From the NCBI RefSeq assembly GCF_900166655.1, contig NZ_FVZB01000004.1:26109-90108 (forward strand): a DNA stretch of 64,000 bases, written 5' to 3'. The DNA comes from Halobacillus hunanensis. GTDB taxonomy: Bacteria > Bacillota > Bacilli > Bacillales > Halobacillaceae. A program made the translations under genes and the position numbers. Each line of letters starts with the position of its first letter. Position 1 is the stretch's first letter. This document shows, piece by piece, positions 1-64,000 of the stretch. The notes beneath the pieces are model-generated. The model had not been told where the DNA came from, did not search any database, and worked only from the letters and a program-made list of their open reading frames with translations.

Positions 1-794
1 CGAGGAATATTGATGCCTGCCTGCCCAAACGCCCACATCATTAGACCAGAACAATCAAAGCCGACCGATGGGCTTGCCCCTGCCCACACGTAAGGGTCTC
101 CTTCGAACCTAACCATGTTGTCAAGAATATTTTGCAGAGTAGCATTATCAGCCATTTTTATGTTGGTGTTGCCTTGATTGTTGCCGCCTGTTAAATTCTC
201 CATGACATGGACTAAATATTGTGGGTCGCCGTAATCATCCCAACCCAAGCGTTTTGCTTGTTGTTGGGCGAATGTTTTGGCTAACTCCGGTGTATGCTTT
301 CCTCCATGTTCAGCGATGAAGTCGATATAGCCAACACCGAAATTATAGCTTTGCACAATTGTTTTGAAATCGACTCCTGCTTCTTCACCTCTTTGAAGTA
401 AATCAGCAAAATATTGTACTCCCACTTGAACACTTCTTATTGGATCTTGTATTGTATTGGGTGGTAATCCCAAGCTCTCTGATGCTTGCATAATATCCAA
501 TGTGTCAGAAGCTCCAAGTTCTTGAGCCATCAAAGCTAATAAAAACTCTGTATATTCGGCTACTCCATACTTTTCTGTATACGTTTCTAAGAGAGGTCTC
601 CATTTGGCAATATAATCCGGAACTTGTGCCTTTCCGTGAATCGTTCCAACGTTTCCATAATTGGGTTGCTGTTCACTCTTTAAACCCAATGCGGCTGAAG
701 CTAGAAGCAGGATTAAAATCAAAAATGCATACACGGCTTTTTTCCAGTGCTTTTTAGCGATCATTGCTCCTTTGACTGTAGCAACAGCAGACAT
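1..794 (-). CDS. CwlT-like two-domain cell-wall hydrolase of the conjugation apparatus (3' end outside window)
   Basis: The gene starts at an ATG at 794 behind a GGGAGG site and reads off the left edge, so its C-terminus is missing. The protein has a short cytoplasmic N-terminus, one membrane segment (around residues 21-38, rich in L/I/A), a lysozyme/SLT-like domain containing 'YTEFLLALMAQELG' and 'QSYNFGVGYIDFI', and then an NlpC/P60 domain with the catalytic cysteine in 'GFDCSGLMMW'. This arrangement is that of CwlT of ICEBs1 and Orf14 of Tn916, which open peptidoglycan for the mating channel. It would act outside the membrane. It is the most downstream visible gene of a minus-strand conjugation operon and lies 18 bases after the EssB-like gene. 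The family assignment is firm; the rest of the NlpC/P60 domain cannot be checked here. Confidence 0.88.
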   Translation of the reverse strand, partial: MSAVATVKGAMIAKKHWKKAVYAFLILILLLASAALGLKSEQQPNYGNVGTIHGKAQVPDYIAKWRPLLETYTEKYGVAEYTEFLLALMAQELGASDTLDIMQASESLGLPPNTIQDPIRSVQVGVQYFADLLQRGEEAGVDFKTIVQSYNFGVGYIDFIAEHGGKHTPELAKTFAQQQAKRLGWDDYGDPQYLVHVMENLTGGNNQGNTNIKMADNATLQNILDNMVRFEGDPYVWAGASPSVGFDCSGLMMWAFGQAGINIP

Positions 795-812
795 GTTCAC
801 TTCCTCCCTGCT

Positions 813-2195
813 CTATTTCTTCAATTCTTCTAATCTCTTTTCAGCTTTCTTCAGTTCTTCGTTCAATTTTTCCTTTTCCTTTTCATCGTCCGTATCCTCT
901 ATTTGCTTTTTCAGATCATCAATTTGCTTCTCAATTCCTTCGATTTTTTTAAGCCGTTCGTTTTCTTGTCTCTTTTCTTCAATTAACTTCGTTAATTCCT
1001 TATCATCAAATTGATTGGCCAAATATTCCGCAGAGTGTAAATCGCCGTTTTCTATGAATGCTTTTCCCATTCGATGGGCTAGTGTTGCATCCTCAATAAA
1101 ACTCTTACGGCTATCTAACACTGATTTGTTATAAGCCACAACAGCTTTTGCATCAGACAAACGTTGATTTTCCTCTAGTTTTAAATCAAGTATTTTTTCC
1201 TTTTTCTCTTGTTCATACATAGTTGATACAACGTTTTCTACGGTTTTATTTGTCGGGTTCGTATCCAGGGCAAGTTGGTATTGTTCTTTTTTGATGAGAA
1301 AAGCAGCAATCTCTTTTTCGCTTTTGCCTGCCCTTTTCATAATGTCTACCACTTGCTTATAGTCCTGATCGTGAACAGCTTGGATTTTTTCAATTTGTAA
1401 TTCCTTCTGTTCTAATTTTTCACTATACTCTTGAGCAATGGCTTTACTTTGGGCGTTGGTTAACGTGTAAGCCCCTGTCACCCCTAACAACAAAGCGACA
1501 AGCGAACAAACGACAACCGCATAGAAACGATTCTTTAATCTTTTCTCAATAGATGCAATGTCTTGGAAGTATTGATATTGGGTGTATTCGTAGCTTTGTT
1601 GTAGGTCGGCTTTTAGTTCGGAAAGGTTTTCAGATTCCTCAATGGTTTTAAGTAACTTAATGACTTGCTCTTGTTCCCTCTTTTTAAAAACTAACTTTTT
1701 CTGCTTATAGGCTTTCATCCCGTGTCGCAAAAAGGCTTCATAAGACTGACAGGAGATAAGCGCATACGCTAGGGCTTTATATTGGTCGATAGCTTCGTGT
1801 TCTCCAAGTGCGCCTTTATTTATAACATCCACATAGGTAAAGCGAACACTGGTCATCGGGCGAAAGAAAACGGTACTTGGATGCAGCGAATAGGTATATT
1901 TACGGCTTAAAGGGTCAATTTCTAAAACTGATTTAATCGCTGCTATTCGAACAGGTAAGGTTTCCTTTTTTAATTGTTCAAGAGATATAAACTGGTCGGG
2001 AATATCGTACGTCAACTGCACCCTGCCCTTTTCCATCGTTGCCTGTTGAAGATGAAGTGTATCCGGCTCTTGATTATGAGCGTGTTGTAGACTATCTAAA
2101 TTGATTTCCTCAGCTTCTCCGTTTTCGATTAGTTGTACAACCGCCTGATCTTTGGCAATTTTAATATTTCCTTCACCAAAATTCGCAATTTTCAA
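813..2195 (-). CDS. EssB/YukC-like membrane protein in the conjugation operon
   Basis: This is a 460-residue protein with a soluble N-terminal half, a single membrane segment near residues 225-245 ('AVVVCSLVALLLGVTGAYTL') and a long charged C-terminus that ends in a predicted coiled coil of alternating K/E. The layout, length and the motif 'YTYSLHPSTVFFRP' fit the pseudokinase-like EssB/YukC family, best known as a core part of type VII (WXG100) secretion. Here it sits between VirB4 and a CwlT-like hydrolase, so a role in the conjugative channel, perhaps at the position VirB8/TcpC occupies elsewhere, is inferred. No WXG100 substrate or EssC ATPase is present in the window. Recognition is by layout and a weak motif only. 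Confidence 0.6.
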   Translation of the reverse strand: MKIANFGEGNIKIAKDQAVVQLIENGEAEEINLDSLQHAHNQEPDTLHLQQATMEKGRVQLTYDIPDQFISLEQLKKETLPVRIAAIKSVLEIDPLSRKYTYSLHPSTVFFRPMTSVRFTYVDVINKGALGEHEAIDQYKALAYALISCQSYEAFLRHGMKAYKQKKLVFKKREQEQVIKLLKTIEESENLSELKADLQQSYEYTQYQYFQDIASIEKRLKNRFYAVVVCSLVALLLGVTGAYTLTNAQSKAIAQEYSEKLEQKELQIEKIQAVHDQDYKQVVDIMKRAGKSEKEIAAFLIKKEQYQLALDTNPTNKTVENVVSTMYEQEKKEKILDLKLEENQRLSDAKAVVAYNKSVLDSRKSFIEDATLAHRMGKAFIENGDLHSAEYLANQFDDKELTKLIEEKRQENERLKKIEGIEKQIDDLKKQIEDTDDEKEKEKLNEELKKAEKRLEELKK

Positions 2196-2215
2196 GGCTT
2201 CACCCTCCCTTTCGT

Positions 2216-4195
2216 TTATGACATAACATGTTCTTTGGATTCTTCGATTTCTGCGTTTGAAATTCTGATATTCTCCGTATAGTCAGGCTCATCGACAGCC
2301 GGTAGATCATACTCTTTTTCGTACCTTGCTTGATCCCATAAGCGCAATTCTTCTTGTGTCAATTGCACCTTCATAAAGGCTCGGTTTGACCCGTGGATAA
2401 AGAGGGCTTCCCCTTGCCTTTTGGCACTCAACAACCTTTTTTCTTCCTTCGAGAAATTTTCTTTTAATCGGCTAGTGACTTCTTCTACCCCGACATTATC
2501 AAGTCCAAAAAAGACTTTGGTAAAGCTGTTTTCAATAACAGCAGCCCCTAAATCATTAGCAGCATCTAATACGTCCTGAATCTGCTGTGTACCGGCTATT
2601 GCCCCTGCATTATATTTTCTAAATCGCTTGTAAGCCGAATAGAAAAATTCCATCGAATCAGGGTTTTTGGAAAGAAAGTGAAACTCATCAATGAAACAAT
2701 AAACGGCTTCATCTCGATTTTTGGTTACTTCATCCCACAAAAACGAAAACGTATTGAGATAAGCTGCAGCTTGAACATCGTGTTCATTTTGCAGTCGCTT
2801 TAAATTGAAACTGACGAGCTGATCGTTCAGATTCACATTGGTATGACCATCGAATATGGTGTTCGAACCTGAACAGTAACTTTCTAGGATGTAGAAAAAG
2901 TCTTGTAATCGTTCAAAACGCTCGATATCCTTTTGCCTTAATATTTGTAGCTGTTCATATAAATCACTTAATGTCGGGAATCCCTCTGACGGGACCTCTT
3001 CGATCATTTTGTATTGAAAAATTTCTTTTGCATCGTAAGTATCTCTGATGACTTTGTCCAGAAGCGCCTTTTCCACTTTTGATAGATCAGGTTTTAATAC
3101 ATTGAAAAACGCTTTCAATCGTTGAATTTTATTCTTCACAATCATTTCAATTGTTTCATTGACTTCATCGCTGCCTGTATCCGAACTAAAGATTTGAAAC
3201 GGATTAATCTTCGTTTCCGAATTAGAAGAAAGGTTAATAACCTGCCCCCCTAATTTGCTGACAATGCTTGAATACTCATTTTCAGGGTCAATGATGAAGA
3301 TGCGATTTCCCATAGCAAATAGGCGCATGATCTTTTGCGTCATATAGGTGGTTTTTCCAACACCCGATGTCCCAATAATCGTCATGTTTTGGTTTAATGT
3401 CTTGTTACGGTCAAGGTAGTCTACAGCGATTAACGACCCTGTTTCCCGATTGACCCCTTCCACTTGAGCCGTAGGGGTTAGCTCCAATATTTCTGCATCG
3501 TCAAACGGCATAAAGGAGGATGCAGCCTCCGTGTTACTTAATCGGGATGTATAATCGGTCAACAAGTTTTGTTCGATCGGCAACGAGGACCAGAAAGCGT
3601 GATACATGGCTTTCGTTGGTGTGAGTTGTTGCAGCCTTAACCTTGTCAACGTTCTCACTACTGAGTCATTCAAGTTATCTAATTCTGTTAAACTATTAGC
3701 TTGAAGAAACAGATACGTATGTTGTTTAATGTAAGTCGTTTCGGCATTTAAATATTTGTCCAGTTGAAGATTGGCAGATTCAATCTGCTTTTTTAACTGT
3801 TTCTTCAGATACGGGTCAACGCTTTTTTCCATTTCCACTTGCTTGTTTTTAATGGATTCATTGTAATGGTGAACCATCCTGGAATCATCGGCTGATTCCA
3901 AGTGCTGTGAAATGGTGATATTTCCCCTTTTTCTTTTTAAGTCATTTAACCAGTTTCCACTTCGCTGATTAGGATAGCCTGTTATTGCTATTACTCGAAT
4001 GTAGTTACTTCCTGCTTCAATATGTTCTGTTTTTTCTTCCCACGAAAAGGGATAGATTTCATCTAGCGTGTGTGTATCTAGTACGTTATCAATTTCATCT
4101 GAAGACAGGGAATCATCGATTTGAATATCTTCCTCAACGCTTTCACGCTTTTTCGGTTTTGCAAAAGGGAACAGTAATGATCGAATAGCTGACAT
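2216..4195 (-). CDS. VirB4-family conjugation ATPase
   Basis: The 659-residue protein has a Walker A motif 'GTSGVGKTT' at residues 275-283 and a Walker B 'YCFIDEFHFL' near residue 500, followed by 'GAIAGTQQIQDVL' typical of the VirB4/TraE/ConE motor. An N-terminal CagE/TrbE/VirB-like region precedes the ATPase domain. It would energise assembly of the type IV secretion channel at the inner face of the membrane. Length is normal for Gram-positive VirB4 proteins. It is 26 bases downstream of the 221-residue gene and 20 bases upstream of the EssB-like gene, so cotranscription is likely. Family assignment is certain. Confidence 0.95.
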   Translation of the reverse strand: MSAIRSLLFPFAKPKKRESVEEDIQIDDSLSSDEIDNVLDTHTLDEIYPFSWEEKTEHIEAGSNYIRVIAITGYPNQRSGNWLNDLKRKRGNITISQHLESADDSRMVHHYNESIKNKQVEMEKSVDPYLKKQLKKQIESANLQLDKYLNAETTYIKQHTYLFLQANSLTELDNLNDSVVRTLTRLRLQQLTPTKAMYHAFWSSLPIEQNLLTDYTSRLSNTEAASSFMPFDDAEILELTPTAQVEGVNRETGSLIAVDYLDRNKTLNQNMTIIGTSGVGKTTYMTQKIMRLFAMGNRIFIIDPENEYSSIVSKLGGQVINLSSNSETKINPFQIFSSDTGSDEVNETIEMIVKNKIQRLKAFFNVLKPDLSKVEKALLDKVIRDTYDAKEIFQYKMIEEVPSEGFPTLSDLYEQLQILRQKDIERFERLQDFFYILESYCSGSNTIFDGHTNVNLNDQLVSFNLKRLQNEHDVQAAAYLNTFSFLWDEVTKNRDEAVYCFIDEFHFLSKNPDSMEFFYSAYKRFRKYNAGAIAGTQQIQDVLDAANDLGAAVIENSFTKVFFGLDNVGVEEVTSRLKENFSKEEKRLLSAKRQGEALFIHGSNRAFMKVQLTQEELRLWDQARYEKEYDLPAVDEPDYTENIRISNAEIEESKEHVMS

Positions 4196-4221
4196 ATTAT
4201 CTCTCCCTCCTTCTGTGTTGA

Positions 4222-4887
4222 TTATCTGTGGTTAAAGTTCATAAACCAATACAGAATGTTTTTGTATTCATCGGCACTTAATTTTCGTACAACTAAGTCG
4301 TAGTTCGAAAACGTATTTTCTAGTGATCGTTTCAATTCAGCCGTTTTCTCATCCAGATTTTTACTTGCCATTTCCAACGATTCTAGCGATTGATCTTTCA
4401 TTTTCTCGCTGATGACAATAAGGTGTTCTTTTGTTGTCATTTCCGATGTGTCATTGAATCGCTCAAAATGTTCAATATAAGAAGCAATCAAGTTTTGCTT
4501 AACGGTGTCTCCTCGTTCTTCTGCTTCAATATACCGTTTTTTCCAAGCCAGAATGTACGGCACAAAATTGACAGGAACAGTCATATCCAATGTCTGTAAG
4601 GATGTATTCGTTGTATCTCCCGAAAAGTGACTGGTGAGAAACGCTGCATAATCATCAAATACATTTGCCTGTTCAACAGTATTGAAGAGTTCCATATTAA
4701 TGCCTGTTGCGGACATGGCCGCAACTAAATGATTATTATTTAAAACGATGTATTCAAGATACTGCGCTTTAATTAAGGACATGTCTTGAATCGATTGTTG
4801 CACTTGGGTTTGCCTTTGCTGCTCTCTTTCATGCAAAGACATATCATAAGGCTTATTTTTACTCGCTTTGTTTTTCTGAAGAAACAT
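4222..4887 (-). CDS. Conjugation-operon protein of unknown function (221 aa)
   Basis: This soluble, charged protein has no signal peptide or membrane segment. The N-terminus is very polar ('HEREQQRQTQVQQSIQDM') and residues 150-200 are likely helical or coiled coil. It lies directly between the PrgI-like gene and virB4, a position where Gram-positive conjugation operons often have a poorly characterised cytoplasmic or TrsD-like subunit. I do not recognise a domain. The conserved order of the operon argues that it is a real component of the transfer machine. Confidence 0.75.
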   Translation of the reverse strand: MFLQKNKASKNKPYDMSLHEREQQRQTQVQQSIQDMSLIKAQYLEYIVLNNNHLVAAMSATGINMELFNTVEQANVFDDYAAFLTSHFSGDTTNTSLQTLDMTVPVNFVPYILAWKKRYIEAEERGDTVKQNLIASYIEHFERFNDTSEMTTKEHLIVISEKMKDQSLESLEMASKNLDEKTAELKRSLENTFSNYDLVVRKLSADEYKNILYWFMNFNHR

Positions 4888-4900
4888 TGCTTTTCATCCT

Positions 4901-5248
4901 TCATTCAAGAAAATGATTTCTCGGTTTTGTTTTGGTATAGAATAGCTTTTGACGATTCTTATAGTCTTGCTGATATTTCAGCCATTGCAGAAGTGTGATA
5001 TTCATACGTTCTCGTATAGGTTTCATCAAGACAAGAGCGAATCCAATAGAGCCAACAATTAAACCTATAACCCCCCTGATAATTAACAACCAGAGTGGGT
5101 ACGGGGGAATTAACACAATACCCACACCGATCAAAGCGAAAGGCAACACTTTAGTCACAAAGTTCTTTAAAGAAATACCTGTAATAATGTTGTAGTCTGA
5201 TTCGACTTCTTCAGGAAAAATAAAAACTTTTTCTTGCGGTTCTTCCAT
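4901..5248 (-). CDS. PrgI / VirB3-like conjugation membrane protein
   Basis: The 115-residue protein has an N-terminal segment 'FIFPEEVESDYNIITGISLK', two closely spaced hydrophobic segments (about residues 33-50 and 52-75) and a basic tail containing 'ERMNITLLQWLKYQQDYK'. This is the PrgI-family pattern (VirB3 analogue) seen in Gram-positive type IV systems, usually encoded next to VirB4. It would be an inner-membrane scaffold that recruits VirB4. It lies 13 bases upstream of the 221-residue gene and 12 bases downstream of the VirB2-like gene. Confidence 0.8.
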   Translation of the reverse strand: MEEPQEKVFIFPEEVESDYNIITGISLKNFVTKVLPFALIGVGIVLIPPYPLWLLIIRGVIGLIVGSIGFALVLMKPIRERMNITLLQWLKYQQDYKNRQKLFYTKTKPRNHFLE

Positions 5249-5260
5249 ACAAACACCTTC

Positions 5261-5497
5261 TTACGTAAAGAGATTGTAGACCCACGGAGCAACCCATATA
5301 ATCGCAGCCCCTAAAGCAACTGCCCCCATCACTCGACCGATGGAACGAAACACTTCATCTTTCTCTTGTGGATTCTTCAACTTGTGCATACTCGTCACGA
5401 TGATATAAAGACTGACGACTATGCCCACACTGACCACTAACCCTGTCAAAACGCCTTGAATCGTTAGTAAAGCACTATCTATCTTTTGTTCTATCAT
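5261..5497 (-). CDS. VirB2/CagC-like small two-helix membrane protein
   Basis: The 78-residue protein has two membrane segments (roughly residues 12-33 and 53-75) separated by a short charged loop 'MHKLKNPQEKDEVFRSIGR'. This topology and the position upstream of PrgI and VirB4 fit the VirB2/TrbC/CagC-like subunit of Gram-positive conjugation systems. The ATG overlaps the TGA of the preceding short reading frame (ATGA) and is served by AAGGAGG, which suggests translational coupling. Confidence 0.72.
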   Translation of the reverse strand: MIEQKIDSALLTIQGVLTGLVVSVGIVVSLYIIVTSMHKLKNPQEKDEVFRSIGRVMGAVALGAAIIWVAPWVYNLFT

Positions 5498-5661
5498 TCG
5501 TCATCCTCCTTAATCCGCCTGATTGAAAGTGTTGTTCTTTGTTCTTTTGTATTAGATTGGTAATCTTCCAACCTCTTACGGGTGTCTTCCTTCGTCAAAA
5601 GCTCGGTTAATTTGTTGAGTTTTCCTTCTTTGTTGATTACCTTCCTCGGTTTCAATCTCAT
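5494..5661 (-). CDS. Possible small coupled protein (55 aa)
   Basis: A short frame overlaps the 3' end of the upstream 168-residue gene in another frame, and its TGA overlaps the ATG of the VirB2-like gene. The product would be very charged ('LTKEDTRKRLEDYQSNTKEQ'). The start is uncertain: the ATG at 5661 has no good ribosome site, and a later TTG is possible. The stop/start overlap is the main argument that it is translated. Confidence 0.35.
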   Translation of the reverse strand: MRLKPRKVINKEGKLNKLTELLTKEDTRKRLEDYQSNTKEQRTTLSIRRIKEDDE

Positions 5662-6082
5662 GTATTTGTGACTGGTATCTTTCCAAAGCTTTATGTTGGT
5701 TGACTCCAAATAAATCAAACATACCTTCCAACATAGCATTTCCGGCAAATTGAACTTCGGATGCCCCTCGTTTCATCTTCAATACTTGTTCTGTCAAATC
5801 GGGCATAGAGACATTTTCCAGCGCTTTAACTTCTTTTAATGAGGCCCCATTGTTCAGCATGTGTCTTTCCAGTTTGTATTTACTGATATCGATTCCAGTT
5901 TCAGACCGATTTTGCATCACCTTTTTTCTAAGGGATGGCACCGGCTTGCCGTAAGTATGAGCCCAATGTTCCTTTTGGGTTTCCGGAAGTGACTGAAAGT
6001 CCTTATATAAAATGCCCTTTTCTCTCTTACGATCTGTGAGGATTTTCTCACCCATGAAGGTTTCAAATGACAGTTTTACCAT
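5576..6082 (-). CDS. Conjugation-operon protein of unknown function (168 aa)
   Basis: This is a soluble, basic protein with no membrane segment. I chose the ATG at 6082 because GGAGGTG lies six bases upstream; a GTG nine bases earlier overlaps that site. It contains 'MPDLTEQVLKMKRGASEV' and a C-terminus rich in Q, R and E. It is the first longer gene of the visible conjugation operon and precedes the membrane channel genes. I do not recognise the family; a regulatory or relaxosome-linked role is possible but has no direct support. Confidence 0.7.
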   Translation of the reverse strand: MVKLSFETFMGEKILTDRKREKGILYKDFQSLPETQKEHWAHTYGKPVPSLRKKVMQNRSETGIDISKYKLERHMLNNGASLKEVKALENVSMPDLTEQVLKMKRGASEVQFAGNAMLEGMFDLFGVNQHKALERYQSQIHEIETEEGNQQRRKTQQINRAFDEGRHP

Positions 6083-6117
6083 GATATTCACCTCCAGTTA
6101 TATCCAATTCGAGTCTA

Positions 6118-6258
6118 TCACACAGCTTGATGATCCTCTATCGTTTTCACAAACAACCGATCGAGAACATCACTATCATAATTCTTCCAGAACGAACGAG
6201 GTGTCCCTGTAATGACATAAAGCCACTCAATAATGGTGCTACGTTCGCTTTGGCCCAT
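6118..6258 (-). CDS. Small protein (46 aa) at the head of the conjugation operon
   Basis: The ATG at 6258 is preceded by AAAGGAGAG at ideal distance. The peptide contains 'IIEWLYVITGTPRSFWKNY' and ends 'EDHQAV'. It lies 35 bases upstream of the 168-residue gene, so it is probably the first gene of the operon. It has no signal peptide or clear membrane helix. The strong ribosome site and non-random composition support it as real. Function unknown. Confidence 0.6.
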   Translation of the reverse strand: MGQSERSTIIEWLYVITGTPRSFWKNYDSDVLDRLFVKTIEDHQAV

Positions 6259-6355
6259 TGATTTCTCTCCTTTCTTTTTTTGGTTTCATCCTTAATAACA
6301 TCATATCAAGTATGAATTATTTTGTAAATAAAAAACAGCAAATTCTTACTGTTTT

Positions 6356-6997
6356 TTAAAGTCCCAAATCAATGCTGATTTGTGCCATTATTAAATTTAA
6401 ATAATATCGCTCACTCATGTTCATTTCTTCAGCATTATCTTGGATTTGTTCTTTTACTTCTTCCCCAAATGTTAGATGTAAAAAATCTTTATTAGTTGTA
6501 TGAAAAGATTTTACAGTTAATGTTTTGTTCATTACATAATGAGCGATCAGACTATTTAATGATATTGCATTTTCAGTACAATATTTCATAAGTTTATTTT
6601 TGATTGTTTTATCAATTGTTATTTGAACATTAGCTTTTGTTGCACTATAAATTGTTGCATCCTCTTTTAATATATCCTCCCCTAAAAACTCATGGGAATG
6701 TTTGTAGAAGTAATCACAGACTAATAAACCGAAAAACCTTCTTCTTGATAATCCAAAGTGATCGAGCTGATCTAATCGGTCTTTAAACTGTTGGTTTACG
6801 GTAATGTTTGTGGCATGAGTCAAACCATGAATATCCATCTTAATTTGATCTACTTTTTTTCTGGTAATCTCACCTTTTAATATATTAGATAAAGCAAGGG
6901 AAATTATATTTCGTTTGCTCGTCCCCATTCTTTTCGCTAAACGACTAATCACTTCATTTATTTCTTTATTTACAAGGACGCTGATTTGCAACTGCAT
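6356..6997 (-). CDS. Predicted ribbon-helix-helix-like DNA-binding protein (213 aa)
   Basis: The sequence looks like three repeats of a short strand followed by two helices: 'MQLQISVLVNKEINEVISRL', 'NITVNQQFKDRLDQLDHF' and 'NVQITIDKTIKNKLMKYC'. Each resembles a CopG/Arc-type unit. Ribbon-helix-helix proteins commonly repress plasmid transfer or copy-number genes, so control of the conjugation operon that starts about 100 bases downstream is a reasonable inference. No catalytic motif is visible. I assign it by repeat pattern only. Confidence 0.55.
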   Translation of the reverse strand: MQLQISVLVNKEINEVISRLAKRMGTSKRNIISLALSNILKGEITRKKVDQIKMDIHGLTHATNITVNQQFKDRLDQLDHFGLSRRRFFGLLVCDYFYKHSHEFLGEDILKEDATIYSATKANVQITIDKTIKNKLMKYCTENAISLNSLIAHYVMNKTLTVKSFHTTNKDFLHLTFGEEVKEQIQDNAEEMNMSERYYLNLIMAQISIDLGL

Positions 6998-7165
6998 GTC
7001 CTGCCCCCTAATTCTCTATTTTATTTGAAGGAAAGTTTTGTTATAATATTATTCAAAGACAATTCGTATCAAGGATATTTCATAAAATATGATACCATGT
7101 CTTAAATAGCAGAACAAACTGCCTATTTAGAAAATTCTACAAAAATAAAAAAACCCCTGCACTCA

Positions 7166-7206
7166 GTTTCATTTGGTTCTTGTTTGGCGACAGCACCAAA
7201 TGAAAC
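7166..7206. promoter_or_regulatory. Hairpin upstream of the replication gene
   Basis: Perfect 12-base arms GTTTCATTTGGT (7166-7177) and ACCAAATGAAAC (7195-7206) enclose a 17-base loop, about 155 bases before the rep start. The placement suits an attenuator or copy-control RNA structure. No antisense promoter was identified with confidence. Confidence 0.5.
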
Positions 7207-7361
7207 TCCCAAGAAAGCAGAAGGTTTTTATATAGCTATCATTTATATTCTTTGTTCATTGTATCAGAAATATTCATGAAAGTGAAGATAAAACCTCTGT
7301 TTTTTCCTTGTCACATTTTGGGCGTTATTAGCGCAGGGAACAAAAAATGGAGGTTTTTATA

Positions 7362-8462
7362 ATGGAAAATCAAACAGCAATTTTAACAAAGCCAAAGAAA
7401 CCAAGAGGAGAATTACGGTTACCGCAACTTCACTTTGTTGCAATGGACGATTGGGTTGACAAATTAGGAGAAAAATCATTTGTACTCTGGTTGAAATTAT
7501 TAACCCATGCCGACCGTCGTGATCCAGAGAGAATCCAAGATATAGTACCTTATGATATTGAATCTTTAGCCAAAAAACACTTAGGAATGAGTAAGGCAAA
7601 ATTTTACCGATTGATAAAACCCCTCTGGAATTATGGGCTTGTTGATCTCATTGAATATGAAGCATCAACAAGAAAAACTCAAAAACCTGTGAATGTCATT
7701 ATATATGAATATCCTCAAAATGATTATGGGCTTGCTATTAAACCATTAGAAAAACTACGTGATTACGAAACAGACTATAAATCAAGTGGAACCAAGTTCG
7801 GCAAAAAAGGAGGACGTCCAAAAATAGAAAAGGACACAACTTCTAACCGTTTTAAAAATAAAACGGTAGGTAAATACCACTTAAACCGTTTCAAAAGTAA
7901 AACGGTAACCGTTTCAAAAGTAAAACGGTTGACCGTTTCAAAAATAAAACCCAATAATGTATCAAATGAATCTAGTAATGTATCAAATGAAAGTAATAAT
8001 GTTTTAAATAATTCATCATCATCAATAGATAGAGATAACACCATACATAGAGAATCACCTAAAAAAAATATTGATGATGATGAGAACATAAAAAAACTAA
8101 ATCTCTTATTCAATGAAAATAGTAGTTATCAATATCTCTATGATTACCTTGACAATAAGAAAGTTAACCATCGGGATATTGAAGACACCATTATTAAATG
8201 TTCCGAGCTTGAAATCACATCATTCACAAGGGCCGATCTTGATATACAATGGCAACGAGTTATAGAGCAACTTGACAAGGGAAGTATTACAGTTTTTAGT
8301 AAATTCTTTGCTAAGGGTCTTGCTATAATCAAAAAAAATAAGGGCATCAGAAAAAATCATCATGAACAAGTCCAACGGGATCAAGATGAAGATGTTGAAA
8401 GAAAACGAGCAAGACAGCAGTTAAGATCAACCCTTTATTATAACTGGTTAGAAGAATCCTAA
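7362..8462 (+). CDS. Plasmid replication initiation protein (helix-turn-helix, origin inside gene)
   Basis: The ATG at 7362 follows TGGAGG; a start 15 bases upstream would overlap that site. The N-terminal 130 residues hold a winged-helix-like domain ('YDIESLAKKHLGMSKAKFYR'), as in Bacillus and RepA_N-type theta plasmid initiators. The middle (around residues 160-200) is a repetitive basic linker with 'NRFKNKTV' and related units. The C-terminal 120 residues form a second folded, charged domain. The repeated linker is encoded by DNA repeats that look like initiator binding sites, so the origin probably lies within the gene, as in RepA_N plasmids. Calling it the replicon initiator is an inference from layout and neighbours (ParA, relaxase). 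The exact Rep family is not certain. Confidence 0.75.
   Translation: MENQTAILTKPKKPRGELRLPQLHFVAMDDWVDKLGEKSFVLWLKLLTHADRRDPERIQDIVPYDIESLAKKHLGMSKAKFYRLIKPLWNYGLVDLIEYEASTRKTQKPVNVIIYEYPQNDYGLAIKPLEKLRDYETDYKSSGTKFGKKGGRPKIEKDTTSNRFKNKTVGKYHLNRFKSKTVTVSKVKRLTVSKIKPNNVSNESSNVSNESNNVLNNSSSSIDRDNTIHRESPKKNIDDDENIKKLNLLFNENSSYQYLYDYLDNKKVNHRDIEDTIIKCSELEITSFTRADLDIQWQRVIEQLDKGSITVFSKFFAKGLAIIKKNKGIRKNHHEQVQRDQDEDVERKRARQQLRSTLYYNWLEES
7846..7950. repeat. Four dyad iterons inside rep: probable replication origin
   Basis: A 22-bp unit with arms ACCGTTT(T/C) and (A)AAACGGT occurs at 7846-7867, 7885-7906 and 7908-7929. A fourth copy at 7932-7950 has a decayed right arm. Each copy is itself an inverted repeat. 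Spacing between the second and third copies is one base and between the third and fourth two bases. Repeats of this type inside an initiator gene are a hallmark of theta origins. Confidence 0.68.
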
Positions 8463-8486
8463 TAAGTCCGTAAGGAGAAAAATGTA

Positions 8487-8777
8487 ATGGATAAATACTC
8501 TATTTTTAATTGTTTGGACTTAATAAGAAAAAATAGATACGTATTAAAAGAAACAAAAACTCCATCCCCTGAAGGTGATGTTATTATGTTGATAGACGAT
8601 CAACTCAAGGTATATATATCTAACCAATTGGGAATAGAAGATGACTTAATGATTGGAAAAATGATAGATATTTATTTAGAAGATAAACCATTTAACTATG
8701 AAGGCTATAGTGTTTCTATAGATACAGATGGTTTCATTCAATTCTTAAAAGGTAATAGCAATAACCCTTTACAATAA
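8487..8777 (+). CDS. Hypothetical protein (96 aa) downstream of rep
   Basis: Start ATG at 8487 is preceded by AAGGAG. The small acidic protein contains 'MLIDDQLKVYISNQLGIEDD' and has no membrane segment. It starts 24 bases after rep and is probably cotranscribed with it. Not recognised; a replication accessory or copy-control role is only suggested by position. Confidence 0.6.
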   Translation: MDKYSIFNCLDLIRKNRYVLKETKTPSPEGDVIMLIDDQLKVYISNQLGIEDDLMIGKMIDIYLEDKPFNYEGYSVSIDTDGFIQFLKGNSNNPLQ

Positions 8778-9241
8778 ATAGATAACTGAAGCTGTTGAAA
8801 AAGCAAATAATGAATTATTATGATCGGTTAAACAGGACGGGTGAACCATGCTTTCTAATATTGGAAGAAAAACACTGGTATCATCTATAATTGCGGTGTA
8901 CACGGTCGATCCCCGTCCATAGGCGTGCTGTGCCTTGGACTGGACGTGATGAAAAGGATGTCTACCAGGTGCTAACTCTTCAGGAAACATAAATTTATTC
9001 AGTGGACAGAGGAGGCCCCTGAAAAGATTGAGTATTTACGTTCACCATGATTGACGCTTAAAACGCCCATATTTGCTATGTGTGGTGTTTTATGTCTAAA
9101 TAAGGGTTATTTATAAGGGGAATTGTTTAAAAACGCCTATAAAGCCTAAAATGGCAATTTGCACCCTATCAATATTTATTGAGATGGGACGAAACTTCAT
9201 TAATCCACCTTTGTGGAGGGATTTTATGATTCGAAAGAATA
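8778..9241. other. Stretch without a supported gene
   Basis: Only broken short frames are present on the plus strand (for example 26 codons from the ATG at 8813, then stops). They look like decayed coding sequence but I cannot match them to a family. No clear repeats or RNA structure seen. Confidence 0.4.
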
Positions 9242-9376
9242 ATGACTGAAGAAGAAAAGCAAAGTGAATTTGAACGATTGTGGCAGATAGAGGAAAAACA
9301 AAGCGAAATCCTGAAAAAACAAACAGGAAAAGGATTGTATGAAGAAGTTGATATTACCGACGACGGAAGGATTTAG
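9242..9376 (+). CDS. Possible small protein (44 aa)
   Basis: An ATG at 9242 opens a 44-codon frame with a charged, helical product ('EEEKQSEFERLWQIEEKQSE'). A well-served ATG at 9226 (GGAGGG upstream) starts a 7-codon frame whose TGA overlaps this ATG, so it may be translated by coupling. Alternatively the two were once one gene. It lies just before the frameshifted gene at 9448. Function unknown. Confidence 0.4.
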   Translation: MTEEEKQSEFERLWQIEEKQSEILKKQTGKGLYEEVDITDDGRI

Positions 9377-9447
9377 AAGGCAACGATTAATCAGGCAGCA
9401 CCTCTTCTAGCTATATTGTGAAATTAAGATACAAAAAGGTGATTAGT

Positions 9448-9832
9448 ATGAATCAAGACATGGGAAGATATCTTGATGAAATGTATTATTTTCCCCCTTG
9501 TCATAAAAGTGCTAAAGAATGATAAAAAGCTTTTCCAAGAATTCAAAATGAGGAATGTCTACTTAGACAAAGTGGATTCGGTTATCGAATCCGTACAAAC
9601 TGATCTCAACCATGTGAAACAACAAATGTATTCGGTTTATCATGTAGATATCAAACAGTTGAATCAAAAAGGTGAAGTATTACAATACAAATGGACTACA
9701 AGAGACCAGGACGGGATTATTGAGCTTTCGTCTAGCCAACTCCGGGAACATACAAAAAATATGCTGCAAGAATACTTCTATGGCTCCTTAGCAAAACCTT
9801 ATAAACCAAAAGTTCGAACATGGGATGAATAA
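9448..9832 (+). pseudogene. Frameshifted Bacillus-type hypothetical gene
   Basis: The ATG at 9448, with a good AAAGGTG site, reads 'MNQDMGRYLDEMYYFP' and then stops after 24 codons. The +1 frame continues 'LVIKVLKNDKKLFQEFKMRN' to 9832. Joining them requires removing one C from the CCCCC run at 9493-9497, giving a protein of about 126 residues with no gap. The '(Y)LDEMYY.PLV' start resembles small proteins encoded beside YolD/UvrX-type genes in Bacillus plasmids, from memory. It is either a genuine frameshift or a homopolymer sequencing error. Confidence 0.6.
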
Positions 9833-10127
9833 CATGTTCTTAAGTATAGGAAATGTGTATATGTCCTGTTTTCGAGGTACACTAAACATAGAAGTAGCTA
9901 AATTAAGAAGGCCCACGGTGCTTTAACAACGCAGGTCACAACAGACCGAACTATCAAGAGGATAAGGCTTTAATGGTGTCCTTTTGCCATCACATAAGGG
10001 GGTCTGTTGTTAGTGCTATTGAACATGATATAGGCAAGCAGCCTTTCCCATTAAGGAAAGGCTGAAACAAACTACTCAAGGGCGGTTTAGGTCGTTCAGG
10101 TGTACAAAGTTGCTGTCCGTGGTATAA
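9833..10127. other. Non-coding stretch with a degenerate RNA-like copy
   Basis: The stretch around 9865-9990 (GAGGTACACTAAACATAGAA, then a hairpin-rich region) resembles the promoter and start of the antisense RNA at about 10128. It may be a decayed or second copy of the antitoxin RNA. No coding sequence is supported. Confidence 0.35.
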
Positions 10128-10295
10128 TAAGCATAGAAACAACAAATAATCATAAAATAAAGAAAGACCGCAGGTGCTACTAACACCATACGGTCTAAAT
10201 ACAATATGATCAGTTCCCCTACAAGGGGGGACGGAGCAGTAAGGAACAGACCTCACCACGAGCCGCTAACTCAGAAGGTGGGGTCTATTTTTTAT
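10128..10295 (+). ncRNA. Predicted antisense (antitoxin) RNA of a type I toxin module
   Basis: A promoter-like TATAAT occurs in GTGGTATAATAAGCAT (about 10119-10134). The transcript would contain a hairpin near 10166-10192 (AGACCGCAGGTG ... CACCATACGGTCT) and end at a terminator whose arms AGACCTCACC and GGTGGGGTCT precede TATTTTTT (about 10245-10295). Its 3' end overlaps the toxin frame on the opposite strand, as in txpA/ratA, bsrG/SR4 and similar Bacillus pairs. The exact ends are estimates. Confidence 0.5.
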
Positions 10296-10362
10296 GGTTT
10301 ATGATCGTAACAACAAGTGTTGCGAAGGCGATCATCAAAAATAGAACTTCAAAGGTTGTCAA
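10285..10362 (-). CDS. Holin-like type I toxin peptide (25 aa)
   Basis: A TTG at 10362 is preceded by AAAGGGGGTG seven bases upstream. The product begins 'MTTFEVLFLMIAFATLVV' and ends 'INHKK'. It is a short hydrophobic helix with a polar start and a lysine tail, the signature of the small holin-like toxins (BsrE/BsrG/TxpA-like) of Bacillus chromosomes and plasmids. It would depolarise the membrane when its antisense RNA is lost, helping plasmid maintenance. Its small size, together with the overlapping terminator and facing promoter, makes this a convincing call. Confidence 0.75.
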   Translation of the reverse strand: MTTFEVLFLMIAFATLVVTIINHKK

Positions 10363-10627
10363 AGGCTAACACCCCCTTTGCATCCGACATGTCCAAAAGA
10401 CACGACAAACAGCAGGAATGCGCCGACCCCGACCTTGAGAAAAACCGAACCATTGTACATTAATTATAACATGTAACCATTGTTAAATGGGGCTTATACA
10501 ATGATTTGTAGTTTTAATTTATAAAAAACATCTACATTTAAAATTAAATTTAATATTGTTATTAGTATTCATATTAGATTCGATTTCAGTACTAATATGA
10601 GTATTGATGTTAACACTTACATTAGTG
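10363..10627. repeat. AT-rich stretch with ATTAGT/ACTAAT-type repeats
   Basis: Between about 10530 and 10630 variants of ATTAGT, ACTAAT and GTTAACAC recur (for example ATTAGTATTCATATTAG and GATGTTAACACTTACATTAG). The same motifs occur upstream of parA and inside the partition-protein gene. This is a candidate distal centromere or operator cluster. Confidence 0.4.
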
Positions 10628-10825
10628 CTAAATAATATACTTAACGGCCCCTTTGAAAACGGTCACTTCTACAGCCTCTCCGTTCTTTTCCGTTTCCAGA
10701 ATGATTTCATACTGGAATACTTTCAGTAACTTCCCTTTCATCACTTTTCCATCAAGAAAACAAATCGAAATGTTTTCCCCTATTTTGTGGATATACCCGT
10801 ACTTCTTCTTTTCGCTAGTTCCCAT
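10628..10825 (-). CDS. Plasmid Hfq-like (Sm fold) RNA-binding protein (65 aa)
   Basis: The sequence fits the Hfq pattern. 'ENISICFLDGKVMKGKLLKV' corresponds to Sm1, the next strand carries 'YEIILETE', and 'VFKGAVKYI' matches the Sm2 motif Y/F-K-H-A-(I/V)-S, with G replacing H. Length is normal for a minimal Hfq. It is the last gene of the partition operon. Bacillus plasmids are known to carry extra Hfq copies (for example Hfq3 of pXO1). Control of plasmid RNAs, such as the adjacent antitoxin RNA, is an inference. Confidence 0.6.
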   Translation of the reverse strand: MGTSEKKKYGYIHKIGENISICFLDGKVMKGKLLKVFQYEIILETEKNGEAVEVTVFKGAVKYII

Positions 10826-10849
10826 TACCTTATTTCCCCTTTCCTTTTG

Positions 10850-11071
10850 CTAAGTCGTTCTACTACGAGACACTTTTCTATACAAAGCAATGACAGCTCT
10901 GTTTTCTCTTTCCCATTCCTGATTTTTCAGCATTGGAATATTAAATGCTTGTTCCATTTCCGTCATGAGCGTGGCAAAACGACGATCCTTTTCTCCGGTT
11001 GATAAACCACATGTAATTGTTTCTTCATACCTTCTATTGAATGCTTTTAATGCTGCTCTTTTTTTAGTCAT
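10850..11071 (-). CDS. Small basic protein (73 aa) in the partition operon
   Basis: The product is soluble, basic and helical ('LKAFNRRYEETITCGLSTGE', ending 'RKVSRSRTT'). It lies 15 bases after the partition-protein gene and 24 bases before the Hfq-like gene on the same strand. The regular spacing supports one transcript. I do not recognise it. Confidence 0.6.
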   Translation of the reverse strand: MTKKRAALKAFNRRYEETITCGLSTGEKDRRFATLMTEMEQAFNIPMLKNQEWERENRAVIALYRKVSRSRTT

Positions 11072-11086
11072 TCAGGTACCTCTCAT

Positions 11087-11533
11087 CTATGACTTAAAAA
11101 CGGATTTCAAGAACTCATTAACGAGGTTAGATCGTGCCCCTTTCCCGTGCTTCTTTCCGAATTTCTCAAATTCTTTTGCGATATCCTCATCGAGATGAAT
11201 ACTCACTTGCCGTTTCTTTACTGGCTTCTCTTTTCCTGTGACCGCAGAAACAATACTTTCTATGTTGTTAGTGTTAGAACTGGTTTCATTATTATCATTA
11301 GTATTAGTGTTAACACTTTCATTAGTTTTATTTTCAGTACTAGAATTAGACTTAGAGTTATTATTAGTACTGGATTTAAAACTTATATTAGAATTATCTT
11401 TGACGTTCTTATTGTTTTTAGATTCAGTGTTATTATCCGTTTCATTATTTGTATTAGTGTTAGTGTTCTTATTCTTATCAGTATTAGCGACTTTTCCAAA
11501 TCCGGCCAACCCTTTTTTATTACTCATCCTCAT
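11087..11533 (-). CDS. Ribbon-helix-helix partition protein (ParB role) with Asn/Thr-rich linker
   Basis: I start this at the ATG at 11533, which lies just after GAAGGAG and overlaps the end of parA; longer versions would run into parA. The roughly 100-residue N-terminal part is low complexity (N, T, S, K, E). The C-terminus is a clear ribbon-helix-helix domain: 'RQVSIHLDEDIAKEFEKFGK' followed by 'GARSNLVNEFLKSVF'. Small RHH proteins encoded directly after ParA act as centromere-binding adaptors (ParG, omega, AspA types). The low-complexity linker is encoded by DNA full of ATTAGT/GTTAACAC motifs like those upstream of parA. Confidence 0.75.
   Translation of the reverse strand: MRMSNKKGLAGFGKVANTDKNKNTNTNTNNETDNNTESKNNKNVKDNSNISFKSSTNNNSKSNSSTENKTNESVNTNTNDNNETSSNTNNIESIVSAVTGKEKPVKKRQVSIHLDEDIAKEFEKFGKKHGKGARSNLVNEFLKSVFKS
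11255..11490. repeat. Centromere-like repeats inside the partition-protein gene
   Basis: More than ten variants of ATTAGT/ATTAGTATTAGTGTTA, with TTAACACT and AGTACT dyads, recur through the Asn/Thr/Ser-coding linker. The same words occur outside genes at about 10530-10630 and 12340-12460, which argues for a DNA-level function as well as simple codon repetition. Confidence 0.4.
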
Positions 11534-12302
11534 TGATCTCCTTCCATAGTTCAAAATAGACATTTGCTTTTTGTATATTTTTACCCAGGGTAGCAGGTAA
11601 ATTATCATACGCCACGGAACTTGCAAATCGGATGGTTGAAGGAATATACGTATCAAACATTTTCACGCCATTTTCTATGGCGTATCTGCGTGTTTCTTGC
11701 ATGACTTCTTGGTGCAGTGTTGTTTGGTAATTCACCATTGTTGCAAACACACCGAGCAAGTTTAGGTCAGGATTATATTGCTCTTTAAAATCTTCAATGG
11801 TTTGCAGCACTTTTATTAACGATCTCATTGAGTATGATTCTGGATTGTAAGGAATCAACACTTCATCAGCAAATGTAAAGGCGTTGCCGACCATCAGGGA
11901 CAAAGAAGGTGGCGTATCTATAAAAATATAATCGTACTCATTTTTTAATTTAGCACATGTCTTTTTCATGATGGTAAATGGTTCAGGGTATTGATCTCTG
12001 TCTCCGATCACTCCGAAGTCAAATCCTACTAAATCATCATTAGCAGGTAAAATATCAATATAATCATGCGCCTTTACAATGACTTCTTTAGGGTCCGTTT
12101 CTTCAAGCAATACATTGTATAATCCCTGTTCAAAATCATTATCTGGATTAAAGCCGAAGGTTAGTGCAACATTCGACTGATTGTCCGCATCAATGATGAG
12201 GACTTTCTTTTTTTCGGTAGCTAAAACTCCTGCCAAATTCGTTGCTGTTGTCGTTTTCAACGAACCGCCTTTGTTGTTATTAATACAAATAACAGTACCC
12301 AA
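11520..12302 (-). CDS. parA: ParA-family plasmid partition ATPase
   Basis: I start at a TTG at 12302 because GAGAGGTGG lies seven bases upstream and the 260-residue product then begins directly at the first strand, 'MGTVICINNNKGG'. Upstream in-frame codons are AT-rich operator DNA. The deviant Walker A is 'NKGGSLKTTT', with SL in place of the usual VG before K. Walker A' is 'YDYIFIDTPPSLS' and the C-terminal 'NLLGVFATMVNYQTTLHQEV' is ParA-like. The ATPase positions plasmid copies before division. The next gene overlaps its end by 14 bases. Confidence 0.9.
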   Translation of the reverse strand: MGTVICINNNKGGSLKTTTATNLAGVLATEKKKVLIIDADNQSNVALTFGFNPDNDFEQGLYNVLLEETDPKEVIVKAHDYIDILPANDDLVGFDFGVIGDRDQYPEPFTIMKKTCAKLKNEYDYIFIDTPPSLSLMVGNAFTFADEVLIPYNPESYSMRSLIKVLQTIEDFKEQYNPDLNLLGVFATMVNYQTTLHQEVMQETRRYAIENGVKMFDTYIPSTIRFASSVAYDNLPATLGKNIQKANVYFELWKEINEDE

Positions 12303-12480
12303 ATTAATACCACCTCTCAAATTATATTTAATGTTGTTACTTATTATTATACTTTGACTAACTCTAAAGTCAACACTTACATAAGTACTTTTATTGAATC
12401 TAACCATAAAATTAAAATTAATACTAAATCTAATCATAATTGTGATTTTAAATTTATTTCTAAATCTTATTGGAGTGAAG
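12303..12480. promoter_or_regulatory. parA upstream operator/centromere candidate
   Basis: AT-rich DNA with recurring ACTAA, AATACTAAATCTAATC and GTCAACACTTACATAAGT. The motifs match those in and after the partition operon, so it is a likely binding region for the RHH protein and the site of the parA promoter. The individual site borders cannot be fixed by eye. Confidence 0.45.
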
Positions 12481-12525
12481 AATAAGTTTATAGGGGTCAC
12501 CCAAAGGGTCTACTACCAGTTTCTA

Positions 12526-12546
12526 AGATAGCCAAGTACGCTATCT
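12526..12546. repeat. Short inverted repeat
   Basis: AGATAGC and GCTATCT, seven-base perfect arms, flank CAAGTAC. It lies in the long non-coding stretch 12481-13019. Function not known. Confidence 0.35.
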
Positions 12547-12767
12547 AACAAATTGGTGTATCTCGCTTCCCTCTAAAATCGTCGATAACAACGGGCTGTA
12601 GCAAAGGGGTAGGTCGTGAAGCAAAAACAGTCCGATAAGTTCCTGTCGATTTCTTAACGGGTGAACGATGACAAAACCATCAAGACCGTTCAAAAGGGAT
12701 AGCAGGCTACGCCTGCTTTTTATTATGGTTATTTTTCCTTTTGCACTCCGAATCGTACAACGCCCTA

Positions 12768-12831
12768 AATCTTCTAACCTTCCAATGGGGCAGGTACCGT
12801 ATGCCTTTCCCCATTGGAAGCTAAGAAGATT
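12768..12831. repeat. Long hairpin in non-coding plasmid DNA
   Basis: The arms 12768-12790 and 12809-12831 match at 21 of 23 positions (AATCTTCTAA ... CCAATGGGG). The inner GGCA and TGCC extend the stem. It is followed by no T-run, so it is not an obvious terminator. Strong hairpins of this type occur at single-strand origins or conversion sites of mobile DNA. The rest of 12303-13019 shows no gene. Confidence 0.5.
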
Positions 12832-13019
12832 ATGAAACCATCAATAAACTTTCACGGCATAGCCTTCGCTTTCGCTACGGTATTCCATGTTTTATTGACA
12901 GTTTCATATAGGGGTTGTGAGATTCTCCATAGCAAAAGGGAAAAATAATCCCCTTTAGGGGACTTACTCCGTTTCGGAGTTACAAAAATCAAAAATAATT
13001 TCAAAGGAGCGAAAAGCAA

Positions 13020-13226
13020 ATGATAGTAAATTTCAATAGTGCCAAAGCAGACAAAGGAAAATATTTTGTTCATACCAAAAAAGGGGGAAGTCGCAATGCT
13101 GAAAGGATAGAAGGTAAATCTGCATGGTGTGTGCAGTATGAACAAACCGATGGAAACAAAGTTCCCTTGTCTTGGGTAGGAAAAGGTCTGGTTGTTGAAA
13201 TAGAAAAGAAAGGTGGTGAACGGTAA
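13020..13226 (+). CDS. Small protein (68 aa) coupled to ardC
   Basis: The start is preceded by AAAGGAG. The product contains 'NSAKADKGKYFVHTKKGG' and 'LSWVGKGLVVEIEKKGGE'. Its stop overlaps the start of the ArdC gene by one base (TAATG), a sign of coupled translation. It has no membrane segment. Function unknown; it may be part of the same anti-defence unit. Confidence 0.6.
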   Translation: MIVNFNSAKADKGKYFVHTKKGGSRNAERIEGKSAWCVQYEQTDGNKVPLSWVGKGLVVEIEKKGGER

Positions 13227-14053
13227 TGAGTAAAAAAATCTATGAAATGATTACGAATCAGATCATAAAGAAGTTGGAGGAAGGGACAGTCCCTTGGAAA
13301 AAACCTTTTAAAAATGGTGTAGCTATTAATTGGAAAACACAAAATCCATATCGCGGCATTAATACCATGCTTTTAGAGGGTGGAGAGTACGCCACATTTA
13401 AACAAATAAAAGAGAGTGGGGGAAAGGTTAAAAAGGGAGAGAAAAGCCAAATCGTTGTTTTTTGGAAGTGGTTAGAGGTTGAGGATGAAGAAACAGAAAA
13501 AGAAAAAAAGATCCCATTTTTACGTTATTATCGGGTCTTTGAAATTAATACACAAGTTGAAGGGTTAGAAAGTAAACGAGACACAGAAAGTTACAATCAT
13601 AATCCCATCGAAGAAGCTGAAAAAATTAAACGGGAATATGTAAATGCGCCGTCCTTTAGTTTTATATCTGGTGCCGCATATTACAAGCCTTTCGAAGATA
13701 AAGTTAATGTCCCACCTATAAAAGATTTCGAGGATGTAAACAAGTATTATAGTACGCTGTTTCATGAACTTATTCACTCAACTGGACACAAAGAAAGATT
13801 AAGCAGGGAAGGTATCACAGGGACTATAAAATTCGGGAGTGAAAACTACAGCAAAGAAGAATTAATTGCAGAGCTTGGGGCTTCCATGTTGTGTGGAGTA
13901 ACGGGAATAGAAAATACAACAATTGATAACAGCGCATCGTATATTCAATCATGGTTGCGAGCATTAAAGAATGATAAAACATTAATTATAAGGGCGTCTC
14001 AACAAGCGCAAAAAGCCAGTGACTACATTCAGGGCCTAACATTTAAATATTAA
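13226..14053 (+). CDS. ArdC-like antirestriction protein
   Basis: The 275-residue protein has an N-terminal ssDNA-binding domain (about residues 1-115, beginning 'KKIYEMITNQIIKKLEEGTV' with 'PYRGIN') and a C-terminal zincin-like domain with 'HELIH' at residues 180-184, a further 'GHKERL' and 'EELIAELGASML'. This is the ArdC arrangement of conjugative plasmids, which protects incoming DNA from host restriction. It lies at the leading side of the transfer region close to oriT, where it would be expressed early after transfer. Complete length. Confidence 0.88.
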   Translation: MSKKIYEMITNQIIKKLEEGTVPWKKPFKNGVAINWKTQNPYRGINTMLLEGGEYATFKQIKESGGKVKKGEKSQIVVFWKWLEVEDEETEKEKKIPFLRYYRVFEINTQVEGLESKRDTESYNHNPIEEAEKIKREYVNAPSFSFISGAAYYKPFEDKVNVPPIKDFEDVNKYYSTLFHELIHSTGHKERLSREGITGTIKFGSENYSKEELIAELGASMLCGVTGIENTTIDNSASYIQSWLRALKNDKTLIIRASQQAQKASDYIQGLTFKY

Positions 14054-14105
14054 AAATTCCCCTTCATGGTGATTCCTTTGAGGGGAATAAAGGAGATTGA
14101 AGAAG

Positions 14106-14282
14106 ATGAAATATAAAACGAACAAAACAGTAACAATAAATACTTACAAAGGAAGTTTTGAAGTCTCTGAAAATTGGTTGAAACAAAACACTGAAGGAAT
14201 GAATATAAGTGAATTTCTAAGTAGCTATACTTGGGATGATGGAGAAAGGTTATACAATAAATTGTTAGAGGAAATTGAATGA
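14106..14282 (+). CDS. Small hypothetical protein (58 aa)
   Basis: ATG at 14106 is ten bases after AGGAG; a TTG at 14097 is too close to that site. The product contains 'TINTYKGSFEVSENWLKQNT' and 'EFLSSYTWDDGERLYNKLLE'. It follows ardC by 52 bases and is probably cotranscribed. Not recognised. Confidence 0.55.
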   Translation: MKYKTNKTVTINTYKGSFEVSENWLKQNTEGMNISEFLSSYTWDDGERLYNKLLEEIE

Positions 14283-14290
14283 TAAACGCT

Positions 14291-14322
14291 GTTTACCCGG
14301 TTTCGATTCTGACCGGGTAAAC
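14291..14322. repeat. Hairpin after the ardC group
   Basis: GTTTACCCGGT (14291-14301) and ACCGGGTAAAC (14312-14322) form an 11-bp perfect stem nine bases after the stop. No strong T-run follows, so it is a possible but weak terminator. Confidence 0.4.
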
Positions 14323-14362
14323 TGTTACGCATGGATGAAAAACTAAGGTTTTTCTTTGGTTT

Positions 14363-14386
14363 AAAAAGCAGGCATCGAGCCTGCTT
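14363..14386 (-). terminator. Terminator for the minus-strand genes
   Basis: Read on the minus strand, AAGCAGGC-TCGAT-GCCTGCTT is followed by TTTAA, giving a Rho-independent pattern downstream of the gene at 14476-14730. Confidence 0.55.
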
Positions 14387-14475
14387 ATTGGTTGCTGAAG
14401 CAACCATGAAAACAAGGAAAAAACACTGACGAGTTTTCACTATTCAATTCAAATTATGACTCCATGATGTAAGAT

Positions 14476-14730
14476 TTATAGATTAACATTAGAGGGATGA
14501 TATTTGTTGGGTTTATTTTGATTGACGTATTGAGAAAACATTTTAAGTAATGCCTCTGTATCTTCAATGGATAAATGTTCACATTCAAAATACTTTTCAA
14601 GTAAAGCACCTTTTTGGATAATTCTTCTGGTTCGTTCTCTACGTTCTTTTGATTCGACCTTTTGACGATCACGACTGATTTCAAGTTCCAATTCATTAAT
14701 TTTTGCTTGGATTCGATCAATCTTATTCAT
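14476..14730 (-). CDS. Small coiled-coil mobilisation accessory protein (84 aa)
   Basis: The N-terminal 40 residues are a strongly charged helix ('KIDRIQAKINELELEISRDR'); the rest contains 'EKYFECEHLSIEDTEALLKM'. It is encoded divergently from the relaxase, across oriT, together with a similar small coiled-coil protein. Small proteins in this position often assist the MobQ-type relaxase at oriT. An overlapping frame at 14454-14720 has poorer composition and was left out. Confidence 0.5.
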   Translation of the reverse strand: MNKIDRIQAKINELELEISRDRQKVESKERRERTRRIIQKGALLEKYFECEHLSIEDTEALLKMFSQYVNQNKPNKYHPSNVNL

Positions 14731-14741
14731 GAATAATTACC

Positions 14742-14978
14742 TTAATATTGTTTTGCGTATTGATCTGAAGATGATGTTTCTAAATTTGAATTTTGTTCGT
14801 CAAATTGATCTTTAAGGTAACTAATTAGTTCAATTGCTTTTTTTTCATCTTCATAATCTAGGTTAAATGTTTTTAAAAATTGTTTACCAATTTTATTTTC
14901 AAACTTCAGTTTTTCTTCTTTGATTTGTTTTTGAAGTTCTTCGATTTTCTCTTGCTTACTTTTAATTCTATTTGCCAT
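14742..14978 (-). CDS. Small coiled-coil mobilisation accessory protein (78 aa)
   Basis: The first 30 residues form a charged helix ('KQEKIEELQKQIKEEKLKFE') and the middle contains 'GKQFLKTFNLDYEDEKKAIE', like DUF3847-type or TraD-like small proteins found upstream of MobA/MobL relaxases. An AAAGGAGCG site precedes the ATG. Together with the 84-residue protein it is divergent from the relaxase. Relaxosome accessory function is inferred from context. Confidence 0.55.
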   Translation of the reverse strand: MANRIKSKQEKIEELQKQIKEEKLKFENKIGKQFLKTFNLDYEDEKKAIELISYLKDQFDEQNSNLETSSSDQYAKQY

Positions 14979-15080
14979 CAGTTAATCGCTCCTTTGGGGT
15001 TTTATTTTATTGTGGCATAATTCAAATAATATTGCAATAATTTTCCCTGTTTGCTATAATGTTCCCAAGTTCAATGAACG

Positions 15081-15116
15081 AAGGGCGCACTTATGCACCG
15101 TTTTTAACGGTGCGCC
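15081..15116. other. oriT: Candidate oriT with RSF1010-like nic core
   Basis: The minus strand at 15081-15093 reads TAAGTGCGCCCTT, which contains the TAAGTGCGCCCT core known at the nic region of RSF1010/R1162 and related MOBQ plasmids. Next to it are nested inverted repeats: GGCGCAC (15084-15090) with GTGCGCC (15110-15116), and GCACCGTT with AACGGTGC. The relaxase of the matching family starts 100 bases away. Confidence 0.8.
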
Positions 15117-15215
15117 AGTACCTGTCAAACTAACGTTTGAGAAGGATAACGCCCTCAAATGATATGTGGTAAAATTCGCTTCGCTCATGTTGAAAAAGAA
15201 AGGAGGATGTATGTT

Positions 15216-17165
15216 ATGGCTATTTATCATTTTTCAGGTCAAATGATTTCAAGAGGTAAGGGACAATCTGCAACGGCTGCGGCTGCTTATCGTTCTGGTG
15301 ATAAATTACATAGTGAAAGATACAATAAAACCAATGAATACAAACGTATAGTACAACCTGAATCATTTATGATGAAGCCTAAACATGCACCTGAATGGGC
15401 AAACAACAGAGAGCAATTATGGAATGAAGTTGAAAAAGTTGAAAATCAAAAAAATGCCCAATTAGCAAGAGAGTTCAACGTGGCATTACCTGTTGAATTA
15501 AGCAATGAAGAACAGACTAAGTTAGCAAAGAAATTTGTCCAAGAAGTATTTGTCGATGAGGGTATGGTTGCCGATCTATCCATTCATCGTGACGATGTAA
15601 ATAATCCGCATTTTCATGTCATGCTGACTACAAGAGGGTTTAAAGAAAATGGAGAATGGGATGCTAAAGCATCGAAAGTTAAATTAGAAAATGGCAAACA
15701 AAAACGAATCAATAAAAACAATTGGGGCGACCGTGATACTTTTAGAAAGTGGCGTAAACAATGGGCAGATTATGCCAATCAATCGTTAGATCAAAACGAT
15801 ATCAACGAAACAATAACTCATCGTTCTCATGAGTCTCTTAATAAAGAAACTGTTCCAACGATTCATGAAGGATATCAAGCACGTAAAATGGGTGATGAAT
15901 CAGATCGTGTAGCCGTTAATAAACAAGTGAAAAGACATAATGACAAAGTACAGTTGTTAAATGAATATAAACAGGAAAAACAAAAACTCGAAAAATCCGA
16001 ACAACTTTCCCGTTCCTTTTCTCCGAAAGAGAAAAAGGAAATTTCTAAATCTGCAAAGTCATTAAAAATGTTTGTTTCTTTTAGAAATATTAATGAAAAA
16101 GAAAAGATGCTAGCCAGATGGAAACATTCAACTTTGACGAAAAATGGGCAAAGTGATAATCGTGAAACACTGCAAAAAATTAAAAGCATTAAAGATAAGT
16201 TAGAAGTGGTTGATAACATTTTAAACAAAGAAGCAAACCGTTTCATCGAAAAACATTATCCTGCATTATCAAAAGAGATGTACAATGATTTTTCTGCGAA
16301 ATATTTAGTTGATGTATCAGTGAAGGAAAATAAAATTTTTGACCAAGATGAAACGATGAAGATTTTAAAAGAGGGTCAACAAGAAGAAGTCAATCACGAG
16401 TTATCTAAACTGGTTCAAAATCGTCATTATTCTTATGAAACTTTAATTACAAGAAAAGATCAGTTGACCAATCAATTTGAAGCTTTACTTCTTAAATACA
16501 GAGTCGATTTTAATAAGCCTAGAACATTCGAAAGGCTTACACCAGAAGTACAAAATGACATCCGATCAACACATGAAACGCTACAATCAACGAAGCATGC
16601 TGTTAACTTTTTAGAAACGTATTATAACGACCAAATCACTCGGATGTATGACCAAGATGTTAGCAAGCAAATGACCATCAATGAAAAGGAATTAGTTGTC
16701 GGCTACAATGAGTATTTTAATAAGACCGTGCCATTGAATGGTGAAGGTCATCCTAGCGAGATATTCAAGTTTAGCACCGATGAAAAAGCACAAATCATTG
16801 ACTTGCTTCATGATTATCAAAACGGTCATCTAAACACGGAAGCTGACACTGAAACAAGGTTCGCTGACATCCTTTCCGGCAGTGCATCCATTCAGCATTA
16901 TTTTATTGCTGAATGTTTGGAAACAAAAGATTTTGATGCGGATACGAAGTCGAAATTAGAGGATATTTTATCTTCTTATGAAGGTAAACATCAAGACTAT
17001 ATTTCCTTTAATGATACAAGGCAAATGACTTCATTATCTAGCATGGTTCAGGCAACTCAAAACATTGTGGAGAACAGTTTAAAGCAAGCTGATTATGATG
17101 AACGAGAAAAACTGCAAGAAATGAATCGTCTGCAAAGTCAACGTAAGCGTAAAGGGTTACGATAA
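15216..17165 (+). CDS. mobA: MobA/MobL-family relaxase (MOBQ)
   Basis: I start at the ATG at 15216 ('MAIYHFSGQMISRGKGQSAT'), nine bases after AGGAGG; the family begins exactly here. The 649-residue protein has an N-terminal relaxase domain with the metal-binding motif 'HRDDVNNPHFHVML' (histidines at about 124, 132 and 134) and 'AAAAYRSGDKL'. A long, mostly helical C-terminus follows. It would nick oriT and stay covalently bound to the transferred strand. It is divergent from two small accessory genes and precedes topB. No helicase or primase fusion is obvious. Confidence 0.93.
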   Translation: MAIYHFSGQMISRGKGQSATAAAAYRSGDKLHSERYNKTNEYKRIVQPESFMMKPKHAPEWANNREQLWNEVEKVENQKNAQLAREFNVALPVELSNEEQTKLAKKFVQEVFVDEGMVADLSIHRDDVNNPHFHVMLTTRGFKENGEWDAKASKVKLENGKQKRINKNNWGDRDTFRKWRKQWADYANQSLDQNDINETITHRSHESLNKETVPTIHEGYQARKMGDESDRVAVNKQVKRHNDKVQLLNEYKQEKQKLEKSEQLSRSFSPKEKKEISKSAKSLKMFVSFRNINEKEKMLARWKHSTLTKNGQSDNRETLQKIKSIKDKLEVVDNILNKEANRFIEKHYPALSKEMYNDFSAKYLVDVSVKENKIFDQDETMKILKEGQQEEVNHELSKLVQNRHYSYETLITRKDQLTNQFEALLLKYRVDFNKPRTFERLTPEVQNDIRSTHETLQSTKHAVNFLETYYNDQITRMYDQDVSKQMTINEKELVVGYNEYFNKTVPLNGEGHPSEIFKFSTDEKAQIIDLLHDYQNGHLNTEADTETRFADILSGSASIQHYFIAECLETKDFDADTKSKLEDILSSYEGKHQDYISFNDTRQMTSLSSMVQATQNIVENSLKQADYDEREKLQEMNRLQSQRKRKGLR

Positions 17166-17192
17166 CTTTTTAAACAAGGAGATTGATTTAAA

Positions 17193-19216
17193 GTGGGATA
17201 CGTATTAATCCTCGCAGAAAAACCGAGTCAGGCTAAGGCTTATGCAGATGCTTTCCAACACACGAGCAAAAAAGACGGGTATATTGAAGTGAATGATCGC
17301 CGTTACTTTAATAACAAAGCTGTGATTACATGGGGGTTCGGTCATCTTGTTTCTTTAAAGATGCCTGGTGCTTATAAAAAGGAGTGGGAAAGATGGAGTT
17401 TAGAGCATCTTCCCATTCTTCCAGACCATTACAAATTTGAGGTGCCCAAAGATAAGAAAAAACAATTCAATATTGTGAAGGGCTTACTACAGAAAGCAAG
17501 TGAAATTGTCGTGGCTACTGATGCTGATCGTGAAGGGGAAAATATTGCTCGCAGTATTATTCGGAAGGCCGGAGCTGAAAATAAACCTACAAAACGGTTA
17601 TGGATTAATTCGTTAGAGGTGAGGAAATTCAAAAAGGATTTCAAACCCTTCATTATGGAAACAAGTATTTGCCTATCTATGAAGAAGCTCAAGCTCGACA
17701 AATTGGTGAATGGATCGTGGGTATGAATGCTTCCCCTTTATATTCATTACTGTTACAGAAAAAGGGTATTCGGGAAACCTTCAGTTTGGGAAGGGTTCAG
17801 ACACCAACGTTATATTTGATCTACACTCGACAACAGGAAATACATCATTTCAAGCCGGAACCGTTTTATGAACTTTTCGCGAATATCAAAGTTAAAAACG
17901 GTACCTTCCAAGCAAAATATAAAGATCGTTTTTCCAAAAAAGATGACCTAATAAATTTCATGAAAGATCAAGGTTTACAATCCGAAGAAAACACCACGAT
18001 TACAAAGCTCACCAAAGAATCTAAGAAAACCAAATCCCCTAAATTGCACAGTCTTTCCACCTTGCAGACAAAGGCAAATAAAAAGTGGAAATACAGTCCA
18101 ACGGACGTATTGAAAATCATGCAAAACCTTTACGAAAAAAAGCTGTTAACGTATCATGCCATTATTCCAACAAAGACGATTCCCAAAACGCAAACCATTG
18201 ATGGACTCAATGAAAAAGAAAAGAATATTTACTTTGAAGTTCTTCTTAATACATTGGCCATGTTTGCACCGGACTACCTTTATGAAGAGACAAAGGCTGA
18301 AGTTGATGTAAAAGGGGTCGTTTTCCATGCAAAAGGTAAAGTCGAAAAAGACAGAGGATGGAAAGCGTTGTTTGCCAATGAACAAAGCAAAAATGTTGAT
18401 CGGGAGCAGGAGACAAAGTTACCACCATTAACGGAAGGTGAGAGCGCACTTGTTAAACCTGAAATTAAGGATGGTATGACGCAGCCCCCAAAACCATATA
18501 CGGAAGGTCAGCTCATTAATATGATGAAAACCTGCGGTAAAGCGATTGACGATAGTGAATCACAGCAAATTTTAAAGGATATTGAAGGACTCGGCACCGA
18601 AGCAACCAGGGCGAATATCATTGAAACCTTGAAAAAACAGGAGTATATCAGCGTTAAGAAAAATAAAGTAAAGGTCACAAAGAAAGGTGAAATCCTCTGT
18701 CAGTCGGTAGAAGGGACACTTTTATCAAAAGCTGAAATGACAGCCAAATGGGAGCAGTTTTTGCGGCTGATCGGTGAGGGGCAAAAAACGAAAGAGGGCT
18801 TCCTAAAAAACATCGATAAATTCATCCATGAATTAATTAATAAAACGCCTGAAGCGTTGGATGCAACAACCATTGAACAGAGGATTGAAGAATCGAAGGA
18901 AGAAAGTAGTCTCGGGAAATGCCCGTCTTGTCGAAAAGGGAATATAGTTGATAAACGTAAATTTTTCGGTTGCACAGAATATAAAAACGACTGCCGTTTC
19001 ACATTTCCGAAAAAGATAGCAAGCAAAAATATATCTGAAGCTAACATTAGAAAGTTATTGGCTAAAGGGAAGACCAATCTCATCAAGGGATTTGCAAGCA
19101 AAAAGGGAAAGTCCTTTGATGCCTATCTCATATGGGAGGATGCAGCAGCCGGAAAAATCAATTTTGAGTTTGATAATAAAAAGTCAGGACGAAAGAAAAA
19201 ATATACAGTTTCCTGA
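17193..19216 (+). pseudogene. topB: Topoisomerase III with a single-base frameshift
   Basis: The GTG at 17193 starts a toprim domain ('ILAEKPSQAKAYADAF', 'VVATDADREGENIARSI'). The reading frame changes near 17618-17622. Upstream reads '...LWINSLEV' and the other frame continues 'EIQKGFQTLHYGNKYLPIYE' into the core with the catalytic tyrosine region 'FSLGRVQTPTLYLIYT' and a C-terminal zinc-finger segment 'KCPSCRKGNIVDKRKFFGC'. One missing base restores a protein of about 674 residues, typical of plasmid topoisomerase III near relaxases. The downstream part has an internal ATG but would lack the toprim domain. Real mutation or sequencing error cannot be told apart here. Confidence 0.82.
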
Positions 19217-19234
19217 TTGGAAGAGGTGATTATT

Positions 19235-19498
19235 TTGGAGTGGCAGAGGTGCCCCAGATGCAATAGTCGTAGAGTAGGTGAGCGCGGTTCCTTAGGTTGT
19301 TTTGGATCCATTTTCATAGTAGGTATATCTATTGGAGTAGCATATATCTCAACATTTTATATATTCGATATTCTTAGCGTATTGATTTTCGCGGTAATAC
19401 TAACTACTTTAATCTGGTTAAGAGACAAAATGTTTCTTCACCTTTATTGTAAGGACTGCGAACTAGTTTTTTCGCCGTCCAAAAAAGATGTGTCCTAA
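19235..19498 (+). CDS. Small zinc-ribbon membrane protein (87 aa)
   Basis: A TTG at 19235 follows GAGGTG by seven bases. The product has two CxxC pairs, 'WQRCPRCNSRRV' at the start and 'LYCKDCELVF' near the end, and two membrane segments between them. The cysteine pairs could form one zinc ribbon. It starts 18 bases after topB. Function unknown. Confidence 0.6.
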   Translation: MEWQRCPRCNSRRVGERGSLGCFGSIFIVGISIGVAYISTFYIFDILSVLIFAVILTTLIWLRDKMFLHLYCKDCELVFSPSKKDVS

Positions 19499-19572
19499 AG
19501 GGGTACGTAGATTGAGGGGATACTTTGGAAAATATAGCAAATCTACCACTTTAGTTGAAAAATTCATATGTG

Positions 19573-19606
19573 AGACTGAATGGTTTTTTCCATTCGGTCT
19601 TTTTTA
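19573..19606 (+). terminator. Rho-independent terminator after the relaxase-topB group
   Basis: AGACTGAATGG and CCATTCGGTCT pair around TTTTTT and are followed by TTTTTT. Confidence 0.8.
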
Positions 19607-19812
19607 TTGTTCAATTAGAGTACACCCTGCATAAACAAAATAAAACCCTGTAATGTCAAGGTTTAAAATGTTCATTCAGAGTTGTTCAGTCATCCCGTAA
19701 ATCTTTTTATGTTTTATAAGTAGTTCAGTGAAAAAAGTTCCTACCGTAAGGCCATTGAGTAATCGTGTGGTATAATTTCGTTATAAATCCAATATATGTA
19801 GGAGTGTTTCTT

Positions 19813-20688
19813 TTGAGCGAACTTCGGGAGTTCTATTATTTAGACAGTAAGCTATCTGGAAATTATCTAACCCAGATAGAAGATGGTTTAACGCAATATA
19901 AATATGAAAATAAAATGGAAGGAAGTCCAAATCATTCATTCGAAATTTCAACAGGAGCTCTTGGCGAAATTTTATCTAGTACTCTAGGAGTTCCACTTCC
20001 TGATTTTTCTTATCGAAGGGATGGAAAATCTGAAAAAATTAAAATTGAAGAATTCAAGACCTTAAATGAGGTTTCACAACTTTCTCGTTTGGTAAAGTAT
20101 TTGGAACCTGCAATGATTGATATAAAAGAAAAATTAGATAGAGAATCTTGGGGACAACTATCCGAAAATCAATTTATTAAGTTCGATTGTGAATTAAAGG
20201 TATCAAATCTATATTTATTCACTGAGTTTACAAGGAAACTTGGAAAAAAGTCTATATTTAATCCTGGGAATGATGAACAATTTAATGAATACGTAGATCA
20301 TGCTGAAACTATTGAGGATAAGAAATCACAAAAAATTATTCTTAAACCCAACTTTTCGCCAGATAATAATAAATACTATTTTGTGTCTGAGATAAAAAAG
20401 AGGTTCTTAGATGAAGACGTAGAATTAAAGGATTTAAATACTGAAAAATTCACTGTAATAGGTAAAATTGATAAAAAAATTGAGACTTCTGAGAAAGAAA
20501 TTGTATTTGACCTTACTGAAACTGGGATGTTAGAGGTAATGAGAAGCAAAGAAATAAAACAGTTTATAAAGCAGTTTAATCAAAGTATTGATAATCCAAT
20601 GATGACAAAGTTTTTTTCTACTGAACAGGATATTTACGCAATAAAGCCTGCTATGAAATTTAAACCATTAGCATTGTACAAAACATAA
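19813..20688 (+). CDS. DUF6414-like protein (291 aa)
   Basis: I start at the TTG at 19813 because AGGAGTG is just upstream; the 16 earlier codons overlap the promoter. The protein begins 'MSELREFYYLDSKLSGNYLT' and has features recalled from DUF6414 proteins: an N-terminal 'YLD...YLSQ'-type segment and a C-terminal helical domain after a small beta-rich part ('EKFTVIGKIDKKIETSEKEI'). No membrane segment or known catalytic motif. It stands alone between the transfer region and a nuclease gene in low-GC DNA. Proteins of this type occur in mobile and possible defence islands. Function not known. Confidence 0.55.
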   Translation: MSELREFYYLDSKLSGNYLTQIEDGLTQYKYENKMEGSPNHSFEISTGALGEILSSTLGVPLPDFSYRRDGKSEKIKIEEFKTLNEVSQLSRLVKYLEPAMIDIKEKLDRESWGQLSENQFIKFDCELKVSNLYLFTEFTRKLGKKSIFNPGNDEQFNEYVDHAETIEDKKSQKIILKPNFSPDNNKYYFVSEIKKRFLDEDVELKDLNTEKFTVIGKIDKKIETSEKEIVFDLTETGMLEVMRSKEIKQFIKQFNQSIDNPMMTKFFSTEQDIYAIKPAMKFKPLALYKT

Positions 20689-20898
20689 TACAAAGTATTA
20701 AAAGCTTAATTTTATTTTTATGGTTTGGAGCACAAACGCAATCTGCGTATGCCTTACTCTCATACGTTACAATTATTTTCTCCTGATTGTCACGCCAAAA
20801 CCCCTCTATATCAGCCTAAAATCCTTGTGAAATCTTACCCTTTATATATTTATAATCTATAATAAGCATAGTGTTACAAAATAAAGGAGGTTGTATAG

Positions 20899-22473
20899 TT
20901 GGGAAAAAAATATAAAGATAGTTGTATTCAGATATTAAAAGAAAAAGGTCCCCTTTTGGGCAGTGAATTTCGCAAAATTCTTGTTGAAAGACAAGGGATT
21001 AAGGAGGGGAATGCTAGAGCCATCATAAACAGGTTGAAAAACAGTGGAGAATTCCTTAGCACTGATCCCGTCAAGTTAAGACATCAAGAGTTGATCTACT
21101 ACCTTCCTTTTCATGATTTAAAAGCAAAGTTAAAAAAAATAATGCCAGATCATTCATCAACACTTAATAGAATATATCAAGCCTTAGTAGAAGAAAATGG
21201 ATTCTTGTTATGGTCCGAATTTGCAAAAATTTCTTCTGGGGTAGTTGATTCATCCCAATCTTCACGTAAGTCGGCAACCAACCTATTCAATGATTTGAAA
21301 TCCCTTGGGATTGTTGAGGAATTGAAACATCATGAACACATCCCGGTGGTAGTTGCATCCGAAAAATGGTTTCCCCAAAAAACGGATATATTAGTTGCTA
21401 TAAGTAAAAGGAAACAAAAATTATCCTTTACTAAAGGCTTAACTGATGATCTTCTGAAATGGCTAGAAAGTATGAACTTAATTGGTTGGGAAAACTCTTA
21501 CACTAGAGATATACAAGATTATAACATTGGATACAATGGTTTCTATTTTGATGCTATAAGTTATACATACTTGTGGGGACTATATCGGACAAATCAAAAA
21601 GATGAGTTGTTTGAGCCTACTCGGAATAAAGCAGGATCCCCGGTCTTAATTGAGTCTATATTGCACCGAACCACTAAACGTCATGATATTACAGGTTTCA
21701 TTAGTAGGGTAGATAACTATTGTGGTCCAATAAAGTCGAATAAAAATCTAAAAGTTATTCCCATTTGCTTTGTAGATACTGTTGAAAAAGATGCATATAA
21801 ACTTGCTAGAGAGCGCGGAATACTTATTATGAAACTAAGTGACGTATTTGGAACGAAATTAGCTCAGTCACTCCAAGAGCTCCAAGAAATCGACCCAGAA
21901 AAGGTAGATCCGCAAAAGTTATCCACGATACTTGATAATGCAAATAAGTCAGGAAGAGATGGCGATTTTGGAAACTTAAAGGGTTACGTTTTTAATTTTT
22001 TAGTGGCTTCTATATTCAATGATGCTGGTTATAAAACTAGTATAGGGCTTCGCTATAAGGATCTTGAAGGACGAAAGTGCGAATGCGACATAGTCTGTGA
22101 AGATGTAGATGAGATTATAGCTTGTGAAGTTAAGGGGTACGATGAAGGAAAAGAAGTTAAATTAGGTGAACACGAAAAAGAGCCGGACAGCGTTAAAAAA
22201 TTTTTTGAGAGAACATGCTCTATCATTAAAAAGGATAGTGGTAAAACAATTATTCCGGTATTTATTACTTCTGGTAGTTTTTCGCAAGACGCAATAAATT
22301 ACTTAGAGAAGAAAAATAATAGTAAAAAAATGAAGCCACTATTAAAGCGTAATTTTCCCTCTAGTATCTACTATGATCGTAAGGGTTTACTAGATTACTT
22401 TAGTAGTAAAAGCAGAAAATTCAAAGAACATAAACAAGTCCTTAAGGAATATTTTAAACAAGAAAGCAGGTAA
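20899..22473 (+). CDS. Winged-helix/PD-(D/E)xK nuclease, possible defence effector
   Basis: The 524-residue protein starts after AAAGGAGG. Two N-terminal winged-helix-like units are visible ('LLGSEFRKILVERQGI', 'FLLWSEFAKISSGVV'). The C-terminal domain (about residues 365-500) has the restriction-endonuclease fold signature: 'FNFLVASIFNDAGYKTS', then 'CECDIVCEDVDEIIACEVKG', that is D...(E)xK. The middle part also has 'GYNGFYFDAISYTYLWGLYR'. It resembles Mrr/RecB-like nucleases acting on foreign DNA. No methyltransferase is nearby, so it could be a methylation-dependent or abortive effector. Whether it works with the DUF6414-like neighbour 210 bases upstream is open. Confidence 0.6.
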   Translation: MGKKYKDSCIQILKEKGPLLGSEFRKILVERQGIKEGNARAIINRLKNSGEFLSTDPVKLRHQELIYYLPFHDLKAKLKKIMPDHSSTLNRIYQALVEENGFLLWSEFAKISSGVVDSSQSSRKSATNLFNDLKSLGIVEELKHHEHIPVVVASEKWFPQKTDILVAISKRKQKLSFTKGLTDDLLKWLESMNLIGWENSYTRDIQDYNIGYNGFYFDAISYTYLWGLYRTNQKDELFEPTRNKAGSPVLIESILHRTTKRHDITGFISRVDNYCGPIKSNKNLKVIPICFVDTVEKDAYKLARERGILIMKLSDVFGTKLAQSLQELQEIDPEKVDPQKLSTILDNANKSGRDGDFGNLKGYVFNFLVASIFNDAGYKTSIGLRYKDLEGRKCECDIVCEDVDEIIACEVKGYDEGKEVKLGEHEKEPDSVKKFFERTCSIIKKDSGKTIIPVFITSGSFSQDAINYLEKKNNSKKMKPLLKRNFPSSIYYDRKGLLDYFSSKSRKFKEHKQVLKEYFKQESR

Positions 22474-22591
22474 TGAACTACCTCTCGCCCCAAGAAAGTG
22501 AGAAGTCTACTTCATTAAGAATCAGCCTAAGTCCATATTTGAAATAATGAATTTAATAATTCTACCTTTGTTACATAAATGAAACCGGCTG

Positions 22592-23146
22592 TTAACGACT
22601 ACTTAAATATCTATAAAAGGTAGCTCTGCTAACGTCAGCTGCATACAGTATTTCCTCTATACTATACTCTTTACTATCATACATTCGAAAGGCCATATCC
22701 AGTTTGGATTGGTCTTTTTTTGGTCGACCACCTTTTCGTCCCCGAGCTCTTGCAGCATCTAAACCAGATCTCGTTCGTTCAGATATAATGTCACGTTCAA
22801 ACTGCGCTAATCCACTAAAAATCGTAAACACTAATTTTCCCATCGCTGTTGTGGTATCAATATTTTCATTAATGGATACAAAGTTGATGCCTTTATCCTG
22901 AAAGTCGTTGACTAGATCTACCAGGTGTTTTGTGCTACGACCAATTCGGTCGAGTTTATAAACAACTACCGTATCTCCTTCACGTAGATACTTCATCATT
23001 TCCGTGAATGCTGGACGATCTTTTTTTGTTCCGGTAATTTTTTCCGAATAGATATTTTTCCCTTCTACACCATATTGCTTTAATGCATCAAACTGCATAT
23101 GTAAATTTTGATCCTTTGTACTGACTCGGGCATATCCAAATAACAT
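22592..23146 (-). CDS. Serine resolvase (Tn3/Tn552 type)
   Basis: The 184-residue protein has the resolvase pattern: 'LFGYARVSTKDQNLHMQ' with the nucleophile Ser, 'VYKLDRIGRSTKHLVDLV', 'FTIFSGLAQFERDIISERTR' and a C-terminal helix-turn-helix 'YSIEEILYAADVSRATFYRY'. It is complete. It stands divergent from a toxin module without a transposase beside it, so it is probably the remnant of a Tn3-family unit or a stand-alone multimer resolution system. Confidence 0.92.
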   Translation of the reverse strand: MLFGYARVSTKDQNLHMQFDALKQYGVEGKNIYSEKITGTKKDRPAFTEMMKYLREGDTVVVYKLDRIGRSTKHLVDLVNDFQDKGINFVSINENIDTTTAMGKLVFTIFSGLAQFERDIISERTRSGLDAARARGRKGGRPKKDQSKLDMAFRMYDSKEYSIEEILYAADVSRATFYRYLSSR

Positions 23147-23159
23147 ATTTTGTAACTCC

Positions 23160-23330
23160 TTTTGAAATTCATTACTTATATGTTATCAAAAAGGATGATT
23201 AGTGTATATAATGATACTTTGTTTTTGGTACGGATTTTGAAACTTAACGGATGCTGGTACAAGGATGAAAAATTATTTGATTTGAGTCGTTGAGTGATTG
23301 TATCAAAAACGAACACTTATGACAGCAGTA
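23160..23330. promoter_or_regulatory. Possible res region between resolvase and toxin module
   Basis: Partial dyads such as TTATCAAAAAGG...ATGATACTTTGTTTTTGG suggest resolvase subsites. The divergent promoters of the resolvase and the toxin module must also be here. Borders are uncertain. Confidence 0.35.
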
Positions 23331-23376
23331 ATTTCGTCTGATATAATTTATATATAAAACAAAGGTGGTGTTTTAT

Positions 23377-23577
23377 ATGCTAGAGCGTGAAGGCGAATCC
23401 CAAGGAAGGAAATATGCTTGGGTAGATAAATGGGTGAAAATGACGGGTGATCGAGCAAAAATCGATGCTAAAGCAAATAACACATATATTGTTTACGAAA
23501 CAGAAGACGGACTCGTGAAAGAATATCCGGATGGAACCATTGTGAATTTTGACAAAAAGCCAAATGGTGATAATTAA
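23377..23577 (+). CDS. Antitoxin-like small protein (66 aa) of zeta module
   Basis: The ATG at 23377 is preceded by AAAGGTGGTG; the upstream in-frame GTG lies inside that site. The product begins 'MLEREGESQGRKYAWVDKWV' and ends in a beta-rich, charged part ('TEDGLVKEYPDGTIVNF'). The stop overlaps the toxin start by one base. Position, size and overlap identify it as the probable antitoxin, although it is not like classical epsilon. Confidence 0.6.
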   Translation: MLEREGESQGRKYAWVDKWVKMTGDRAKIDAKANNTYIVYETEDGLVKEYPDGTIVNFDKKPNGDN

Positions 23578-24176
23578 TGAGGTCCGCCAAGCTCCCTCCC
23601 ATGATGTATATCTTTGCTGGAAACAATGGGAGTGGAAAAAGCACGTTACGTAACCTGTTAATCGATAAGTTAGGTATAGACATCAATATTGATCCGGATT
23701 CCATTGCTCGCAGGTTGAATCCGCAAGCACCCGAGACCAAACAATTCGCAGCAGGAAAAGCAGCAGTAAAATTAGTCTATGAGTGTATTGAGGAAGAGAA
23801 GAGCTTTTCGATTGAAACGACGCTTGCTGGGAAAAATGCTATCCACCAAATGAACAAAGCCAGAGAAAAAGGCTTTGAAGTCACAATGTTTTACGTTGGA
23901 CTGGGCCACGTAGAACAAAACATTGAACGAGTGGCCTTACGTGTAAGAAATGGTGGGCATCATATCCCGACAAAAGACATTTTGAAAAGAGATTCGACTT
24001 CCAAAGAAAATTTACTTCGCAATTTGTATCTCGTTGACAATCTCGTCGTCATCGATAACAGTAAATCAGATGGAGAACTAGTTTTAGAAACCTCCAATGG
24101 CCGTATAACTTTTGTAGCCAACGACCTGCCTGACTGGGCACATCCAATAAAACAGAAATACAATGCTACAACATAA
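23577..24176 (+). CDS. Zeta-toxin-family kinase
   Basis: The 199-residue P-loop protein has Walker A 'GNNGSGKST' at residues 15-23, 'INIDPDSIARRLNPQ' as the substrate-side motif, 'FSIETTLAGKNAI' and 'RVALRVRNGGHHIPTKDILK' as the lid. These match zeta/PezT-like kinases that phosphorylate UDP-N-acetylglucosamine or related sugars. It is coupled to the small gene before it and ends at a strong terminator. The module likely stabilises the element. Short, single-domain variant. Confidence 0.82.
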   Translation: MRSAKLPPMMYIFAGNNGSGKSTLRNLLIDKLGIDINIDPDSIARRLNPQAPETKQFAAGKAAVKLVYECIEEEKSFSIETTLAGKNAIHQMNKAREKGFEVTMFYVGLGHVEQNIERVALRVRNGGHHIPTKDILKRDSTSKENLLRNLYLVDNLVVIDNSKSDGELVLETSNGRITFVANDLPDWAHPIKQKYNATT

Positions 24177-24214
24177 AAAGATTCTCCTGTCTTATGTAAG
24201 AGGAGAATCTTTTA
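24177..24214 (+). terminator. Terminator of the zeta module
   Basis: AAAAGATTCTCCT and AGGAGAATCTTTT form a 13-bp stem, followed by TATG. The A-tract on the other side makes it bidirectional in appearance. Confidence 0.75.
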
Positions 24215-24346
24215 TGTAATATCGAATCTATGGAACTTCCCCGATCTATTGTGTCGTCTTATAATTGAATTATTTAACAGCTATTATAATGAAGGTTTTG
24301 GGTTATAAAGTTGTTTTTTACTCCACTTCGCGTATTATAAAAACTG

Positions 24347-24955
24347 TTACACCTGGCTTTCCTCAAGTTGTTTGACCAATTTATAAAAAGTGGTCTTTTT
24401 AACTTCTGCTTGCTCCATGGCCCGCGTTGCTGTAATCTTGCCATTCTTCCATTCATAATAAGCTTCCATGAACTCATCCGTAATCTTTGCTTTAGGACGG
24501 CCAAAAGTTATTCCTTTTTGCATGGCCACGTCAATTCCCTCACGCTGTCGTTTTCGAATCCGGTCCCGTTCTTCCTGCGCCATCCAAGAAAGGATTTGCA
24601 AAACGAGATCGGCTATAAAGGTTCCCATGCTGTCCTTATATTGGGTGGTATCAAGTAATGGCATGTCCAATACTACAATGTCGGCCTGAAGCTCCTTTGT
24701 AATGGCATTCCACTCCAGCACAATCTCCTCTTTATTCCGACCGAAACGATCAAGGGAATGAATGTACAGCACATCCCCCGGGCGAAGGATTCGTTTTAAG
24801 AGCTGGTATTGTTCCCTTTGAAAATCCTTACCACTTACTTTATCAATAAATATATCACGCTTATTGATCTCTTGCTCTTTCATTGCAGCGACTTGACGTT
24901 CCTCACTTTGATCTTTACTGCTCACTCGTATGTATCCATACTTCCGATTCTCCAT
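24347..24955 (-). CDS. Second serine recombinase (resolvase family, 202 aa)
   Basis: Resolvase motifs: 'YGYIRVSSKDQSEERQ' with the catalytic Ser, 'IHSLDRFGRNKEEIVLEW', 'LQILSWMAQEERDRIRKRQR' and a C-terminal helix-turn-helix ('RAMEQAEVKKTTFYKLV'). It differs clearly from the resolvase at 22592. It has its own candidate res site just upstream. No transposase is adjacent. Confidence 0.88.
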   Translation of the reverse strand: MENRKYGYIRVSSKDQSEERQVAAMKEQEINKRDIFIDKVSGKDFQREQYQLLKRILRPGDVLYIHSLDRFGRNKEEIVLEWNAITKELQADIVVLDMPLLDTTQYKDSMGTFIADLVLQILSWMAQEERDRIRKRQREGIDVAMQKGITFGRPKAKITDEFMEAYYEWKNGKITATRAMEQAEVKKTTFYKLVKQLEESQV

Positions 24956-25009
24956 TTAAAGGATAACCTCTCTTTCATTTGGTCTTTCTCCTTTAATTGT
25001 ACCCTTTTC

Positions 25010-25132
25010 CGTTCGTAAATGTATATAGAAAACAACGAACGTCCGTAATTAATTTTCATCCTTTTACGAACGTTTAATTTCATAGATTTAAGATATTTGT
25101 AGACTGTTCGTAAAGGTGTACTTTTACAAACG
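25010..25132. promoter_or_regulatory. Candidate res site with three dyad subsites
   Basis: Dyads built on CGTTCGTAAA / ACGAACG occur at 25010-25042 and 25105-25132, and a half-site TTTTACGAACG lies between them at about 25062-25072. They are upstream of the recombinase gene and fit the three-subsite plan of Tn3-type res. Confidence 0.6.
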
Positions 25133-25248
25133 TAACAAAACCCAATTCCAGAAAAGGGCCAGATTGTTTAATAAAGAAGGATTTAGTTTTGGGGACATCG
25201 AAGAGATACCTAATAAAAGTAAGTTCTGAAAGGAGAAAAAATGCCACA

Positions 25249-25581
25249 ATGCTTAGTGATACCATTAACTATAATTATGAAAATAAAATTGTTTCGAGAG
25301 GAGATAATTTTCCTTCAGTTGATACATCAAAGAATATGCTGAATTTAATTTGTGTTCTATTACACCTAAGAGTAAGTAAGGGTGAAATTATAAGGATTCT
25401 GGCAATTTCAGAAATTGAATTTGAATCAAAGATTGCTTTGTTGGATAGGGAAGGACTTAAGAATACTGCCCATATGATCATTAATAAGCTGTGCCCCATT
25501 ATCTTCAATTACCCGTCTCATTATAGACCGAATGTGACCTTCATAACCCGGAGCACCATTAGCTTCAGTCAATTCCTTTAA
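25249..25581 (+). CDS. Doubtful hypothetical frame (110 aa)
   Basis: From the ATG at 25249 the frame gives 'MLSDTINYNYENKIVSRGDN' and a plausible helical stretch ('VLLHLRVSKGEIIRILAISE'). The last third looks unnatural and may be read-through into unrelated DNA. An AAAGGAG lies 13 bases upstream of it. It could be the N-terminal part of a truncated gene. Confidence 0.3.
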   Translation: MLSDTINYNYENKIVSRGDNFPSVDTSKNMLNLICVLLHLRVSKGEIIRILAISEIEFESKIALLDREGLKNTAHMIINKLCPIIFNYPSHYRPNVTFITRSTISFSQFL

Positions 25582-25879
25582 AATATCCAAAATATTCACC
25601 ATCCAAAATTTTGTTTTACTTATAGGATGGTGTTAATACAAAAATTTATTCTTTTATATACTTTTTATTGGCGTTCTCGTAAGGCCCAAAGGGGGGGATC
25701 CCCCTCGATGCTTCTCTTTGACTATTTTCTGAACCTCAGAGAATTTCAGAAACAGGAGAATGTCTCATCATGGATAAAAAAAGGAAAACGCCTAAAACTG
25801 TATGAAAAACGAAAATTATGGAAAAGTAAACAAGGTTATGCTAAATAAATTTTAATAATACTTTAAAAGGAGGGGTTTT
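25582..25879. other. Stretch without a supported gene
   Basis: Mixed sequence with a short palindrome GGGGATCCCC near 25694. The open frame 25627-25848 has no ribosome site and an implausible start. The promoter of the downstream dehydrogenase should be here. Confidence 0.35.
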
Positions 25880-27319
25880 ATGGTACAACTCCACTATTTA
25901 AACTATATTAATGGTGAATGGGTTGGCGACGGTTTTAATAAGGTTAAAGTGGTTAATCCGGCAACTGGAGAAAACATCGGTTCGGTCCCTAATGCTGATG
26001 AAGAACATGCCAAACAAGCAATTGAAGCAGCGTCTCAAGCACTTCCTGAATGGTCTAAGAAGTCAGCAGCTGATCGGGGTGATGTGCTTAGAAAATATTT
26101 TGACCTCATTATGGAGCATGAGGATGAAATCGCTGAAATTATGACGAAGGAAAATGGCAAGCCGTTAAAAGAATCTAAAGGAGAAGTACAATATGCGGCT
26201 TCATTCATAGAATGGTACGCCGAGGAAGGTAAGCGCATCTACGGACGGATCGTTCCTGGAAAAAGGGAAAACCACCGTATTAAGGTGACTAAACAACCCG
26301 TCGGCGTTGTTGCGGCCATTACACCATGGAACTTTCCAGCAGCTATGATTACAAGAAAACTTGGCCCTGCTTTAGCCGCAGGTTGTACATTTATCGTAAA
26401 GCCACCTGAAGAAACACCTTTAACATGTATGAAACTAGCAGAACTAGCCGAAGAAGCATGCATTCCGAAAGGTGTTTTCAATGTCGTGAATGGTAATCCA
26501 GAAAAATTCTCAGAAACGGTTATGTCTGATATGCGCGTTCGTAAGTTAACATTCACCGGCTCAACGCCTGTCGGTAAGTTGTTAATAAAACAGAGCGCTG
26601 AACAAGTCATGAAACTTTCCCTTGAACTCGGCGGCCATGCACCGGTGATTGTATGTAATGATGCAGATCTCGATCAAACCGTCGAAATGTTAATGGCGGC
26701 TAAGTTTAGAAATAGTGGCCAAACCTGTATCGCGGCTAACCGCGTTTATGCTCAATCAAGTATTTACGACGAACTTGTTAGACGAATGACCGCCGAAGTT
26801 GAAAAGCTTAACGTTGGCAACGGATTTGAAGATGATATTGATGTCGGCCCTTTAATCAATAAAGAAGGTTTTGAAAAAGCAGGACGTCATGTAAAGGATG
26901 CCCAGGAAAAAGGAGCTAGGGTAACCACTGGTGGTGAAGGTCAAGCAGATACAGATAAAGGGACTTACTTTTACAGGCCAACCATACTAGCTGATGCCAA
27001 TCATGACATGGTTATTATGAATGAAGAAACTTTTGGGCCGATTCTTCCCATTGCAAAATATGACCAAGATGATGAAGCAGTAAAAGCAGCCAACGATACC
27101 CCGTTTGGTCTTGCAGCTTATTTCTTTACCCAAAATGTATCAAGGGGCACCCGTATCTCAGAGGGACTTGAATACGGAATTATTGGATGGAATGATGGCA
27201 TTCCATCGGCAGCCCAAGCACCATTTGGCGGTATGAAGCAAAGTGGTTTGGGTCGTGAAGGCGGGCAAGAAGGCATCGAAGAATACTTAGAGGTAAAATA
27301 TATATCGCTTAGTATTTAA
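25880..27319 (+). CDS. gabD: NAD(P)-dependent succinate-semialdehyde dehydrogenase
   Basis: The 479-residue aldehyde dehydrogenase starts after AAAGGAGGGG. It has 'ITPWNFPAAMITRKLGPALA', the catalytic glutamate in 'LELGGHAPVIV', the catalytic cysteine in 'RNSGQTCIAANRV' and 'EETFGPILPI'. The TCIAANR context and overall length match GabD, which oxidises succinate semialdehyde to succinate in GABA use. Substrate is by similarity from memory; a broader aldehyde specificity is possible. It is a single-gene unit closed by a hairpin. Confidence 0.88.
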   Translation: MVQLHYLNYINGEWVGDGFNKVKVVNPATGENIGSVPNADEEHAKQAIEAASQALPEWSKKSAADRGDVLRKYFDLIMEHEDEIAEIMTKENGKPLKESKGEVQYAASFIEWYAEEGKRIYGRIVPGKRENHRIKVTKQPVGVVAAITPWNFPAAMITRKLGPALAAGCTFIVKPPEETPLTCMKLAELAEEACIPKGVFNVVNGNPEKFSETVMSDMRVRKLTFTGSTPVGKLLIKQSAEQVMKLSLELGGHAPVIVCNDADLDQTVEMLMAAKFRNSGQTCIAANRVYAQSSIYDELVRRMTAEVEKLNVGNGFEDDIDVGPLINKEGFEKAGRHVKDAQEKGARVTTGGEGQADTDKGTYFYRPTILADANHDMVIMNEETFGPILPIAKYDQDDEAVKAANDTPFGLAAYFFTQNVSRGTRISEGLEYGIIGWNDGIPSAAQAPFGGMKQSGLGREGGQEGIEEYLEVKYISLSI

Positions 27320-27323
27320 TGAA

Positions 27324-27361
27324 GAAGCATTTGTCTTTATTTGGAGGACAAATGCTTTTCT
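27324..27361 (+). terminator. Terminator after gabD
   Basis: AAGCATTTGTC and GACAAATGCTTTTC form the stem around a short loop, followed by TAATT. Confidence 0.7.
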
Positions 27362-27889
27362 AATTATTACTGGATGCTTTTTTTAGTACCTCCAACCTTC
27401 AATCATCCCATTGGAGGTAGTAAATCACATAAATACATACCCCAAACTTTTCAGAAAGTATTAGTTTACTAAACGAACAGGACAACCATCACAAAAAAGA
27501 TATGAAAAAGTGATCCAATTGTCATCAAATCACGATAGCTAAGTAAGACAAGGCAGATCAATACCTTAAAGGGAAAACAGGAAAATTGTTAACCGCGCGA
27601 AACGAACATTAAAGATATTTGATCATTATGCAGTTGAGGGAAAAAGTATCCCAGACTTTCCGCGAAAGATTTAAGTATATGTTGATATGTAGAGGCAACA
27701 GCAGCTGATCTACGCTCTCTGGCAATGTGTGATTCAAACATTTGGTCACTGTGTTGCCGACTACTACCAAGTAACTTACTTATGAGTTTTTCAAAAGTAA
27801 CTCTCCCAAGACTGTCGGATGACTGATAAGCAAGATGGGAGGGGAAACCTTCTCTTCTTTTTGTAAATTAAGCAGAAAAGGTGATGAAT
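27362..27889. other. Non-coding stretch before the sortase gene
   Basis: About 530 bases with no supported frame on either strand. Short coding-like fragments suggest decay of an older gene. The sortase promoter and its AAAAGGTG site are at the right end. Confidence 0.35.
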
Positions 27890-28879
27890 ATGAAGTGGAG
27901 AACATATTTTACAATTGTAGGCTTGGCAGCCCTCTTGCTTGCGGGGTACAACTCAAATGTGTGGGCAAATTTCACCTCTCGCTATGATCCAGCTCAGCAG
28001 GCAGACAAGAACGTTCCTTCAGGAAATGAGGATTCTGATCTCTCATTAAAATCAGAAGAATTTACTGTCATTAATGAATCAGGGGATATTAAAGATGTTG
28101 ATTTCGAAACGGAAACACCAGACCAAAACAACGGTATTGTCCCTACCAATTTGAAGGTCCCAAGTATCGATATCAACGCACCTGTTACTAAAGTAGGCGT
28201 GCTCGATAACGGACAAATGGGTGTGCCGAAAGATGATACAACCGTGGGCTGGTTTGAGCCAGGAACGAAACCAGGAAATACAGGAAATTCAGTTGTCGCC
28301 GGACACGTTGATAACCAATCAGGTCCAGCTGTATTCTACTACTTGAAAGATTTGCAAAAAGGCGACGAAATCATCGTCACAAACGACGAAGGCAAAGAGC
28401 TGACCTACGTGGTCCAGAAGCTGGAAAGCTATCCAGCGGACGAAGCACCTATTAAAGAGATCTTCGGAAAAACAGACAAGAAAAGGCTTAATTTGATCAC
28501 CTGCACAGGTGTCTTTAACTATGAAAAAAGAACGTATCTGGATCGACTCGTCGTTTATTCTGAGCTAAAATCATCACTTGACGAAGAGAAAGGTAAAGAA
28601 AAAACGCAAAAAGATACAAATTATGACATAAAGGCACCAACCAATGTCGAAGTAAACGGAACCTTCGTCACATGGCATGCCGTACGTGTAGATGGTGTAG
28701 CAGGTTACCGCGTATACCGCAGTGAAAACGGAGAAGACTTTGAAAAAGTCGCAAGCATCTCCGAACATGAACGCAAAACGTATACCGATCCTAAAGCATC
28801 GAAATACACTTATTATGTAACAACGGTATATTTGGATGGAACTGAATCTGCCCCATCCAATCTCGCCAAAGCCGAATAA
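27890..28879 (+). CDS. Class F-like sortase with C-terminal FN3-like domain
   Basis: I use the ATG at 27890, six bases after AAGGTG. The 329-residue protein has an N-terminal membrane anchor ('YFTIVGLAALLLAGY'), a linker, and a sortase domain with catalytic histidine 'VVAGHVDN', cysteine 'LNLITCTG' and arginine 'YLDRLVVYSELK'. The last 90 residues form a fibronectin type III-like domain ('APTNVEVNGTFVTWHAVRVD', 'GYRVYRSENGEDFEKV'). It would act at the outer face of the membrane on LPXTG-like proteins. No obvious substrate is encoded nearby. The extra FN3-like domain is unusual for small sortases. Confidence 0.85.
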   Translation: MKWRTYFTIVGLAALLLAGYNSNVWANFTSRYDPAQQADKNVPSGNEDSDLSLKSEEFTVINESGDIKDVDFETETPDQNNGIVPTNLKVPSIDINAPVTKVGVLDNGQMGVPKDDTTVGWFEPGTKPGNTGNSVVAGHVDNQSGPAVFYYLKDLQKGDEIIVTNDEGKELTYVVQKLESYPADEAPIKEIFGKTDKKRLNLITCTGVFNYEKRTYLDRLVVYSELKSSLDEEKGKEKTQKDTNYDIKAPTNVEVNGTFVTWHAVRVDGVAGYRVYRSENGEDFEKVASISEHERKTYTDPKASKYTYYVTTVYLDGTESAPSNLAKAE

Positions 28880-28921
28880 AACAGTCACCTAAACATACCA
28901 TTAGTACACTATTTAACATGA

Positions 28922-28966
28922 ACCTCCACCCCAGTACATCCAAAGTATGGAAGTGCTGAGGTGGAT
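28922..28966 (+). terminator. Terminator after the sortase gene
   Basis: CCTCCACCCCAGTAC pairs imperfectly with GTGCTGAGGTGG, followed by ATTTTA. Confidence 0.65.
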
Positions 28967-29056
28967 TTTATACATTTGCTATCTGATTGCAGAATTAGAG
29001 CAAACAGTGTTCGTCAAGATCCCCAGTCTGGTTATAGTTTCATTTTAGTGGGAACA

Positions 29057-30193
29057 TTAATTCGCATTTACCTTCTCTGCATCCTCCCGATAATAGGTAG
29101 AAAAAACCTCAGCAAAAGCCTCGATCGAATTATAAAGTTCGTTTAAGTTATTCTCAACGCCGCCAAACTCTAACAACATAGCACGGTTCGTTAGATCTTG
29201 GTTGTAGACCCCGTTTCCTTCTAATTTCGATTTGACAAAGACTCCTCGGCTAATCCCGGGATACTTTTGTTCAAGTGCCGCATTAATCTCCTTAGCAACT
29301 TCTAAATTTCGTCCAAACTTTTCACTTGCTTTACCGACTACGAAAAAGAGTCGTGCATAGTCTTTTCCGTTTATCGTTGTCGTGGTAACACTTCTGGGTT
29401 GAGAATCTCGGTGAATATCAATTAAATATGATAAGCTTTCATTCTGTGAAAGAGCTTTTTGGACAAGTCCTCTTGAAAAGTCATATGATTGAGTATAATC
29501 CCAATTTTTCTTCTTTAATCCTTTCGTTACGTTTGTTTTATTATGTTTAACACCTATTCCCCGACTTTCTAATTCTTTCTTCAGTTTAGCACCGACTGCT
29601 ATGACATTGACTTTTTCATTCGTGCTAGATGCATCTTGAGGGAGATCACTTTTAATTAAGGGTTTAAAAGCTTCCCAGCTGTGTGATTGATAGATATAAA
29701 CTGACTTTTTGGGTATTTCTTTTTTGGGCGGAGGGTCTTCCTCTTCAGTTAATTCTAGCTGGCTTTGGTTGACTTCTTGGTTCTGTAATTGTTCTTCTGT
29801 TGGTGGAGGGGACTCTATCGGAAGAGTACTTAAATCAGTTCCTTGGCCTGCTATGGCAATTTCAGTGTGATAACGTTCAAGTCCTGGAATCTCTCTTCCT
29901 AACAAACTACGAATATCTCCAACATCTACGTCTGTAACCATTTCCATCCAGTCAAACTGTTTCGTTACTTTGTCAGAATAATGCACCCTTAAAGGTGTCA
30001 TCTCCTGCGCCATGATAAAAAGTGCCGTCTCCTTAGGCGCTGCCTTTGAAATGGAATAAATAAAAGGAGAAACGAAATATTCCTTTAATCCAGTACTTGT
30101 GATTAGAGTAATGATTAGATATAGAGCAATAATCATAGGCAAAGTATATTTGATAATTAGTCGCATAGATTTTGGGATACGTTTTTTATGCAT
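29057..30193 (-). CDS. spoIIP: SpoIIP-family cell-wall hydrolase
   Basis: The 378-residue protein has an N-terminal membrane anchor ('LIIKYTLPMIIALYLIITLI') and the SpoIIP domain: 'VYIYQSHSWEAFKPLI' with the zinc histidine, 'NVIAVGAKLKKELESRG', 'SYLIDIHRDSQPR', and 'NRAMLLEFGGVENNLNELYN'. SpoIIP is an amidase and endopeptidase needed with SpoIID and SpoIIM for engulfment during sporulation. Spore formers often have the normal copy next to gpr; here the neighbours are a sortase and MntR, so this is probably an extra copy. Expression by sigma-E/F was not evident from the promoter region. Confidence 0.9.
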   Translation of the reverse strand: MHKKRIPKSMRLIIKYTLPMIIALYLIITLITSTGLKEYFVSPFIYSISKAAPKETALFIMAQEMTPLRVHYSDKVTKQFDWMEMVTDVDVGDIRSLLGREIPGLERYHTEIAIAGQGTDLSTLPIESPPPTEEQLQNQEVNQSQLELTEEEDPPPKKEIPKKSVYIYQSHSWEAFKPLIKSDLPQDASSTNEKVNVIAVGAKLKKELESRGIGVKHNKTNVTKGLKKKNWDYTQSYDFSRGLVQKALSQNESLSYLIDIHRDSQPRSVTTTTINGKDYARLFFVVGKASEKFGRNLEVAKEINAALEQKYPGISRGVFVKSKLEGNGVYNQDLTNRAMLLEFGGVENNLNELYNSIEAFAEVFSTYYREDAEKVNAN

Positions 30194-30507
30194 TTATACC
30201 TCTCCTAAACTAACAATTTAATAGTTTAGTCTATGCATTTCTATTAATCTATATTAATCCTTTAAATTCCTTGCGTTAATCTTTTTATTATTAGAATATT
30301 TTGGTTTAATATTTATCAAATATACTTGTTTCATTCTGGAGTGATAGCAAGTATCAGAGCAAGTATCTTATAAAGACCTTATATCTCCTTCTTCAAATTC
30401 GAGAATAGCAAAGGAGCCAATAGCTTCTATGACCTCTGATGGAGGAGGAACAATGAGTTTAATTTCGTTATAATGTAAAAAGGATTAGATATTTTGGAGG
30501 GAGTTTT
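30194..30507. promoter_or_regulatory. Divergent promoter region spoIIP/mntR
   Basis: AT-rich, no frames. A TATAAT-like GTTATAATG at about 30467-30475 stands before the GGAGGG site of mntR. Confidence 0.45.
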
Positions 30508-30933
30508 ATGCCTACGCCTAGCATGGAAGATTATATTGAACAAATCTATTTACTTATTAAAACGAAGGGATATGCTCGTGTTTCCAATATTGCAGAAATT
30601 CTGGGTGTTCAACCCTCCTCAGTAACAAAAATGGTTCAAAAATTAGATCAAGAAGGTTACCTAATTTATGAGAAATACCGTGGAATTACACTTACCCCAT
30701 TTGGGAAGAAAATGGGAAAACATCTACTTTATAGACATGAATTATTGGAAAGCCTTTTTCGCATTATCGGTGTTGAAGAGGAAAATATTTATGAGGAAGT
30801 GGAAGGGATTGAACATCATCTTAGCTCGAAAACGTTAGGTCGTATTATCGACTTGGTCCAATTCTTTCGAGAGGATGAACAACGGATTCAGGATTTACAG
30901 GAAATTCAAAGAAAAAATAATAGTGAACAGTAA
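30508..30933 (+). CDS. mntR: Manganese-responsive regulator MntR
   Basis: The 141-residue DtxR-family protein begins '[17 protein letters not shown]' and carries the winged helix '[20 protein letters not shown]' and the metal-site residues of MntR (D8, E11 and H77 positions in '[10 protein letters not shown]' and '[11 protein letters not shown]', and 'IEHHLS'). MntR represses manganese uptake when Mn(II) is bound. It faces a ZIP transporter gene in convergent orientation. The length is that of B. subtilis MntR. Confidence 0.94.
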
Positions 30934-31020
30934 TGTATTTCTAATCTGAATAGCTAATTTCAAATCTCATAAAGTTAAATAAGCAAACTAAAAAAGAGGT
31001 AGGGTTTTATACAATTTTAA

Positions 31021-31057
31021 AACACAGGCAGTCATCATTATTTTGACTACCTGTGTT
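31021..31057. terminator. Bidirectional terminator between mntR and zip
   Basis: ACACAGGCAGTCA and TGACTACCTGTGT form a 13-base stem with one mismatch, flanked by A- and T-rich DNA. Confidence 0.7.
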
Positions 31058-31195
31058 CATTTGCTTTCTATCGACTAGCTTTAAGCAGTATTCCAGGTGT
31101 TCTAGACAATTAATAAAGAATGATTTATTAAAGCAGTGTACTTCTGACTAACATTTACTTTTTTGAGACCATCCTAGCTTTTTCGAGTAGTTTAT

Positions 31196-32011
31196 TTATC
31201 CAAGTGCGACGTCTAAAATCATCATTACTGTAAAACCTATCATTAAGGTCATCGATGCTAAATCTTTATTTCCCTCTTCCTGGGAACCTGGAATGACTTC
31301 TTCTGCAACAACAAATATCATTGCACCAGCAGCAAAGCTTAGAGCATAGGGTAAAAGAGGCTCGATTAATGTAACAGCCATCACCCCTATAATGGCAGAA
31401 ACAGGCTCAACCATCCCTGAAAACTGTCCGTACATAAAACTCTTCCTGCGTGACATTCCATCCCTACGAAGGGGCATCGAAACCGCAACTCCTTCAGGAA
31501 AGTTTTGAATACCGATTCCGATTCCTAAAGCAATAGCTCCTGCCAAGGAAGCTGACGGGAACCCAGCTGCGATAGCTCCAAATGCAACACCCACGGCAAG
31601 CCCCTCGGGTATGTTGTGTAACGTAATCGCAAGCACTAATAAAGTACTTCGCCTTTTTTGATTCGGGTGAATCCCCTCTGCTTCTTCGATAGATGACGTA
31701 GGATGCAGATGCGGAAGAATTTTATCAACTCCCCATAGGAATATACCTCCTAATAAAAATCCTACTGCTGCTGGAATCCAGGCGGGTATTCCATCAGCCT
31801 CAGCCATATCAAGGGCTGGGGAAAGAAGGGACCAAAAACTTGCGGCGATCATAACTCCTCCAGCGAAACCCAGCATCCCATCTAACAGTTTTTGGTTTAG
31901 TGTTTTAGTCGTAAATACTAGGGCTGCTCCAAGGGCCGTCATCCCCCATGTAAAACATGTGGCGATTAGAGCCTGAACGATTGGATTAAGATCTAAAAAA
32001 AAGTCAATCAT
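31196..32011 (-). CDS. ZIP-family metal transporter
   Basis: The 271-residue protein has eight membrane segments. The signature helices are '[20 protein letters not shown]' and '[15 protein letters not shown]', with a cytoplasmic loop containing '[16 protein letters not shown]' between segments 3 and 4. It would import zinc or other divalent ions such as manganese or iron (GufA/ZupT-like). Proximity to mntR suggests a link to manganese, but an MntR site was not identified. Confidence 0.9.
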
Positions 32012-32409
32012 ATTTATTTTTCCCCCTATTTACACTTTAAAAGATGCCTCAAAAATGGAGGGCATTTTTTAAATTCCTAATAAATCTTATCTTATTCACT
32101 AGGTCTAAAAAGTTTCCTTGGGTAAAAATTTTAACCGTTAGGAAAATGGAAGTCAATTATTAAAGGGGGGAACACCAATATTAAATTTACATGAAGAAGG
32201 TGAACCTATTGATGCAACACATAAAGAATATGATTCACCTAAAAGAACTACTTTAAATGGATCGGTGCGTTTTTAATTCAATGCGAAAAGGGAATTATTT
32301 TTAATTATCGGGGATCATAATCTTAGGAAAAAAGAAAAAAGAAAAAGGGGAAAGGGAGGTAGGTAATTATTTAGAGCTAATTAAACGGATCGTCATATAA
32401 TCTAAATTT
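32012..32409. other. Non-coding stretch with a gene remnant
   Basis: A hairpin ATGCCTC...GAGGGCAT with a T-run lies at 32043-32071. On the plus strand about 32155-32275 an open stretch without a start reads '...KGGTPILNLHEEGEPID' and ends '...TLNGSVRF'. It looks like the C-terminus of a lost gene. Confidence 0.4.
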
Positions 32410-32616
32410 TTATACTCGTATTATCATATAATCTCCATTTGTTAATTGGACAACATCAGCTTTCATTGCTTTGGCAATATCCACTGTCATCTCTTTGGCA
32501 GATTCCTCCGATTCTGCCAATAGACAAAGGCAATTACTTGTTAACAGTCTTTCTTTTACTCTTGTTATATAAGCTAGAATTTCATAATTAGGCTTCAAGG
32601 TAGATTCTCTCCCCAT
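32410..32616 (-). CDS. Capping-complex-type partner of YIEGIA protein (68 aa)
   Basis: The small protein ('NYEILAYITRVKERLLTSNC', 'VVQLTNGDYMIIRV') is encoded directly after the YIEGIA protein, overlapping it by one base. A small 'capping complex subunit for YIEGIA' is known to accompany these membrane proteins in Bacilli. The assignment rests on size, coupling and remembered pattern. Confidence 0.65.
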   Translation of the reverse strand: MGRESTLKPNYEILAYITRVKERLLTSNCLCLLAESEESAKEMTVDIAKAMKADVVQLTNGDYMIIRV

Positions 32617-33545
32617 TACTCTTCCCCTTTTAAGTTCGTTTTCATCACATTATGAGATTTTTTGGCACTCTCTAGCAATGGACATTTTTTTACGACTTCT
32701 ATTAAAGCATCAATGTCTTGCTTAATTGGCACAAGGGTTATAACAACTCTTCCTTTTTCATAATCTTTCCTTGAAAAATGATAACGTTTATTACCTAGCG
32801 CTCTTGTTGCTTCAAAAAGAGCTGCTTGTCTCTGACCAAAGTTATCAAGATTGATTCGAAAATGATCTTCTTTTGGATAGATGACAACAGCTAATCCTTC
32901 CTCCTTAAATAGCTTTTCTGCATTATCAGTACCTAAAAGGTTACTAACAAAAATCCCGTCAACAAATAGGCTTGAGTTCTTGACCTCAATCTTTCCAGGC
33001 TTAACTTGTGCGATATCCCCAATGCTTTTCCCTTTAGTGAAGCGTTTAAGAAAATAAAATACAGTTAATCCGGTTATAATTCCTGCCATAACATTCACCC
33101 ATAAATTAAATGGTAAAATAGTAATCGTTAGTGAAGTAAAGAAAGCTGTAATGAAGGCAATATAGTTTCGGGATTCAAATGTTTTAGCAATGCCGTCTAT
33201 ATATGCATTTCCTCTGTAGGTGTACTCTGTATACTCTAGATCGCTTAAGCTTTCTTTTTCCATTTTTCGTACATCTCTAAATTGTTGTAGTGCCAATGTA
33301 AGAAACGTAACCGCAATATAGTTCTTACTCATTAATGCTGGTATAGCCACAGCACCTAATGCTGCAGCAACAAAACCTGTAATAATGTTAATTAAAAGGC
33401 CATTAGGGTAACTTGGATACTGGCGATAATCCTCTTTTAAAACCAGTGCTCTTGCCAAGGTCCCTAAAAGCACTGCTATAACAATGACACTTATCTCTTC
33501 TGGTAAGATTTGTTGTTGCTCTACTTTAACCACTCCTCGAAACAA
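32616..33545 (-). CDS. YIEGIA-family membrane protein (309 aa)
   Basis: The N-terminal 175 residues have five or six membrane segments. Between them is the family motif as 'NAYIDGIAKTFESRNYIA' (D for E). The C-terminal soluble domain (from about residue 190: 'KPGKIEVKNSSLFVDGIFVS') is mixed alpha/beta. The proteins are found in spore formers with unknown function. The start is uncertain: a TTG at 33545 has no clear ribosome site, while GAGGAG lies just inside the frame. Confidence 0.8.
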   Translation of the reverse strand: MFRGVVKVEQQQILPEEISVIVIAVLLGTLARALVLKEDYRQYPSYPNGLLINIITGFVAAALGAVAIPALMSKNYIAVTFLTLALQQFRDVRKMEKESLSDLEYTEYTYRGNAYIDGIAKTFESRNYIAFITAFFTSLTITILPFNLWVNVMAGIITGLTVFYFLKRFTKGKSIGDIAQVKPGKIEVKNSSLFVDGIFVSNLLGTDNAEKLFKEEGLAVVIYPKEDHFRINLDNFGQRQAALFEATRALGNKRYHFSRKDYEKGRVVITLVPIKQDIDALIEVVKKCPLLESAKKSHNVMKTNLKGEE

Positions 33546-33616
33546 TACAGTAGAATCTGTTAGCGTCTAGGGAGTCACCCTTGATGAATAGAAAATTGTC
33601 CTGTACACTTAAGTTT

Positions 33617-33772
33617 TTAATACTCAATTTCTTCAAAGTCTTGTGGTTGAGGAGTTGGTTGCTTGTGCTTCAACTTCTCATTTTTAGAAACTTCATTGTT
33701 AATCTCTTGGTAAGATTTTATATTCCCAAACTGTTCTTTTGAATGCTTGTTATTTAACTTATCGTCACTCAT
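33617..33772 (-). CDS. Small hydrophilic protein (51 aa)
   Basis: The ATG at 33772 follows AAAGGAGG; an upstream in-frame start lacks support. The peptide is extremely polar ('NNKHSKEQFGNIKSYQEINN', 'KHKQPTPQPQDFEEIEY'), like small acid-soluble or disordered spore proteins. Not recognised. Confidence 0.55.
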   Translation of the reverse strand: MSDDKLNNKHSKEQFGNIKSYQEINNEVSKNEKLKHKQPTPQPQDFEEIEY

Positions 33773-33892
33773 TTTGTTACATCCTCCTTTAAAAGTTCTT
33801 TTGAAATACACCTTTATTTTGAACAAAAGGAAGAAGTTCTATGTATCGGGACTTATCATAAAAAGGGAAGAAAAATAAGGGATTTCCAACAA

Positions 33893-33925
33893 AAAAGCAA
33901 TGGAGAAAACGTTCTCCATTGCTTA
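33893..33925 (-). terminator. Terminator of the DegU-like gene
   Basis: AAGCAATGGAGAA and TTCTCCATTGCTT, 13-bp perfect arms around AACG, with an adjoining T-run on the minus strand (from AACAAAAAAG on the plus strand). Confidence 0.8.
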
Positions 33926-33928
33926 GTT

Positions 33929-34582
33929 TCAGACAATTTTAACCCAGCCGTTTTTAATGGCTGTGACGACGGCCTGTGTACGGTCATTGACTTTCATTTT
34001 TTGCAAGATATGGCTTACGTGGTTTTTAACCGTTTTTTCACTGATATTAACCGATTCAGCCATTCCACGGTTAGTATAACCGTTCAGTAGAAGCTGCAGT
34101 ACTTCACACTCACGGCTGGTAAGCAGATGAAGGGGCTTACGATACTCTACCGGTTGGAATGATTTCGCCGATAGCCGGCGATATTCAGCAATTATACTGT
34201 GGGTCACCTTTGGATGTAAATAGGATCCGCCATCATCGACTACTTTAATCGCTTCTATTAAAGAATCAGAATCCATTTCTTTTAACAAGTACCCTCTGGC
34301 CCCTATTTTCAGAGCATGGGTTACGAAGTGATCCTCACTATGGAAGGAAAGAATGATAACTTTCACGTTTGGATAGCGATTCGTAATCTTAGCAATCACT
34401 TCTAAACCCATATTAATATCCATCAATACAATTTCAGGGTTATTTTTTTCAATTAGGCTAAGCGCCTCAGATCCGTTATCTCCTTCTGCAACGATTTCAA
34501 AGCTGGACTCACAACCCAAAATATGCTTTACTCCTTCACGAAACAACTTGCGATCATCTATTAATAATATACTGGTCGCCAT
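33929..34582 (-). CDS. DegU-like response regulator with a shortened receiver loop
   Basis: The 217-residue protein is very like DegU: '[19 protein letters not shown]', '[20 protein letters not shown]', '[19 protein letters not shown]' and the LuxR-type helix-turn-helix '[20 protein letters not shown]'...'[17 protein letters not shown]'. The phosphoacceptor aspartate is in '[15 protein letters not shown]'. Compared with DegU, four or five residues (the P-x-x-x-G segment right after DINM) are missing. The loss alters the loop next to the phosphorylation site, so control by phosphorylation may be changed. No DegS-like kinase is nearby. Confidence 0.88.
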
Positions 34583-34966
34583 CAGTTAGCCTCCTATCTC
34601 CCCCATTTGTTGCTTTACTTTTACGAATGAAATAGCCTCTACTTTATTCTGTATATATATGCGTGTTTTTTATTATAAATGGTTCACTCATTTTCACATA
34701 GGTTATCGCGATAAAAGACACAGAATTGTCCAATTTCAGGAGTGGTCCGGTTTTATATTGCTACTAGGTACGTAAAAACCCCAATCCTCCTTTATTCATG
34801 AAGAGAATAGGGTTTTTTTGTAGTATACACAATAGTTATGGTAAAAGGAAGTTTTGGCAGGCTGCCGTGTTATTTGCTTCCTATGCACATGATTTTCTTT
34901 GGGACAAAAGAAAAAGGAATCCTCGAATAAACAAGGATTCCTTTTTAGAATGGAATAGAATAACCA
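34583..34966. other. Non-coding stretch with two hairpins
   Basis: An imperfect AAAAACCC...GGGTTTTTTT hairpin lies at 34776-34819. A strong AAAAAGGAATCCT/AGGATTCCTTTTT stem at 34911-34945 terminates the minus-strand gene at 34967. No gene supported between them. Confidence 0.55.
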
Positions 34967-35413
34967 CTACTGTTTCTTCTTATTTTTTACATCAACGGGT
35001 CTTATTTTAACAGAAAAATTTAATTCAGAAATATCACTTTTCTCTAGAAATTTATTTGCTATTTCTTTTATCTCTTTTTTAGTCGAGTTTAGAGTATTGT
35101 TCCTTGCAGGGATCTCAATTAAAAGTTCCCATCCATTTTCTGATGTGTATTGAATACCCTTACTTTCAAGGACTTTATAATCCTTTGCTTTTAACTCATT
35201 AGTAATTTTGCTAAAGATATTTGAATCTTTACTTTGCTCCTTTTCAATTTGTTCCATTTCTGATCTTACTTTTTTTTGACGTTCATGTCCTACCAATTCA
35301 GTTGAATTTTCTGCATTTACTTGATTTTGCTGAGACTTATCACTTTTTATAAAAATGAACATGATTACAATAAGAAAACTAACTAAAAGAACTCCAACAC
35401 CAACCTTTTTCAA
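34967..35413 (-). CDS. Membrane-anchored hypothetical protein (148 aa)
   Basis: One N-terminal membrane segment ('VGVGVLLVSFLIVIMFIF') is followed by a charged linker and an alpha/beta outer domain ('YTSENGWELLIEIPARNNTL', 'ISELNFSVKIRPVDVKNKKK'). The exposed domain could be a small sporulation or envelope factor. Not recognised. A terminator follows the gene. Confidence 0.6.
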   Translation of the reverse strand: MKKVGVGVLLVSFLIVIMFIFIKSDKSQQNQVNAENSTELVGHERQKKVRSEMEQIEKEQSKDSNIFSKITNELKAKDYKVLESKGIQYTSENGWELLIEIPARNNTLNSTKKEIKEIANKFLEKSDISELNFSVKIRPVDVKNKKKQ

Positions 35414-35586
35414 GTTAAATTCCTCATTTCTTTTGGATAGTTGGTATATAGTATGTCCAACAAGAGTAACTAAGAAGAAAGGAATATATATTGATACATA
35501 TCACACTTCGGTTAGTTTTGTGCATGCGCATAGAAGGCAATTACCGCGACGCTTATATCTTAATGGAATCCAGAATCCCTACGGGA

Positions 35587-36449
35587 CTATAATACAAATG
35601 TAATCACTCCATAAAGAATAACGGCAATAATCAACCCAGTAAGGCTGTGTTTCAACTTATATCTTGAATAAGCTAATATTTCCATATCCATAATTTTAGA
35701 CATAGTGACAGTCGTTCCACTGAGTGGAGATGTTAATCCTCCAAAGACCCCACATGCAAAAACAATCCCAATCGTAAGAGGAAGATAGATGCCTGATGTG
35801 GCTGCAAGTGACACACCTATGGGCATTAAAAGTCCCCAAGAACCCCATGTAGAGCCAACAAAGTAGGCCAGTATTGATCCTAATATAAATATAACAGGGG
35901 GAATAAAATTTGTCGGAATCCAACCAAGTGCGGCTGTTACAAAATTGGATAAGCCAAGGTCTTCAGTAGCTGAAGATAATCCCCAAACTAAAGCAAATAG
36001 AAGATGGCTGGCATTAGCTTATTTCCACCTTCAAAAAAGTAACTAAATAATTTCTTTAGTGGATATTTTTCAATGAGAAGTAAACCAAATGTAACCAACA
36101 ATGAAATAAGGATCGCAATAAACATGGATTTTGACACATCAGCTTTAATAAATGCATCCAACATACTTCCAGTCTTCTTGTAGCCATCCCACCAAGATAA
36201 ACCGATGGTCAGAATTAATGCTGTAATGATTGGGATAAAGATATTAACGGGTCTGGATTCCAATTCCTTAGATGCTACCGGGTGCGAATCTTCCCAAACA
36301 CGTTTTTTCCTTATTCTTATCCTTCCTTGGACATCAGTACAAGACAAAAGGGGAGGATTATTTCTAAAAAGTCCTCTGATTTTGAAGAAAATTTCTAATA
36401 TATTAAAGGGGTTCAAATATATTAGGAAACATCGTTTGAAGTTTAGCAT
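35587..36449 (-). pseudogene. NhaC-type Na+/H+ antiporter remnant
   Basis: Two frames make up the C-terminal half of an NhaC-family transporter. The upstream one contains 'ITALILTIGLSWWDGYKKTG' and 'LISLLVTFGLLLIEKYPLKK', and stops at 35988. The other continues 'HLLFALVWGLSSATEDLG', then 'FVGSTWGSWGLLMPIGVS' and 'GGLTSPLSGTTVTMSKIMD'. The shift is near 36000. The N-terminal half is missing, and the first 40 codons of the upstream frame (before about 36326) are unrelated. It cannot make a working antiporter. Confidence 0.75.
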
Positions 36450-36702
36450 AATTAAACCATACTAATAATAGGGAAAATCCAATAAAAAGCAAACTATATA
36501 TCACCAATTGCTGTCCAGATTTTACATTGTGGTATACATGTACAGAGATGAAAAAAATTGTTGTTGCAATTAAAATAAATGCTATACCAGAAAGAATTAC
36601 TACAAAAGTGAGATCATCAAAGTAAATCATAAAATATAAAAACCATGAACATATAGCTAAAGTCCCAATAAAATAAAGATTTTTTTCGTCATCATAAAGC
36701 AT
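36403..36702 (-). CDS. Small four-helix membrane protein (99 aa)
   Basis: Three to four hydrophobic segments ('LYFIGTLAICSWFLYFMIYF', 'FVVILSGIAFILIATTIFFI', 'LVIYSLLFIGFSLLLVWF') make an integral membrane protein. It lies just upstream of the antiporter remnant, overlapping its first codons. Not recognised. Confidence 0.55.
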   Translation of the reverse strand: MLYDDEKNLYFIGTLAICSWFLYFMIYFDDLTFVVILSGIAFILIATTIFFISVHVYHNVKSGQQLVIYSLLFIGFSLLLVWFNYAKLQTMFPNIFEPL

Positions 36703-37049
36703 CTCTCTTTAACCCCTTTCCCACTTTTAGAATTTATCTTCTTTTCCGCACGTTCTTTTGTTGTATGAATAAAGTGTTGTGGATTTATCATATTGTTAGA
36801 ATATACTTTGCCACTTCCATTTTTTTATCCCTAAAGAATGTATTCGGATGTAGGTTGGACAATATGTAAGACAAGAATGAAAAAATAAAGGGAAAACCTG
36901 TTATGAAGGTCTTCCCTTTTGGAGATACATGTCCAATTATCCGAAGTGTTGGTAGCTAGGTATCTGTAATTTCAGTGTTAGTAAACTTGTTACCCTTGCC
37001 GGTTCCAAAGGTTTGATAGAAACTGGCTCTTACTCTGTTTAATAATGAG
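36703..37049. other. Non-coding stretch with the qox terminator
   Basis: AAAGGGAAAACCT...AGGTCTTCCCTTT at 36886-36921 is a terminator for the minus-strand qox operon. Nothing else supported. Confidence 0.6.
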
Positions 37050-37352
37050 TTACATCCCATTCATGAGCCAAACGGATCCACCAACAACAATTAATGCGAC
37101 TGTACCCCCGTATACCAAGGCTGAAATTTGGAAAGCTTTTTCGTGTTCACTTAAGTGCATGAACATGATTAATTGAACGAGCAGTTGGGCTGAGGCCAAA
37201 GCTAGAATCACTATAATCGTAGCTTTCGCAGTTAAGGAAAGCGAAAAAACAACCCAGAGTGCGGCCACCGTCAAAATGATGGATAGAACAAAACCAATAA
37301 CTTGTTTCCAGGGAAATCCATGATGCTCTTCAAATTTTATATTCTCTCTCAT
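37050..37352 (-). CDS. qoxD: Quinol oxidase aa3-600 subunit IV
   Basis: The 100-residue protein has three membrane segments and the subunit IV pattern 'HHGFPWKQVIGFVLSIILTV' and 'LLVQLIMFMHLSEHEKAFQI'. It is somewhat shorter than B. subtilis QoxD (about 124). It is the last gene of the qoxABCD operon, one base after qoxC. It helps assemble the copper site of the oxidase. Confidence 0.88.
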   Translation of the reverse strand: MRENIKFEEHHGFPWKQVIGFVLSIILTVAALWVVFSLSLTAKATIIVILALASAQLLVQLIMFMHLSEHEKAFQISALVYGGTVALIVVGGSVWLMNGM

Positions 37353-37353
37353 T

Positions 37354-37971
37354 TTATAGCACCATCCCTATTAAATAGACTGCGGTAAATATAAAAATCC
37401 ACATCACGTCAAGAAAATGCCAGTAAAGGCCTCCAATGAAGAGCTTTCTTGATGTGACCGTGTTAATGCCTTCCCTAGCAACTTGGACAAGAATAAACGA
37501 AATCCATATGATTCCAAAGGTTACATGAACTCCGTGCGTGCCAACAAGAACAAAAAACGCTGACCAAAACGCACTTGTAGAAATATTGACCCCTTCTGAA
37601 ACATAAGTGATAAATTCATTAATTTCCATTCCTAGGAAGCTAACGCCCAACAATAATGTAATGATCATCCATACGACTACGCCTTTCGTGTTTCGTCGGC
37701 GCAATTCATGGGTTGCAAGGCCGGATGTAAAACTACTAATTAACAGAAGAAACGTTTGTATAACAACGCCCTTGATCTCGAATATTTCCTCTGCGGTCGG
37801 ACCGTCAGCCGTGCGGTCAAGATAGACAAGGTACACAGCAAACAAAGAAGCAAATAAAACAATCTCAGCTGCAAGGAATAACCAGAAGCCGATGATCTTA
37901 ACTCTACCTTCTTCATTGGCATATTCTAAGGGAATATTTTTTTGTATGGTAGATTCGTTCGCTTTACTCAT
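37354..37971 (-). CDS. qoxC: Quinol oxidase aa3-600 subunit III
   Basis: I start at the ATG at 37971 ('MSKANESTIQKNIPLEYANE'), which overlaps the end of qoxB by eight bases; the longer version would run deep into qoxB. The 205-residue protein has five membrane segments and 'VGTHGVHVTFGIIWISFILV' plus 'GGLYWHFLDVMWIFIFTAVY', both diagnostic of subunit III. Confidence 0.92.
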   Translation of the reverse strand: MSKANESTIQKNIPLEYANEEGRVKIIGFWLFLAAEIVLFASLFAVYLVYLDRTADGPTAEEIFEIKGVVIQTFLLLISSFTSGLATHELRRRNTKGVVVWMIITLLLGVSFLGMEINEFITYVSEGVNISTSAFWSAFFVLVGTHGVHVTFGIIWISFILVQVAREGINTVTSRKLFIGGLYWHFLDVMWIFIFTAVYLIGMVL

Positions 37972-39943
37972 CGATTCGATCCTCCCTCGCTGCACGTTCA
38001 CGACGTTTAATTTCTCTTGAACTGATATGATAACCCTCATCTTTATCAAAAGTTCTAAGAATCATAATCACACCGACCCCTACGAGGCCCAAGATTCCCA
38101 TCCACATCCACTCCCATACAAACCCGAATCCGGATATGAAGAAAAAGAGGGACATCATGAATGGTTGCCCAGAATCGTCTGGCATATGAATCGGTTTGTA
38201 AGGTTCTTTTTCTTTTTTCTTAGTCTTATTTTCTTTCTTCATTATCCAAAAGGCATCTAACCCTTTCACTTTAGGGACGTGAGCAAAATTGTACTCCGGA
38301 GCAGGAGAAGGGATGGACCATTCAAGTGTGCGACCGTCCCATGGATCGCCAGTTTTATCTCGTTCTCCGTAGCGAGCACTGTAGTAAATGTTGTAAACGA
38401 TTATGGCAAACGCAATTCCCATCGCGTAAGCACCTAAAGTTTCAATAAAGTTCAATGTTGTCCAGCCTAATCCTTCTTCGTAGGTATAAACACGTCGTGT
38501 CATACCCATTAGACCAACTATATACATCGGAACAAACGTTACATTAAATCCGACAACAAACAGCCAAAATGCCCATTTACCTAGTCGTTCGTTCAATTTA
38601 TGACCAAACATCTTCGGCCACCAATAATGAAGTCCCGCAAAAATGGAGAAGACTGTACCGGAAATTAAGACATAATGGAAGTGCGAAATGAGAAAATAAC
38701 TGTTGTGATACTGATAATCGGCCGGGGCGCTTGCTAGCATGACTCCTGTAGCACCACCGATCACAAAATTAGGCATGAATCCAAGTGCCCACAAATGGGC
38801 TGTTGTGAATTTAATTTTGCCTTTATACAGGGTAAGCAGCCAATTGAAAATTTTCACCCCTGTTGGTATCGCAATGGCCATCGTTGAAATGGAAAAGAAA
38901 GAGTTTGCTGCAGGTTCGCTTCCCATTGTAAAAAAGTGATGAACCCATACAACAAAGCTCAATAGGGAAATGATAATCATTGAGTACACCATGGCTTTGT
39001 AACCAAATAATCTTTTACGGGCAAATGTACTGATTACCTCTGAGAAAATACCGAAAGCTGGCAAAATTAAAATGTAGACCTCCGGATGTCCCCATAACCA
39101 GAACAAATTCACATACATTTCTGGTAAACCTTCACCCATCACAGTAAAAAAGTGTGATCCGAATAGACGGTCAATCGTCAATAGCGCTAGAGCAATGGTC
39201 AGTACTGGAAAGGCAAAAAGGATAATGATAGATGTAATCAGCGATGACCATGTGAAAATTGGCATACGCATAAGAGTCATCCCAGGTGCCCTCATTTTTA
39301 AGATGGTCGCGATAAAGTTGATACCGGTTGTCAATGTTCCAATACCAGCAATCTGCAAGCCAATTAAATAATAATTGATTTCTGGTCCGGGGCTTAAATT
39401 CCCGCCTGCAAGCGGTGGATAGTTCACCCATCCTGCATCGGGAGAGCCTCCGATTATGAATGACAAATTGAATAACATAGCTCCAGAGAAGAATAGCCAA
39501 AAACTAAGTGCATTTAAATAAGGAAACGCAACATCCCGTGCACCAATTTGTAAAGGCATTGCCACGTTGATTAAGCCGATGAGAAATGGCATGGCCATAA
39601 ATAATAACATGATGGTTCCGTGAGTAGTGAAAACTTCATTGTATGTCTGGGCTTCCAAAAAATCCATATTCGGTAAAGCCAATTGTGTCCGTATCATTAG
39701 CGCATCTGCACCACCGCGGAACAGCATCAACATAGCAACAATAATGTACATAATTCCAATTTTTTTATGATCAACTGTGGTTAACCATTCCCGCCATAAC
39801 CACTTCCACTTCTTTAAGTAGGTAAGGGTAAAGATAATCCCAATAGTTGTTAGGGCAATCATTACCTGTGCGGCGTATATAGTTGGGTCTCCCGTTACAA
39901 AAAACTCCCCTATAAGGAAATCCTTAATCTCGCTTAGGTTCAT
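37964..39943 (-). CDS. qoxB: Quinol oxidase aa3-600 subunit I
   Basis: I take the ATG at 39943, six or more bases after GAAGGTG. The 659-residue protein has 14 or so membrane segments and the heme-copper signatures: 'TTHGTIMLLFMAMPF' (heme a histidine), 'WLWGHPEVYILILPAFG' (CuB His with the Tyr cross-link partner) and 'VWVHHFFTMG' (CuB His pair), then 'SHFHYVLISGTVFSIFAGLH'. It is the proton-pumping catalytic subunit that reduces oxygen. It overlaps qoxA by 20 bases and qoxC by eight. Confidence 0.96.
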   Translation of the reverse strand: MNLSEIKDFLIGEFFVTGDPTIYAAQVMIALTTIGIIFTLTYLKKWKWLWREWLTTVDHKKIGIMYIIVAMLMLFRGGADALMIRTQLALPNMDFLEAQTYNEVFTTHGTIMLLFMAMPFLIGLINVAMPLQIGARDVAFPYLNALSFWLFFSGAMLFNLSFIIGGSPDAGWVNYPPLAGGNLSPGPEINYYLIGLQIAGIGTLTTGINFIATILKMRAPGMTLMRMPIFTWSSLITSIIILFAFPVLTIALALLTIDRLFGSHFFTVMGEGLPEMYVNLFWLWGHPEVYILILPAFGIFSEVISTFARKRLFGYKAMVYSMIIISLLSFVVWVHHFFTMGSEPAANSFFSISTMAIAIPTGVKIFNWLLTLYKGKIKFTTAHLWALGFMPNFVIGGATGVMLASAPADYQYHNSYFLISHFHYVLISGTVFSIFAGLHYWWPKMFGHKLNERLGKWAFWLFVVGFNVTFVPMYIVGLMGMTRRVYTYEEGLGWTTLNFIETLGAYAMGIAFAIIVYNIYYSARYGERDKTGDPWDGRTLEWSIPSPAPEYNFAHVPKVKGLDAFWIMKKENKTKKKEKEPYKPIHMPDDSGQPFMMSLFFFISGFGFVWEWMWMGILGLVGVGVIMILRTFDKDEGYHISSREIKRRERAAREDRIDE

Positions 39944-40775
39944 TTTGTACACCTTCTTTCAGTTGCGTCATTTTAAAGTTTTCCGGATAAGAAGAGAAGG
40001 CCATTTTTCCAACGGTGCCGGGTATCATAAGTTGTTTTGCTTGCTCTATAGTTAACTCAGGTTTGGTGGTCTTTATTTTTTTAACCCAGGCATTAAAATC
40101 TTGTTGGCTTTCAGCCGTAACCTTAAATTTCATGTCGGCAAATCTTCTTCCAGTAAAATTGGCGCCTTTTCCTCTATAAACACCTTCTTCAGATGCCTCA
40201 AGAAACATTTGATCTTTCATCCCTGCCATTGTGTATGATTGACCTCCTAATTGTGGTACCCAGAAGGAGTTCATCGCACCGGCAGACGTTAATATAAATT
40301 TAACCGGTACATCAACCGGGATATAAGCATAATTCACCGTCTGAATACCTTGTTCAGGGTATTGAAAAATCCACTTCCACTGAGCTGACGTCACTTTGAT
40401 GACTAACGGTTCTTGCTTAGGTGAAGGTGAAGTTTCTAAATCATAGGTTGCTTTAACTGTTGGCACAGCAAGTAGGGTAACAATAATGATCGGAATCACT
40501 GTCCACAAGACCTCCAGTTTTTTATTCCCCTCAATCTCTGGCGGTTCGTAATCTTTATTTTCAGGACGCTCTCGATACTTGTACACCACATAACCGAAGA
40601 CAATAAACACTGGCACCAAGACAACACTCATCAATATAATCGAATAAATAATCAAATCATACTGTGTACTTGCAACAGGTCCCTTTGGATCAAGTACACC
40701 AGCGCTACATCCCGAAAGAATGAATAACAAAGCAAAGGGACTAGCTATGTATTTCACAACAATTTTTATATTCAT
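39924..40775 (-). CDS. qoxA: Quinol oxidase aa3-600 subunit II (lipoprotein)
   Basis: The 283-residue protein starts with a lipoprotein signal ('LFILSGCSAGVLDPKGPVAS'). Two membrane segments follow, then a cupredoxin-like domain 'VTSAQWKWIFQYPEQGIQTV'. The CuA ligands (C-x3-C and flanking H/M) and a cytochrome c CxxCH are both absent; the region reads 'MAGMKDQMFLEASEEGVYRG'. That separates it from cytochrome c oxidase CtaC and identifies QoxA of the menaquinol oxidase. AAGGAGG lies about 15 bases before the ATG, a longer gap than usual. Confidence 0.93.
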   Translation of the reverse strand: MNIKIVVKYIASPFALLFILSGCSAGVLDPKGPVASTQYDLIIYSIILMSVVLVPVFIVFGYVVYKYRERPENKDYEPPEIEGNKKLEVLWTVIPIIIVTLLAVPTVKATYDLETSPSPKQEPLVIKVTSAQWKWIFQYPEQGIQTVNYAYIPVDVPVKFILTSAGAMNSFWVPQLGGQSYTMAGMKDQMFLEASEEGVYRGKGANFTGRRFADMKFKVTAESQQDFNAWVKKIKTTKPELTIEQAKQLMIPGTVGKMAFSSYPENFKMTQLKEGVQNEPKRD

Positions 40776-40940
40776 ATAGGCTTATTTGATCCTCCTTCCA
40801 CATTTGTACAAATGCTATTTCCTATCTAAGGCAAGCAAATGGAGTACTTGACAAAGAATAAAGGAAAAAGGAAGTCTAAAAAATGGAGTTCAATAAACCG
40901 TCAAAATTTCAACAAATAATTGTAATAAATACTTCAATGT

Positions 40941-40975
40941 TTGTTCATATGTTCATAAATATAGTCTATGAACAA
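40941..40975. promoter_or_regulatory. Operator-like dyad TTGTTCATA...TATGAACAA
   Basis: Perfect nine-base arms at 40941-40949 and 40967-40975, with an extra ATGTTCATAAAT inside. The same ATATGAACAT word occurs twice at 41133-41152 just at the arsR start, as expected for an ArsR-family autoregulatory site. Region 40776-41125 has no gene. Confidence 0.55.
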
Positions 40976-41125
40976 CCTTATGTTCGTAAGGAGTTTCCTT
41001 GAAGAAGTAAGAATGAGGGTAAAAATAGGCGTAATTCTATCAAATAACCCCGCCCATAAATTGCAAAAAAACCCCTGAGTATCTGTAATAGGGTTGACCA
41101 ATTACATCCGACATCCTAAGATGGG

Positions 41126-41524
41126 ATGGAATCATATGAACATATGAACATAATGAAGGATGTGTGCTATATTAATAATCATCATCAAAAGCACGTTTTT
41201 TCAGTAGAAAATAATGTAGATTGCATTAAAAGAAATTTAGTAGCTTATGATTTTGGCTTTTCAGTAAGTATGCTTAAAATCATGGCTAGCCCAACTAAAC
41301 TAAAAGTTATCTTTGCTTTAACACAAAAGAACGAATTATCCGTAGGTGAAATGGCTACTATTATTGGCACATCTTCTGGGACAGCCTCCCATCATCTAAG
41401 TATATTAAGAAAACTGGGACTAGTAACACTCCGAAAGGAACGAAAGGAATCATTGTATTCAATTAAAAGTGAGCAAATCAATAGCCTTGTTTTATCTATC
41501 GTCGATTTGGGAAGGACCATATGA
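41126..41524 (+). CDS. ArsR-family transcriptional regulator (132 aa)
   Basis: The winged-helix domain contains 'VIFALTQKNELSVGEMATII' and 'GTASHHLSILRKLGLVTLRK', characteristic of ArsR/SmtB repressors; the N-terminal 'HHQKHVFSVENNVDCI' may hold metal ligands (His, Cys), as in CzrA/CadC-like sensors. The start is uncertain: several ATGs lie within the operator-like repeats and none has a good ribosome site. No metal exporter is found downstream; only short scraps up to 41760. Confidence 0.82.
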   Translation: MESYEHMNIMKDVCYINNHHQKHVFSVENNVDCIKRNLVAYDFGFSVSMLKIMASPTKLKVIFALTQKNELSVGEMATIIGTSSGTASHHLSILRKLGLVTLRKERKESLYSIKSEQINSLVLSIVDLGRTI

Positions 41525-41773
41525 TACTTTGGGAGGATGGTTGCATGAATGCGTTATACCATGGCTCGAATTAATAGAAGAGGGTTAGTAGTTTCAAAAA
41601 AAGGGATACGGTCTTAATAGAAAAGAGGATTCATTGAACCAAACACTTTTCTATATTATACTCTAGAGCACTGTAGTCGATAAAACACCGTCTTCACTGT
41701 GCTCATTACCCTGTTTTAATGCTCGGATTCCTCAACTACCGAATCCCAATATTTATAAGGAGTGACTATTATA

Positions 41774-43675
41774 ATGAAGAATGTAAAAGGGGCATTTGGT
41801 AAGTTTCGAAACGGTTATATGACATCCATCATACTTTTATGGTTAAAAACTTACGTTGTCTTAAGATTTTTGTTTGAGTTATCAGTAGAATCGTTACTAG
41901 AGGAAGTTATTCTATTCATTTCACCTTTAAGCTTCTCTATCTTGTTGTTTACACTTGTTCGATCAGACAAATTCATTAAAAATATTATCTACAAAGCATT
42001 GGCCAATCTATTAGCCACTGGTGTTTTGTACGCTAACTTGCTATACTATCGCTTTTTCAACGACTTTATCACTTTGCCTGTCGTTTTTCAGACTAAAAAC
42101 TTTAGCGATTTAGGGGGAAGTACGGCTACACTTGCTAAGCCTCTTGACGTTTTTATATTTATTGACATCATTGTGTTGACACTTGTTTCAATAGTGTTTG
42201 CTGCTAGAAGAAGAAAACCTAAAGCAGCAGTGCCTTTTAAACGTCGCTCCCGTCGTTTCGGTATTCTCATAGCCTTAAGTATTTTTGTGGTCAATGTCGG
42301 TTTGGCCTACATTGAGAGACCGGAATTGTTAACAAGAACTTTTGACCGAGAAATGCTGATGAAATATCTCGGTCCATACAACTATCAAATGTATGATGTA
42401 GTATTACAGTCAAACACGAAAGTTAAAAGAGCATTCGCCGAGAGTAGTGAATTAGCACCTATAAGATTATATACGGAGGCAACTCCTCATGGGATCAATG
42501 CCAAAATGTTTGGTAAAGCAAAAGGGAAAAATCTCATTCTTATCTCATTAGAATCGACCCAAAGCTTTGTGATCAATAACAAGGTGAATGGGAAGGAGAT
42601 TACCCCATTTTTAAATGATTTAATTGATAAAAGCTACTATTTCCCGAATTTTTATCAGCAAACAGGACAAGGGAAGACATCGGACTCCGAATTCCTTGTC
42701 GAAAACTCATTATATGGTTTGCCAAGTGGTGCTGTATTCTTTACGAATTCTCAAAATGAGTATAATGCAACACCAGAAATTTTAGGGAAATCTGGCTATG
42801 AATCGGCTGTTTTCCATGCTAATAATAAGAGTTTTTGGAATCGCAACATTATGTATCAAACCCTTGGGTATGATCGTTATTTTTCTCAAGAAGACTTTAA
42901 TATTACTCCAGAAAAGTCAGCAGGTTGGGGGTTAAAAGATGAGTACCTCTACAAACAATCCATGAAATACTTGAATAATCTAAACGAACCTTTTTATGCA
43001 AAATATATTACCTTGACCAACCACTTCCCTTTTTCCTTAGAAGAGGAAGATGAGATTGTTTCGGAATGGGATTCTCAGGACGGCGTTTTTAACCGGTATT
43101 TTACAACAGTTAGCTATGAGGATAATGCATTAAAACAATTTTTTAATAGGCTTAAAGAAAAAGGTCTATATAAGGATTCTCTTTTCGTCATTTATGGCGA
43201 TCACAATGGTATATCAGACAATCACACTAAGGCAATGGAAAAATACCTTGGCAAACCACATACTCCGTACAGACACATCCAATTACAAAGAGTCCCACTC
43301 ATTATTCATAATCCGGGACAAAAAGGCAAAGTCATGGAGACAGTGTCTGGACAAATTGATTTGAAACCAACCATCTTGCACTTGCTAGGTAAGCATATTA
43401 AAAACGATATCCAATTTGGAACAGATTTATTTGCCAAAAAAAGAAAAGATTTTACCGTATTAAGGGACGGAAGTTTTATCACGGACAAGTATATCTACAC
43501 GGAAGGGAAATGCTATCGCAAACCAAGTGGTAATGAAGTTGAGTCAAAACAATGCCAAGAATGGAAACCGATGGCTAAAGAGGAGTTAAACAAATCCGAT
43601 CAAGTCGTTTACGGGGATCTATTAAGGTTTTTGCAGCCGTATTCTTCTAATGATAACCCTGACGTTGACGAATAA
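41774..43675 (+). CDS. LtaS-like polyglycerolphosphate synthase
   Basis: The ATG at 41774 has AAGGAG 11 bases upstream. The 633-residue protein has five N-terminal membrane segments (to about residue 185) and an outer sulfatase-like domain: 'KNLILISLESTQSFVI', the catalytic threonine in 'TGQGKTSDSEF', 'NHFPFS' and 'LFVIYGDHNGIS' with metal-binding D-H. LtaS-type enzymes build lipoteichoic acid from phosphatidylglycerol. The next gene is an interrupted acyltransferase that may modify a wall polymer. This is probably one of several LtaS paralogues in the host. Confidence 0.92.
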   Translation: MKNVKGAFGKFRNGYMTSIILLWLKTYVVLRFLFELSVESLLEEVILFISPLSFSILLFTLVRSDKFIKNIIYKALANLLATGVLYANLLYYRFFNDFITLPVVFQTKNFSDLGGSTATLAKPLDVFIFIDIIVLTLVSIVFAARRRKPKAAVPFKRRSRRFGILIALSIFVVNVGLAYIERPELLTRTFDREMLMKYLGPYNYQMYDVVLQSNTKVKRAFAESSELAPIRLYTEATPHGINAKMFGKAKGKNLILISLESTQSFVINNKVNGKEITPFLNDLIDKSYYFPNFYQQTGQGKTSDSEFLVENSLYGLPSGAVFFTNSQNEYNATPEILGKSGYESAVFHANNKSFWNRNIMYQTLGYDRYFSQEDFNITPEKSAGWGLKDEYLYKQSMKYLNNLNEPFYAKYITLTNHFPFSLEEEDEIVSEWDSQDGVFNRYFTTVSYEDNALKQFFNRLKEKGLYKDSLFVIYGDHNGISDNHTKAMEKYLGKPHTPYRHIQLQRVPLIIHNPGQKGKVMETVSGQIDLKPTILHLLGKHIKNDIQFGTDLFAKKRKDFTVLRDGSFITDKYIYTEGKCYRKPSGNEVESKQCQEWKPMAKEELNKSDQVVYGDLLRFLQPYSSNDNPDVDE

Positions 43676-43702
43676 TCCTTTGTTTCTATGATATGTTCGG
43701 AA

Positions 43703-43741
43703 GAGCAAGATAGTTTTCTATACGGCTATCTTGCTCTTTTT
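43703..43741 (+). terminator. Terminator after the LtaS-like gene
   Basis: AAGAGCAAGATAG and CTATCTTGCTCTT form a 13-bp stem followed by TTTATATTT. Confidence 0.8.
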
Positions 43742-43890
43742 ATATTTGCTATATTCTAGGGTATTATTATCCCCAGATGACCTTCTGTCATTCTCGAACC
43801 ATAAAATTAAGTAAAAAGCTGTAATCTTTAAGTGATTTTTATCTATAATTAATAGACTAACTTTTTTAAACGAAAGCCAGGTGTTCAATA

Positions 43891-44274
43891 ATGGACAAGA
43901 CGAATCATCGAGACGCATATTTTGATAATGCTAAGTTTTTACTTATCTTTTTGGTGGTTTTTGGACATGTCATTAGCCCTTTGAAACATGACAATCAACT
44001 GTTGTTTGCGCTTTATACGGCCATTTATCTATTCCATATGCCTGGGTTCGCTTTAATGTCAGGTTACTTTGCAAAGAAGTATCAACGAAAAGGGTACATC
44101 TTAAGCATCACTAAGAAGCTGTTACTACCTTATCTCTTATTTCAAGTCATTTATAGTGTTTATTATTATATGACTGGGAAGGAAACAACCCTAACTATTA
44201 ATTTATTTCAGCCTCACTGGACACTTTGGTTTCTATTAAGTTTGTTTTGTTGGCACCTTCTCTTATTTCTTGTA
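43891..44274 (+). pseudogene. 5' part of acyltransferase_3 gene, cut by transposon
   Basis: The gene begins 'MDKTNHRDAYFDNAKFLLIF' with 'FGHVISPLKHDN', the N-terminal signature of the fucose 4-O-acetylase-like acyltransferase_3 family (catalytic H of 'VFGHV'). It reads in frame to '...WHLLLFLV' at 44274, where the transposon starts; the apparent frame runs on into the insertion and stops at 44340. Its continuation is at 59600-60196. With the insertion and one TTGTA removed, the two parts join in frame to a 326-residue membrane acyltransferase. Confidence 0.88.
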
Positions 44275-44312
44275 GGGGTAGCGTCAGGAAAATGCGGATT
44301 TACAACGGTAAG
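44275..44312 (+). repeat. Left terminal inverted repeat of unit A
   Basis: 38 bp beginning GGGGTAGCGTCAGG and ending GGTAAG. It matches the repeat at 51416-51453 at 37 of 38 positions. Confidence 0.88.
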
Positions 44313-44313
44313 A

Positions 44314-44358
44314 AAAAGGCACCATTTCTCTTTTTTGTAGGATGAAATGGTGTCTTTT
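44314..44358. terminator. Hairpin at the left end of unit A
   Basis: AAAAGGCACCATTTC and GAAATGGTGTCTTTT, 15 bases with one mismatch. It would insulate the element from host transcription. Confidence 0.7.
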
Positions 44359-44599
44359 GTTATTTAAGAGATACCTGATGAACTTTTCAGTGTTTTTAAC
44401 CCAGTTGGTTCCTTAATAATCTCATCAAGTGTTATGGAGGAAAGAGGGTAGTTTAGGTAATGTAAGCCCTTTCAAATAAATGTAGTTTTTGTATTGCTAA
44501 ATTTTTGGAATTGGGCTACAATTCTCACTAGGAAATACTTTATTTGGAAACGATAGGTGACTAATACACTCATATACACAACATAGAAAGGATTTAAAA

Positions 44600-45805
44600 A
44601 TGAAGCTAATAAAAAATAAATCTTTTTCACTGTTATGGTTCGGTAACACCACCTCTGTATTTGGTAACTCAATCTATATGATAGGTGTTATGTGGTACAT
44701 AGTTCAATTAACTGGAAGTGGTTTTGCTTTAGGTTTAAGTGCCCTCTGTATTAGTTTACCTTCCTTTTTATTTATGATCTATGCGGGAAGACTGGCAGAT
44801 ACGAATAAAAAAAGAGAGATAATGGTTATCTCAGATTTTTTAAATGCTGTACTAATGCTTGTCATAGGAATACTGATTTCTAATAATACTACAGCTGTTC
44901 CCCTCTATATATTAATTTTTTTAAGCTCCACATTGAATGTATTTTTTAAACCAGCACTTTTAGCATCTATTCCTCTAATCGTAAGCAGAGACGATTTAAC
45001 ACAAGCAAATGCATCCGTTAACACTACAAACCAAATAGCAAATGTTTTAGGTCCGGCAGTTGGAGGGATACTAATAAGTCAATTTGACATAGCCTGGGTA
45101 TTTTATCTAAATGCAATTACTTTCTTCATTTCATCCGTTGCTGAATTATTTATAACTGTACGTCCTATCAAAGTGATCAAAGAAGGGGGGTACATAAAGT
45201 CATTTATAAATGGCCTTAACGTTCTTAAAAAAGATCCATCTTTATTAAGGCTGATTATCGTTGGTGGTTTTTTGATAAATTTGTTTCTAGCACCCACTTT
45301 TGCCTTTATAACTTACATTTGCGGGGAAGTCTTAGAAGTAGGAGCCAAGGGATTAGGTACAGCTGATTCTGTTTTAGCTTTAGGTGCTGTAATAGGAAGC
45401 TTAACAGTTATGTATTTTTCTAAATTTGACAAAAAAAAGCTAGCCATTTTGGGATTAGTCTTAGAAGGGGTAGCCCTTCTAATCGGAGGATTATGGGATA
45501 CATACTTGTCTCTACTTATTTGGTCAATGTTATTAGGGATAGGTTTAAGTTTTGCTGGAATTGGAATAAGCACTCTTACCCAACTCATTACTCCAGAAGA
45601 TTACCTAGGGAGGGTTAACAGCGTAAGTGGGGCATTCTCAGCAATATCTGTCCCTCTGGGAACTTTAGTCGGAGGCATAGTATTAGAGAACGTAAATATT
45701 TACCTCATTTTATTGATTTATGGAAGCTGCATCTTATTATCTTCTTTACTTTTTATTAACCTTAAGGAACAAAGTGAACAAAAGCAAGCTGTAAACATAT
45801 CATAA
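44600..45805 (+). CDS. MFS exporter of the RiPP operon
   Basis: The 401-residue protein has 12 predicted membrane segments and MFS motifs ('GRLADTNKKREIMVISD' between segments 2 and 3, 'PAVGGILISQFDIAW'). It looks like the drug-efflux/enterobactin-exporter-like branch found in antibiotic clusters. AAAGGA precedes the start. It is the first gene of the operon and ends 15 bases before the B12 radical SAM gene. It is the only transporter in the cluster, so export and self-protection of the peptide product are inferred. Confidence 0.88.
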   Translation: MKLIKNKSFSLLWFGNTTSVFGNSIYMIGVMWYIVQLTGSGFALGLSALCISLPSFLFMIYAGRLADTNKKREIMVISDFLNAVLMLVIGILISNNTTAVPLYILIFLSSTLNVFFKPALLASIPLIVSRDDLTQANASVNTTNQIANVLGPAVGGILISQFDIAWVFYLNAITFFISSVAELFITVRPIKVIKEGGYIKSFINGLNVLKKDPSLLRLIIVGGFLINLFLAPTFAFITYICGEVLEVGAKGLGTADSVLALGAVIGSLTVMYFSKFDKKKLAILGLVLEGVALLIGGLWDTYLSLLIWSMLLGIGLSFAGIGISTLTQLITPEDYLGRVNSVSGAFSAISVPLGTLVGGIVLENVNIYLILLIYGSCILLSSLLFINLKEQSEQKQAVNIS

Positions 45806-45820
45806 AATTGGAGGATTAAA

Positions 45821-48028
45821 ATGAAAACACTGTTTCTTTACCCCCCAATATTCGATCCGACTTCAGGTTATCATAGTTTAAGCTATTTAAAATCGTATAT
45901 TGAAGAACATAGGGATTACCACATAGACATCATTGATACAAATATTGAAGCAATAGATAAAACCTTTTCCAAAGATTACTATAATCGCCTTAAAACCCAT
46001 GTCTCTAATAGAATTAACGCCCTTAATAATAAAGAAGAACTTAATGGTCTTGAACAACATGAATTAAAGTACTTACTTTTGGGGAATGAATTTGAGTACG
46101 ATAATTTATGGGAAGCTGTATCAATTATGAGAAATGAAGAAATGTTTTATGACTACAATAAATATCGATATTCTGCCGAAACAATTAGTAATTGGATGAA
46201 GATTATATCCGTTTATGGTTTCCCAGGGCAGTTTGACGGCTTCAGCTTAACAACCCAAGGATACATTAACTTAAATAGCAGTAGTGATCTTAAGAATCGA
46301 GAATTAACAAGAAAAATTATGAAGCCTTTGGTAACATTTTTTGAAAAAGACTTATTTTATAAGATATATCAACAATCATATAATGCTATAGGTATTAATA
46401 TAACTTATAATTTTCAAACTCCATTCGCATTAGAGATAGCAAGAATGATAAAAGATCATTTTCCTAACTTACATATATTTTTTGGTGGAACAGAAGTTGC
46501 CGATATATGGAAGTATTCTCTTAATAAAAATACTTTTTTTGAAGTTTTTAATTGTGCTGACGCATGTGTAGTAGGAGAAGGAGAAATAGCTATCTTAGAA
46601 TTGCTAGATTGCGTGGAACACCAAAAGAGTTTCCATCCCCTCAAGAATGTAATATTCCACCCTAAACACAACATTCCATTAAAACATGAGATCCAATATA
46701 ACAAAATTAATAACATACCAACTCCGCAATACGGTGATTTGCCGTGGGATAAGTACCTCTCGCCGCATAATTTCATCTATTATTCTCCATCCAGAGGTTG
46801 CTACTGGAATAAATGCACTTTTTGTGACTACGGTCTAAACTCCGACTCCCCTACGAGTCCATGGAGACAAAATCCTATTGAAAAAACAGTAGAAGATTTA
46901 AGAGTTCTATCCCAAAACTATAAGTATATATATTTTTCTGTAGATGTACTTGCTCCTGCCATGCTCCTTAAATTAGCAGAAAAATTAATAAATGAGAGAA
47001 TAGATATTCGTTGGGGGGCCGAAATAAGATTAGAAGGATACTGGTCTGCGGAAAGGTGTGAGTTGTTAAAGGAAAGCGGTTGTACATGTATTTCCGTAGG
47101 TTATGAATCAGGGACACAAAGAGTCTTAGATTTAATTAATAAGGGAACTACTGTTGACAAAATAAAAGAAACGATTCAGAACTTTAACAATGCAAACATT
47201 GGTGTTCAAATGATGGGGTTCATAGATTTTCCTACCGAAACATTTGATGAAGCTATGGACACTTTTAGTTTCTTAGAAGAATCAAAAGAGGATTGGACAA
47301 TGATTGGCATAGGAGAGTTTTCTCTTACTCCTGGTGCCATAGTAGCTAAAGATCCTCAAAGATTTAAAATTAAAAATGTTAGGGGTTATAACAGAGAAGA
47401 TATCCCACGTTCTTTATATTATGAAGAAGAAACCACTTCAAAAACTGATAGGGAAAAGGCCATGATAGCTGATTATAGAGTTAAATTGACAAATGTGCAT
47501 TTTGGTAGACCTTGGATTGGTGGGATTGATACGCCTCATACAATGTTTTATCACGATAAATATGGGACAAGGATTGGTGACCAATTACTATCAGTGGAAA
47601 ATTACCACTCTCGTGAAGAGATTTATCATTTAAATGGTAGGATCGTTAACCTTGAATTACCTTTTGATATATCTGAATTATTTGACGATGATCAGCTCAC
47701 TAACCTTCATAACATTGCCAATGAAAATATTGAGGGTCTTACGTATAGAGAAATCATACAAAAGGTACAATCTGTGAATTTTGAGATAGATAATCGAAAC
47801 CTCCAAAAGCAGAGTTTTTTCATTAGAAGCAATGGTAAGGTCTACCCTTTTAGCGAGAAGATAAACGCATTCTTAGGTTCATTTTATCAGGGTAACACCC
47901 TAGAAATGGCCCTTACAGAATTTTCAATAGATGAGCACGAACAAGTAATATCATTATTCGATAAGTGTATTTCAAACTATCTTTTAAGAAAAGGATCAGA
48001 AGAAAAAATGGTATTAGGGGGTAAGTAA
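45821..48028 (+). CDS. B12-binding-domain radical SAM enzyme with CX4CX2C motif
   Basis: The 735-residue protein has an N-terminal cobalamin-binding-like Rossmann region (about residues 180-300, 'YNAIGINITYNFQTP', 'FFGGTEVADIW') and a radical SAM domain. The iron-sulfur motif reads 'SRGCYWNKCTFCDYGLNSD' with cysteines 327, 332 and 335, that is CX4CX2C and not the usual CX3CX2C. Further conserved parts are 'RWGAEIRLEGYWSAERCELL' and 'SVGYESGTQRVLDLINKGT'. A C-terminal 200-residue extension is of unknown role. Members of this class often methylate unactivated carbons of peptides. C-methylation or another radical change of the precursor is the likely job. Confidence 0.85.
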   Translation: MKTLFLYPPIFDPTSGYHSLSYLKSYIEEHRDYHIDIIDTNIEAIDKTFSKDYYNRLKTHVSNRINALNNKEELNGLEQHELKYLLLGNEFEYDNLWEAVSIMRNEEMFYDYNKYRYSAETISNWMKIISVYGFPGQFDGFSLTTQGYINLNSSSDLKNRELTRKIMKPLVTFFEKDLFYKIYQQSYNAIGINITYNFQTPFALEIARMIKDHFPNLHIFFGGTEVADIWKYSLNKNTFFEVFNCADACVVGEGEIAILELLDCVEHQKSFHPLKNVIFHPKHNIPLKHEIQYNKINNIPTPQYGDLPWDKYLSPHNFIYYSPSRGCYWNKCTFCDYGLNSDSPTSPWRQNPIEKTVEDLRVLSQNYKYIYFSVDVLAPAMLLKLAEKLINERIDIRWGAEIRLEGYWSAERCELLKESGCTCISVGYESGTQRVLDLINKGTTVDKIKETIQNFNNANIGVQMMGFIDFPTETFDEAMDTFSFLEESKEDWTMIGIGEFSLTPGAIVAKDPQRFKIKNVRGYNREDIPRSLYYEEETTSKTDREKAMIADYRVKLTNVHFGRPWIGGIDTPHTMFYHDKYGTRIGDQLLSVENYHSREEIYHLNGRIVNLELPFDISELFDDDQLTNLHNIANENIEGLTYREIIQKVQSVNFEIDNRNLQKQSFFIRSNGKVYPFSEKINAFLGSFYQGNTLEMALTEFSIDEHEQVISLFDKCISNYLLRKGSEEKMVLGGK

Positions 48029-48580
48029 TTGAAGAATGTTCTTTTAATTGGGACTGGTTCTATTGGTATCGTGAATTTGCCTAGTTTCATAATAGAGTTG
48101 AAGAAGTTAAATTTTAGCTGCAAATGTATTCTTACCCATAGTGCAGCAGAATTCGTTCCCGAAAAAACAATTGGTTACTTTGCGGACACGTTTACGGATG
48201 ATAAATCAATTGGTAGCACCTTTGCAAGAATACCTCATATTGCTTTAGGTAGTTGGGCAGACATTGTAATGGTTCTGCCGGCAAGTGCTAATACAATTAA
48301 TAAAATGGGATATGGAATAGCTGATAACTTGGCTACATTAACTGTTATCTCTACTAGAGCTCCCATCATTGTGTTCCCTAACATGGAAAAAACCATAGCT
48401 GACCAAGATATTGTGAAGGAAAGCATAGTTAAGCTTGAACAAAGAAATATACGGGTTATTCAAAATGTTAATGAGGGATACTCGACTTCTTCACAAAAAT
48501 TCGAAGAATCTTTGGTTCTTCCGACGTTTGAACAATTCAGGGTTATTTTAGAAACTGCAAAGGAGGAAACGATAGTATGA
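48029..48580 (+). CDS. LanD/EpiD-like flavoprotein cysteine decarboxylase (HFCD family)
   Basis: A TTG start follows directly after the stop of the radical SAM gene and has AGGGGG upstream. The 183-residue protein has the HFCD features: 'LLIGTGSIGIVNLPSFI' (flavin-binding start), the active-site histidine H70 in 'RIPHIALGSWAD', 'PASANT' at residues 84-89 followed by 'GIADNLATL', and 'FPNM' at 116-119 in place of the usual P-x-M-N loop. EpiD, MrsD and TvaF oxidatively decarboxylate a C-terminal cysteine to an ene-thiol. The precursor here ends in cysteine, as required. The alternative, a coenzyme A-pathway PPC decarboxylase, is unlikely in this setting. Confidence 0.85.
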   Translation: MKNVLLIGTGSIGIVNLPSFIIELKKLNFSCKCILTHSAAEFVPEKTIGYFADTFTDDKSIGSTFARIPHIALGSWADIVMVLPASANTINKMGYGIADNLATLTVISTRAPIIVFPNMEKTIADQDIVKESIVKLEQRNIRVIQNVNEGYSTSSQKFEESLVLPTFEQFRVILETAKEETIV

Positions 48581-49965
48581 ACTTGGGAAGTGGCGAAAAA
48601 ATTAATTTAAAAATGAACAAAGAGAGATCAGGCGGGAACAGAAAGTATAAGTGGTCAAAATATAACCTCACGGTTCCAACACACAAAAAAAACTTCTTGC
48701 TTTATAACACTGCTAACCAGAAAATGATGACTTCAGAGCAATCTTTTGAAAGAAGAGAAAATTATTATACTGATGGAGCCCCTTTAGCGAAAGGGGATGA
48801 CAAGTTAGTCGATTTGGGTTTTTTAGTGGAAGAGAGTATTGATGAATTTGCAAAACAAAGGTTTGATTATCAGCAACATCAAGGAGACCGATCCCAGCAA
48901 ATCATTGTAATGCCAACGGAACAATGTAATTTTAGATGCGTGTATTGCTACGAAGAATTCTTGAAAGGAACAATGGAACCAGAGTTACAAGAAGGATTAA
49001 TATCATGGGTTAAAGCAAATATATCTAATTGGGATAACCTTGCTATAAGTTGGTTTGGTGGTGAGCCACTAGTTGGGTATTCAGTAATTGAGAATGTATC
49101 CCCTCAGATTATAGAATTATGTAAAGAAAATAATGTTAAATATACAAGTGGAATGACCACTAATGGATTCCTTCTTAATATAGAAAAAGCAAAGAAGTTA
49201 TATGATATGGGTGTTAGAAGCTATCAAATAACTGTAGATGGTACGGAAGACTATCATGATCAAACAAGAGTCCTTATGGGAGGTCAAAAAACTTACAGTA
49301 AGATTATGAAAAACTTACTGGATATTAAAGATTCTGACCTTGACGTTTCAATTAAAGTAAGAATGAATTTTAGTAGTTTTAATACTGAAAACATTTCTGA
49401 CTTTCTTGATGAACTATCAAGTAATTTTAAGTCAGATCCAAGATTTACGTTTGATCTACAACCTGTAGGTCAATGGGGAGGACCCAATGATGAGGAACTT
49501 CCTATTTGCACTTCAAACCAAGCGAATCTAATTGAGATAGATAAGACTTGGGAAGGGATTGAAAAGGGGATACCGACAACTAAATTTTTAGATGCCCTTC
49601 GCCCTAATAATGTCTGTTACGCAGCTAAAGAAAATTCATTAGTAATCGGTTCGGATGGGATCATCTACAAATGTACCGTGGCATTTAATAACCCTATGAA
49701 TCATGTTGGTCAGTTACATCCGAATGGAGAAATTGAACTTGATATGTATAAATTTAGTCAATGGGTATCTTTAGATGGGGCAACTGATCCCCATTGTCAG
49801 TCATGTCAGGTTGCTCCTATATGCCACGGTTCTTTTTGTCCTTTGGTTAGAATTGAGCATGGTAAAGATACAAGACCTTGTCCCCCCTTAAAGTCAAATT
49901 TAGAAGCTTATGTGAAAAACTTATACAAACAGATCACATTTTCAAAGGAAGAAGTAAAACAATAA
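48577..49965 (+). CDS. SPASM-domain radical SAM peptide maturase
   Basis: The ATG overlaps the TGA of the decarboxylase gene (ATGA) and has AAAGGAGG upstream. The 462-residue protein has a RiPP-recognition-like N-terminus (residues 25-100, 'YNLTVPTHKKNFLLYNTANQ'), the radical SAM motif 'TEQCNFRCVYCYEE' with C117, C121 and C124 and the glycine-rich 'ISWFGGEPLVG'. The C-terminal SPASM region is rich in cysteines ('NVCYAAKENS', 'YKCTVAF', 'HCQSCQVAPICHGSFCP', 'RPCPPL'). Such enzymes make thioether or C-C crosslinks in peptides. The next gene, 32 bases on, is a likely substrate. Confidence 0.9.
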   Translation: MNLGSGEKINLKMNKERSGGNRKYKWSKYNLTVPTHKKNFLLYNTANQKMMTSEQSFERRENYYTDGAPLAKGDDKLVDLGFLVEESIDEFAKQRFDYQQHQGDRSQQIIVMPTEQCNFRCVYCYEEFLKGTMEPELQEGLISWVKANISNWDNLAISWFGGEPLVGYSVIENVSPQIIELCKENNVKYTSGMTTNGFLLNIEKAKKLYDMGVRSYQITVDGTEDYHDQTRVLMGGQKTYSKIMKNLLDIKDSDLDVSIKVRMNFSSFNTENISDFLDELSSNFKSDPRFTFDLQPVGQWGGPNDEELPICTSNQANLIEIDKTWEGIEKGIPTTKFLDALRPNNVCYAAKENSLVIGSDGIIYKCTVAFNNPMNHVGQLHPNGEIELDMYKFSQWVSLDGATDPHCQSCQVAPICHGSFCPLVRIEHGKDTRPCPPLKSNLEAYVKNLYKQITFSKEEVKQ

Positions 49966-49997
49966 AGTTCATAATTAACTTGAAAGGAGGTGATATT

Positions 49998-50126
49998 ATG
50001 GCAAATACTCCATTACTTGAAAATGAAACTGAAGGTATTGATTTTGCAGAATTTGAAGAGGTTGTAGAACTTAACCGAGATTATTCACTAGCTTCTGCAG
50101 CAGATACAAACAATTGTAACTGCTAA
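49998..50126 (+). CDS. RiPP precursor peptide (42 aa) ending in NNCNC
   Basis: The ATG is served by a nearly perfect AAAGGAGGTGAT site, as expected for a highly made peptide. The leader is acidic ('LENETEGIDFAEFEEVVEL'), contains no cysteine and leads to 'RDYSLASAADTNNCNC'. The only cysteines are 40 and 42, the last being the C-terminal residue. The leader has no double-glycine site. Position 32 bases after two radical SAM genes and a cysteine decarboxylase identifies it as the substrate. The likely core is the last six to ten residues. I know no characterised family with this end. Confidence 0.85.
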   Translation: MANTPLLENETEGIDFAEFEEVVELNRDYSLASAADTNNCNC

Positions 50127-50156
50127 TCTTATTTTGTTGAAAAGAGCAGTACTTAC

Positions 50157-50188
50157 AAAAGGCCAATCAAGTTTCGATTGGTCTTTTT
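50157..50188 (+). terminator. Terminator of the RiPP operon
   Basis: AAAAGGCCAATC and GATTGGTCTTTTT around AAGTTTC, right after the precursor gene. Confidence 0.8.
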
Positions 50189-50289
50189 AATTCGATGCTT
50201 TCACATTATAGTGACGATATAATTGAAAATTAATGGATAGTATTGTAAAATAAAATAGACTTGGTAGTAACAAGGGACTCTTAAGATCC

Positions 50290-50337
50290 CAAGGGATGTT
50301 CCTGGGTTTTAAATATAACCTGGGAACATCCTTTTTG
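50290..50337. terminator. Second hairpin between RiPP operon and resolvase
   Basis: AAGGGATGTTCCTGGGTT pairs with AACCTGGGAACATCCTTTTT. It separates the convergent resolvase gene. Between 50189 and 50468 no gene is seen. Confidence 0.7.
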
Positions 50338-50468
50338 TTTAGAGGAGGAAGGAAGAGTATAATCTCAATTATTGACCTCCCCGGTACTGATTGAAAAATC
50401 ACTCTCTTCCTTCTAGTAATTATTTTACATTATACCAGTCACCCCCTAAGAATCTTTATCCCCTTCCT

Positions 50469-51014
50469 TTAGCCTTCGGTAGAAAGCAGCTGCACTCCTC
50501 CTGTAATCATACATATCTCTTTAACAGTCTTATCAGAATTTTTACGAAGCTCAATTGCATGATTCATCCCCGGATGTTTATCAGTGTACTTTTTTATTCT
50601 TCCCCGATACTTTCCTTTTTGCTTTGCCGACTGAATCCCCGCACGTTGTTTCTCCTTAATCATTTCTCGATCAAGCTCACTAAAGGCCGCCATTACCGTT
50701 AAAAAGAATTTCCCAGTTGGAGTTCTAGTGTCAATCCCCAAATTTAGGATTACAAAGTCTACATCTCTTTCTTGAAGTTGTTCAACGAGCTGTAACATCT
50801 GAACTGTATTCCTTCCTAGGCGATCCATACGAGTTACAACTAAAGTGTCCCCTGTAGTGAGCTTAGAAAGGAGATCTTCCAATTGCTGCTTTTGTTTAGT
50901 TACCCCACTAATTTTCTCCTTGATAACTTCATCCACCCCATACGTGGTAAGTTGCTCTACCTGACTATCCAAATTTTGGTCTTGTGAACTTACTCGAGCA
51001 TACCCAAATATCAT
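50469..51014 (-). pseudogene. Unit A serine resolvase, frameshifted near its C-terminus
   Basis: The 181-residue frame has 'IFGYARVSSQDQNLDSQVEQ', 'VVTRMDRLGRNTVQML', 'FLTVMAAFSELDREMIKEKQ' and the usual tail up to 'VKEICMITGGV'. It then ends 'QLLSTEG'. In another frame the normal last helix appears as 'AAAFYRRLKEGDKDS', so one base was gained or lost near 50495-50502. The catalytic domain is intact but the helix-turn-helix that holds res is broken, so activity is doubtful. Confidence 0.8.
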
Positions 51015-51043
51015 TTTATCCCCTCGATTTTATATGTATTTTT

Positions 51044-51123
51044 GATAGGTGTTATTGAGAGACTATAAAGCTTATGATATCAAGGAGCCGACTTTCTATC
51101 AATAGGGTACACTCTATTGATAG
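51044..51123. promoter_or_regulatory. Candidate res site of unit A
   Basis: A perfect dyad CTATCAATAG-GGTACACT-CTATTGATAG is at 51096-51123, with a related TTTTGATAGGTGTTATTGAG at 51051-51070. It sits between the divergent resolvase and transposase-fragment genes, the usual place of res in Tn3-type elements. Confidence 0.65.
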
Positions 51124-51167
51124 AATCGTAAGAGTAAAGTGAATATTCTATGAAATGGGTGAACTAA

Positions 51168-51359
51168 ATGTCTATTGCTAGAGGGAGAGAATTGCTCACT
51201 AATGAACAACGGCAATCCTTTATACAGATTCCTGAGGACGAACTCGTAGTTGGAACCTACTACACATTCTCTAATTCGGATTTAGAACTGATTAACAAGC
51301 GTAGAAGGGATGAAAATAGACTGGGATTTGCAGTACAATTAGCTGTTCTCCGACCTTAA
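51168..51359 (+). pseudogene. N-terminal fragment of a Tn3-family transposase
   Basis: The 63 codons read 'LLTNEQRQSFIQIPEDELVV' and 'NKRRRDENRLGFAVQLAVLR', matching the first 60 residues of Tn3-type TnpA, and are similar to, but clearly distinct from, TnpA of unit B. A stop follows, and the right end of the unit is only 57 bases on. About 920 codons have been lost, so unit A cannot move itself. Confidence 0.85.
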
Positions 51360-51415
51360 GGCCATTAAAACTCCCTTAACGTTGTTAAAAATAGGATAGC
51401 ATTCGGGAAAATGCG

Positions 51416-51453
51416 CTTAACGTTGTAAATCCGCATTTTCCTGACGCTACCCC
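51416..51453 (-). repeat. Right terminal inverted repeat of unit A
   Basis: Inverted copy of 44275-44312 (37 of 38). The five bases outside are TTACT, unlike TTGTA at the other end. Confidence 0.88.
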
Positions 51454-51506
51454 TTACTCAGGGGTTATCGGTTTAGAGGTAATAAATCTGTTTAATACCG
51501 ATATGT

Positions 51507-51552
51507 CACTAGAGAATGATATGAAACTTTCATTCTCTAGTGTCGTTTTTTA
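51507..51552. terminator. Strong terminator in the middle segment
   Basis: CACTAGAGAATG and CATTCTCTAGTG form a 12-bp stem; TCGTTTTTTAA follows on the plus strand. Confidence 0.75.
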
Positions 51553-51574
51553 ATTGCTTAGTTGACGAACTTTT

Positions 51575-51724
51575 TTATTTGTTTCTTCGTATTTCCATAA
51601 TAAGCTCTTCTACAACTTGCTCCAGTTGATTAAAATTTCTTTCCAATCGCATGAGTAAATAAAACGTAACGACAATAGGAAATCCTAAATTGCCTATCAA
51701 AGAGATCCAATAATTTGGTTCCAT
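51575..51724 (-). CDS. YvrJ-like small membrane protein (49 aa)
   Basis: The ATG at 51724 follows AAGGTGAG. The peptide starts 'MEPNYWISLIGNLGFPIVVT' with one membrane helix to about residue 25 and a charged tail ('QLEQVVEELIMEIRRNK'). This matches the YvrJ family (related to BhlA/UviB holin-like peptides) of Bacilli. It stands alone in the segment between units A and B. Function is not established. Confidence 0.7.
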   Translation of the reverse strand: MEPNYWISLIGNLGFPIVVTFYLLMRLERNFNQLEQVVEELIMEIRRNK

Positions 51725-51784
51725 ACAAATCACTCACCTTCCATGTCTACTCCTTTTTTACTTAAAATCCCCATTCAAATATAG

Positions 51785-51855
51785 AGGTAGTACTCGGATT
51801 TGAACCGAGGATGAAGGTTTTGCAGACCTTTGCCTTACCACTTGGCTATACTACC
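51785..51855 (-). tRNA. tRNA-Cys (anticodon GCA)
   Basis: On the minus strand the 71-nt sequence folds into a cloverleaf. The acceptor stem is GGTAGTA/TACTACC, the anticodon loop CTGCAAA contains GCA, the T arm is CTCGGTTCAAATCCGAG, and the discriminator base is T (U73), a Cys identity base. CCA is not encoded. It lies within the transposon, between the two Tn3 units, 140 bases from the subtilase gene. Confidence 0.92.
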
Positions 51856-51995
51856 ACAACTTCTAAAGCAATTATTATTCTTCTTACTATTTAAAGAGTA
51901 TCTTGCTAACAAATATAAACACGAAATGAAAAAAATTTGGAGTTAAATAATAACTTTGAAGTTACTCTTTAAATGGATAAAGGGGGAAATAATTA

Positions 51996-52883
51996 ATGAG
52001 CACCAAAATACTTGAGATTAGGGAAAGAATAGAACAAGGTAAAAACATCCCGAAAGGTTTAAAATTACTTAATGTAGAAAGTTTATGGGAGAAATCTGAT
52101 CAGGGAAAAGGGAATGTAATAGCTGTTATTGATTCGGGGTGTGATAGAAATCACCCTGATTTAAAAGATAACATTATTGGAGGGTATAATTTCACAGGTG
52201 AAGGGGAACACCATGACTTTTCAGATAGCAATTTCCATGGGACTCATATTGCAGGAACCATTGCGGCTAACAATATAAAATCCGGAATTATTGGAGTATC
52301 CCCGCAATCTAAATTATTAATTCTCAAGGTAATTGATAAAAGAAACTCAGGTACTTACACTTCATTAGTTAACGCCATTAATTACGCTATAAAATGGAAA
52401 GGGCCAAAAGGGGAAAAGGTATCAGCTATGAATATATCTTTAAGTGGCCATTACGATGATGATAATCTCTATAAATCAATTGTTAACGCAACAAAAAGAA
52501 ATATTCCAATAATTGCGGCATCCGGAAATAGTGGAGATTCAAAAAGGTTATATCCTGCTTCTTTTAAGGAAGTACTACAGGTTGGTTCGGTTAATGAGTC
52601 ACTAAAATTAAATAGTTTTTCAAACAAAAACGGACGAAGTTTATTTCTAGCTCCGGGTAGTAATATTCTTTCGACATTTCCCAACAGTCTCTATGGTAAA
52701 ATAACCGGAACTTCAATGGCAGCACCGCATATAACAGGAGCTGTTTCTTTAATCATAGATATAATGAAGAAAGAGAAAGTACCAGTGAAACTAGAAACCG
52801 TGTTAAGGCAATTAACTAAATACTCCATCCCTTTAAGTGAACACATGGATGGTGAAGACATCAGATTAGTTCAATTTAATTAG
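51996..52883 (+). CDS. Intracellular subtilisin-like serine protease (S8)
   Basis: The 295-residue protein starts after AAAGGGGG and has no signal peptide. The catalytic triad is D in 'VIAVIDSGCDRNHPDLK', H in 'SNFHGTHIAGTIAAN' and S in 'ITGTSMAAPHITGAVSLI', with the oxyanion Asn in 'PIIAASGNSGDS'. A short N-terminal extension with 'GKNIPKGLKLLNVESLWEKS' resembles the pro-region of the ISP family (B. subtilis IspA), which inhibits until cleaved. It stays in the cytoplasm. It lies in the same transposon as the RiPP operon and could process the precursor leader, but this is only an inference. Confidence 0.9.
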   Translation: MSTKILEIRERIEQGKNIPKGLKLLNVESLWEKSDQGKGNVIAVIDSGCDRNHPDLKDNIIGGYNFTGEGEHHDFSDSNFHGTHIAGTIAANNIKSGIIGVSPQSKLLILKVIDKRNSGTYTSLVNAINYAIKWKGPKGEKVSAMNISLSGHYDDDNLYKSIVNATKRNIPIIAASGNSGDSKRLYPASFKEVLQVGSVNESLKLNSFSNKNGRSLFLAPGSNILSTFPNSLYGKITGTSMAAPHITGAVSLIIDIMKKEKVPVKLETVLRQLTKYSIPLSEHMDGEDIRLVQFN

Positions 52884-52895
52884 GGAAATTTAATT

Positions 52896-52934
52896 GGGGT
52901 AGTACCAACATTTTAACGGAAAACTCACGCTAAG
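52896..52934 (+). repeat. Left terminal inverted repeat of unit B
   Basis: 39 bp beginning GGGGTAGTACCAACATTTTA and ending CACGCTAAG, identical in reverse to 59556-59594. The end CACGCTAAG is like Tn4430. Five bases outside: TAATT. Confidence 0.92.
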
Positions 52935-52993
52935 ACAGTTTTTACCATAAAAAAGCCGGAATTCTTTACGCTAACGAATTCCGGGGGACTGTT

Positions 52994-55930
52994 TCAGATA
53001 TTTAATGGTCTTAATGTATTCGCTTTGGTCAAATTTTTTAAATCAAATGAATATTCTCCTAGGAAATTAATATGTTCCCACCCTAATGGTGAAACATGTC
53101 CAATTAACTCTTCTTTTAAAACACCCTTTTCCCTCATGACCTTTATTGCTTCTGTAAGATATACCGTGTTCCAAACACTTATTGCGTTTATTAAAATGTT
53201 TAATGCACTATTTCGTTGCAGTTGATCTTGTAATGCACGTTCACGCAATTCTCCTCTTTTTCCAAAGAATAATGCTCTGGCTAAAGCATTCATGGCTTCA
53301 CCCTTATTCAATCCTCGCTGAATTCTTCGACGTATTGCTTCATTTGAAATGTAATCTAAGATAAAAATAGTTTTTTCGATTCTCCCCATCTCTCGGAGGG
53401 CCGTTGCAAGGTTGTTCTGTCTCGAATAGGAACCTAGTTTACCTAAAATAAGTGCAGCAGAAACTTTACCTTGACCAACAGATTGTCCCATACGTAACAC
53501 ATCAGCGTAATTTTCTTGAATGACCTTAGTATTAATGCGACCTTTTAATAACGACTCAAGCTTTGGAAATTCATTTGGCTTCCCCATAATATGTAACCGC
53601 GTGTCCGTCAAGTCCCGAAGGCGAGGAGCAAATCGAAAGCCCAAAAGGTGACATAGACCAAACACTTGGTCTGTATACCCAGCTGTATCCGTGTAATGTT
53701 CTTCAATGTTAAGTTCAGATTCATGATGCAGCAGTCCATCGACTACATGAAGTGCATCGCGGGAATTCGTGTTTACGACATTTCCACTAAAGGTTGAAAA
53801 TTGGTCACTTGTAAAACGGTAAAAGGTCGTTCCTTTCCCATGACCGTAGTGGGGATTTGCATCAGCGTAAAGGGAAGGAACTCCTACTTGGACGCGCATA
53901 CCATCTGATGAGGAGGTAGTCCCATCTCCCCAGTAAGATGGCAATAAAAGTTGGTGATGAAAATCAACGAGTGCAGCCTGCGCCTTATTCATAGCATCAT
54001 CATGCATTCTCCATTGAGCGATATTGGCCATTTGATGGTAAGAAATTTTAGGAGTAGCATCGGCCATTTTGGTTAGTCCAATGTTAGTTCCCATACCCAT
54101 GAGTGTTGCCATGAGGATGGATTTCTCATTGCCCTTTGGCGGGTGACCAGAAGATGCGTGGAGAAAGGCTTCATCAAAACCCGTCCAGCTCGCAACCTCT
54201 AAAAGAAGATCGGTTAGTTTGATCTTTGGAAGCATCTTATATAAAGACAAACTAAAGGATTTTGCTTCTTCCGGAGTGTTTTTTTCTAAACGATCAATAT
54301 GAAGTTTCCCTTTTCCAATATTTACTCCTTCTAATTCATGAACATGGTTCGATACCCAGTTCAGGCGTTCAGTAAGTGTTTGTGTTCTTTCACTTATGAA
54401 TTGATCAACTGAAGGACTAACCGCAAGTTTACTATTTTGTAAATCAATCTTCTTCCATTCATCCTTTGAAATTAAATATTCATCAAAGTTTTTATATTGG
54501 CGGCTACCAGTTACGGAGACATCTCCTGATCGAATATGATTACGAAGTTCTGTCAACGCGGCCATTTCATAATAGCGACGGTTAATGGACCCATCCTCAT
54601 CATATACATGTTTTTGCCATCGATTAGAAATAAAATCGAGGGGAGCATCTTCTGGAACTCTTCTCTTTCCAGATTGATTCATTGTACGGATCGTATCTAT
54701 GGCCTCCATCAAGGGTTCTGCTGATTGATTTGATTGAAAATCTAAGGCATTTAATAAAGTGGGTGTATATTTTCGTAAGTATGAGAAACGATTTTCAAGT
54801 AAATCCAAGTAATCATAATCAACGGGCCGTGATAATTTTCTGGCTTCTTCCACAGAAGAAATAATATTCTCCCACGGCATAACTGTTTCCAACGTTTCAA
54901 ATGGATCAAGCCCTTCATCTCGTGCTTTAATTAACGCAGCGCCCAGATCAGCAAAATGAATGACCTTTTCATTGATGGATTTCCCGTGTTGCTTTTGAAG
55001 CTCTTCCTGGGCTTTTCGGCCTTTGGATTGTAGAACCATGATTTGACGATCATGAATTTCAATGGCTTGGTCAATTAATTCTTGGCTTAGATATAGGAGG
55101 TATGCGACAAGGATGGCATAACGTTTTGATTCCTTAAATCGTCGAAATGAATGAGGCTCATATCTTGCTCCCATACGGGATAGTTGGAGTAGGCGGTTAG
55201 GATGGATTTCTTTAGTATTAGAAGAAAGATTGATCTCCCGAACATACTCCAAGCGTTTAATAGCATCCAAAAAGGCGTCTGGAGAGGATTGCCCAGGTTT
55301 TTCTCTTAACCATGACAGAGGTGTTCTTCTCTGTTCATCAGAAGGTTCTGTTAATGTATCAAGCTGTTGTTTTTGGTTTGAAGTCAGAGATTCTGTTAAT
55401 CGTTGGTAAACTTTCTTCTCCGCCCTTCGCCGGATTTCCCATACCAACCTTTCAACAGTTGTCATAGCTGGTAGAATGATTTTTTGCTTTCTCATTTCAT
55501 CGATAGCTATCTTAATTAAATGGAGGGATTGATTGTTTTCCATGGCAAAAGGGAGCAAATAACGTGATAACTGTCGGTAGTTGCTCATTGAAAAGAAAGT
55601 ATATCCATAAAACTTTCTGATTTCTTCCAAATGTTCATACTTGGTTTGTTCCCGTCCTGCATAATATTGAAATTCCTGTGCGTTCACATGGATTTGGTCT
55701 GCAATATAGTTTAAAACAGCATTTGGAATAGGGTTCGCATCAGATAAGGTCCAGCCCGGAAAGCGCAGAAGGCAAAGTTGAATAGCGAATCCTAAACGAT
55801 TATGATCCCTTCTGCGACGTTTAATAAGATTAATGTCTTGTGGAGAAAGGGTATAGTAACTCGCTAATTCCCACTTACTAATATCGGATGGGATTTTCAT
55901 AAACTGTATCCTTTGTTCTGATGTTAACAA
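52994..55930 (-). CDS. tnpA: Tn4430-like Tn3-family transposase
   Basis: The 978-residue protein is full length for the family (Tn4430 TnpA about 987). It has the DNA-binding N-terminus ('MLTSEQRIQFMKIPSDISKW') and the DDE domain: first D in 'WGDGTTSSSDGMRVQVGVPS', second D in 'HYTDTAGYTDQVFGLCHLLG', and E in 'FFGKRGELRERALQDQLQRN'. It would cut and join the 39-bp ends in replicative transposition. It lies just inside the left repeat of unit B and downstream of tnpI. It is the only complete transposase in the window and could also serve unit A in trans. Confidence 0.95.
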   Translation of the reverse strand: MLTSEQRIQFMKIPSDISKWELASYYTLSPQDINLIKRRRRDHNRLGFAIQLCLLRFPGWTLSDANPIPNAVLNYIADQIHVNAQEFQYYAGREQTKYEHLEEIRKFYGYTFFSMSNYRQLSRYLLPFAMENNQSLHLIKIAIDEMRKQKIILPAMTTVERLVWEIRRRAEKKVYQRLTESLTSNQKQQLDTLTEPSDEQRRTPLSWLREKPGQSSPDAFLDAIKRLEYVREINLSSNTKEIHPNRLLQLSRMGARYEPHSFRRFKESKRYAILVAYLLYLSQELIDQAIEIHDRQIMVLQSKGRKAQEELQKQHGKSINEKVIHFADLGAALIKARDEGLDPFETLETVMPWENIISSVEEARKLSRPVDYDYLDLLENRFSYLRKYTPTLLNALDFQSNQSAEPLMEAIDTIRTMNQSGKRRVPEDAPLDFISNRWQKHVYDEDGSINRRYYEMAALTELRNHIRSGDVSVTGSRQYKNFDEYLISKDEWKKIDLQNSKLAVSPSVDQFISERTQTLTERLNWVSNHVHELEGVNIGKGKLHIDRLEKNTPEEAKSFSLSLYKMLPKIKLTDLLLEVASWTGFDEAFLHASSGHPPKGNEKSILMATLMGMGTNIGLTKMADATPKISYHQMANIAQWRMHDDAMNKAQAALVDFHHQLLLPSYWGDGTTSSSDGMRVQVGVPSLYADANPHYGHGKGTTFYRFTSDQFSTFSGNVVNTNSRDALHVVDGLLHHESELNIEEHYTDTAGYTDQVFGLCHLLGFRFAPRLRDLTDTRLHIMGKPNEFPKLESLLKGRINTKVIQENYADVLRMGQSVGQGKVSAALILGKLGSYSRQNNLATALREMGRIEKTIFILDYISNEAIRRRIQRGLNKGEAMNALARALFFGKRGELRERALQDQLQRNSALNILINAISVWNTVYLTEAIKVMREKGVLKEELIGHVSPLGWEHINFLGEYSFDLKNLTKANTLRPLNI

Positions 55931-55977
55931 TTCCTCTTTCCCTTAAATACAAAAGTATTACTCCTCTCTCTTATTTA

Positions 55978-56817
55978 TTAACCGGAGGAATTAATGTAGA
56001 TATTTTCCACAGCTTTTTCTTTATCCTGGGCGGTGGGCTGACTGTAACGGAGGACCATGTCAGCCGATTGATGACCGGACAATGACTGAATGACAGAAAT
56101 GTCTTCACCCGCACGTACAAGACCTGTGATAAACGTATGACGTAAAGCATGAGGGTGGACTTTGTACTTTCCAAGAACGGTTTGAACACTTCGAATACTG
56201 ATTCGTTTCACCCGGCTTGATAAAAATAAGGCTGGTTGATTGTCGCCCCTTTGATCAAGATAATCTGTAAGCGCACGACGCACCTCCACGTTTAAGGGGA
56301 TAATTCTCTCCCGATTACCTTTTCCAATAACCCGGACCTCACCTTTTCGTTCACTTTTCTGAATATCATCTCTGTTGAGGGAAACGAGTTCCCGGACCCG
56401 TACTCCTGTATAAAGAAGCATAAGGATAATAGCGTAGTCGCGTTTGTTACCGTCACGATCTACTTCACGAACTAATCGATTTCGCTCAATGCGATCTAAT
56501 CCCTTAGGAGCTTGCTTTTTAAGGTCAGCCATTTTAACAACACGTATATCCTGAACAGCTTTGGCATTGCCTGTCCATCTTGCAAAAGGTTTAATGGCAT
56601 TCCAAATTTTATTAACAGTTGCGGCACTTTTCCGTTTAGCCGTCAGATAATCAATGTACTGTTGCACATCAGATCTTGAAAAATCTTCTAAGTTTGTGCC
56701 CGTTCCTTCTAACCAATGGTTAAATTGCTCTAATGCATGTATATATGTGTCACAAGTTGATTCTGACTTCCCCTTTAAACCTTCTTCTCTGAACACTTCT
56801 AATACTGATTTCGTCAT
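55978..56817 (-). CDS. tnpI: TnpI-like tyrosine recombinase
   Basis: I start at the ATG at 56817, which follows AAAGGGGAG; this gives 279 residues, close to the 284 of Tn4430 TnpI. An N-terminal SAM-like core-binding domain ('TCDTYIHALEQFNHWLEGTG') is followed by the catalytic domain: R in 'LLYTGVRVRELVSLNRDDI', K in 'VRVIGKGNRERIIPL', H-x-x-R in 'VHPHALRHTFITGLVRAG', and 'LSGHQSADMVLRYSQPT' with the Tyr nucleophile. It resolves cointegrates at the internal resolution site just upstream. It is 47 bases before tnpA on the same strand. Confidence 0.93.
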   Translation of the reverse strand: MTKSVLEVFREEGLKGKSESTCDTYIHALEQFNHWLEGTGTNLEDFSRSDVQQYIDYLTAKRKSAATVNKIWNAIKPFARWTGNAKAVQDIRVVKMADLKKQAPKGLDRIERNRLVREVDRDGNKRDYAIILMLLYTGVRVRELVSLNRDDIQKSERKGEVRVIGKGNRERIIPLNVEVRRALTDYLDQRGDNQPALFLSSRVKRISIRSVQTVLGKYKVHPHALRHTFITGLVRAGEDISVIQSLSGHQSADMVLRYSQPTAQDKEKAVENIYINSSG

Positions 56818-56928
56818 TGGACTCCCCTTTAATACACCATCACATAATTCTACGCTAAAATTTCCGGCCATTAATCTTTGATTATACACCGGTAACACAT
56901 GATTGATTCGTTTCGACTTTAGCTCATT

Positions 56929-56969
56929 TTATCATAGAATTATTGTTCTATGTCATAATTCTATGATAA
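56929..56969. promoter_or_regulatory. TnpI internal resolution site (core)
   Basis: Perfect 15-base inverted arms TTATCATAGAATTAT (56929-56943) and ATAATTCTATGATAA (56955-56969) enclose TGTTCTATGTC, about 110 bases upstream of tnpI. The layout is that of the IR1-IR2 recombination core in Tn4430. Confidence 0.75.
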
Positions 56970-57102
56970 GTATATAAAAAATCCGATACTTCTATTTTGG
57001 AACAGACATATCAAATCGTGATACATAATTATAATTTTTTTGGATAGGCTTGTACTAAGGCTTCATAAAGATAAGACTAGGAAAAAGGATGGTGCATCAT
57101 TA

Positions 57103-57567
57103 ATGAAGCGTTTACTTACAACAGTTATTGTTCTTCTATGTTTATTCACTGGGGTCGCGTTTGCTTCTGCTCAATCTCAAAACTCTAATAACCACGATTC
57201 AAAAGGAACGGAACAAGCAACAGATCAACTTATGCTGAAGCTTTTTAATGAACATATTGACAAAGCAGTCGCCAATTATTATAAGGATGACTCAATAAGT
57301 TTTCAGTATAACTGGTGGGATGAAGGTTATGATGTCGTTGAAGTAGATCAGAGTGAAAAAGGTCATGTCCTAAAGAGTCCATATGAGGTGACATTTACTG
57401 TTGAACCTATCAAAACAAAACATGACAAACAAACGAATACTACAACCCTCGGTCCAAAATTAGGGGGGACAGATAAAATAACCTTCGGTGTGGTACCGGG
57501 AGACGTAGCAAAAGGAATTAAAGTAAAAATGTTAAATTATGAGCATCATGACTCAAACGAAAACTAA
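57103..57567 (+). CDS. DUF3888-like secreted protein (154 aa)
   Basis: I use the ATG at 57103, where a signal peptide begins ('MKRLLTTVIVLLCLFTGVAF', then 'ASAQSQ' as cleavage region). The mature part contains 'QLMLKLFNEHIDKAVANYYK' and 'VLKSPYEVTFTVEPIKTKHD', which fits the DUF3888 family of Bacillaceae exported proteins. It is the first passenger of unit B and ends at a terminator (57597-57637). Function unknown. Confidence 0.7.
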   Translation: MKRLLTTVIVLLCLFTGVAFASAQSQNSNNHDSKGTEQATDQLMLKLFNEHIDKAVANYYKDDSISFQYNWWDEGYDVVEVDQSEKGHVLKSPYEVTFTVEPIKTKHDKQTNTTTLGPKLGGTDKITFGVVPGDVAKGIKVKMLNYEHHDSNEN

Positions 57568-57596
57568 ATTAAAGATACTATGTACATTAAACTGTA

Positions 57597-57637
57597 ACCC
57601 GAGAAAGGCTAAAACATAGAGCCTTTCTCGGGTTTTT
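57597..57637 (+). terminator. Terminator after the DUF3888-like gene
   Basis: AACCCGAGAAAGGCT and AGCCTTTCTCGGGTT, 15-bp arms (with a short extension), followed by TTTG. Confidence 0.8.
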
Positions 57638-57793
57638 GTTACTCTTAACGCTGAAACACCTAACAAATACCCTAATACAATGGGTTTATACAGAGTGCAA
57701 AAACAATTCGAAATTCTTATGACGATTGAGTCCAAGAAAGGTTTTCAGTATAATTTGGGTATAAAATACAGTTTGGGAAGAAAGGGGTAATGA

Positions 57794-58423
57794 ATGAAAA
57801 AATATCTATTGTTAGTCATCCCAATTTTCTTTTACAGAGAACTTTTTAGATATTTTAATTTAGAGGCACTGATTAATTTAATAATTGTTATGATTTGCTT
57901 GACCTTTCTTTTTAAACGCACAGCTCTTAGAAATGTTCTTGATTTGTTCATTGCGATTTGTTTCACAATATATTTTTGTATATTGTACTCGAAGACTGTT
58001 GAACTGAAAGGGATCGTTATAGGGTTTTCTCATAGTTTTTCTTTTGAAAACGCAAAAAATGTTTTTGATACAGTTAACTTAATTCCCATCAAGGGCATTT
58101 TTGAAGTAATTACACAAAATATTTCAAATCTAAATGTTTTGTATCAGGTATTTGGAAACACAATCATGCTTGCCCCTTTTGCATTTGCTTTACTCTATTT
58201 TGAATGGACTAAAAGTTATAAGCAGGCGATTTGGTATACTTTGCTTTGTACAGTGGGTATTGAATTTATACAATTCGTATTAAGTTTATATTATAGTGTG
58301 TTTGAAATTGGTTTGAGAAGAAGCATAGATATTGACGATGTAATTTTAAACACTATAGGCGCTGGTATAGGAATAGGGGGTTACTACCTTTGGTCAATAA
58401 TAGAGACTCAATTTAAAAGATGA
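57794..58423 (+). CDS. VanZ-family membrane protein
   Basis: The 209-residue protein has five or more membrane segments and the VanZ pattern: 'VNLIPIKGIFEVITQNISNL', 'GNTIMLAPFAFALLYF', 'GIEFIQFVLSLY' and 'RSIDIDDVILNTIGAGIGIG'. VanZ proteins raise tolerance to glycopeptides, mainly teicoplanin, in some hosts; here the role is unknown. Second passenger of unit B. Confidence 0.85.
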   Translation: MKKYLLLVIPIFFYRELFRYFNLEALINLIIVMICLTFLFKRTALRNVLDLFIAICFTIYFCILYSKTVELKGIVIGFSHSFSFENAKNVFDTVNLIPIKGIFEVITQNISNLNVLYQVFGNTIMLAPFAFALLYFEWTKSYKQAIWYTLLCTVGIEFIQFVLSLYYSVFEIGLRRSIDIDDVILNTIGAGIGIGGYYLWSIIETQFKR

Positions 58424-58446
58424 ATGTCTGATATTCCTGTTTCTAT

Positions 58447-58490
58447 AAAAAGATGCCCCTCCACTTATTTGTGGAAGAGCATCTTTTTAT
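58447..58490. terminator. Bidirectional terminator after vanZ-like gene
   Basis: AAAAGATGC...GCATCTTTTT with an inner CCTCCAC...GTGGAAG stem. Confidence 0.7.
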
Positions 58491-58498
58491 AGAAGGGA

Positions 58499-59071
58499 TC
58501 AGTCAAACCCTTCAGCATAAAAACTCGCTTGGTATGGAGCAGCATTGTACGTTGTAATATAAAATTCGGCTTCATCGTCACTACCATCTACTTGGTTAGT
58601 TATGCCAGACCACGTTACAGTAGAGGCTTGAGATACTCTAATCGGGTCACCAACGATTTCATCAAAATTACCTTGGCCATCGTATTCTCTTAATTGTACA
58701 GTGAAATTATTATTCACACCAGTGAACTCTATCTTGAAGTTTCCACCGCCGGATTCCCAATTATCACCTGCACCTACTGGCGTATAATAAAATGTATCAT
58801 CTCCAGTATAAGCGTATCCCTTAAACTTTCCTCTAGATTGCCATCCACCTGGATCATAAATATAAAACGAACTCATTTCTAATGGACCTGGTGTCACTTT
58901 TACATTTTCGACGCCGATAGGATCATTTGTTGATGAATTCACTTCTGGACTTGCTACCCCACCCTTTTCTGGTGATGTCATTCCTGCTACTTCAGCATGA
59001 GAAACTCCCGGTGCCAGAAGGGATGCAGCCAAAGCTAACGATGCAAAAGGTAAACCAATTTTTTTAAACAT
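58499..59071 (-). CDS. Secreted protein of unknown function (190 aa)
   Basis: A signal peptide ('GLPFASLALAASLLAPGVSH', cleavage after AEA-like 'SHA') is followed by a short linker and a beta-rich domain with many aromatic residues and glycines ('YDPGGWQSRGKFKGYAYTGD', 'FTVQLREYDGQGNFDEIVGD'). The domain ends 'YQASFYAEGFD'. The pattern is like small secreted beta-sandwich proteins of Bacilli. Third passenger of unit B, next to the miniature element. Not recognised. Confidence 0.7.
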   Translation of the reverse strand: MFKKIGLPFASLALAASLLAPGVSHAEVAGMTSPEKGGVASPEVNSSTNDPIGVENVKVTPGPLEMSSFYIYDPGGWQSRGKFKGYAYTGDDTFYYTPVGAGDNWESGGGNFKIEFTGVNNNFTVQLREYDGQGNFDEIVGDPIRVSQASTVTWSGITNQVDGSDDEAEFYITTYNAAPYQASFYAEGFD

Positions 59072-59123
59072 CGATTACTCTCCTCCCTGATTTTAAAAGT
59101 TACCTATGTAGATTCTTGATGTA

Positions 59124-59362
59124 GGGGTCCAGACAGCAAAACGCGGTAAACGTACGTTAAGAGTTGTGTTGCATTAGTTTTTCTTATATTTTAATTAAAT
59201 TGTGTTGCGTAAAAGGGATAAATAATGCTTTTACAACTATCTAATACAACACAATTATATTTATGTTGTATAGAGCGAACAAAACTCAAGACATAGAAAA
59301 AGCCTAAGCGATAAGGTTTTTATCCTTAGCGTACGCTATCCGCGTTTTGCTGGCGGTACCCC
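59124..59362. mobile_element. 239-bp Tn3-derived miniature element (TIME) with ATGTA duplication
   Basis: 38-bp ends GGGGTCCAGACAGC... (59124-59161) and, inverted, GGGGTACCGCCAGC... (59325-59362) match at about 31 of 38 positions, both ending in ACG(T/C)TAAG. ATGTA is present at 59119-59123 and again at 59363-59367. There is no coding sequence. The interior has TnpI-site-like words (AATTGTGTTG at about 59202-59211 and CAACACAATT at about 59252-59261). Confidence 0.82.
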
Positions 59363-59555
59363 ATGTAGAAAAGAACCCCCCTCCCATTTTTTGGTATATA
59401 ACTTAACTTCGACATTAAATTGTCATTGTCCTGCAAATAAATTGAAATAATCTTAATATTTAGTTTACTTTTTGTCATAATATACAGATCAATTTGGTAA
59501 TAAACATCATAACGAATCCAAAGTCCAAATCATAGAATTAAATGGTAAAAACTGT

Positions 59556-59594
59556 CTTAGCGTGAGTTTTCCGTTAAAATGTTGGTACTACCCC
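59556..59594 (-). repeat. Right terminal inverted repeat of unit B
   Basis: Exact inverted copy of 52896-52934. Followed by TTGTA, the duplication shared with the left end of unit A. Confidence 0.92.
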
Positions 59595-59599
59595 TTGTA

Positions 59600-60196
59600 G
59601 GAAGATTTAAATGGTGGGGGGTTTTAGTAGCCTTCATTTTTGGTATCGCTATAGGATATATCGATGTGATCGGTCAATTTCTAAGTTTGTCCCGTACCTT
59701 TGTGTTCTTCCCAATCTTTTTATTAGGATTTTGTTTACAAAGGGAGCATTTTAACAAAATACGAAATCAGGTGCGGTGGAAGTGGGTTGGAGTCATCTTA
59801 CTTCTGACCATATTAACAGCCTTTTACTTTGTCTTTCCTAAAGAAGGTATACAGTGGCTGTTTGGATCTTATTCATTTGAAAGTATGGGAGTAAGTGGTT
59901 GGGAAGCTGGAGCTATTCGATTAATACAATATGGACTAACTATTGCCGCAACCATCGGTTTTTTAGCACTGGTCCCCAACCAACCATTTAAATTAACCGT
60001 TATAGGGGCAAGAACAATGTACGTGTACTTACTTCACGGGTTTGTTATCCAGACGGTTAAGGCTTTCATTCCTCATAAGCAACTAGATCTATTATCTAGT
60101 AACTTGCTATTATTATTTGTAGCATCTATAGGAATTTGCTTATTTTTTGGCCATCAGGGAACAAAGCGACTAACACGTCCTATTATTTTAAATTAG
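59600..60196 (+). pseudogene. 3' part of the interrupted acyltransferase_3 gene
   Basis: Starting directly after the TTGTA repeat, the frame reads 'GRFKWWGVLVAFIFGIAIGY' and continues with five or six membrane segments ('FPIFLLGFCLQREHFNK', 'GARTMYVYLLHGFVIQT'). It ends normally at 60196. It is in frame with 43891-44274. The ATG at 59579 lies in the transposon end and would only give a truncated product without the catalytic His. Confidence 0.88.
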
Positions 60197-60248
60197 TCGG
60201 TTTAGAACAGCATTTTGTTTGGATCATCATATCATGTATAGATCAAAT

Positions 60249-60278
60249 TAAAGGGATGGCTTAGCAGCCATCCCTTTA
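60249..60278 (+). terminator. Terminator after the acyltransferase gene
   Basis: AAAGGGATGGC and GCCATCCCTTT around TTAGCA. Confidence 0.7.
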
Positions 60279-60405
60279 TGTCCTAGAATGGAATGGGGGT
60301 AGAATCCATTCCGTGTACATAATACCACATTAACATTTGTTCATATATAGATGCCATGTGACAACTTCTTAACTATTTAACATCTAACCATTTTGTTTGT
60401 AAGAT

Positions 60406-60729
60406 CTAGTCCTTCAGATGACTCGTATTAGATTTTGGTACTAACACAATGTTTTTCTTAGCTTCGTCCACATAAACGGACAGGAACCGTATTTTCTTTC
60501 GATTTAATTTTCCAATGGCTTCAGCGGGTATAAAGATACTACCTTTTCTGCCAATGACACAAACCATATCAGTTTCACTTACCTCTTCCTGTATGATAAG
60601 ATTGCTTTCTTGAAAACGTAAGCTAACACTGTGTCCTTGAATCCAGTTAAACTTGTCCCTCCATTTACGGGGGATATAGAAACGTTTAGAGGGCTTGACT
60701 TCAAATGTTTTGCCAATCGGTCGTAACAT
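60406..60729 (-). CDS. AbrB/SpoVT-like double-psi/swapped-hairpin protein (107 aa)
   Basis: The ATG at 60729 is seven bases after GGAGGTG. The protein has two similar halves: 'VKPSKRFYIPRKWRDKFNWI' and 'VIGRKGSIFIPAEAIGKLNR', each like the AbrB beta-alpha-beta DNA-binding unit. A transcription factor or an adaptor is possible. It lies 27 bases after the GH13 gene on the same strand and is probably cotranscribed. Confidence 0.5.
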   Translation of the reverse strand: MLRPIGKTFEVKPSKRFYIPRKWRDKFNWIQGHSVSLRFQESNLIIQEEVSETDMVCVIGRKGSIFIPAEAIGKLNRKKIRFLSVYVDEAKKNIVLVPKSNTSHLKD

Positions 60730-60755
60730 GAGCATCACCTCCATAAGCAGTAAAC

Positions 60756-62291
60756 TCACACTGAATATTGATTATTTTTTTTATTCTTGATACTAATGTA
60801 ACTCACCCCGAACACAAATAGTCCGAATACACCAAGTACAAATGAGATAAATGGCCAGTTAAGACCTTGTTTAGGTTCAACTAAAAATACATCAGCTTGT
60901 TCACGATTAAGAGCTAGTTTATACATTCCGGGTTTTTGTTCAAGTACTAACCCATCATGTAGGATCCCACGTAACTGTTTTCCTTCCGGTAACCCTTTAA
61001 TCTCTGCTGTCCTTGTGGAACGATCATTATTGATAGCAACTACCATCACCTGATCCCCCAGGGTGCGTTTAAATATAAAAAATCCGTCTTCACTATATAA
61101 TTTCTCAAAGTCCCCACGTGTTAAGACAGGGTATTGGTCCCTCAAGGCATTTAGTTTTTCAATTCGTTTACTTAGTTGGCCATCTCCAGAATTGAAATTC
61201 ATAAGTCTATTATTATCAGGTATTTCACCTCCATCTAAAGGCACTTCACTTCCATAATAGAGAATAGGAATTCCTGGAGAGGTAAACATATAAGTTAACC
61301 CTAATTTCCACCTTGTGATTGGATTTTGACGCTTTTCAAGTGCTAGTCTTGTAAAGCGTTGACTGTCAGGATTATCTAGAAAATGACCTATATTAAAGGA
61401 ATTATAAAGCTCTTTATCTTTTTCCCATTGATTAAAAAGAGGGTTATGTGACTCGCCAGCTTCCTTGAACGTTTCACTTGCACGTTTAGAGAAAGGATAA
61501 TTAACGAGGCTGTTTATCCCGGTTCCTTTATATTGTGATATATAACCTTCATTCTTTATCTTACCGAGTAAGATAAAGTCTTCATCAATCGATCTTACAC
61601 GATTAGAAAAGTCTGTCCAAAATTCTTTAGAAACTGGTTTTGCTGTATCTAAACCAAAGCCATCAACGCCGGTTTCTTTGATCCAGAAGGAGGCAGCATC
61701 CAATATGTATTGTTTTACTTCCTCGTTCTTCATATTCAAGACATAAGGAGTAGAAATTGCGGAACTATCGGAAGTCTTCTGTTCGTTCATATAGTTCTCT
61801 TTGAGATACCAGCCTTCCTTCCCCGGGTCTTTCCGCCAAGGATGTTGATTCCCTGTATAATTCACAACAAAATCAAAGATAACCTTCATGTCCCGTTTGT
61901 GAGCTTCTTTGACTAATCTCCTGGCATCTTCGATGGTCCCAAAGTGTTCATCAATAGATTTAAAATCTATGACTGAATATCCATGATAGCCATTTGTCCC
62001 GTTATCCATAATAGGAGTTAGTTGGATGGTGGTAAATCCCATCTTTTTAATATAATCCAACTTTTCAATAATCCCCTCAAGATCTCCCCCCTGAAAGGAT
62101 TTAGGAGCATTGACATTAACATTTTTATCATTTTCAGTATTTCCATTCATGAATCTATCGACCATGATGAAATAAATACTTCCGTCTTGCCATTTACGGT
62201 CTCCTTTTTCATTTGCTCCTACGGGAAGCCCGTCAAAAAGGAGAAAAGATATCATTATAACTGTTAGCAAAGTAATTTTTTTCATTTCCAC
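60756..62291 (-). CDS. Membrane-anchored GH13 (alpha-amylase-like) protein with degenerate active site
   Basis: The 511-residue protein has a signal peptide ('LLTVIMISFLLFDGLPVGAN'), a (beta/alpha)8 GH13 domain, a C-terminal beta domain and a C-terminal membrane helix ('GLNWPFISFVLGVFGLFVFG', then charged 'KNKKNNQ'). The GH13 regions are recognisable but altered: region I 'DFVVNYTG' (Y145 for H), region II 'GFGLDTAK' (G213 for R, nucleophile D215 kept), region III 'LLGKIKNEG' (K244 for the acid/base E) and region IV 'FLDNPDSQRF' (P308 for H, D309 kept). The known family needs the Glu for hydrolysis. So it is perhaps a binding protein or pseudoenzyme tethered outside the cell. Confidence 0.85.
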   Translation of the reverse strand: MEMKKITLLTVIMISFLLFDGLPVGANEKGDRKWQDGSIYFIMVDRFMNGNTENDKNVNVNAPKSFQGGDLEGIIEKLDYIKKMGFTTIQLTPIMDNGTNGYHGYSVIDFKSIDEHFGTIEDARRLVKEAHKRDMKVIFDFVVNYTGNQHPWRKDPGKEGWYLKENYMNEQKTSDSSAISTPYVLNMKNEEVKQYILDAASFWIKETGVDGFGLDTAKPVSKEFWTDFSNRVRSIDEDFILLGKIKNEGYISQYKGTGINSLVNYPFSKRASETFKEAGESHNPLFNQWEKDKELYNSFNIGHFLDNPDSQRFTRLALEKRQNPITRWKLGLTYMFTSPGIPILYYGSEVPLDGGEIPDNNRLMNFNSGDGQLSKRIEKLNALRDQYPVLTRGDFEKLYSEDGFFIFKRTLGDQVMVVAINNDRSTRTAEIKGLPEGKQLRGILHDGLVLEQKPGMYKLALNREQADVFLVEPKQGLNWPFISFVLGVFGLFVFGVSYISIKNKKNNQYSV

Positions 62292-62347
62292 TATTCCTCC
62301 GTTGCCTTTGAAGCCTTATATATTAAAAAGGGGATTCTATTTTGTGT

Positions 62348-63058
62348 CTAAAATCCAGTCCAACCACCAAAAAACTGATTGGTTATAAAGGAAGTAAATT
62401 GAGTCATCCAACCAAAAAATAAGACGATTCCCATTGCAATCATGGCATAACCACCAACAGCCATGATTTTCCTGTTATGTTTTCTAATCCATTTTAACCT
62501 TCCGATAAAAAGAGCCATGATTATAAAAGGAATAGAAAACCCTAAGACATAACAGATCATATACAGAACAGCTTGGTTAGGGGAAGAGACTCCAAGAGCA
62601 ATGACAGCGGCAAGGATCGGGCCTGTACAAGGGGTCCATCCAGCTGCGAATCCCATACCGACAGCACTTGACCCTAGATATCCTTGAGGACGGTTTTTTA
62701 GGGGAACTTTATAATCTTTCATCAGTACTTCAGGTTTAAAGATCCCGAGCGTCACTAAGCCTAAAAAGATAATTAAGATGGCACCTAATTGGCGAATTAA
62801 ATCATCATAACGAATAAACCACCCACCAATCCAAGATGTTGAAAAACCAATAGCAATGAAAATGATGGAAAAACCAAAGAGGAAAAATAATGTGTGAAGA
62901 AAGGGTTGTTTCTTAGCCAACAATTTTTTGTCCTGTAAATCATCTAGGGACATTCCAGTAATATAAGATAGAAATGCAGGATATAAGGGTAAATTACAAG
63001 GCGAAATAAATGATAAAAACCCTGCTCCAAAGGCTAATAGTAGATTGATATCAGCCAT
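62348..63058 (-). CDS. ccdA: CcdA-type thiol-disulfide membrane transporter
   Basis: I start at the ATG at 63058 ('MADINLLLAFGAGFLSFISP') with GGAGAGAG upstream; it overlaps resA by eight bases. The 236-residue protein has six membrane segments. The two redox cysteines are in 'SPCNLPLYPAFLSYITG' and 'AAGWTPCTGPILAAV'. CcdA passes electrons across the membrane to extracytoplasmic thioredoxin-like proteins for cytochrome c and spore maturation. The partner ResA-like gene is directly upstream. Confidence 0.92.
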   Translation of the reverse strand: MADINLLLAFGAGFLSFISPCNLPLYPAFLSYITGMSLDDLQDKKLLAKKQPFLHTLFFLFGFSIIFIAIGFSTSWIGGWFIRYDDLIRQLGAILIIFLGLVTLGIFKPEVLMKDYKVPLKNRPQGYLGSSAVGMGFAAGWTPCTGPILAAVIALGVSSPNQAVLYMICYVLGFSIPFIIMALFIGRLKWIRKHNRKIMAVGGYAMIAMGIVLFFGWMTQFTSFITNQFFGGWTGF

Positions 63059-63602
63059 TCGACTCTCTCCAGTCATCCGGTTGAATTCTCTTCATATATC
63101 CATGGATTTCTTTTTCCGTCATCCCAGCTGTGATACGATCAACGACTTTCCCGTTTTCATCGATTAAGAAGGTAACCGGTATGGGCCCAATTCCATAAGC
63201 ATCTAGTAATTCCTCACCATAGTCCATTAAAACGGGGAACATCATTCCTTTACGATCGACAAACGCTTGTACCGTTACAGCACTTTCTCCTACATCGACA
63301 GAGAGAACCTGTACACCTTTATCTTTAAAAATTTGATATTGATTTTCTATGTAGGGCATTTCTTTCTCGCAGGGTTTACAGTAGGTTGCCCATACATTGA
63401 GAAATACACCTTGTCCCCGGTAATCGCTAAGTTGAATAATTTCCCCATCAAGAGTCTCCAATTTAAAGTCAGGGGCCATATCTCCGGCATTGACGACCCC
63501 TGAATTTTTTGTGAAGTTCTGATAAAGGACAAACCCTATGAGAAGGGCAAATACACTTAATATGGAGATACGCATGATCGATCGTTTGCGACGATTTTTC
63601 AC
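63051..63602 (-). CDS. resA: ResA-like membrane-anchored thiol-disulfide oxidoreductase
   Basis: I prefer the GTG at 63602; a GTG 12 bases earlier lies too close to the AAAGG site. The 183-residue protein has an N-terminal anchor ('IMRISILSVFALLIGFVLYQ') and a thioredoxin fold with the active site 'WATYCKPCEKEMP' (CxxC: CKPC), plus 'GIGPIPVTFLIDENGKVVDR' with the cis-Pro. It keeps apocytochrome c cysteines reduced for heme attachment and receives electrons from CcdA. Confidence 0.9.
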   Translation of the reverse strand: MKNRRKRSIMRISILSVFALLIGFVLYQNFTKNSGVVNAGDMAPDFKLETLDGEIIQLSDYRGQGVFLNVWATYCKPCEKEMPYIENQYQIFKDKGVQVLSVDVGESAVTVQAFVDRKGMMFPVLMDYGEELLDAYGIGPIPVTFLIDENGKVVDRITAGMTEKEIHGYMKRIQPDDWRESNG

Positions 63603-63740
63603 TTTTAAAAACACGCCTTTCTTTAATGATCGATGATCTTAGATCTCTTCCCAGAACAGTAATATTTCTGAGACCGTATAATTAGAAGGTGTGGCCTGGT
63701 CCAGAGCTAGCATTTTAAATCACGGTATAAAACTTCCTGC

Positions 63741-64000
63741 TTACGCGTAGGAATGTAAACCAGATATGATTAAATTTACAGCAAGTAAGTTAAACATAAT
63801 GATGGCAAACCCTCCCACAGCAAGCCATGCTGATTTCGTTCCATGCCATCCTCTTGAAAGTCTGAGGTGCAGGAAAGCAGCATAGAAAAAGAAGGTAATT
63901 AAAGCCCACACTTCTTTAGGATCCCATCCCCAGAAACGACTCCAAGCTTCTTGGGCCCATATCATTGCAAAAATTAGCGCACCTAGTGTAAAAATAGGAA
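63741..64000 (-). CDS. CcsA/ResC-like cytochrome c heme-lyase subunit (5' end outside window)
   Basis: Only the C-terminal 86 residues are visible. They contain the end of the WWD-type helices: '[20 protein letters not shown]' then '[20 protein letters not shown]' and '[20 protein letters not shown]', and the gene ends '[11 protein letters not shown]'. This is the CcsA/CcsB/ResC protein of system II cytochrome c maturation. The reading frame continues beyond the right edge. It is 138 bases upstream of the ResA-like gene. A ResB-like gene is expected further right. Confidence 0.9.

Follow-up and report, generated by a model that had tools for sequence, protein, structure and literature searches.

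The locus studied here, in a window of 64,000 nucleotides from Halobacillus hunanensis (contig NZ_FVZB01000004.1, positions 26,109 to 90,108), raises the question of what becomes of a peptide cysteine when a LanD-like decarboxylase is encoded next to two radical SAM enzymes instead of a lanthionine dehydratase. The earlier note on this DNA had described five tightly packed genes, and the gaps between them (15, 0, -4 and 32 bases) were found to be exact on re-reading. Its family assignments (MFS, B12 radical SAM, EpiD/LanD-like and SPASM) hold by Pfam and by solved and structural relatives, as does the 42-residue peptide with Cys as its last residue. The genes and the predicted core are the following:

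44600..45805, + strand: MFS exporter, 401 aa (PF07690, MFS_1, 1.6e-37)
45821..48028, + strand: cobalamin-type radical SAM enzyme (B12 enzyme), 735 aa (PF04055, 9.5e-16)
48029..48580, + strand: LanD/EpiD-like flavin cysteine decarboxylase, 183 aa, TTG start (Flavoprotein, 1.3e-23)
48577..49965, + strand: SPASM radical SAM maturase, 462 aa (Radical_SAM, 1.3e-17)
49998..50126, + strand: precursor peptide, 42 aa, ending AADTNNCNC
50106..50123, + strand: predicted core tail TNNCNC, with Asn39-x-x-Cys42 as the predicted ring, from the NxxC enrichment described below

A purine-rich stretch lies directly 5' of all five starts, the strongest being the Shine-Dalgarno sequence of the peptide gene, AAAGGAGGTGAT. 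As had been claimed, Pfam identified no lanthionine dehydratase and no YcaO gene among the five operon genes. The search of the whole genome returned zero matches for YcaO, for which 5 of 14 control genomes do match, and zero for the LanB family, for which the control genomes likewise gave 0/14, so that the LanB result is no evidence of absence. At gathering scores, the only Rfam match was a tRNA, and promoter and terminator counts did not exceed the chance level.

The operon is enclosed in a 7.18-kb unit of transposon type, delimited by inverted repeats whose arms are 97% complementary; the first 23 bases of the left repeat occur just twice in the window, against 0.00 expected. The unit further contains a resolvase and a transposase remnant:

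44275..44312, + strand: left Tn3-type terminal inverted repeat, 38 bp, GGGGTAGCGTCAGG... (inverted-repeat search, arms 44274-44312 and 51416-51454)
50469..51014, - strand: serine resolvase (PF00239, 4e-43)
51168..51359, + strand: Tn3-family transposase remnant, N-terminal 63 aa (PF13700, 3.2e-16; NF033527, 8.7e-10)
51416..51453, - strand: matching right inverted repeat, closing the unit

When plasmid records were compared with this unit, the best one covered at most 5% of it.

The nearest solved relatives of the flavoprotein are MrsD (E 6.9e-19) and EpiD (E 8.8e-19). It carries His70, PASANT at residues 84-89 and PNM at 117-119, and we take the latter two to be the EpiD motifs. His70, Pro84, Pro117 and Asn118 are identical in all nine aligned sequences, window included, and within the PNMxxxM stretch the window LanD has Ile where the 8 others have Met. 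Among NCBIfam models it scores best against CoaBC (100 bits, below the cut-off of 219.7), and the model for CypD-type peptide-cysteine decarboxylases, NF033753, is also below cut-off (26 versus 215 bits). A plasmid search with LanD gave 57 records; of the three examined, two lie in lantibiotic clusters and one beside unrelated genes.

The SPASM protein has the usual radical SAM motif CX3CX2C at Cys 117/121/124 and seven more Cys (347/366/407/410/416/421/435), which are taken as putative auxiliary-cluster ligands, and all ten are invariant across 26 aligned sequences, window included. By sequence and by fold, its closest solved structure is CteB, whose entry title refers to the formation of a thioether bond. 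The top NCBIfam relatives are the TIGR04463, Clo7bot and CefB maturases, all below cut-off (TIGR04463, 216.1 versus 525 bits), and the same applies to PapB (108.5 versus 340). Two features of a ranthipeptide system are found here, namely a SPASM maturase with conserved auxiliary-cluster Cys and a donor Cys at a fixed distance from the acceptor (Asn at -3 of Cys42). A single-sequence SPASM scan of genome contigs found one locus, L009. The plasmid search yielded 7 records, kept apart from the loci counted below; six were examined, leaving out a Methylomagnum record, and the LanD profile had zero matches in these six.

The precursor peptide has zero matches to Pfam or NCBIfam families. It is 42% identical to the peptide of a sister locus, L086, which turned up as a protein too, and a profile built from the two precursors matched these two peptides alone. 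To place the window among its relatives, 51 distinct loci with the SPASM type were examined in stretches of 8 to 21 kb, some of which stop at a contig end (L136 repeats L009, and 15 of the 40 SPASM places of one search were left out of the wide reading for LanD). A LanD gene lies in the same stretch in 8 of the 51, thus the window operon is not isolated. Its distance from the SPASM gene is up to about 0.2 kb in five of these eight, and 2.4 to 3.6 kb, with other genes between, in L087, L088 and L140. The B12 enzyme is also present in three of the eight (the window, L019 and L020). The search for clusters co-encoding the four enzyme families, which the earlier note had proposed, thus recovered L019 and L020, with peptides ending NNNVIC and NNNVC, and this recurrence of the MFS, B12, LanD and SPASM genes argues against a chance neighbourhood. 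In both loci the peptide gene adjoins the B12 gene, at least 4 kb from SPASM, and a TldD/PmbA-type gene pair adjoins as well. The L020 peptide holds six repeats, TVPTQNTNNNVC, a layout in which every unit would end in Cys after cleavage.

Candidate peptides were same-strand open reading frames near SPASM, with a Shine-Dalgarno sequence and a Cys within the last 8 to 12 residues, to which the peptides of the window, L009, L019, L020, L024, L086 and L138 were added. They were chosen by eye in 23 of the 51 loci, the 28 with no assignable peptide being left out, and one peptide per locus entered the tests even where several exist. In SPASM loci that also encode LanD, all eight peptides have Cys as their last residue, versus 4 of the 15 assigned in loci without it (Fisher p = 0.001, a test that ignores kinship); with near-copies removed, the counts are 7/7 and 4/13 (p 0.004). 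Mapped onto a tree of 30 SPASM proteins, presence of LanD takes four changes, at least three of which are forced. Two LanD clusters have close relatives without LanD, whose peptides run on past the last Cys: the window (ending CNC) contrasts with LanD-free L086 (CGCG; SPASM 59% identical), and L009 (SKTINIFC) with L137 (NVVCF), L138 (NVQCGG) and L139 (NVQCG), also LanD-free. Four LanD-free peptides (L090, L091, L094 and L107) do end in Cys, so a C-terminal Cys does not by itself require LanD.

The same 23 peptides contain 41 Cys, 25 of which have Asn at -3 (NxxC). With Cys kept fixed, the shuffled mean was 9.2 and the observed count was equalled in none of 10,000 shuffles; no other Asn-Cys spacing from -1 to -6 was as extreme. 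Among the LanD peptides, the last Cys has Asn at -3 in six of eight; in L085 (CHIC) and L140 (SGNC) it does not, and an earlier Cys has the NxxC. The first Cys of the window peptide, C40, has Thr at -3 and no Asn.

The B12 enzyme contains the cluster motif CX4CX2C within RGCYWNKCTFC (residues 325-335), and all 24 sequences of the alignment, which includes the window, keep its three Cys. Cobalamin radical SAM enzymes (TsrM, OxsB, TokK, MgmA and CysS) make up most of the best structural matches of its model, with MgmA, a glutamine methylase by title, among the methylase folds; AprD4, which is not known to use cobalamin, is matched too. Both defining features of the cobalamin-dependent radical SAM superfamily, a cobalamin-binding fold and the cluster motif, were thus found, with the B12-binding domain PF02310 at 1.3e-6 and 28.7 bits, below its cut-off of 32.1. 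All 24 NCBIfam rows are below cut-off, including that of the RiPP C-methyltransferases, TIGR03975 (86.4 versus 281.85 bits). Going by the structural matches, the TIGR03975 family and MgmA would share the cobalamin fold and radical SAM domain with the B12 enzyme. Compared with cobalamin radical SAM C-methylases, of which PoyC is one, the B12 enzyme goes with Asn-rich peptide tails.

Each of the 15 B12 loci read wide, window excluded, has an MFS gene within the stretch. LanD was found at 4 of 17 B12 loci (the window, L019, L020 and L045), and the peptides assigned to these four all end in Cys (NNCNC, NNNVIC, NNNVC and GGQNC), the Sinorhizobium meliloti peptide ending GGQNC having been picked by hand between the B12 and oxygenase genes. 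In S. meliloti, an annotated small gene 5' of the flavoprotein has no Cys end. The other 13 loci hold neither LanD nor SPASM, and their peptides have zero Cys in the last 12 residues, with NN in 12 of 13. By gene content, the B12 enzyme thus behaves as a module that can be separated from the others. The idea of a single indivisible system of B12 enzyme, LanD and SPASM was dropped in view of the 13 loci with neither partner. A B12 search of 333 genomes of the host's own order matched its own genome alone; homologues are named in Cytobacillus and Caldibacillus, outside that result, so such samples may miss carriers. Other homologues are Actinobacterial, and viral contigs gave zero matches.

The explanation that we favour, to which we would assign slightly short of an even chance, is that the LanD-made ene-thiol of Cys42 would be joined by the SPASM enzyme to Asn39, giving an aminovinyl thioether ring, with the B12 enzyme methylating the tail. 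The flavoprotein would oxidatively decarboxylate Cys42 to the ene-thiol, and would act first because EpiD-type enzymes require a free C-terminal Cys thiol. The SPASM enzyme is predicted to bind the leader and the ene-thiol sulfur and to abstract a beta-hydrogen of Asn39, yielding an Asn C-beta-S bond as NxxcB makes with an ordinary Cys. The least certain step would be C-methylation by the B12 enzyme of at least one Asn in the TNN part of the tail. Finally, a protease encoded outside the operon would cut off the leader and the MFS protein would export the product. The reactions are thus predictions. They are suggested by the genes, by family assignments and residue conservation, and by three statistical ties: between LanD and a C-terminal Cys, between SPASM and NxxC, and between the B12 enzyme and Asn-rich tails. 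The earlier proposal that radical chemistry would handle the ene-thiol keeps its conditional character, and the first two of these ties strengthen it. Should Asn be the partner of the ene-thiol sulfur, the predicted mass change would be -48.02 Da and not the -46.01 that went with the proposal, with +14.02 per methyl.

Among known systems, the ranthipeptide NxxcA/NxxcB of Streptococcus orisratti shares a SPASM-type enzyme and Asn-x-x-Cys; there an Asn C-beta-S thioether links Cys23 of NxxcA to Asn20 (PMC8326336; NxxcB is also treated in PMC13361665), a bond that is reported in that system and predicted in ours. The available parts of those papers mention neither LanD nor a B12 enzyme, whereas the LanD loci here have Cys as the final residue. 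Freyrasin/PapB and CteB also share the SPASM maturase, with Asp and Thr as acceptor residues, and LanD is not mentioned in the accessible part of their source (PMC11002830). In AviCys and AviMeCys peptides (epidermin, mersacidin, class V lanthipeptides, thioamitides and kintamdin), a LanD-type enzyme decarboxylates the C-terminal Cys and the ene-thiol closes a thioether ring, and in the routes described in the accessible parts of PMC9415263, PMC12291118 and PMC7794033 it adds onto a dehydrated Ser/Thr. The operon shares the LanD-type decarboxylase and the C-terminal Cys, but a Ser/Thr dehydratase was not found among its genes, nor was a kinase-fold cyclase. The statement that no characterised class has this combination stands within the open-access literature, its whole scope (subscription papers lie outside it). 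Only tentatively do we propose a new RiPP class, in which a radical SAM enzyme would link a LanD ene-thiol to an unactivated Asn beta-carbon, giving an AviCys-like C terminus with no Ser/Thr dehydration, and the B12 enzyme would methylate the same Asn-rich tail in the window, L019 and L020. Three redox enzymes would then remodel only a few residues.

Other readings have to be weighed against this one. LanD and SPASM might work on different Cys, an earlier one forming the thioether and the last either persisting as a free ene-thiol, with a role in reactivity or metal binding, or adding non-enzymatically. The two Cys of the window peptide would allow it, and in L085 and L140 the NxxC falls on the first Cys, not the last. 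We nevertheless find it unlikely, considering that most LanD peptides have Asn at -3 of the last Cys itself, and that L009, L019 and L020 have one Cys per core unit, which LanD and SPASM would have to share if both act there. It is similarly improbable that the SPASM enzyme forms another bond (an alpha-carbon sactionine or a non-sulfur change) while LanD separately trims and protects the C terminus: the SPASM protein is below cut-off in every NCBIfam match listed (25 of 71), so its chemistry is not readable from family, but CteB is the closest solved fold and the NxxC enrichment indicates Asn as the partner.

The CxC ends and Asn-rich tails would also suit a peptide binding copper or zinc through thiols and the ene-thiol, with the radical enzymes only methylating; this we consider very unlikely, as the NxxC spacing and SPASM type favour a crosslink and Pfam showed no look-alike of a metal transporter or regulator among the five operon genes. 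Least credible of all is a decayed operon, carried by the transposon but making no product. The adjoining Tn3 transposase is indeed a 63-residue remnant, and the B12 genes of two related loci, L022 and L044, are broken; however, the window has five open frames, conserved cluster Cys and a strong Shine-Dalgarno sequence for the peptide.

For the favoured reading, in which the ene-thiol is joined to Asn, the question becomes testable: can an ene-thiol serve as sulfur donor to a SPASM enzyme? Controls are at hand in the single-Cys systems (L009 and L019), the six-core L020 and the LanD-free sisters. The comparison also defines an Asn-tailed precursor family for an uncharacterised clade of cobalamin radical SAM enzymes. 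If the proposed chemistry is true, two reactions so far known separately would be combined, the decarboxylation of a terminal Cys by a flavin enzyme and the radical formation of an Asn thioether, and this would provide a dehydratase-free route to AviCys-like rings.

The five genes of the operon (44600..50126) lie where the earlier note placed them, separated by the same gaps of 15, 0, -4 and 32 bases. The exporter, radical SAM and decarboxylase families proposed there were likewise borne out by Pfam and NCBIfam, which returned MFS for the exporter, Flavoprotein for the decarboxylase and radical SAM for the other two enzymes, the B12-type one with a weak match to B12-binding; among the matches listed (for the SPASM protein, 25 of 71), none of the four enzymes reached a curated NCBIfam cut-off. 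By sequence search, the nearest solved structures to the flavoprotein (LanD) are MrsD and EpiD, and its His70, Pro84, Pro117 and Asn118 are identical in 9/9 aligned sequences. The predicted models of the two radical SAM proteins each have a mean pLDDT of 86.6. The best structural match of the SPASM protein is CteB, and its CX3CX2C motif plus seven further Cys are kept in 26/26 aligned sequences; the B12 protein matches TsrM, OxsB, AprD4, TokK, MgmA and CysS, with its CX4CX2C cluster motif present in 24/24.

A SPASM profile (A1), built from four SPASM proteins, recovered 29 places in 25/398 genomes of the class and 40 places in 38/394 Paenibacillaceae genomes, of which 29/29 and 25/40, respectively, were read wide. 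With five places common to both searches, and two loci (L023 and L024) added from a separate search, this resulted in 51 distinct SPASM loci. LanD shares the stretch with SPASM in eight of these, namely 6/29 own-class places (window, L019, L020, L085, L087 and L088) and 2/25 in Paenibacillaceae (L009, recovered again as L136, and L140); it was not found in the fetched stretches of six plasmid SPASM relatives outside the 51-locus count. The flavoproteins of L140, L009, L085, L020 and L088 match PF02441. MrsD and EpiD are also among the matches of the L140 flavoprotein, although its top score is to another flavoprotein (7cfu). A TldD/PmbA-type pair accompanies LanD in L019 and L020, and in three SPASM-LanD clusters a subtilase domain fused to a DUF1611 P-loop domain precedes LanD:
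L087:8981-10861, subtilase-DUF1611 gene
L088:9270-10997, subtilase-DUF1611 gene
L140:10657-12501, subtilase-DUF1611 gene

Precursor peptides were assigned by eye in 23/51 SPASM loci. They end in Cys in 8/8 loci with LanD versus 4/15 without (Fisher p 0.001), and in 7/7 versus 4/13 once near-copies are removed (p 0.004). In a maximum-likelihood phylogeny of 30 SPASM proteins, four changes of state are needed to explain the distribution of LanD, and supported branches force at least three of these. Two sister comparisons are informative: the window (LanD, CNC end) against L086 (59% identical SPASM, LanB in place of LanD, CGCG end), and L009 (LanD, NIFC) against the LanD-free L137 (NVVCF), L138 (NVQCGG) and L139 (NVQCG). 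As judged from these sequences, the two contrasts show a switch of the C terminus with LanD. Against a strict form of the rule stand L090, L091, L094 and L107, whose peptides are Cys-terminal with no LanD in the stretch.

L090, L091 and L094 are Tumebacillus-type SPASM loci encoding 21-23-residue peptides ending NNCNC, NTNCNC and NNNNCNC(G), with the peptide present twice in L091 and three times in L094; LanD was not found in the stretches read. The closest SPASM relative lies in another Tumebacillus-type locus (L086:4407-9030), next to a complete LanB dehydratase and a peptide with the C terminus TINNCGCG; this locus may encode a lanthipeptide-ranthipeptide hybrid. On a Deinococcus plasmid (L047), a SPASM relative lies near annotated lantibiotic dehydratase genes.

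The assigned peptides also share an NxxC motif, found in 19/23. Within the last 12 residues of the 23 peptides, Asn stands at -3 for 25/41 Cys, compared with a mean of 9.2 when Cys were held in place and the other residues permuted (0/10,000 rounds reached 25); without near-copies the count is 21/36 (0/10,000). Spacings -1, -2, -4, -5 and -6 are much weaker, with -1 second to -3 (102/10,000). Among the LanD peptides, 6/8 have Asn three residues ahead of the terminal Cys itself, while L085 and L140 carry the motif at an earlier Cys only. In NxxcA, according to PMC8326336 and also PMC13361665, Cys23 is joined to Asn20 by a C-beta thioether; the peptides here have the same motif.

For the window peptide, we infer all of the following chemistry. 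LanD would act on Cys42, oxidising and decarboxylating it to an ene-thiol. Because enzymes of the EpiD type require a free thiol and a free C terminus, this step would come before ring closure; in L020, internal units would be cut before LanD could act. The SPASM enzyme would remove the beta-hydrogen of Asn39 and then close the C-S bond. By analogy with known methylases, including MgmA acting on Gln, the B12 enzyme would most likely C-methylate Asn. The expected mass change would be -48.02, or -50.04 with Cys40 also linked, and +14.02 per methyl. In the AviCys pathways known so far, as given in PMC7794033, PMC9415263 and PMC12291118, the ene-thiol adds to dehydrated Ser or Thr, whereas the route proposed here would join it to Asn39.

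At a threshold of E up to 1e-60, B12 homologues occur in 7/398 genomes of the class (own genome counted), 5/7 from a single Tumebacillus-type family (a set that overlaps with the class sample), 10/394 Paenibacillaceae and 1/333 of the order, this one being the own genome. One Sinorhizobium meliloti plasmid carries a homologue at 32.5% identity, and the best 120 of 978 protein hits span Bacillota, Actinomycetota and others. Among 17 B12 loci read wide (window counted), whose counts are not independent because the Paenibacillus sequences are close kin, LanD is present in four and SPASM in three. In the 13 without LanD, an MFS match is in the stretch (13/13) and a short gene adjoins the B12 gene, with Cys absent from its last 12 residues (13/13) and NN in 12/13 (e.g., TNNININ, ENNVNNIH, DDTNNNNNNN), the exception being L043 (SNIVIIQ). 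The peptides of loci with LanD are Cys-terminal in 4/4, L045 by our own assignment:
Window, peptide tail TNNCNC
L019, peptide tail TNNNVIC
L020, precursor at 7371-7694, six cores formed by six repeats TVPTQNTNNNVC, in all of which Asn stands three residues before the Cys
L045 (S. meliloti), peptide tail GGQNC

L045:7062-11470, on S. meliloti pAK76, encodes a LanD-like flavoprotein, the B12 radical SAM enzyme, a 72-residue unannotated ORF with the C terminus PGGQNC, and an oxygenase of the 2OG-Fe(II) type; SPASM was not found in the stretch around its B12/LanD genes. The loci pairing a B12 radical SAM enzyme and MFS exporter with Cys-free, mostly Asn-rich tails (L017, L018, L021, L022 and L036-L044) probably form a RiPP family of their own. 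Their B12 gene is interrupted in one case (L022) and split in another (L044).

Around the operon, 38-bp inverted repeats of the Tn3 type delimit a 7.18-kb unit that also contains a resolvase and the remnant of a transposase. A 5-bp target repeat, TTGTA (44270-44274 and 59595-59599), flanks a 15.3-kb insertion (44275-59594), and the two flanks, once joined, give back an acyltransferase frame of 326 residues:
43891-44274, N half of the split acyltransferase gene
from 59600, C half of the same gene

Given the Tn3-type unit, the TTGTA repeat and the restored frame, the operon probably arrived by transposition. The outer ends of the insertion are two different Tn3-type sequences, and the left one has its partner in a third end at 51453, so the elements are nested or fused. 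A single tRNA was detected in the window, a tRNA-Cys (GCA; 51784-51855, minus strand); it falls within the insertion, at a distance of 1.7 kb from the gene for the Cys-ending peptide.

In the open-access literature searched, neither LanD and SPASM acting on one peptide nor the B12 clade of this operon is described. Each enzyme type is already known; it is the combination, with its LanD/Cys rule, that is undescribed in that literature and, on the boldest case, the operon would represent a categorically new class.
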